Virus record (IMG/VR): IMGVR_UViG_3300030406_006868
Coordinates: 1 to 21,237 of that record
Length of the DNA: 21,237 nt
Source: a virus
Reading direction: 5' to 3' (one strand)
Shown here: in pieces, positions 1-21,237 of the stretch
How the letters are laid out: every line of letters begins with the position of its first letter
Numbering within the stretch: the stretch's first letter is position 1
Program-made: the position numbers and the translations under genes
Notes under the pieces: generated by a model
The model's database searches: none
The model's input: the letters and a program-made list of their open reading frames with translations, nothing else
What the model was told of the DNA's origin: nothing

Positions 1-48
1 CAATGAACTAATTTTTTTTCTATCATAAATTCTATAGACTTTTATCAT
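1..48 (-). CDS. Partial CDS, N-terminus only (leaves the window)
   Basis: An open frame begins with ATG at 48-46 on the minus strand, sharing an ATGA overlap with the stop of the 95-aa gene upstream, and stays open to the window edge (16 codons, starting MIKVYRIYDRKK). The start/stop overlap and shared strand suggest translational coupling in the leftward operon. Too little is present to recognise a family. Confidence 0.5.
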   Translation of the reverse strand, partial: MIKVYRIYDRKKISSL

Positions 49-332
49 ACATCCTCCATCTTAATAACCACTTGCCCTGTCCGACCATCAATTTTTCCTG
101 TTTCCCAATTAGGGAGGGGGGCATTCTCATGTAATATAATCCAGCCAGACCCTTTTAATTCTTTTTCTGTTACTTTAATTCCGTCTGGCATAGGCAAAGG
201 AATGCCGACAGGAAAATTAGGGTCTTTACCGAAAGATATAAGAGAAGACAAAACCCACTCTTTTAATACTTTTGGGTCTTTTTGTATACCTTCAGCTCCC
301 CCATACATTTCAAACAAATCATTTTCGTCCAT
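45..332 (-). CDS. Hypothetical protein (95 aa)
   Basis: I do not recognise this family. The product is 95 aa, soluble and acidic at the N-terminus (MDENDLFEMYGG), with a proline-rich centre (FPVGIPLPMPDG, about residues 40-51) and a C-terminal beta-like stretch ending in GQVVIKMEDV. The ATG at 332 has an AGGA Shine-Dalgarno at normal spacing. It sits directly after the 214-aa gene (15-nt gap) and overlaps the next leftward gene by ATGA, so it is an internal cistron of the leftward operon. Its first codons and SD closely resemble those of the 214-aa gene. No membrane segment or catalytic motif is visible. Confidence 0.75.
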   Translation of the reverse strand: MDENDLFEMYGGAEGIQKDPKVLKEWVLSSLISFGKDPNFPVGIPLPMPDGIKVTEKELKGSGWIILHENAPLPNWETGKIDGRTGQVVIKMEDV

Positions 333-348
333 TATTTTTCCTATTATT
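321..348. repeat. Repeated translation-start block, copy 1
   Basis: These 28 bases, covering the SD and first codons of the 95-aa gene, match 980-1007 (SD and first codons of the 214-aa gene) at 25 of 28 positions when compared by eye. Both encode M-x-E-N after the same spacing. Confidence 0.5.
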
Positions 349-991
349 ATGCTCCTTTGTAATCAGGCTCAAACTCAAAAAATTCATTTTTTAATTTTTC
401 AATAGCTTTAATTCTTTTGTCGTAACAGGAATTGCATTGTATATATGCATAGTTTTTTTTCTGTATTTCATTATTAAACGATTCAATAAGATAGCTTAGT
501 TCATGAATGTGATGTGGCATCCTGAAGCATTTGTTGTTTATTTCTGCTGAAAAAGATCTATGAATAACAAAAAAATCATCTTTGGTAACAGTTAAATATA
601 TCATTTTGAAATAATTATTATAATTTGGAGTTGTAAAAGTGATTGTGATAATACCCTTTACATTTTTTTTCTTCATATGATCATGTATCTTAGGAGTTAA
701 ATTTTCTATGCAGTTATCTGTGCCGGCATATTTGTTATTTTTTCCATATCGCCATTTGATATTTTTATCAAACAAAGACTTGGGCAGTTGTGGTCCTCGA
801 TATGTTTCTACTATATACAAATGATTCTCATGCCGATTATACCTACCTTTCCCATGAAATTCTAAAACATCATTTAATTGGTCTATACATCTTTTGATAT
901 ATTTAAGTATATTTTTTTTTATATGAATTTTAGAGCCGAAGTGCTCATAGTATTTTCTTCTTAATTCAGATTGATTTTCATTTTCGTACAT
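347..991 (-). CDS. Hypothetical protein (214 aa)
   Basis: Not a family I recognise. The 214-aa product is basic and soluble. Visible features are a basic helical N-terminus (residues 10-40), a central beta-rich part (VKGIITITFT then MIYLTVTKDDFFVIH, about 111-144), a His cluster PHHIHE (159-164) and a CNSC pair (186-189) in a helical C-terminus. The His and Cys residues could bind a metal, but there is only one CxxC, so this is speculative. The ATG at 991 has AGGA 8 bases upstream. It lies 11 nt downstream of the 83-aa membrane protein gene in the leftward operon. The spatial separation from packaging genes suggests a host-takeover or regulatory role rather than a virion part; that is inference. 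Confidence 0.75.
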   Translation of the reverse strand: MYENENQSELRRKYYEHFGSKIHIKKNILKYIKRCIDQLNDVLEFHGKGRYNRHENHLYIVETYRGPQLPKSLFDKNIKWRYGKNNKYAGTDNCIENLTPKIHDHMKKKNVKGIITITFTTPNYNNYFKMIYLTVTKDDFFVIHRSFSAEINNKCFRMPHHIHELSYLIESFNNEIQKKNYAYIQCNSCYDKRIKAIEKLKNEFFEFEPDYKGA

Positions 992-1007
992 AATTTATCC
1001 TATTATT
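980..1007. repeat. Repeated translation-start block, copy 2
   Basis: Second copy of the 28-base block found at 321-348, here covering the SD and start of the 214-aa gene; 25 of 28 bases agree. Confidence 0.5.
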
Positions 1008-1254
1008 TTATTTTTTTAGTCGCTTTTCTATATAGTGATGATAAAGACTCTTTTTTCTTTAGCTTTCTTTCTACAAACATTTTAAACAAAAATATAACTA
1101 CAAATAAAATCAAAAGAAATAAACAATAAATTGCGATAAATTTTAAAAATAAAACAATTAGAGAAATAGCGCCTCCTTTACTTAAAACATCAACCCCTGT
1201 GAGTGCTTTATAAAAAAAAGCGATTCCTAGTAAACAAAAAAACAGTTTAATCAT
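1003..1254 (-). CDS. Small membrane protein, two hydrophobic segments (83 aa)
   Basis: The 83-aa product has two hydrophobic segments: about residues 2-19 (IKLFFCLLGIAFF) and a long one at about 29-58 rich in I, L, F and V, followed by a strongly basic tail (ERKLKKKES to the end, KKIK). This predicts an inner-membrane hairpin with the positive tail in the cytoplasm. The ATG at 1254 has only a weak purine-rich SD (AAAGAG). It follows the 19-aa reading frame at 1332-1273 by 18 nt. The shape is compatible with a holin or a superinfection-exclusion protein, but nothing in the sequence decides between them. Confidence 0.7.
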   Translation of the reverse strand: MIKLFFCLLGIAFFYKALTGVDVLSKGGAISLIVLFLKFIAIYCLFLLILFVVIFLFKMFVERKLKKKESLSSLYRKATKKIK

Positions 1255-1272
1255 AATGCTCTTTTTTTTATA

Positions 1273-1332
1273 TTATTTAATTTTCCAAACCCCATTAATT
1301 CTTGTTCTCACAGTTATGATTTTTTTACTCAT
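1273..1332 (-). CDS. Microprotein (19 aa), first cistron of the leftward operon
   Basis: On the minus strand ATG (1332-1330) is preceded by a strong AAGGAG at ideal spacing and opens a 19-codon frame, MSKKIITVRTRINGVWKIK, then TAA. The product is basic with no membrane segment. It is the first frame after the motif at 1356-1372 and precedes the 83-aa gene by 18 nt. The SD is better than that of the following gene, so it is either a genuine microprotein or a leader peptide that couples translation into the membrane-protein gene. Confidence 0.5.
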   Translation of the reverse strand: MSKKIITVRTRINGVWKIK

Positions 1333-1355
1333 AAATTTCTCCTTTATTGTTTCGT

Positions 1356-1372
1356 TGTATAAACTATAGTAT
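1356..1372 (-). promoter_or_regulatory. Control motif A (ACTATAGT family), leftward
   Basis: Read on the minus strand this is ATACTATAGTTTATACA, built on the palindrome ACTATAGT (1363-1370). It lies 24 nt upstream of the first leftward cistron, where a -10 element and transcription start are expected. It matches the motif at 8281-8296 except for two transitions. Confidence 0.5.
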
Positions 1373-1410
1373 ATATAATTTGTATTGTAATATTGATTTG
1401 TTCTGTTATG

Positions 1411-1425
1411 TCCTAATGATTAGGA
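1411..1425. promoter_or_regulatory. 15-bp perfect palindrome, candidate operator
   Basis: TCCTAATGATTAGGA is a perfect 7-1-7 inverted repeat in the middle of the divergent control region, between motif A (leftward) and the rightward promoter at 1489-1517. Its position suits a dimeric regulator acting on both directions. No regulator can be assigned to it. Confidence 0.35.
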
Positions 1426-1457
1426 ATTAAGTTTAATTTATAGGTTTATTTTATGTT

Positions 1458-1502
1458 ATTTAAAGAAAAACTTTAAATTATTTTTTTATTTACTTTAAAT
1501 TA
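1458..1502. repeat. AT-rich hairpin and direct repeats in the divergent region
   Basis: ATTTAAAG (1458-1465) and CTTTAAAT (1471-1478) form a perfect 8-bp inverted repeat around AAAAA, followed by a T-rich run (1479-1491). ACTTTAAATTA occurs at 1470-1480 and again at 1492-1502, spaced by 22 bases (about two helical turns). This could be a weak rightward terminator, a protein-binding array, or low-complexity AT sequence. Confidence 0.3.
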
Positions 1503-1526
1503 AATGTTTACTATAATATATATAGT
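1489..1526 (+). promoter_or_regulatory. Rightward promoter with control motif E
   Basis: TTTACT (1489-1494), a 17-nt spacer and TATAAT (1512-1517) form a sigma70-like promoter facing the 44-aa gene at 1551. ACTATAATATATATAGT (1510-1526) overlaps the -10 and is an inverted repeat (ACTATA-5 nt-TATAGT), related to the ACTATAGT motifs elsewhere. The strong SD TAGGAGGG follows at 1534-1541. Confidence 0.55.
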
Positions 1527-1550
1527 TATCGAGTAGGAGGGACACACATT

Positions 1551-1685
1551 ATGCCTTGGAAAGCTAAGAAAACTAAATCTGGAGCAGTTGTAAAAGATAA
1601 GAATAATAAGACTGTTAGCACACACACTAGTATGAAAAAAGCTAAAAGCTCAGTCAAAGCAAGGTACGCAAACTATAAAAAATGA
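1551..1685 (+). CDS. Small basic protein (44 aa)
   Basis: ATG at 1551 with a strong SD (GGAGGG, 1536-1541) opens a 44-codon frame starting MPWKAKKTKSGAVV and ending in KARYANYKK; its TGA overlaps the ATG of the next gene (ATGA). About a third of the residues are Lys or Arg, so it probably binds nucleic acid or is simply very basic. The C-terminal part (THTSMKKAKSSVKARYANYK) resembles short basic proteins near packaging genes of marine phages, by memory rather than search. It is the first cistron after the rightward promoter, so it should be well expressed. Confidence 0.7.
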   Translation: MPWKAKKTKSGAVVKDKNNKTVSTHTSMKKAKSSVKARYANYKK

Positions 1686-2122
1686 CAGAACAAGAAACTG
1701 AGTTTGATAAACAGCAAAAGCATATCGATTTAGTGGAAAAAGCATACACACAAGAATTTAAACTAGGGCACTTTACACCAACATACACAGATTTAAAAAA
1801 AAGAACTGGTTTGAGTATAAAAGAAATCAAAGAGGTTCAGTCAAAATATAACTTTAATCCAAAGCAATCTAATTTAAGGTTTTTTGTACCAGCTGTGTTA
1901 AATACAGCTTTGGATATGATATTTGATGAGGATCTGCGTAGTAGCGCAAGAATAAAGGCCATAGAAACTTATTTAAAGGTTTTTAACTCAGATCCAGAGC
2001 TTATGACTGGAAACGATTTTAATATTAAGGTTATAACACAAGACTTTAAAGAAATCGAAAAACATGTAGAGATTAGACACGCTGAAGTAAAAGCGTTACA
2101 GGAAGAAGATATTCATGGATAA
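1682..2122 (+). CDS. terS: Putative terminase small subunit (146 aa)
   Basis: Small terminases recognise phage DNA and present it to TerL. This 146-aa protein has the expected build: a helical start (1-30), a helix-turn-helix-like segment (about 31-54, with TPTYTDLKKRTGLSIKEIK), a central helical oligomerisation-like part (70-105, with AVLNTALDMIF and RIKAIETYLKVF) and a C-terminal stretch NDFNIKVITQDF, followed by an acidic helix. The ATG overlaps the preceding stop and it overlaps the following gene by 8 nt, indicating tight coupling. TerL lies about 1.8 kb downstream rather than next door, which weakens the call. The coiled-coil/HTH protein after TerL (5298-5780) is the alternative candidate. 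Confidence 0.5.
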   Translation: MTEQETEFDKQQKHIDLVEKAYTQEFKLGHFTPTYTDLKKRTGLSIKEIKEVQSKYNFNPKQSNLRFFVPAVLNTALDMIFDEDLRSSARIKAIETYLKVFNSDPELMTGNDFNIKVITQDFKEIEKHVEIRHAEVKALQEEDIHG

Positions 2123-2387
2123 ATATAAAAGAGGACAAGAACAGTTTAAGGGTTATAACAAACCTAAAAGAACGCCAGGGCATGCTACTAAATCACATGC
2201 TGTACTAGCTAAAGAAGGGGATAAGATAAAGCTTATTCGTTTTGGTCAACAAGGAGTTAGCGGTGCAGGTAGCGCAACGGATGCTAAGTCTATGGCAAGA
2301 CGTAAAAGTTTCAAAGCTAGACATGCTGAAAATATAAAAAAAGGAAAGATGTCTGCTGCCTATTGGGCTAATAAGGTTAAATGGTAA
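2115..2387 (+). CDS. Small basic phage protein with conserved C-terminus (90 aa)
   Basis: A 90-aa basic protein (many Lys and Arg). The segment KLIRFGQQGVSGAG (39-52) and the C-terminus RRKSFKARHAENIKKGKMS followed by AAYWANKVKW match, from memory, a compact domain of unknown function that recurs in phage genomes, often with the same final tryptophan-containing motif. Its role is not known to me; nucleic-acid binding is plausible from charge. It overlaps the end of the upstream putative TerS gene by 8 nt and is followed by overlapping or closely spaced small genes, so it belongs to the same operon. SD is AGGAAG at 2100-2105. Confidence 0.75.
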   Translation: MDKYKRGQEQFKGYNKPKRTPGHATKSHAVLAKEGDKIKLIRFGQQGVSGAGSATDAKSMARRKSFKARHAENIKKGKMSAAYWANKVKW

Positions 2388-2650
2388 CAATGAGTAAAAA
2401 TAAAATAGAAAAAATATATAAAAAAAAGAAAATGATAATAACCCATTATGGAGAAGACATAGAGTTAAATGAAGAAGACATAAAATATGAAATTTATGAT
2501 CATTTTATGAAAAGGATTGTAATTACTGAAAGAGAGTTAGTGTATCAGCAGCAAATTTTAGAAAATTGGAAACAGATCACATGGGTATCAATATGTGTAA
2601 TATTATCCGTAATATTTGCATTTACGGTTATATTATTACTAGGTAAATAG
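2381..2650 (+). CDS. C-terminally anchored membrane protein (89 aa)
   Basis: The N-terminal two-thirds is charged and helical (KNKIEKIYKKKKM then acidic GEDIELNEED), and residues 67-88 form one strong hydrophobic segment (ITWVSICVILSVIFAF onward) ending GK. That predicts a protein anchored by its C-terminus with the charged part in the cytoplasm. Two starts are possible: ATG 2381 (AAGG only 4 nt upstream, overlapping the previous gene) or ATG 2390, giving MSKNKIEK. A single C-terminal segment is unlike a classical two-segment holin. It is the first member of a run of small membrane or helical proteins. Confidence 0.65.
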   Translation: MVTMSKNKIEKIYKKKKMIITHYGEDIELNEEDIKYEIYDHFMKRIVITERELVYQQQILENWKQITWVSICVILSVIFAFTVILLLGK

Positions 2651-2658
2651 GAGAAAAA

Positions 2659-2922
2659 ATGTTTAATACAATTGTTGAGAGAATAATACAAACAATCGCT
2701 AAAAGAGTTGAAAGAAAAATTAATAAGCGTTTAATAGCAGAGTTAGATGAATTTGCTCTAATAAGCAAAGCTGCTAAACATAGATTACACAGAGAGTTAG
2801 ATGGATTTGCAGGCATCATAGCCAACTCTAATACACAAATAGAAGCTTATCTTAAACCAAGATTAACTAGAATAGAACAAAGGTTACAGGCCTTAGATAA
2901 AAAGATATTAAAAGATGAGTGA
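2659..2922 (+). CDS. Small helical protein (87 aa), unknown function
   Basis: The 87-aa product looks almost entirely helical and basic, with repeated R/K-E-L/I patterns (KRVERKINKRLIAELDEF, then RLTRIEQRLQALDKKILKDE) that suggest amphipathic helices or a short coiled coil at 65-87. There is no convincing membrane segment. A good SD (AGGAG, 2650-2654) lies 4 nt before the ATG at 2659, and the stop overlaps the next microprotein gene by 8 nt. I do not recognise the family; a small scaffold or adaptor protein is possible from shape alone. Confidence 0.65.
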   Translation: MFNTIVERIIQTIAKRVERKINKRLIAELDEFALISKAAKHRLHRELDGFAGIIANSNTQIEAYLKPRLTRIEQRLQALDKKILKDE

Positions 2923-2995
2923 AGTATCTGGCGTTGTATTTTTATACATTGGATTATTATTAAGTTTAAGCTTTATTTTTATAGACTTAGAATAA
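2915..2995 (+). CDS. Membrane microprotein (26 aa)
   Basis: ATG at 2915, overlapping the end of the previous gene by 8 nt, opens 26 codons beginning MSEVSGVVFLYIGLLLSLSF and ending FIDLE, then TAA. One hydrophobic segment (about 6-23) lies between an acidic start and an acidic end. The SD is weak (AAAAG), so expression would rely on coupling to the upstream gene. It sits among other small membrane proteins, which supports it as real, but the short length makes chance possible. Confidence 0.4.
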   Translation: MSEVSGVVFLYIGLLLSLSFIFIDLE

Positions 2996-3011
2996 AAAGG
3001 ATAAAGGAATT

Positions 3012-3176
3012 ATGTCATACATTTTAGTCGTATTTTTATCAATTGTATGGATATTAGGTTTTGGATATTTAGCGTCACATGTAGATTTTATAAAACAAAA
3101 CAAGGCTTTCATACTTCTGATTATCCAGATGTTAATATTATTAATTTCAATTTATTATTTAAAATTTAAACATTAA
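3012..3176 (+). CDS. Two-segment membrane protein (54 aa), holin-like
   Basis: An ATG at 3012 with SD AAAGGAA (3003-3009) opens a 54-codon frame beginning MSYILVVFLSIVWILGFGYL. Two hydrophobic segments (about 4-22 and 33-50) are joined by a short polar loop containing HVDFIKQNK, and the protein ends KFKH. Small size and a two-helix hairpin are the shape of small phage holins, which form membrane lesions to time lysis. No endolysin gene is in this window, so the holin call is an inference from shape and neighbours only. It lies 16 nt after the 26-aa frame. Confidence 0.55.
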   Translation: MSYILVVFLSIVWILGFGYLASHVDFIKQNKAFILLIIQMLILLISIYYLKFKH

Positions 3177-3191
3177 AAGGAGGAAAAAATC

Positions 3192-3266
3192 ATGTTAGAA
3201 ATTATAGATTTTTTAGCACAAAACCCTGAAGTTGTAGGGTTGATTTGCATTTTAGTGCTCGTATAG
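3192..3266 (+). CDS. Membrane microprotein (24 aa)
   Basis: A very strong SD (AAGGAGG, 3177-3183) stands 8 nt before ATG 3192, which opens 24 codons: MLEIIDFLAQNPEVVGLI, then CILVLV and TAG. The C-terminal third is hydrophobic. The SD is among the best in the window, which argues for translation despite the tiny size. It is the last cistron before the second control region. Confidence 0.5.
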   Translation: MLEIIDFLAQNPEVVGLICILVLV

Positions 3267-3277
3267 ATAGAATGTAA

Positions 3278-3292
3278 ACAATAGTATATTGT
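3278..3292 (+). promoter_or_regulatory. Control motif B-prime
   Basis: ACAATAGTATATTGT is a perfect inverted repeat (ACAATA-GTA-TATTGT). Its first eight bases match the motif in front of the portal (ACAATAGTTTATATT, minus strand 8244-8230). It lies upstream of the winged-helix-like gene at 3348 and overlaps the -35 element of the promoter at 3289-3317. Confidence 0.4.
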
Positions 3293-3338
3293 AATTAACT
3301 TTAATTTGTATCATAATATAAACTATAGTGTACAAATT
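3289..3338 (+). promoter_or_regulatory. Rightward promoter with control motif B
   Basis: TTGTAA (3289-3294), a 17-nt spacer and CATAAT (3312-3317) form a sigma70-like promoter for the operon starting at 3348. CATAATATAAACTATAGT (3312-3329) matches 8228-8245 at 17 of 18 bases. The motif is enclosed by an inverted repeat, AATTTGTA (3303-3310) and TACAAATT (3331-3338), which looks like an operator over the start site. Confidence 0.5.
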
Positions 3339-3347
3339 AGGGGTATT

Positions 3348-3737
3348 ATGAGATTTACTAGTTTTATTGAAAAAAGAGCAGCTATGCGCTCTGAATTTTA
3401 TTATATAAGGTTCATGGAGTTTTTGTTTGACGAATTTTATTACGTTATTAAATGTAAAAAAAACCATTTTAAAGGGCACGCAATATTAAATCTTGAGGAC
3501 TTATATAATAAAAAAGACACGTATTATCAAAGACTAAGAACAATGACTTTAAACAGGTGCGTTTACATAATTACAGATTTAGTGAACAAGGGGCTTTTAG
3601 AGGTTCAACACTTACAGCAACATAACTTAAACGTAAAAAATGTGTGTTATAAGATATTGAATTTAGAAAATTACATTAAAGAAATTAACATAAAAAAAAA
3701 CAATCATTCAAAAATGAGGAGAATAAAAGTTGGATAA
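3348..3737 (+). CDS. Putative winged-helix DNA-binding protein (129 aa)
   Basis: ATG 3348 is chosen because AGGGG precedes it at 5 nt; an upstream TTG in frame at 3306 lies inside the promoter. The basic 129-aa protein has aromatic-rich helices at the start (EFYYIRFMEFLFDEFYY, 16-32) and a segment YYQRLRTMTLNRCVYIITDL (59-78) followed by VNKGLLEVQ, the usual pattern of a recognition helix leading into a wing (80-105). The basic tail ends KKNNHSKMRRIKVG. A transcription regulator of the phage, possibly acting on the ACTATAGT motifs, is attractive since it is the first gene after a control region; that link is inference. Confidence 0.5.
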   Translation: MRFTSFIEKRAAMRSEFYYIRFMEFLFDEFYYVIKCKKNHFKGHAILNLEDLYNKKDTYYQRLRTMTLNRCVYIITDLVNKGLLEVQHLQQHNLNVKNVCYKILNLENYIKEINIKKNNHSKMRRIKVG

Positions 3738-3930
3738 AATCACTTGGATATACATCGGACAGTTTGCAACAGTTTTAATTATATTAGCCCTTTTTCTTCT
3801 TTTTTATAAAAGATTAGATTACTTAACTAAAAGCAATATGGATCCAGTACATGTCTTAAATAGACCTAAAACGTTAATAGAAAAAATGGAAATTAGAAGA
3901 CAAGCTGAAGAAGATAGAAGGTACGTTTAA
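3730..3930 (+). CDS. N-terminally anchored small membrane protein (66 aa)
   Basis: Start is TTG at 3730 with AGGAG 8 nt upstream; it overlaps the previous gene by 8 nt. One hydrophobic segment at about 5-26 (TWIYIGQFATVLIILALFLL) is followed by a charged, helical tail rich in Arg and Glu (EKMEIRRQAEEDRRYV). This shape is seen in inner-membrane spanins, but the tail is short and there is no partner lipoprotein gene in view, so I leave it unassigned. It directly precedes TerL. Confidence 0.6.
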   Translation: MDKITWIYIGQFATVLIILALFLLFYKRLDYLTKSNMDPVHVLNRPKTLIEKMEIRRQAEEDRRYV

Positions 3931-3949
3931 AAAATTATAGAGGGGACAC

Positions 3950-5290
3950 TTGAGTTTTTTTAAATTAAAAAATGGGGTCTGGGAATGTAACGTTACTTTA
4001 AACCCATTTCAATCAGCCGCAGAAAAAGATTTTTGGGATAATGGCCAAATCTCAAAAGATAAGATAATGCAATACTTGTTAGTTGGTGGCTTTGCTAACG
4101 GTAAATCATTTTGGACTACCTTCACTACGCATCGCATGTGTTTAAAATATCCAGGAACACAGTGGTTGTTTATTAAAAATGTTAGTAAAGATTTAGAGAC
4201 AACAGCTATTACACAAATGATAAAGGATTTTGGAGTAACGAATACCTTTAAATATAATAAAAAAGACAAAACATTTACTTATAAAAACGGATCTAAAATA
4301 CAGTTTACAGGACTAGATAATAATAACGTTAGTGGATTGTTATCTTCACAATGGGATGGTTTTACTTTTAACCAAATTGAAGAAATTGATGAAGAGGTTT
4401 ACTTGCACGTTTTTGGTCGACGAAGAGGAAATAGAGACCGCAAAATTGTTTTGTTAATGGAGGGGAACCCAGCGCCAGGATGGGTAAAAAAAAGATTTAT
4501 CGATGAACCTGTAGACGAATATACAAAGCTTTATTCTAGTTCGACACATGTAAATGCACATAACTTACCTGATGATTACATAGCAGGGATGGTGAGAGTT
4601 TTTGGGCAAGAAAAAATTGATCGCTATATGATGGGTTCATGGGAGTCAAATGACATTAAAGTATTTCATCAGTTTAAAGAGTTTGAAAATGTTATTCCAT
4701 CACACGAAATAGATTCAGATTCCCTTATTTATGTAGGTTTTGACCATGGGGTTGTTCATGCCTCAGCTTTTATTTGGATAGCACTGAACAAGAAAGGAGA
4801 AATACATGTTTTTGATGAATTCTATGAAAAAAAAGCAAGCACATTACAGTTAAGAGCTGCAGCTACGCGATGGGGTAAATACCCTATTGTGGCAGATTAC
4901 GCAATAAAAAGAGTTGAACGTGACGGCAGATGCTTATGGGACGACTTAGTTCAAGATGGTTTACGGTTACAGGAATCTAACAAGGATAAGCTTGGAAATA
5001 TCAGAATTATTAACGATGGTTTTTTAAATAAAAAACTATTTATTCATGATAACTGTACTAATTTAATTCGTGAAATAAATAATTATCAATGGAAGCTAAA
5101 TAGTGCAGGGGCTGTAAACAAAACGTATGAAACACCAGTAAAAAAAGATGATGACGCATTAGATGCGTTTATGTACGTTTATCGCGAAATGGTTGACCGT
5201 AATCCACCTGAACAAAATGAAGCGCAGAAGCGTTTAGCTGAAAAGTTTAATCTAATGCGTAACTCAAGTATGAAAAGAAGATATTGTTAG
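3950..5290 (+). CDS. terL: Terminase large subunit (446 aa)
   Basis: TerL is the packaging motor: an ATPase that pumps DNA through the portal and a nuclease that cuts concatemers. Visible motifs are a Walker A-like GGFANGKS (46-53), a Walker B region GFTFNQIEEID (136-146) with the catalytic glutamate, the coupling motif EGNP (171-174), and RNase H-like nuclease aspartates in YVGFDHG (D265), HVFDEFY (D289) and DDALDAF (401-407). At 446 aa the length is typical for a compact TerL. The start is TTG at 3950 with AGGGG 4 nt upstream; no upstream ATG fits. It follows the 66-aa membrane protein gene and is 7 nt before the coiled-coil/HTH gene. Confidence 0.95.
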   Translation: MSFFKLKNGVWECNVTLNPFQSAAEKDFWDNGQISKDKIMQYLLVGGFANGKSFWTTFTTHRMCLKYPGTQWLFIKNVSKDLETTAITQMIKDFGVTNTFKYNKKDKTFTYKNGSKIQFTGLDNNNVSGLLSSQWDGFTFNQIEEIDEEVYLHVFGRRRGNRDRKIVLLMEGNPAPGWVKKRFIDEPVDEYTKLYSSSTHVNAHNLPDDYIAGMVRVFGQEKIDRYMMGSWESNDIKVFHQFKEFENVIPSHEIDSDSLIYVGFDHGVVHASAFIWIALNKKGEIHVFDEFYEKKASTLQLRAAATRWGKYPIVADYAIKRVERDGRCLWDDLVQDGLRLQESNKDKLGNIRIINDGFLNKKLFIHDNCTNLIREINNYQWKLNSAGAVNKTYETPVKKDDDALDAFMYVYREMVDRNPPEQNEAQKRLAEKFNLMRNSSMKRRYC

Positions 5291-5297
5291 GAGAATT

Positions 5298-5780
5298 ATG
5301 AATATTGAAGAAATTTTAAAAAAAGTAGATCAAAAAATAAATGTTTTAAGAAATGAAATGACATTAAATTTTAGAGATTTACAAAATCAAAATAGTACAA
5401 TGGCCCAAAATACAAAACTTGTAGAGATGGGAATGGCTATGGATAAACTGCAATCACAGGTAGCTTTTTGCGAAAACCAAACATTACCTAAATTAGAGCA
5501 GGTAGAAAAACGAATAGAAACTGCAGAAACTAAAATAACCACGATAAGTGAAGAAGCTTTACCGTTAGTTCTTAAAAGCACAGTGAAAACAGTAAACGAC
5601 GGTGAATTAAAAGAATTGTACATACAGTGCGATGGATTAACTTACGATTTGCTTGGATCTAAATTAAATATGGGTGCGAGCACAGTCAGTCAGTACATTA
5701 ACGATAACCGTAAAAGCCAAGAAGGTAGAAGAGCTATATACAACTTTTTAACGGAGCACTTAAAAAATGCCAATGTATAG
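5298..5780 (+). CDS. Coiled-coil protein with C-terminal HTH (160 aa)
   Basis: Residues about 4-85 look like a long coiled coil (NIEEILKKVDQKINVLRNE, later LPKLEQVEKRIETAETKI). The C-terminal part (114-137, LTYDLLGSKLNMGASTVSQY) reads as a helix-turn-helix of the sigma/TrfB-like type, followed by a helix RRAIYNFLTEHL. A coiled-coil oligomer carrying DNA-binding heads placed directly after TerL would suit a DNA-recognition subunit, so this is an alternative small terminase candidate. It could also be a transcription regulator. The ATG has AGGAG 5 nt upstream, and the gene overlaps the zinc-ribbon gene by 14 nt. Confidence 0.6.
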   Translation: MNIEEILKKVDQKINVLRNEMTLNFRDLQNQNSTMAQNTKLVEMGMAMDKLQSQVAFCENQTLPKLEQVEKRIETAETKITTISEEALPLVLKSTVKTVNDGELKELYIQCDGLTYDLLGSKLNMGASTVSQYINDNRKSQEGRRAIYNFLTEHLKNANV

Positions 5781-6147
5781 CTTTAAATGTAATGATTGTG
5801 ACAGCATACATACATATCATATGAATGTAGATACTTATGATAATGACCTAAGGCGAGTCAATTGCATGAGTTGTACTTCAACAAATATGGTAAGGTTTTT
5901 TGGAAATCAAAAAACAGTTTATTTTAGTGGCATGTTTAATGAAATAACGATAGGCGGTCAAACATTTACTACTGCTGCACAAAAAAAAGCGTTTGAAAAA
6001 GAAAACAACTATATTCCTCTTTCGTATGAAGAAAATCAGCAAGAGACAACTAAAAATCGAAAAAGAATAGAGAAACAACAACAAGAACAAATGAAATCAG
6101 ATGTAGCTGAGATATGTAAAAAAGCATTTCACAAAAATGGGCTTTAA
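5767..6147 (+). CDS. FmdB-like zinc-ribbon protein (126 aa)
   Basis: The N-terminus MPMYSFKCNDCDSIHTY with CNDC (8-11) and CMSC (33-36) is the pattern of FmdB-type zinc ribbons (MPxYxYxC-x2-C and a second CxxC about 20 residues on). The rest is charged and helical, with EENQQETTKNRKRIEKQQQE forming a likely coiled coil at about 85-107. Such ribbons occur in phages next to terminase genes; their role there is not settled in my knowledge. The gene overlaps the upstream gene by 14 nt and its TAA overlaps the stop of the inverted portal gene by 4 bp. Confidence 0.75.
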   Translation: MPMYSFKCNDCDSIHTYHMNVDTYDNDLRRVNCMSCTSTNMVRFFGNQKTVYFSGMFNEITIGGQTFTTAAQKKAFEKENNYIPLSYEENQQETTKNRKRIEKQQQEQMKSDVAEICKKAFHKNGL

Positions 6148-8168
6148 ATAGGGTTCTCCTGAAACTGAAAAGGGGTAGTGACATCAGTTCCAGGAGATTG
6201 AAAAACTTGCGGCGGAGTATAGCCGAATAAAGATAAAAGTTGTAGAGTCGCATCATTTTTTACAGACTCATCAGTAATATTATTAATAGTTTTTAGTAGA
6301 TCATCAGGTTTTATATCTGCCTTCTGTAATTTTGCTAAAAGCATGTTAGCTGGATCTCTCATTTCTTCTTGTACTGCTAATTGATTTTGTTCTTGAGCCT
6401 GTCTCATTTTATCAATAACAGCTCTATAATTAGGATACTCTAGCTTATCTAAAACAAATTCTTTAATATCAATATCAACAGGATTAAAAAAGCCTTCTTG
6501 TGCAAACTTTACAGTTAACTGTGCAAGCTGTGTACGGTTTAAGGGCATTTCACTACCAGCAATTATTTTAGTCTCAAACTCACCTGATGATAAATCTGTT
6601 TTAATATCGACAGCGATTTCCATGACATTATTTTGATTCATAACGCTTTTTCTAATTTGACTTAAGTTTTCCTGAGCAGCATTCTCCATAAACAATGGAT
6701 CTATCTCAATAAAATCACCTGTAGATAATCGAATTATTCTCTGTGATTTATAATACAACTGTATCAACGTTATAATTTTATCTGAGAGCCTAATATTTAA
6801 AGACACAAGCTCTCTTTGCATCTCTCTTATTGCTGTCATAGGGCTTTCTATTAAATCTTCGACCATACGTCCAGAATTAACCCCTACTGGTCTTTCACCA
6901 GATATCATCATTTTATTTACTCTAGCAATATTGTACATATCTTGTTCAAGCAACTGTGCCCTTTGTTCTAAAAGAGGCAAATATTGTAAGTTGTTGTTTG
7001 TGTAATTTATAGGGACCTCGCCTTCACGAATTGATCTATGAGGAACTTCAATAATAGGTTCAGGTCTACATAATGATTCCTTATCTATTTCAGAACCAGC
7101 AGGAATAAGCGTCGCATTTATCCTTGATCCTATCATTCCAGAAATTTCTTTATTAATAGCATCTAATCGTTCTTGTGGATATGTCAAATATTCGACTAAA
7201 GAACAAGGAAAAAAACCATCTGTGTCATAATTACCTTTTTGTATATCAAAAGGAAAACCAAATGGGTAATCAATAGCCTTATCTTCTAAAATACATTTAT
7301 CTGTGTAAGTAATAACACGTCCATTAGGGTACATAAATTGCTGCATTTTTAATTCATCACTATCATCACCCTGAGGATCAATAAAAATTGTATCGTCTTT
7401 AAGATAACATTCATAAATTGTTATGTTGTTTGTAGATTTTTTATATTGATCATCATAATTGTTAGGCATATAAGCCTGAGCAGAGGTGGTATCATTTTTT
7501 ACACTAATAATATTGTCTGTACGCTCGGCATCTAAATTAGATTTATAACTATTATCTTTGTTGCCAGGTGTTAAAGTTTTAATTTTTTCTAAAATCTCAG
7601 GATTGTTTTTATATTTATTTACTAAATCAAATACACTCTGTTCACTTTTAACAAAAATATAATTTGCATTATTAATATCTGTAGCACTTGGATCTGGATA
7701 AAAATTACAAGGATCAATTTGATGATATTTAACCTCGCCTAGTTCGTTTGCTGAATCTTGATTCCAATAAACTTTTGAAATACCAACACCATAGATGAGC
7801 ATTGATAAAACGATATTTCTTTGAAACTCTTTATCGTAATTATTATCAACGACATCTTGTAAACAATCATTTAAAACAGCTGCTTTATCATTAAGTAGCT
7901 GTAAGTTTTCAAAATCACTAAAAGACATTGATCGCAGTACAACTTCTTTTGTTAGTTGCTGATCTAATGTAAATGTTGCCACAGTATCAACAATTGATTT
8001 AAGAATGTTAGAGGTTGAATTAACACTATATTTACTTGTATTTGATTTTTGTGTTTTTAAAGTTCCATTTTTATAGACAGAGTACCGTTTTTTTAACGAC
8101 TCAGTAGGATGAGCGTCAATAGCCTTAGATTTAAGTTTGTTTAGATATTTAATTAACTGAGGTTCCAC
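6144..8168 (-). CDS. Portal protein, P22-like, on the opposite strand (674 aa)
   Basis: The portal forms the dodecameric ring at one capsid vertex through which DNA enters and leaves. The 674-aa length is in the range of P22-type podovirus portals. IDPCNFYPDPSA (151-162) is a conserved portal segment; nearby LSMLIYGVGISKVYWNQD (121-138) and IREMQRELVSLNIRLSDKII in the stem/crown region fit the family. The C-terminus is Gln/Pro-rich. The start is GTG at 8168; a TAA lies two codons upstream in frame, so no longer start exists, and no SD is visible in the preceding 60 nt. It is inverted relative to terminase and capsid genes and has its own control motif at 8228-8247. Confidence 0.9.
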   Translation of the reverse strand: MEPQLIKYLNKLKSKAIDAHPTESLKKRYSVYKNGTLKTQKSNTSKYSVNSTSNILKSIVDTVATFTLDQQLTKEVVLRSMSFSDFENLQLLNDKAAVLNDCLQDVVDNNYDKEFQRNIVLSMLIYGVGISKVYWNQDSANELGEVKYHQIDPCNFYPDPSATDINNANYIFVKSEQSVFDLVNKYKNNPEILEKIKTLTPGNKDNSYKSNLDAERTDNIISVKNDTTSAQAYMPNNYDDQYKKSTNNITIYECYLKDDTIFIDPQGDDSDELKMQQFMYPNGRVITYTDKCILEDKAIDYPFGFPFDIQKGNYDTDGFFPCSLVEYLTYPQERLDAINKEISGMIGSRINATLIPAGSEIDKESLCRPEPIIEVPHRSIREGEVPINYTNNNLQYLPLLEQRAQLLEQDMYNIARVNKMMISGERPVGVNSGRMVEDLIESPMTAIREMQRELVSLNIRLSDKIITLIQLYYKSQRIIRLSTGDFIEIDPLFMENAAQENLSQIRKSVMNQNNVMEIAVDIKTDLSSGEFETKIIAGSEMPLNRTQLAQLTVKFAQEGFFNPVDIDIKEFVLDKLEYPNYRAVIDKMRQAQEQNQLAVQEEMRDPANMLLAKLQKADIKPDDLLKTINNITDESVKNDATLQLLSLFGYTPPQVFQSPGTDVTTPFQFQENPI

Positions 8169-8203
8169 ATATTAAAAATACAATAATAATAAAACTGCAT
8201 ACA

Positions 8204-8247
8204 TTAACAATAATTTATAAAAGTTGCCATAATATAAACTATTGTAA
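8204..8247. promoter_or_regulatory. Control motif C between portal and virion operon
   Basis: CATAATATAAACTATTGT (8228-8245) matches 3312-3329 at 17 of 18 bases. Read on the minus strand, ACAATAGTTTATATTATGG lies about 60 nt upstream of the portal start, in the orientation shared by motifs A and D relative to their genes. On the plus strand TTAACA (8204-8209), 18 nt and CATAAT (8228-8233) also form a sigma70-like promoter, so transcription in either direction is possible. Confidence 0.5.
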
Positions 8248-8258
8248 ATATTTGTTAG

Positions 8259-8296
8259 TTTAAAAAAGGTAATTTTACTAATACTATAGTTTGTAT
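8259..8296 (+). promoter_or_regulatory. Control motif D, promoter for the virion operon
   Basis: ATACTATAGTTTGTAT (8281-8296) is the plus-strand equivalent of motif A (two transitions). TTTAAA (8259-8264), a 17-nt spacer and TACTAT (8282-8287) fit a sigma70-like promoter. A start about 7 nt after the -10 would fall at or next to the ATG at 8295, giving a leaderless or nearly leaderless transcript. Confidence 0.45.
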
Positions 8297-8693
8297 GGAG
8301 CTATTAGGAAAAAAACTTACATTAAAAAAAACATTTGAAGATATTTGCGAAGTCTTAACTTACACACCGTCTCAAAGTGTTCATAAATTAGGACAATATC
8401 AAATCAATATTCCTGGTGTAGGTCCATTGATTTTAAACGAAAAAGTAATTCGTCTTTTGTTTGATGTGATCGAGCAAAAAAAACCTCAAGAAATTAAAGA
8501 AGAAAAAAAACCAGTAAAGCCTAATTTAGAACAGGCAAGAAATGACCTTATGTCTTTAAAGAAAGACGATTTATTGAAGGTTGTTTCAGACATGAAGCTA
8601 GAAGATGACATTGCTAGCTCCTTAAAAAAAGCCCTTTTAGTAGAAGAAATTCTTAAAGAGAAATTTGGAGAGGATTACAAAGCTAAAGGGTAA
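8295..8693 (+). CDS. Hypothetical protein with SAP/HeH-like C-terminus (132 aa)
   Basis: Function not recognised. The N-terminal half (1-60) mixes helices and a beta-like segment (YQINIPGVGPLILNEKVI); a Lys/Pro/Glu-rich linker (63-77) leads to a helical C-terminal part, DLMSLKKDDLLKVVSDMKLE then LKKALLVEEILKEKFGEDY, which has the helix-extended-helix look of SAP or HeH domains that bind nucleic acid or chromatin-like partners. Position before the scaffold suggests a head-assembly role. The ATG has no SD and lies 6 nt after ACTATAGT, so it may be translated from a leaderless transcript. Confidence 0.65.
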   Translation: MELLGKKLTLKKTFEDICEVLTYTPSQSVHKLGQYQINIPGVGPLILNEKVIRLLFDVIEQKKPQEIKEEKKPVKPNLEQARNDLMSLKKDDLLKVVSDMKLEDDIASSLKKALLVEEILKEKFGEDYKAKG

Positions 8694-8716
8694 ACGTATT
8701 AATAAGGAGAAAGCAA

Positions 8717-9541
8717 ATGGAAGACACCCAGTCTACCGAGTTAGCTTCTGAAGTCACCCAAGCATCTGGGTTAGAAGACAGCAGCACTCAACAATTAAAT
8801 GGGCTAGTTGAACAGGCAGAGACTCAAGTTAGTAGTGAGCCAGAACTAAGCGCATTACAGCAAGATAAAAGGTATACAGAGTTTTGGAACGAAGATCCAA
8901 ACAAAATGTACGACCATATAAAACACTTAGAGTCAAAGCAAAGCGAATCCCAACAAGCAATAAAGGAATTAGAGACTTTAAAACAAGAACGAGACTCTCT
9001 AAATATGCAATTGCAAACATATAACAAAGCTTTAGAAGATCCAACTACGGGTCCTATCTATCAGCAAGCGTTAAATGATGCAAATATAGCTGTAGCAAAA
9101 GCTCAATATGGTGACTTACCGCCAGAACAATTAGCTCAATTGCAGCAAAAAGACACTGAAATGAACCACCTTTATAGCAAGTATGATGAGCTAGAAGCTC
9201 AACTGATGCACATTCAGCAAGAAAAAATTGCTAATGAAGCAACACAAAACATACTTTCTAAAGCAAAAGAGTATGGAATAGATCCAAAGTTAAATGAATT
9301 TTTTGAGTATGCAAAAAATCAAAACTTAGATCCGAATTACTACGAAATGTCATGGCTAAATATGGCTATGCCTCAAATTATTGAAGGTAATTCAAAAAAA
9401 GCTGTTGAGGCTTATGTAAAAGCGAACCAGGAAACACATAAAGGAAGTGTTTATAGTTCGCCACAAAAAAGCGCAACACCAACAGGTTCTACTCAAGGTG
9501 AAAGTCTAAAAAGCATATTAGAAAGAAAGTTAAAATTTTAA
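8717..9541 (+). CDS. Capsid scaffolding protein (274 aa)
   Basis: Scaffolds direct capsid assembly and leave before or during packaging. This 274-aa protein has the usual features: very acidic, Ser/Gln-rich disordered start (1-50), a long coiled coil (about 72-115, with IKELETLKQERDSLNMQLQ), a second helical stretch (136-175, with QLQQKDTEMNHLYSKYDELE), and a short basic C-terminus (ESLKSILERKLKF) of the kind that contacts capsid protein. Immediate position before the major capsid gene supports the call. SD AAGGAG lies 7 nt before the ATG at 8717. Confidence 0.8.
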   Translation: MEDTQSTELASEVTQASGLEDSSTQQLNGLVEQAETQVSSEPELSALQQDKRYTEFWNEDPNKMYDHIKHLESKQSESQQAIKELETLKQERDSLNMQLQTYNKALEDPTTGPIYQQALNDANIAVAKAQYGDLPPEQLAQLQQKDTEMNHLYSKYDELEAQLMHIQQEKIANEATQNILSKAKEYGIDPKLNEFFEYAKNQNLDPNYYEMSWLNMAMPQIIEGNSKKAVEAYVKANQETHKGSVYSSPQKSATPTGSTQGESLKSILERKLKF

Positions 9542-9563
9542 AGTCTTCATAAAGGAAGATTAA

Positions 9564-10571
9564 ATGGCAATTTTAGATGATATTGGAGCAGCTTTATACG
9601 AGTATGTTCCTGGCAAAATTTATGAGCAAACATATAAAAGAAATAGTGCTTTAAAATTTTTAATTGGTGACAACAAAGAGTTGATGCCTCACGGTAATGA
9701 TTTTGGGTTTATCTGTCAGTTAGGAGAAGTACCAACAGTTGAATATATTTCAGGAGATGGTACAGACACCTTTAGTAACAACACTTCAAATACATTGTTA
9801 AGAGCAACATTACCTTATAAAAATATGGTAGCAAACACTGTCTTAACACTTGAAGACTTTGTTAAGTTTGGTGGCGACAAAACTCAAATTGTTTCATTAG
9901 CACAAGCGAAGGCTGCTCAAACAGTTAACAGTCAAGTAGTCAAACTATCAAGAGACTTGTATCTATCAGGTACTGGCGCAAATGCTAAAAGGTTTAATGG
10001 TTTAGAAGATATATTTGCTGGTAATGGTGTTGCTTATGCAGGTATTACTCCTGTTGCTGGTACTAACACAGAAGATTGGTTAGCTACTACAGATAATGCT
10101 GTAAACACTATTAACTTTGCCGAATTACAGAAAATGATTGCAAATGTTCGTGATAATGCAGGTTTTTATGCAAATGGAGAAGAAACCGGAACTGCATTAA
10201 TTACACCAGATATGATTTTGTCTAACGGCAATGTTCAAAGTCAGTTTGCATCAACACAACAAGGTCAACAAGTCTATAACGATGAAGCCAACTTGAATGC
10301 AGGGTTTGGAACTATCTTTGTAAACAGAATTCCTTGGTATACAGACAGTTATTGTCCAGGTGACGCAGGTGTTGCGAACAACCATTGTTATATCTTATCT
10401 AAAAACTCTATCAGATTTGGATATGTGTATGGTTTTGACAGACCTAGTCCATTATCAGGATCTAACGTTATGCCTAATCAGCCAGTTCAAAATAACGTTA
10501 ACTTCATGTCTGGTAACTACTTTTGTGTCAAAAGAAACGCAAACGCACGTTTCACAGCGATTAACGCTTAA
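9564..10571 (+). CDS. Major capsid protein (335 aa)
   Basis: The 335-aa product has the composition and pattern of a HK97-fold shell protein of the P22/N4-type group: N-terminal helix (LDDIGAALYEYVPGKIYEQT), a strand-rich body including GNDFGFICQLGEVPTVEYIS, a spine-like helical stretch around AQAKAAQTVNSQVVKLSRDL (about 113-132), and a C-terminal strand region with SGNYFCVKRNANARF. It carries few charged clusters and follows the scaffold gene by 22 nt with SD AAGGAAG. Neighbouring scaffold and decoration-like genes fix the role more strongly than any single motif. Codon use is richer in GCT/GGT than flanking genes, as expected for a highly expressed protein. Confidence 0.85.
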   Translation: MAILDDIGAALYEYVPGKIYEQTYKRNSALKFLIGDNKELMPHGNDFGFICQLGEVPTVEYISGDGTDTFSNNTSNTLLRATLPYKNMVANTVLTLEDFVKFGGDKTQIVSLAQAKAAQTVNSQVVKLSRDLYLSGTGANAKRFNGLEDIFAGNGVAYAGITPVAGTNTEDWLATTDNAVNTINFAELQKMIANVRDNAGFYANGEETGTALITPDMILSNGNVQSQFASTQQGQQVYNDEANLNAGFGTIFVNRIPWYTDSYCPGDAGVANNHCYILSKNSIRFGYVYGFDRPSPLSGSNVMPNQPVQNNVNFMSGNYFCVKRNANARFTAINA

Positions 10572-10580
10572 GGAGAAATT

Positions 10581-11072
10581 ATGTCTAGTTCATATTATGA
10601 TTCAGTCGATGATGAAGTTTTTTCAAAATCGTCAACTACACAGCTATACCCTTTAGGTACAGTTATGACACGTGTTGATGAAGAAAATAATGAAGAAATC
10701 GAATATATCTACTTAGAAGCACATGTTGCAATAGCTGCAAACACTATTTCTTATTTAGATGTAAATCAAACTGCACGTCTATTACCAGCTGCAGGTGGTG
10801 AAGTAAACATCGTACCATTAGGAATTGATTATGCAGTAGGTGCGGGCGAATATGCATTTTTTGTTATTAGAGGAACTTTTACAGGAACTGCTGACGCTGC
10901 AGGTATCACAAACTCAAATTATGTGGAATGGATTAAGGCAACAACAACACTTAAAGATGTAGTTGGACTTAAAACTGCTACGACAATTGGGTATGCAAAG
11001 GAGGCAATAGCTGCAAATGCAACGGGTAAAATTTATTTATTCGGTACTAACGCATGTGATGTAGCTGTATAA
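10581..11072 (+). CDS. Capsid decoration-like protein, array 1 copy 1 (163 aa)
   Basis: First of four tandem related genes. Shared features are a Q-x-x-PLG turn near residue 24 (TQLYPLGTVM), a Y-I-Y strand (EYIYLEAH), and a central GEYAFFVIRGTFTG strand pair corresponding to AGQFGFVVYKGE in the later copies, ending near a C-terminal I-Y-L-F-G strand. The Ala/Gly/Thr-rich beta composition, and position 9 nt after the major capsid gene with SD AAGGAG, resemble head decoration (cement) proteins in marine phages. This copy is the most Ala-rich and divergent and probably the main, highly expressed one. Function is inferred from position and composition. Confidence 0.6.
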   Translation: MSSSYYDSVDDEVFSKSSTTQLYPLGTVMTRVDEENNEEIEYIYLEAHVAIAANTISYLDVNQTARLLPAAGGEVNIVPLGIDYAVGAGEYAFFVIRGTFTGTADAAGITNSNYVEWIKATTTLKDVVGLKTATTIGYAKEAIAANATGKIYLFGTNACDVAV

Positions 11073-11082
11073 ATCAAATAAA

Positions 11083-11106
11083 GGTAGGAGGCATTGGCCT
11101 CCTACC
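11083..11106. other. Perfect GC-rich hairpin between array-1 copies 1 and 2
   Basis: GGTAGGAGGC (11083-11092), loop ATTG, GCCTCCTACC (11097-11106): a perfect 10-bp stem in otherwise AT-rich DNA. It sits just after the stop at 11072 and buries the only AGGAGG near the next gene. No T-run follows on the plus strand; on the minus strand it is followed by TTTATTTGATTT, as in an intrinsic terminator. It may end or stabilise the capsid mRNA, block antisense transcripts, or throttle translation of the next gene. Confidence 0.6.
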
Positions 11107-11123
11107 AATGGATAAACAAAAAA

Positions 11124-11630
11124 ATGACAAATTCAGCAAATTTAAGATATACGTATGATAAAAACGATTTTTTGTCGCCCCATACAAAACAAGAATTCCC
11201 TTTAGGGTTTTTAGCTACAGTCGAATCAGATGATGGAGTGTATCAAAATATTTATCTATATGTTAAATCAGGAGAAACAACTTTATATTCTTATCGACCA
11301 CATCAAAGAGAAGCTGGATTTGAATTGATACCAATTAGAGATGACACAAATTATATTCCAATTTTTGTACCTCAGTTTGATATACCACCAAATACATTTG
11401 CATTTGTTTTGTTAAAAGGCAAAGGAAAAGCAAATGTTAGATCTGGCCCAGCAGGTGTTGTAAATGGAACTTATTTTACTCCAAGAATTGGTATTCCAGA
11501 ATTTTTTTATGGAACAAATACAAATATGGGTGAATCTGTTTATGGTTCAGCTTTAGAACCAATGAACGATGGAGAAACAAAAGTCATAGAAGTGCACATG
11601 ATGGGTAGACTAGAGAGGTTATACGGATAA
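11124..11630 (+). CDS. Decoration-like protein, array 1 copy 2 (168 aa)
   Basis: Second tandem paralogue: KQEFPLGF at 22-29, NIYLYVKSG, and VPQFDIPPNTFAFVLLKGKG (about 88-107), matching VIPQFDMKAGQFGFVVYKGE of copy 3. I choose ATG 11124 because it places PLG at residue 26, as in the other copies (24-27). A TTG at 11094 in the same frame would add 10 residues and sits inside the hairpin with AGGAGG only 2 nt upstream; the true start is uncertain. The stop at 11628-11630 overlaps the next start (TAATG). Confidence 0.6.
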   Translation: MTNSANLRYTYDKNDFLSPHTKQEFPLGFLATVESDDGVYQNIYLYVKSGETTLYSYRPHQREAGFELIPIRDDTNYIPIFVPQFDIPPNTFAFVLLKGKGKANVRSGPAGVVNGTYFTPRIGIPEFFYGTNTNMGESVYGSALEPMNDGETKVIEVHMMGRLERLYG

Positions 11631-12145
11631 TGAAAACAAGTTTAAGACTGTCGTTAAAATCTCATTTACTTAATAATGCGCATGATAAACAAGAGCTACC
11701 TTTAGGTTATCAGCCAAATTTAGAAGATTATTCTACTATATACGATGCAGAATATATATATATACAAGCGGGTGAAGATATAACCGCTTTTCAACCATAT
11801 GGCGTTTTCGGACAAGAAAAAATATTTTCAATTGATGAATATGTAACCACAACAATGAGAATTGCTAGACTAGTTATACCTCAATTTGATATGAAGGCAG
11901 GTCAGTTTGGTTTTGTGGTATACAAAGGAGAATGTATAGCCAATGTAGGAGCAGCAGCTGATGGAAATGTTTTTGACTATCTAGCAGCGAGACAAACTGT
12001 TACTGACAGGCTTTTTTTTCAATCATCACAACCAGATTTAGTTTTAGATGGCACGTTTGCATTTACATTAGAACCTCTTGTTGGAGGACAAATAGCAAAT
12101 AAAAAAATATGTTTACTAGGTAAAGACGGGAGGTTAGGACAATGA
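11630..12145 (+). CDS. Decoration-like protein, array 1 copy 3 (171 aa)
   Basis: Third tandem paralogue. DKQELPLGYQ (19-28), EYIYIQAGED (38-47) and LVIPQFDMKAGQFGFVVYKG (about 82-101) align with copies 2 and 4, and the C-terminus has the KICLLGKDG strand. The 35 bases encoding QFDMKAGQFGFV are identical to those in copy 4, although flanking sequence is diverged. Start ATG 11630 overlaps the previous stop and the gene overlaps the next by 4 nt, so copies 2-4 are translationally coupled. Beta-rich composition with no membrane segment is consistent with a surface protein of the head or neck. Confidence 0.6.
   Translation: MKTSLRLSLKSHLLNNAHDKQELPLGYQPNLEDYSTIYDAEYIYIQAGEDITAFQPYGVFGQEKIFSIDEYVTTTMRIARLVIPQFDMKAGQFGFVVYKGECIANVGAAADGNVFDYLAARQTVTDRLFFQSSQPDLVLDGTFAFTLEPLVGGQIANKKICLLGKDGRLGQ
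11882..11916 (+). repeat. 35-nt identical block, copy in gene 11630
   Basis: Thirty-five bases beginning CAATTTGATATGAAGG are identical to 12394-12428. They encode QFDMKAGQFGFV in the same frame of two tandem paralogues 512 bases apart. Confidence 0.85.
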
Positions 12146-12651
12146 CAATTGCAAGTAAGCATCTTCTATCAGTCCCTGATGATGTTTTTGTGAGAGCATT
12201 TGATAAACAAATATATAGTTTAGGAACATTAATATTAAATAAAAATACTAATTCGATTTATGCGCAACATTTAATTTTTTGCAGTGCAACATTTGATGTA
12301 GTCAAACATCAACCATATTTTATAGGTAAAAACAGTGAATTAATACAATATAGCAGCAGCTATCAACCAGAAGGACAAGTTGTAGTATGTCCACAATTTG
12401 ATATGAAGGCAGGTCAGTTTGGTTTTGTTATATATCAAGGTGAAGGACTATTTAAATTAGAAGATACCGTAGCATTTGCTAAAAATAGCTATATACGTGC
12501 AGAGGGTGATATACCTGATGCATTTGGAAAAAAATATGGAGATACGATAAATCAAGTTGTATGTGGTTTTTTAACAGAAGATCAAGAAACTGGTCAGAAT
12601 CCAGTTAAATGTTGTTTGTTTGGACAAGAGATAAGTATACCGCCAACTTAA
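12142..12651 (+). CDS. Decoration-like protein, array 1 copy 4 (169 aa)
   Basis: Fourth tandem paralogue. DKQIYSLGTL (21-30, Ser in place of Pro), VVVCPQFDMKAGQFGFVIYQ (about 81-100) and a C-terminal KCCLFGQE strand match copy 3. It has more Cys than the others. The ATG overlaps the previous stop (ATGA), with GGGAGG/TTAGGA purine tracts upstream. It closes the first array; 14 nt further on, after a fresh AGGAGA SD, the second, unrelated-looking array begins. Role as for the other copies: probable head or neck surface component, not proven. Confidence 0.6.
   Translation: MTIASKHLLSVPDDVFVRAFDKQIYSLGTLILNKNTNSIYAQHLIFCSATFDVVKHQPYFIGKNSELIQYSSSYQPEGQVVVCPQFDMKAGQFGFVIYQGEGLFKLEDTVAFAKNSYIRAEGDIPDAFGKKYGDTINQVVCGFLTEDQETGQNPVKCCLFGQEISIPPT
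12394..12428 (+). repeat. 35-nt identical block, copy in gene 12142
   Basis: Second copy of the block at 11882-11916, identical over 35 bases, ending GGTTTTGT. Confidence 0.85.
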
Positions 12652-12665
12652 TTTAGGAGATGTAA

Positions 12666-13022
12666 ATGTTATATAAAAATCATTATGAAGCACTAGAATC
12701 AAATATAGAGGAAAGACGACAAGTAAACCAATATTACTCAAATGAGATACAAGCAACTACTACTCCTGGAGAAATCGCATTTAGACATCAATTCAATGAA
12801 GACCCAGCTGTGTTTAGAGTAGCGTCAGGATATATTATTAACGATGGCCCTGATCTGGTTGATATAGAACTTAAATTTACAACAGATGAAACAAATGAGC
12901 CTTATTCTGATCAAATATCTATCTTACCAAATACTAAAGAAAGCTTAAATAAATACTCTTTAATTAGTTCTATTCGTCATAAAAGTACTGGGACCTCAAA
13001 CATTAGGATTTTTGCTACATGA
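12666..13022 (+). CDS. Small beta-rich protein, array 2 copy 1 (118 aa)
   Basis: First of five consecutive small genes whose C-terminal about 65 residues follow one pattern: a G-x-I-x-N/D strand turn (SGYIINDGPDLVDIELKF), then a mid strand with S/T-rich loop, an L-x-x-x-E/K segment (ISILPNTKESLNKYSLI) and a final I-x-I strand (SNIRIFAT). Its N-terminus is different and charged (NHYEALESNIEERRQVNQ). SD AGGAGA lies 6 nt before ATG 12666, and the stop overlaps the next start (ATGA). Unknown function; position suggests a virion surface or neck protein. Confidence 0.6.
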   Translation: MLYKNHYEALESNIEERRQVNQYYSNEIQATTTPGEIAFRHQFNEDPAVFRVASGYIINDGPDLVDIELKFTTDETNEPYSDQISILPNTKESLNKYSLISSIRHKSTGTSNIRIFAT

Positions 13023-13363
13023 TCAATTATTCACAAACACAAGCAGGATCTGTGGTAGATAACAGGCCCACAAAAATGTACTCAAATGTAATTGATATTA
13101 CAGCTGCAAATCCAAGTTTTGAAATAGATACTCAGGATTTATTTGGTGAATTAAAACCTGCTTCAGGAAGTATAACAAATGTATCTTCTACATCTGGTGC
13201 AGAAGCTCTTGTCGAAGTTTGTTTTGATAAAAATAAAACATTTACAAATCAAATGACATTACGGGTTGGGGAAACTATCCCATTAACTAATTTATATCTA
13301 ATTTATGGAATAAAAATTAATAGACGAACTATTGATTCGCAAGTAAGGATAATTTTACAATAA
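13019..13363 (+). CDS. Small beta-rich protein, array 2 copy 2 (114 aa)
   Basis: Follows the array-2 pattern: SGSITNVSSTSGAEALVEVC, NQMTLRVGETIPLTNLYLIY (about 78-97) and a final SQVRIILQ strand. The mid region aligns position by position with copy 1 (VGETIPLTNLYLIYGIKI against PNTKESLNKYSLISSIRH). The N-terminal part has the strand FEIDTQDLFGELKPASG. Start and stop overlap both neighbours by 1-4 nt, so translation is coupled along the array. No known function. Confidence 0.6.
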   Translation: MINYSQTQAGSVVDNRPTKMYSNVIDITAANPSFEIDTQDLFGELKPASGSITNVSSTSGAEALVEVCFDKNKTFTNQMTLRVGETIPLTNLYLIYGIKINRRTIDSQVRIILQ

Positions 13364-13737
13364 TGGAAGTAAACGCTGGATCTTATTATATAAAAAAAGC
13401 AAATAACCCTGTAGAAGCTCGTGTAGACAATGCGAAGCTACCACTATTTGGTGATGAAATAATATTGCAACCGTCACAAACCATACAGCTAGATTTAGAT
13501 CAAATGAAAGCTAACGCACAAGATGGTATCAGTGTAGGTGAGATCAAATGTAGATCGGTTGGAGATATTGTTATAAATGTTAATTGCAGATTAGATAATT
13601 CAGTAAATTCACCTGATATAAGAATTAATTATGAGGAAACCTTTGATTTAGGAATGTTCAATGGTCGTATTAGAGATATAACAATTCGAAACTTAAATGC
13701 AAATTATACAACTATTGTGACAATATTGGGGATGTGA
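13363..13737 (+). CDS. Small beta-rich protein, array 2 copy 3 (124 aa)
   Basis: The clearest member with copy 4: VGEIKCRSVGDIVINVNCRL and EETFDLGMFNGRIRDITIRN (about 90-109) parallel GEIKNISNTGGFVILKFNL and NEIFDLGQFQGKIYEISIEN of the next gene; both end in M. The N-terminal strand region includes GDEIILQPSQTIQLDLDQMK. The start is TAATG-coupled to the preceding gene. I take it as a structural beta-sandwich-like protein, from pattern only. Confidence 0.6.
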   Translation: MEVNAGSYYIKKANNPVEARVDNAKLPLFGDEIILQPSQTIQLDLDQMKANAQDGISVGEIKCRSVGDIVINVNCRLDNSVNSPDIRINYEETFDLGMFNGRIRDITIRNLNANYTTIVTILGM

Positions 13738-13741
13738 ATAA

Positions 13742-14155
13742 ATGATAAGTACTAATTTATATGAAAAAAAACGACGCGATAATATAGCTGAAGAAAGAAT
13801 AAAAAACGGTAAAAAGGCTATGATGTTTGCATCGTTTTTTTTGTTTACATCGGCATCTGGATTGAATCCCAGTTCAGTTTTAATAAATTATAAAGACGGA
13901 GGGGTTGGTGAAGCAACATTAATAAATCAAAATGATGGGTTTGCAACAGGTGAAATTAAAAATATTAGTAATACAGGTGGCTTTGTAATTTTGAAATTTA
14001 ACCTTAAACAGAGTGGCAATATTACTACACAAGATGAAATTAAATTGTTAGATAATGAAATTTTTGATCTTGGCCAGTTCCAAGGAAAAATTTATGAAAT
14101 AAGTATAGAAAATACATCAACACAACCCGTGTTAATCAATGTTGATGCTATGTAA
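13742..14155 (+). CDS. Small beta-rich protein, array 2 copy 4 (137 aa)
   Basis: Its C-terminal half (71-137) matches copy 3 in pattern: GEIKNISNTGGFVILKFNL, then NEIFDLGQFQGKIYEISIEN and INVDAM. The N-terminus is unlike other copies: a very basic stretch (YEKKRRDNIAEERIKNGKK, 7-25) followed by a short hydrophobic patch MMFASFFLFTSASG (27-40). That patch is too short for certain membrane insertion and may be a buried strand or an anchoring helix. ATG 13742 follows the previous stop by 4 nt; an in-frame ATG at 13820 is an alternative start. Confidence 0.6.
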   Translation: MISTNLYEKKRRDNIAEERIKNGKKAMMFASFFLFTSASGLNPSSVLINYKDGGVGEATLINQNDGFATGEIKNISNTGGFVILKFNLKQSGNITTQDEIKLLDNEIFDLGQFQGKIYEISIENTSTQPVLINVDAM

Positions 14156-14164
14156 AGGAAAAAA

Positions 14165-14515
14165 ATGAGTCAATTAATACAGTTAATAAGTCAAAAAATA
14201 GAAAATGGTATTACAACAAGAGAGATAAAAACAAATATAGCTATTGAACCAAAAGAAGAGGTTTTATTTGAGGTAACAGTACCAAATAACACAACAGAAA
14301 CTTTTATAATAAGTGATGTTGATTCACCTAAGCTTTTAATTTTTAATAGCACTCATGAAGTTAGTTTAACAATACAAAATACCTCAGGAGGTTTTACAAA
14401 TATACCTACAAAAAATTTAGTAGTAGAGGGATCAGGTTGGTCCACAGTTTTATTTAATAATACATCTGGGTTTGAAGTTACTGCACAATTGCAGGTTTAT
14501 GGGAATTTAGCTTAA
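14165..14515 (+). CDS. Small beta-rich protein, array 2 copy 5 (116 aa)
   Basis: Last and most diverged of the five. SPKLLIFNSTHEVSLTIQNT, then PTKNLVVEGSGWSTVLFNNT and VTAQLQVYGNLA keep the strand-turn-strand order and size of the array but lack the GEIK and FDLG signatures, so common origin is uncertain. It has its own good SD (AAAGGAAA, 6 nt upstream) and TAATG coupling to the adaptor gene. Rich in Asn, Thr and Ser with many beta-branched residues, as in phage surface proteins. Confidence 0.55.
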   Translation: MSQLIQLISQKIENGITTREIKTNIAIEPKEEVLFEVTVPNNTTETFIISDVDSPKLLIFNSTHEVSLTIQNTSGGFTNIPTKNLVVEGSGWSTVLFNNTSGFEVTAQLQVYGNLA

Positions 14516-15450
14516 TGAAATTATATGAAGTAATAGAACGAATAGAGTTTAACATAGCGTCAAATGACGATATATCTGGAAAAGGTGTTAACACAATATT
14601 TTCTAAAAAAAATATTGTTTATGCTTTACAAACAGCTCTAGATCATTATTCACAATATACACTCGGTATTGAAGGTATAAAATCATACTCTGTCAGTACA
14701 ACACAACGATCAGTAAATGCTCCTCAAGATGCGGTAAGAACTAATACATATAGAGGTTTTTTTGCAATAATTAGCAACCTTAAATACTTGTTAAAACCAG
14801 AAGAATTTATAGCTATAAACAATCAATACTATGGTAATAATTTTTCAGGCTTTCCAACTAATGTTTATTTTTGGGAAAACTACATAAATATCTTTCCACT
14901 TTTTAACGAATCTTTTTCAGCTACTACCTTAGCAGCACCAATAACATCAGAATCAACCGACATAACACTAGTTAGTACAAATGGATTTTTAGAATACGAA
15001 GGCCGATGTCAAATAGGTACAGAGACTATAGCGTATGAAAAAATAGATATTCCAAACAACACTCTATTAAATTGCAGAAGAGGAGTTGAAGGTACAAATC
15101 CACAAAATCATGTTATAGCAAGCCCAGTCGAGTCAAAAAACTTTTATGTTTATTACTACAAAAATCACTGGAAAATTCCTTTACTTAACAATACAACAAT
15201 TGATCCAAGTTATCTTCAAAAAGAAATGGAAATTTCAGACGATCACATTGAAGGAGTAATTGATGAAGCCAGTTATAAACTTTTATCTAAAGTTGATATA
15301 GAAAGAGCTGCTTTTTATAAAAGAGATTACAAAGAGTTTTTAGATGATTGTAAGTACTCTTTAGTAAAAGGTCGCGATAATACTAATACATATAAAACCA
15401 CTAGGCATATTTATCCTTTTGAATCGACTACGTACTCTAGGAACTTTTAA
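14515..15450 (+). CDS. Head-to-tail adaptor-like protein with beta insert (311 aa)
   Basis: Adaptors form a ring under the portal and seat the tail. The N-terminal helical part (KKNIVYALQTALDHYSQY, about 31-48) and C-terminal helical part (VIDEASYKLLSKVDIERAAF, then RDYKEFLDDCKYSLVKG) are in the style of podovirus neck adaptors. Between them, about 136-207, lies a separate beta module (TTLAAPITSESTDITLV, then GRCQIGTETIAYEKID and RRGVEGTNPQNHVIASPVE) that I know as a recurring insert in many phage tail proteins. Coupled by TAATG to both neighbours. The position between capsid/decoration genes and the gp10-like protein supports the role. Confidence 0.65.
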   Translation: MKLYEVIERIEFNIASNDDISGKGVNTIFSKKNIVYALQTALDHYSQYTLGIEGIKSYSVSTTQRSVNAPQDAVRTNTYRGFFAIISNLKYLLKPEEFIAINNQYYGNNFSGFPTNVYFWENYINIFPLFNESFSATTLAAPITSESTDITLVSTNGFLEYEGRCQIGTETIAYEKIDIPNNTLLNCRRGVEGTNPQNHVIASPVESKNFYVYYYKNHWKIPLLNNTTIDPSYLQKEMEISDDHIEGVIDEASYKLLSKVDIERAAFYKRDYKEFLDDCKYSLVKGRDNTNTYKTTRHIYPFESTTYSRNF

Positions 15451-17258
15451 TGGAATTACAGGTTACAGAGTTATCAGGAATTAGAAACGAAAGAGAAAAA
15501 AAGTTTGTTCCACCAAATTTTTTATATGATGCAGCAAATATAAATTTTGATTCTATGACAGGTTGTGACAGGATTAAAGGTATTACTGAAGTTGCAAATT
15601 ATAGCTCAACAAACCCTATATGTGGCATTTTTGAATTTATATACGAAAAAAATAATACTACTGTTGTAGAAAATATAGCTGTAGTTAATGGAAATGTTTA
15701 TAAAGACATTTTTGATAGTCCTGTGATAGTGTTTTCAGGGCTCTCTTTAACAGCTAAATGTGACTTTACAGTTTTAAACGACCGTTTATTTATTACTAAT
15801 GGTACAAACTACCCTATTATTTATGATGGTGAGTATGTATGGGAAATGGGATCTCCTAGAGCAGAAGTTTTACAATCTTCAGGAAATTTGAATGGTACAT
15901 ATCGGTACCAAATGACAATAGAAATCGGTGGTATTGAATCTAGATTTGGTACAATTTCAAACACAGTCCAACCAGGTAATCAACAAGTACAACTAGAGGT
16001 GCCACTAGGGCCTACTGATGTTACTTCTCGTAAAATTTATAGAACTGTAGCTAATGGTACACAATATTTTTTATTGACTACTATTTCTGATAACACAACT
16101 TTATTTTTTGATGACAATATTACAGATGCAGCCTTAGGTGCGCCTATTATTGATGTTAACGACCCAATGCCAAAACCAAAAAAATTACAAACAAACAACT
16201 CTAGATTAGTTGGGGCAATTAATAGCAGTAATCCGAACCTGCTTTATACTACAGAAACACAAAAAGAGTTTTTTACAAATTTACGAGGAACAATTAATGT
16301 TACGGGTGTCGCTAACGACAACACTAAAATAACAGGCTTATCACAAGATTACGATAAAATTATTGTAGCAAGCCTAAAACAAATATATGTAGTAGATTTA
16401 TCTGCACAAACCCCAACTGTTTCACAAAGTAGAAGCAATGTCGGATGTTTAGATCCAGATAGCATGGTTCGCGTACCAGATAATCAATATACTGATCTTG
16501 CTGGTAATATAAAAACATTTCCTGGCGGCGTTATGTTCTTATCTACATTAAATGATGTACGTGTTTTTAATGGTAACTTTGCGCTCCCTATACAAACTAC
16601 ATTAGATAACTTAAAAACAGAAAACTGGTCAGAATTTATTCGTAATAAGTTGCAAGATGGAATAGGTGATTCAGATACTATAAATGCATTATTTTATGAT
16701 TATAAATATCATTTGTGCATAACAAACACATTTTTTGTTTTTGATATTAGAGGCAATAAATGGACTCTTTATGATATTAGAACAGAAAACGAAAGTAACC
16801 CTGTTAATTATCTTAGCATTGTAGATCAAAAAATGTACGTAGGTATGTTAGATAATTCTGTTATTGGCCAATTCTATCTCGGAGATAAAATCTACAATCA
16901 GGAATATGAGTCTTCGATTGAAAGTGCAGATCTAATGGTCTCTGAAAATATAAAGGACTTTAAAAAGTTATATCTATATTTTGCTAATTCATCAACAGAA
17001 CCTATTGATATTGATGTTGTTATTGAGAGCAAAAATAATTCAAAAATGTCTTTTCAATTGAATATGGATGGTGGCTATTATGATACACGGTATTTTGATC
17101 CAAATTTCTATATGGGTTCAGAGGATGATATTGATTACAGAGTTATACATATAAATAGATATGGTAGATGGTTGAGTTTTAACATGAAAACAAAAGATAT
17201 TTTTAAGTTTCGTGGATTTAGATTAGTGGCAGATCAAGTAAGTAATAAGGAGATGTAA
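15450..17258 (+). CDS. P22 gp10-like neck/tail hub protein (602 aa)
   Basis: In P22 this protein plugs the neck and stabilises packaged DNA. The 602-aa product starts with VTELSGIRNEREKKFVPPNF, a typical start for this group, and is strand-rich throughout with repeated blade-like pieces (NDRLFITNGTNYPIIYDGEY, VMFLSTLNDVRVFNGNFALP, KYHLCITNTFFVFDIRGNKW). About residues 145-235 form an Ig/FN3-like insert (NGTYRYQMTIEIGGIESRFG, then RKIYRTVANGTQYFLLTTIS). Size and position after the adaptor fit. It is TAATG-coupled on both sides. A T7 gp12-like nozzle is the alternative reading. Confidence 0.7.
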   Translation: MELQVTELSGIRNEREKKFVPPNFLYDAANINFDSMTGCDRIKGITEVANYSSTNPICGIFEFIYEKNNTTVVENIAVVNGNVYKDIFDSPVIVFSGLSLTAKCDFTVLNDRLFITNGTNYPIIYDGEYVWEMGSPRAEVLQSSGNLNGTYRYQMTIEIGGIESRFGTISNTVQPGNQQVQLEVPLGPTDVTSRKIYRTVANGTQYFLLTTISDNTTLFFDDNITDAALGAPIIDVNDPMPKPKKLQTNNSRLVGAINSSNPNLLYTTETQKEFFTNLRGTINVTGVANDNTKITGLSQDYDKIIVASLKQIYVVDLSAQTPTVSQSRSNVGCLDPDSMVRVPDNQYTDLAGNIKTFPGGVMFLSTLNDVRVFNGNFALPIQTTLDNLKTENWSEFIRNKLQDGIGDSDTINALFYDYKYHLCITNTFFVFDIRGNKWTLYDIRTENESNPVNYLSIVDQKMYVGMLDNSVIGQFYLGDKIYNQEYESSIESADLMVSENIKDFKKLYLYFANSSTEPIDIDVVIESKNNSKMSFQLNMDGGYYDTRYFDPNFYMGSEDDIDYRVIHINRYGRWLSFNMKTKDIFKFRGFRLVADQVSNKEM

Positions 17259-17704
17259 TGTTACCTTTATTAGGTGGAATTTTAGGTGGTATTGGAAAAG
17301 CTGGATTAACAACGTTAGGAACAGCTGGTCAAGTTTTAGGTACAGGGCTGGCAACAGTTGCACAACCTATTGCAAGTGGTATTGGCTATGTAGGTCAAGG
17401 TATAGGATCATTAGCGGGTTACAAACCACAAGGCGCAGAATTTGTAGGACCACCTGAAAAATTTTCTCTTAGTCCTTTAATGAAATCAGTAGGACAAGCT
17501 GGGTTAGACGCAACAATAGCATCTACTATAAGCAATGCAACGCAACCTAAGCAAATGATGTCACCACAAATTCTACCCATGCCTAATTTAGATTATGGAA
17601 CTAGTCGATTTGCACCAAGAAATGTGGGACGATTTAAACCACAAATTAATCAAAGTATTAACGAAGCAATGTTACGAAAATATGGGAATATTTATGAAGT
17701 TTAG
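17258..17704 (+). CDS. Glycine-rich ejection-type protein (148 aa)
   Basis: Residues 1-55 are an uninterrupted Gly/Ala/Leu/Ile/Val-rich stretch with small residues at regular spacing (LLGGILGGIGKAGLTTLGTA, TVAQPIASGIGYVGQGIGSL), suited to inserting into or crossing a membrane, as in proteins that podoviruses eject at infection. The rest is Pro/Gln/Met-rich and basic toward the end (RFAPRNVGRFKPQINQ). ATG 17258 has AAGGAG upstream and is TAATG-coupled to the hub gene. Its last 11 nt overlap the start of the acetyltransferase gene. Confidence 0.6.
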   Translation: MLPLLGGILGGIGKAGLTTLGTAGQVLGTGLATVAQPIASGIGYVGQGIGSLAGYKPQGAEFVGPPEKFSLSPLMKSVGQAGLDATIASTISNATQPKQMMSPQILPMPNLDYGTSRFAPRNVGRFKPQINQSINEAMLRKYGNIYEV

Positions 17705-18155
17705 AGAAGCAACTGCTAATGATATAGATGCTGTACTAGAATGCATAATAGATTTCTGGAAAGACCGTAATCATACAGATTATGACGTTATAGTAGTAAG
17801 AGATTTTCTGAAAGAAACATTGGATAGAGAATATAAATATTTTTGCGTAGCAGAAGAAAATAATCAAATAGTTGGTGGACAAATTTCTACAATTTTTAAA
17901 CATCCATTTAGTAACGAATGTTATGCAAGTGAAGCAATTTGGTTTACAAGCCCTCATATATCTAAATTTAAAAGAATAAAAGCTGCTTATGGTGTACTAA
18001 AAGGTTTAACCAGTTTTATGAAGAAAAATAGCTTAAAAAGAATGGTAAACCACTTGCATTCTGTCGATGGAGATAACATTTGTAGTGCAGCAAATAAACT
18101 ATTAAAAAAAATGGGCTATAAGCTTTTGTACCAACAATATGTAAAGGAGATTTAA
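17694..18155 (+). CDS. GNAT-type N-acetyltransferase (153 aa)
   Basis: GNAT enzymes move an acetyl group from acetyl-CoA to an amine. MKFREATANDIDAVLECIID is the usual GNAT opening; KYFCVAEENNQIVGGQISTI gives strands 2-4 of the fold; the acetyl-CoA-binding region is near KRIKAAYGVLKGLTSFMKK; VNHLHSVDGDNICSAANKLL followed by KKMGYKLLYQQYVKEI is the late helix and typical G-Y-x final strand. The canonical Q/R-x-x-G-x-G/A loop is not obvious, so activity is uncertain. ATG 17694 is chosen because it begins the family pattern; ATG 17682 is possible. It lies inside the ejection-protein run, as GNAT-like genes do in several podoviruses. Confidence 0.75.
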   Translation: MKFREATANDIDAVLECIIDFWKDRNHTDYDVIVVRDFLKETLDREYKYFCVAEENNQIVGGQISTIFKHPFSNECYASEAIWFTSPHISKFKRIKAAYGVLKGLTSFMKKNSLKRMVNHLHSVDGDNICSAANKLLKKMGYKLLYQQYVKEI

Positions 18156-18157
18156 AA

Positions 18158-18634
18158 ATGGGAAAAGGTTCAAGTGGTGGATTATCAGATAGACAGTTTA
18201 GAGCTAATCTCGAGCAACAAAAGGAATTGTTTGATTTAAGTCAGGCAGAAAGTGCTCGTAGATTTGATCAAGACTTTGCTGAAGGTAGAAGGCGATTTGA
18301 TAATTCTATACAAAGAGGCTTAGAACAAGGGATGGGTTTCGAAAATCTATATTCACAACCCATACCGGAATTAGCACAGTTAAGAGAATCTATCGTTAGG
18401 GGTTCAACACCTGGTCAAGAAAGAGCTGAACAAGCGACAAGAACAGCTTTAGCACAAGCTGGCGTTAGAGGCCCAGTAGCTGCATTAGAGCAATCTAGGC
18501 AATCGGGTTTACTTACACAAGAAATGCAAAGGCAATTAGATAATTTAGCGTTTCAAGAGGCAATGGATAGGCGTACTAATTTAGGTCAAATAAGAGGCAG
18601 AAGAACATTACAAGGATTAGGAGGGCAAGGCTAA
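18158..18634 (+). CDS. Ejection/internal virion protein (158 aa)
   Basis: Predicted to be almost all helix and rich in Arg, Gln and Glu: LEQQKELFDLSQAESARRFD, then RRRFDNSIQRGLEQG and a Gly/Pro break (RGSTPGQERAEQATRTALAQ). The ending GQIRGRRTLQGLGGQG is flexible. Proteins of this style are common among podovirus DNA-ejection proteins, and neighbours support it. A good SD (AAGGAG, 18145-18150) precedes ATG 18158, only 2 nt after the GNAT stop, and the stop overlaps the next start (TAATG). No catalytic motif. Confidence 0.65.
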   Translation: MGKGSSGGLSDRQFRANLEQQKELFDLSQAESARRFDQDFAEGRRRFDNSIQRGLEQGMGFENLYSQPIPELAQLRESIVRGSTPGQERAEQATRTALAQAGVRGPVAALEQSRQSGLLTQEMQRQLDNLAFQEAMDRRTNLGQIRGRRTLQGLGGQG

Positions 18635-19830
18635 TGCTAAGACCATCATTTGTTAACGAAGAAGATAAAAATCTTGTAAATGCAATGAGATCTATGCAAG
18701 GCATGCGACCACAAAGTGAAACACAACGTATGCTAAATCAAAGAATTGCCCAACAATTAATGCAAACATATACACCACCAGAGCAAGTCACTTTAGAGAA
18801 TCTAGGACAAGGATTTGAAGAAGGCTTTATACCAGGTGTTGTAGATAGTGCTGCACAAATAGGTAATTATCTTATTAATAACCCACAAGGTAAACAAATA
18901 TCAGCAGCTTTGTTAGCTGATTCAAGCCCAGTTTTAGCACAAGGTTTATATCAAAGTGGATTACAAGATGCCCGTAACTTTTCGCAAGCACAAAATCAAG
19001 CACAAGCTCTTAATCAACAACAAACACAATTAGCAATGCAGTATTTAAAAAATTTAAGAGATACAGAACAAGCAAATTTAGCAGCAGGGTTACAAGAACA
19101 AAAATCCGAAAATAATAGGGCTTTAAAAGGTTTAGAACTGCAAACCACAACGCCAAAAGATCAAAACCAAGAAGAATTAAAACAAGATAAAAAAATACCA
19201 GAGTATTACTATAAAACCATAAACGAAGGTGGTATTGAAAAAACATATTTAGACTCAAAAACATATAAAGAAGACTTGGAAAGTGCAAGGAAAGATTTAG
19301 GTAGAATTAAATCAACCCGTGAAACTAATAAACGTGTTTTAAATTCTATTGATTCGTTAATTAAAGAAGTAAAGGATGAAAATGGGGAAGTTAAATATGC
19401 AATGACAGAATTAGGAGAGGCTGTTGTTGCTAATAATGCCTTAGAGGGTGCAGCAGAATCATTTGGACGATTTGTAGGAACTCCACGTCAAAAAAATGCA
19501 TATTCACATATTGAGCGTATAAAAGCAAATTTAGGTTTTGGAGAGCTGCAAAATATGAGAAATAACTCTCCAACTGGTGGAGCTTTGGGAACTGTTTCAG
19601 ACGCAGAAACGAATTTCTTGCAAAAATCAGCGTCTGCCTTAGATGCAGGAAAATCTTCAGAAGAAATGATTAGGGATCTATTAGAAATAAAACAAAGTAT
19701 ATTAAGGTTAGAATCGGATTTACCTAATACGCAAGAGGAAATACTTTATAGAAATGTTGGTGAACAAATGCCTAGTAAAAAAAATGAAAGTAATATAATG
19801 GATGGATATATAGTAAAGGTGAAAAATTAA
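18634..19830 (+). CDS. Ejection/internal virion protein, gp16-like (398 aa)
   Basis: A 398-aa helical protein. A Gln/Ala-rich region (about 108-150, with QALNQQQTQLAMQYLKNLRD) suggests coiled-coil assembly. Around residues 300-350, MRNNSPTGGALGTVSDAETN followed by a helix with LLEIKQSILRLESDL is a segment I know from phage DNA-transfer/internal virion proteins, where a T/P-G-G-A-L-G turn precedes a VSDxE helix. It is TAATG-coupled to the previous gene and 2 nt from the next. These proteins are packed in the head and injected to form a channel across the envelope; here that role is inferred. Confidence 0.65.
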   Translation: MLRPSFVNEEDKNLVNAMRSMQGMRPQSETQRMLNQRIAQQLMQTYTPPEQVTLENLGQGFEEGFIPGVVDSAAQIGNYLINNPQGKQISAALLADSSPVLAQGLYQSGLQDARNFSQAQNQAQALNQQQTQLAMQYLKNLRDTEQANLAAGLQEQKSENNRALKGLELQTTTPKDQNQEELKQDKKIPEYYYKTINEGGIEKTYLDSKTYKEDLESARKDLGRIKSTRETNKRVLNSIDSLIKEVKDENGEVKYAMTELGEAVVANNALEGAAESFGRFVGTPRQKNAYSHIERIKANLGFGELQNMRNNSPTGGALGTVSDAETNFLQKSASALDAGKSSEEMIRDLLEIKQSILRLESDLPNTQEEILYRNVGEQMPSKKNESNIMDGYIVKVKN

Positions 19831-19832
19831 TA

Positions 19833-21209
19833 ATGCCTACTTATGAAATAACCTCACCAGATGGACGTGTTGTTGAATTGACAGGAGACAAACCCCCTTC
19901 TAATGAAACTATACTTAAAGTGTTTTCTTCATTAGACCCAATAGATAATAGCGTAGAAATTCCTGAAAGAGGGCAAGTTATGCCAGCAGAAAATTATGAG
20001 CAAAATACGCTATCAATGATTGGGAAAGCTCTCCCCTATGCAGGCATTCTTGCAAAAGCTACACCACAAGGAAGAGCTTTATCAGCTGGAGCTACTGGTG
20101 TAGGTCGATTTTTAGAAGGAAGATCTGAAGGGGAGTCATTACCTACAGCCTTAAAACAAAGTGGTAAAGCTGCTGCAATAGATTTAGTAGGAGGAAAATT
20201 AATTAGTAAGGGTTTTGATGCTTTTAAAGGATTAAAAAAAGGAAAGGGTGTTTCTTCTACTACATTTGAATCAGCTAAAGACGTTTTAAATAGAAATAGA
20301 GAACTTTTTTCAGGAAAAAAGAAAATACCTACAGGAAGTCTATCTGATCCTAGATATGTTGATGCTGTAGGTACTGCAACTGCAGATTCAATGGATGCGT
20401 TGAAGAGAACCTTTATGGATAAACAGTCAAATTCAATTGCTAGTGGTAAATTAACTAAAGAAGTATCAAATAAAATTTATTCTGATTTAGGAAAACTAGA
20501 CTTAGATGCACCTGTTAGAAATGAAAAAGTTTACAATATGATATTAAACAGGATCGCTGACCCTGATCTAACATTAAATAAACTTTATGAGACTAGGCGT
20601 ATGGCTGATAAAGCTATTAATTGGAATGAACGAAATATTTTAGATGATCCATTAAAAGCTGTTAGAAAAAATATTGATAACATCTTAAAAAATCCAAAAT
20701 ATAATACAAAAGCCAAAGAATACAAAAAACAAACAAGAAATTTGTCAGTATTACAAGAGAATAAAGCTGTTAAAAATCTTTATAATAAATCAGATCAATC
20801 TAGAAATATTGGAAAGTTTGGCCAGGGATTTATTTCTTCAGGACCTACAAATCAAGCTTATTTTAGAAAAGCAATAAATACATTAAAACTAGATGACAAA
20901 GTTCAAAAAAAATTAAAAGATGATATTACAGAAGGAGCTCTATCTCTAGAGACGTCAAAAGCATTTCAAGACATTAAAGCTCCAGGCGCTTTAAGATCAA
21001 TACCATATGTAGGGGATCTGTTAGAAAAGGGATACAAATCCACTTTGCCAACACAGCAAAGATTAAATCCATTACTAACAAGGTCAATTCCTAAAATAAT
21101 GGCAGGGAGTAGTGGATTTACACCAATACAAGAACGCACCCCAGCAGGAAATTATTCGCCTTCATACCAAAACGAGATTATAAACGAAAGATTTAGGAGG
21201 ACAAGATAA
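19833..21209 (+). CDS. Ejection/internal virion protein with N-terminal sorting-like domain (458 aa)
   Basis: The first 34 residues (PTYEITSPDGRVVELTGDKP, then ETILKVFSSL) match a small domain found at the N-terminus of many phage internal virion proteins (MxTYEVTxPDGxxxxVxxP). Residues about 60-130 are Gly/Ala-rich with hydrophobic patches (SMIGKALPYAGILAKATPQG), fitting membrane insertion. The remainder (135-458) is basic and helical, with KNPKYNTKAKEYKKQTRNLS in the middle and a Pro-rich, Arg-ending tail (FRRTR). No lysozyme motif is visible. Stop TAA overlaps the next ATG by one base. Confidence 0.65.
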   Translation: MPTYEITSPDGRVVELTGDKPPSNETILKVFSSLDPIDNSVEIPERGQVMPAENYEQNTLSMIGKALPYAGILAKATPQGRALSAGATGVGRFLEGRSEGESLPTALKQSGKAAAIDLVGGKLISKGFDAFKGLKKGKGVSSTTFESAKDVLNRNRELFSGKKKIPTGSLSDPRYVDAVGTATADSMDALKRTFMDKQSNSIASGKLTKEVSNKIYSDLGKLDLDAPVRNEKVYNMILNRIADPDLTLNKLYETRRMADKAINWNERNILDDPLKAVRKNIDNILKNPKYNTKAKEYKKQTRNLSVLQENKAVKNLYNKSDQSRNIGKFGQGFISSGPTNQAYFRKAINTLKLDDKVQKKLKDDITEGALSLETSKAFQDIKAPGALRSIPYVGDLLEKGYKSTLPTQQRLNPLLTRSIPKIMAGSSGFTPIQERTPAGNYSPSYQNEIINERFRRTR

Positions 21210-21237
21210 TGGCTTTACCGTCAGTAAATGATTTAAA
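21209..21237 (+). CDS. Partial CDS, first nine codons
   Basis: ATG 21209, overlapping the previous stop (TAATG), follows a consensus AGGAGG (21195-21200) at 8 nt and encodes MALPSVNDL to the window edge. It continues the virion operon; the family cannot be judged. Confidence 0.6.

Follow-up and report, generated by a model that had tools for sequence, protein, structure and literature searches.

Motif unit and its positions in the window

Which protein reads a motif that recurs in front of the transcription units of a phage? The question arose from a viral stretch of 21,237 nt (IMG/VR record IMGVR_UViG_3300030406_006868; hereafter the window), for which the original prediction listed six copies of one motif family, two in each of three control regions, and proposed a dedicated class of phage promoters or operators. 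All six copies were confirmed at their positions. The motif unit is a mirror-symmetric 18-bp dyad, TRTAnACTATAGTnTAYA, and the strand that had been assigned to each copy therefore means little.

Candidate operator 1 (positions 1358..1375, TATAAACTATAGTATATA, no mismatch to the consensus) lies upstream of a leftward unit; it is overlapped by a minus-strand ATTACA-17-TATAGT, and the leftward ATG with its AAAGGAG is 30 bp away. Candidate operator 2 (1505..1522, TGTTTACTATAATATATA, two mismatches) includes the −10 hexamer of a predicted plus-strand sigma70-like promoter (1489..1517, TTTACT-17-TATAAT) ahead of the rightward unit beginning at 1551, and scored 15.7 bits with a matrix trained without this site. 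Candidate operator 3 (3273..3290, TGTAAACAATAGTATATT, two mismatches) has its dyad centre at about +1.5 of a TTGCAT-17-TAGAAT. Candidate operator 4 (3317..3334, TATAAACTATAGTGTACA, no mismatch) follows 44 bp past operator 3 (cores at 3278 and 3322), and a predicted plus-strand promoter (3289..3317, TTGTAA-17-CATAAT) ahead of a 129-aa gene and the large terminase gene places the dyad centre near +1.5. The same register was found for the predicted plus-strand promoter of the rightward capsid unit (8204..8233, TTAACA-18-TGnCATAAT) in the region of candidate operator 5 (8233..8250, TATAAACTATTGTAAATA, two mismatches). Candidate operator 6 (8278..8295, CTAATACTATAGTTTGTA), its core 45 bp from that of operator 5 (8283 and 8238), lies in the gap from which the portal and capsid units diverge and touches the ATG at 8295; a minus-strand TTTCCT-17-TATAGT (8311-8283) is a possible promoter for the portal unit. 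The cores vary among the sites (ACAATAGT, ACTATTGT, and ACTATAAT). Two of the operators are identical at 17 of 18 bases and may represent a duplication, so the promoter registers are not fully independent.

Two weaker candidates were also recorded. One (8202..8219, core ACAATAAT at 8207, 9.8 bits) shares the divergent gap of operators 5 and 6. The other (13706..13723, core ACTATTGT in the window and ACTATAGT in the closest relative) lies ahead of the gene at 13742; its flanks fit poorly, it reached only 7.4 bits in the relative, and it may be a chance occurrence.

Departure from chance and conservation

The window has only three exact copies of the core ACTATAGT. By itself, this count is weak evidence, as it was reached in 2 of 100 shuffles. 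The original prediction that the core is absent from genes held for the exact core, all three copies of which are in gaps, but it had overlooked a variant at 13711-13718, which falls within the final codons of one gene, about 23 bp ahead of the ATG of the next. With a symmetric matrix, the six sites scored 14.7-21.2 bits, the next position in the window was the weak candidate in the 8169-8294 gap, and the best in-gene match reached 7.3 bits. Equally good matches within genes, which would have spoken against a dedicated motif, were not found: the best in-gene score is far below those of the six sites.

A matrix built from the six window sites only was then run on the 11.8 kb of the closest relative that are missing from the window. 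This relative is a phage contig of ~31 kb (30.9 kb) and is near-identical to the window. Each of the top seven new matches lay either ahead of a gene start or at the beginning of a regulator gene, and those ranked 1-4 scored above all of 300 simulations. Substitutions between the window and the relative affected 0 of 118 dyad positions vs 24 of 546 neighbouring positions (p 0.013). A strict permutation of flank symmetry, taken alone, was not significant (p 0.078). The motif family as a whole is not a product of chance: across the window and the relative, many copies of one site are present in promoters, above the number expected, and nearly all of the control regions have one.

The motif does not form a widespread promoter class by a scan of viral contigs with ATATAAACTATAGTRTA, because the copies per contig were few and often inside apparent coding sequence; among 53 stretches, the contigs other than the relative carried one or two core copies, or three in L112 and L140. 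Searches with the portal, capsid, RecE, and 602-aa proteins returned the same single relative in the collections searched, and other terminase relatives were at most ~32% identical over short stretches, with no motif enrichment. For the host, a GTDB scan with the portal protein gave no match, and a terminase profile gave distant matches only, mainly in Clostridia.

Relation of the dyads to sigma70-like promoters

Sigma70-like promoters overlap most of the dyads and are stronger there than in random flanks (combined p 0.0012), in two registers, with the dyad centre near +1 or near −10. Transcription is predicted to start near 3324, 8240, and 1524. Proteins bound near +1 or −10 normally repress. 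Two sites in the relative (2181 and 2048) had merely average sigma70 scores.

The overlap suggests an alternative in which no dedicated regulator exists and host sigma70 alone reads the motif, as a conserved −10 element, the phage being AT-rich. TATAGT within the core is usable as a −10, and the exact cores of the relative are 4-30 bp ahead of start codons. We nevertheless regard this explanation as improbable, given the conserved A-C before TATA, the dyad flanks, the presence of two copies in each region, and the position of the likely −10 outside the core at four sites. Moreover, the promoter scan alone gave no excess of sigma70 sites (42 vs 48.6 expected), yet the dyad is far above chance.

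A dedicated protein could also activate. The dyads might bind a phage protein that activates a class of late promoters, in the manner of controller proteins at low concentration, and the pairs spaced by 44-45 bp would then combine an upstream activating site with a promoter-proximal repressing site. The distribution of the dyads, mostly at structural-gene promoters and largely missing from the replication operon, is consistent with this, as is the position of operator 3, whose centre is ~42 bp upstream of the start predicted for the 3322 promoter, a typical activator position. C proteins are able to both activate and repress (PMC4824078), which we counted in favour of activation. However, most sites are single and lie over −10 or +1, which are not usual activator positions, several of the promoters have acceptable −35 boxes (TTGAAA, TTAACA), and sites are present in the immunity segment too. 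Activation is thus unlikely in our judgement, if less so than a bare −10 element.

Gene set of the relative and candidate regulators

The relative carries genes for a serine integrase, two Cro/C1-type helix–turn–helix (HTH) regulators, a Sak annealing protein, and a RecE-like exonuclease. By its gene content, which includes integration and repressor-type genes, it is a temperate phage. The regulators are known only from the relative, because the window record stops short of the segment that encodes them.

This gene set bears on the likeness between the core and the CACTATAG core of T7-type promoters, which had led the original prediction to consider a phage RNA polymerase as one possible reader. 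That likeness is the single point in favour, and we consider a T7-like promoter highly improbable. Neither the window nor the 30.9-kb relative has an annotated gene for a phage-type RNA polymerase, although either contig may be incomplete; a search with PF00940 was empty, but its control genomes gave no match either. Searches for sigma70 region 2 and region 4 domains were also empty, and here the positive controls did match. Furthermore, the T7 promoter is asymmetric and the dyad symmetric, ACTATAG is broken at the 3278, 8238, and 1510 sites, and instead of an asymmetric element of 20-23 bp with a constant CACTATAG through +6, we found a dyad with a variable core. The other possibility in the original prediction, a regulator acting on sigma70 promoters, is supported by the symmetry, the promoter overlap, and the clustering of the dyads around the Cro/C1-type regulator genes of the relative.

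Four of the seven top new sites (2048, 2181, 2643, and 3197 of the relative; the latter two weak) are within the regulator/integrase segment. The strongest (24.2 bits) is in a gap of ~100 bp separating the gene of one regulator (HTH_3 family) from a divergent gene of 46 aa, another is at the 5' end of the HTH_3 gene itself, and a weaker one is between the gene of the second regulator and the early operon. The HTH_3 gene (L007:12826-13137), with two possible starts that give 103 or 74 aa, adjoins the integrase gene, and the closest solved homologue of its product is C.AhdI (E 2e-4). C.AhdI is a relative of C.Esp1396I, in which R46 reads the G and T36 the C of GTC (PMC4041747). In the alignment to C.AhdI, the HTH_3 protein keeps the arginine equivalent to R46 and the DNA-bending tyrosine, with Leu for the base-reading R35 and Ala for the base-reading T36; the phage motif retains the G, and its outer base is degenerate. 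This residue comparison is a post hoc argument. A single-sequence structure model of the HTH_3 protein was unusable (pLDDT 50), and no palindrome was seen directly upstream of its homologues (36-40%) in other prophages. The second regulator (182 aa, HTH_19) occupies the classical repressor position and could alternatively bind the dyads. The product of 3348-3737, which had been put forward as the binder, matched no DNA-binding family, and its structure model was unusable (pLDDT 54). A more promising binder is the regulator beside the integrase, encoded beyond the window.

Proposed repressor operators and comparison with known systems

On balance, we favour, as reasonably probable, the explanation that the dyads are dispersed operators of a phage-encoded dimeric Cro/C1-type HTH repressor in a temperate podovirus-like phage. 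The repressor is probably the small HTH_3 regulator. On promoters read by host sigma70, a dimer on the dyad would cover the start point or the −10 hexamer and block initiation at many units simultaneously. These units are those of the immunity/integration region, the one running leftward at 1363, the one on the terminase side, the diverging portal and capsid pair, and, in the relative, the last gene. The HTH_3 regulator would also control its own gene. More tentatively, a small HTH protein resembling restriction controllers may have been recruited as the master regulator, acting directly on terminase, portal, and capsid promoters via C-box-like dyads; late genes would thus be silenced without an antiterminator or a late activator. 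In most well-studied temperate phages, late genes are silenced indirectly, via an antiterminator or activator made early. Such operators could be read off the sequence and assigned to one or the other of two small regulators and, as the lineage has one close relative only in the searched collections, would provide a concrete regulatory map for an unstudied group.

The phiC31 repressor recognizes conserved inverted repeats, palindromic operators scattered over the genome of a phage with a serine integrase, an arrangement that the candidate operators described here would share. The C1 repressor of phage P1 has 22 dispersed operators (PMC8546580). The likeness noted is one of arrangement, one repressor with many operators dispersed over a temperate phage genome; P1 operators are 17 bp and asymmetric (ATTGCTCTAATAAATTT), unlike the 18-bp dyad. 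Cluster A mycobacteriophage L5 similarly has >20 operators or stoperators in promoters and short intergenic spaces (PMC9283540); however, those sites are 13 bp, asymmetric, monomer-bound, and orientation dependent, some affecting elongation, whereas the near-palindromic sites here are symmetric and at promoters.

The core resembles the C-box of type II restriction-modification controller proteins such as C.Esp1396I and C.AhdI, a central-TATA dyad with an outer conserved TG bound by a small HTH dimer. The optimal C.Esp1396I box, GAC-TATA-GTC (PMC3758141), includes ACTATAGT; the phage motif matches AC-TATA-GT, with a degenerate outer G/C and a partial match of the TRTA outer half. In contrast to the tandem OL/OR of C-box systems, the phage has single dispersed dyads, and the annotated neighbouring genes of the relative include no recognisable gene for a linked restriction endonuclease or methyltransferase. 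If direct operators on every late unit prove true, they would be a symmetric, C-box-like addition to the few dispersed-operator systems (P1, L5) and would suggest that phages and restriction systems exchange HTH proteins of the controller type.

Symmetric motif family in the control regions

All six motif copies of the original prediction (near 1363, 1510, 3278, 3322, 8238, and 8283) were verified at their positions, and they scored 14.7–21.2 bits when the window was scanned with a symmetric 20-bp matrix. The next-best position (9.8 bits) was in a gap shared with two of the six sites. The best score within genes was 7.3 bits, which bears out the view that genes hold no comparable match. The conserved unit is TRTA-n-ACTATAGT-n-TAYA. 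Two window sites matched the consensus TRTAnACTATAGTnTAYA perfectly and three more had two mismatches; six matches with at most three mismatches were reached in 1 of 100 shuffles. The exact core ACTATAGT occurred three times (0.5 expected) and is by itself just mildly unusual, because 2 of 100 shuffles reached at least three copies; the motif family is a much stronger signal. The outer halves of the consensus were symmetric at four of five positions; for the flanks taken alone, p was 0.078 in a strict permutation test.

A seventh core copy, ACTATTGT (13706–13723; ACTATAGT at the corresponding core in the close relative), was found ~23 bp upstream of the ATG at 13742, within the end of the preceding gene, and its flanks fitted the dyad poorly.

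Recurrence in a close relative

A single close relative was found (IMGVR_UViG_3300030330_006113; 30,934 bases), with 95–98% identity across most of the window and a further reach at both ends; the searched collections yielded no third one. Its coordinates are given on the reverse complement, in the same orientation as the window. A matrix built from the six predicted sites alone was run on the 11.8 kb of the relative absent from the window. The seven best matches (2181, 30716, 7982, 2048, 8220, 2643, and 3197) scored 24.2, 16.4, 13.3, 13.0, 12.4, 12.1, and 11.0 bits, respectively, while the simulated best averaged 10.2 bits. Ranks 1–4, which the rank-by-rank comparison covered, were above 300 of 300 simulations, and the top two gave the same outcome with intergenic composition. 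Six of the seven were 12–70 bp 5' of a gene start, and 2048 was inside a regulator gene, at its 5' end; the intergenic fraction of the relative was 8.6% (mechanical gene list). Between these two near-identical contigs, the whole comparative base, substitutions affected 0 of 118 dyad positions versus 24 of 546 surrounding positions (p = 0.013).

The window spans its entire virus record (21,237 bases). Its products include a P22-type portal and a large terminase, together with a major capsid protein of podovirus type that scored above its curated cut-off. Additional genes in the relative encode a large serine integrase, an HTH_3 regulator, a 182-aa HTH_19 regulator, a DnaD-like replication protein, a Sak annealing protein, and a RecE-like exonuclease, from which the relative is judged to be temperate in make-up. 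The portal gene (6144–8168) runs opposite to the terminase and capsid genes and has a GTG start lacking a clear ribosome-binding site, as in the relative. Gene content was swapped or deleted between window 347–1245 and relative 9761–9967 (leftward small genes), and between window 11109–12662 and relative 19799–19850 (a ~1.5-kb gene block 3' of the capsid gene). The 90-aa protein at 2115–2387 (phrog_7595) has relatives at 69–77% identity in many unrelated aquatic phages (Roseobacter, Synechococcus, Vibrio, and Manatee Spring contigs), in contrast to the rest of the genome with its one close relative. The homopolymer run at the relative's contig end (L006:1-20; C in window orientation) is probably an assembly artefact, so the right end may differ from the true genome end.

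Overlap with predicted promoters

Dyads were overlapped by predicted sigma70-like promoters at 1489–1517 (TTTACT-17-TATAAT), 3289–3317 (TTGTAA-17-CATAAT), and 8204–8233 (TTAACA-18-TGnCATAAT), and another (TTGAAA-17-TATAGT) preceded the relative's 30716 site. Promoter scores were above expectation overall (combined p = 0.0012; dyads held fixed, flanks randomised). The dyad centre was near +1 at 3278, 3322, 8238, and relative 30716, and near -10 at 1363 (minus strand), 1510, and 8283 (minus strand); the latter register is in part a consequence of the TATAGT within the core. The inferred starts follow E. coli rules, which may not be the host's. As expected from position, dimers at -10 or +1 would block initiation. 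In the proposed model, a repressor produced alongside the integrase or close to it would cover its own region plus the late-unit promoters. For the 3278/3322 pair, an activator is possible, because operator 3 (3273–3290) is centred ~42 bp upstream of the next promoter's inferred start. The suggested reading as T7-type promoters fails on the dyad symmetry and variable core and has no polymerase gene in its support; the search found no single-subunit RNA polymerase, its control giving no signal either, and no sigma factor was found by search.

The start codon of the 132-aa gene (ATG, 8295) sits 4 bp after ACTATAGT (8283–8300), and a transcript from that -10 would therefore be nearly leaderless. 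In two other viral contigs (L115, 1725–1741; L123, 7205–7221), ATATAAACTATAGT occupies the spacer of a perfect TTGACA/TATAAT pair, as expected of an operator inside a promoter.

Candidate binding protein

The strongest relative site (2181) lies in the ~100-bp gap separating the HTH_3 gene from a divergent 46-aa gene, and 2048, within the 5' end of the HTH_3 gene, would be in its promoter if the gene starts at Met30. The weaker sites precede a 74-aa gene (2643) and separate the 182-aa HTH gene from the early operon (3197). Grouped in this way, the four sites point to a regulator of this segment as the putative binder. The HTH_3 protein has a roughly even chance of filling this role, and the 182-aa HTH protein is a less likely candidate. 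Structure models of the HTH_3 protein and of the 3348–3737 product, the binder first proposed, were unusable.

The best solved homologue of the HTH_3 protein was the controller protein C.AhdI (E = 2e-4), with SinR and others close behind. On this alignment, and with C.Esp1396I residues placed by the presumed C.Esp1396I–C.AhdI alignment, the HTH_3 protein retains the Y37 and R46 equivalents and has Leu and Ala at those of R35 and T36. Of the GTC bases, C.Esp1396I reads G with R46 and C with T36, and its Y37 assists DNA bending (PMC4041747). Controller proteins bind GAC-TATA-GTC with outer TG (PMC3758141), a box that includes the phage core ACTATAGT; relative to this box, the phage motif retains AC-TATA-GT and has a degenerate outer base. 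This agreement between residues and motif is post hoc and suggestive only.

Comparison with dispersed-operator systems

The sites would work like a dispersed-operator regulon, a likeness drawn at the level of function. One repressor acts at 22 dispersed, asymmetric 17-bp operators in P1 (PMC8546580) and another at more than 20 asymmetric 13-bp operators in L5-type mycobacteriophages (PMC9283540), and many dispersed operators per repressor are thus already known. Unlike these, the present sites are symmetric and C-box-like; this form is what is different here, and they are therefore classed as a variant of the dispersed-operator regulon.
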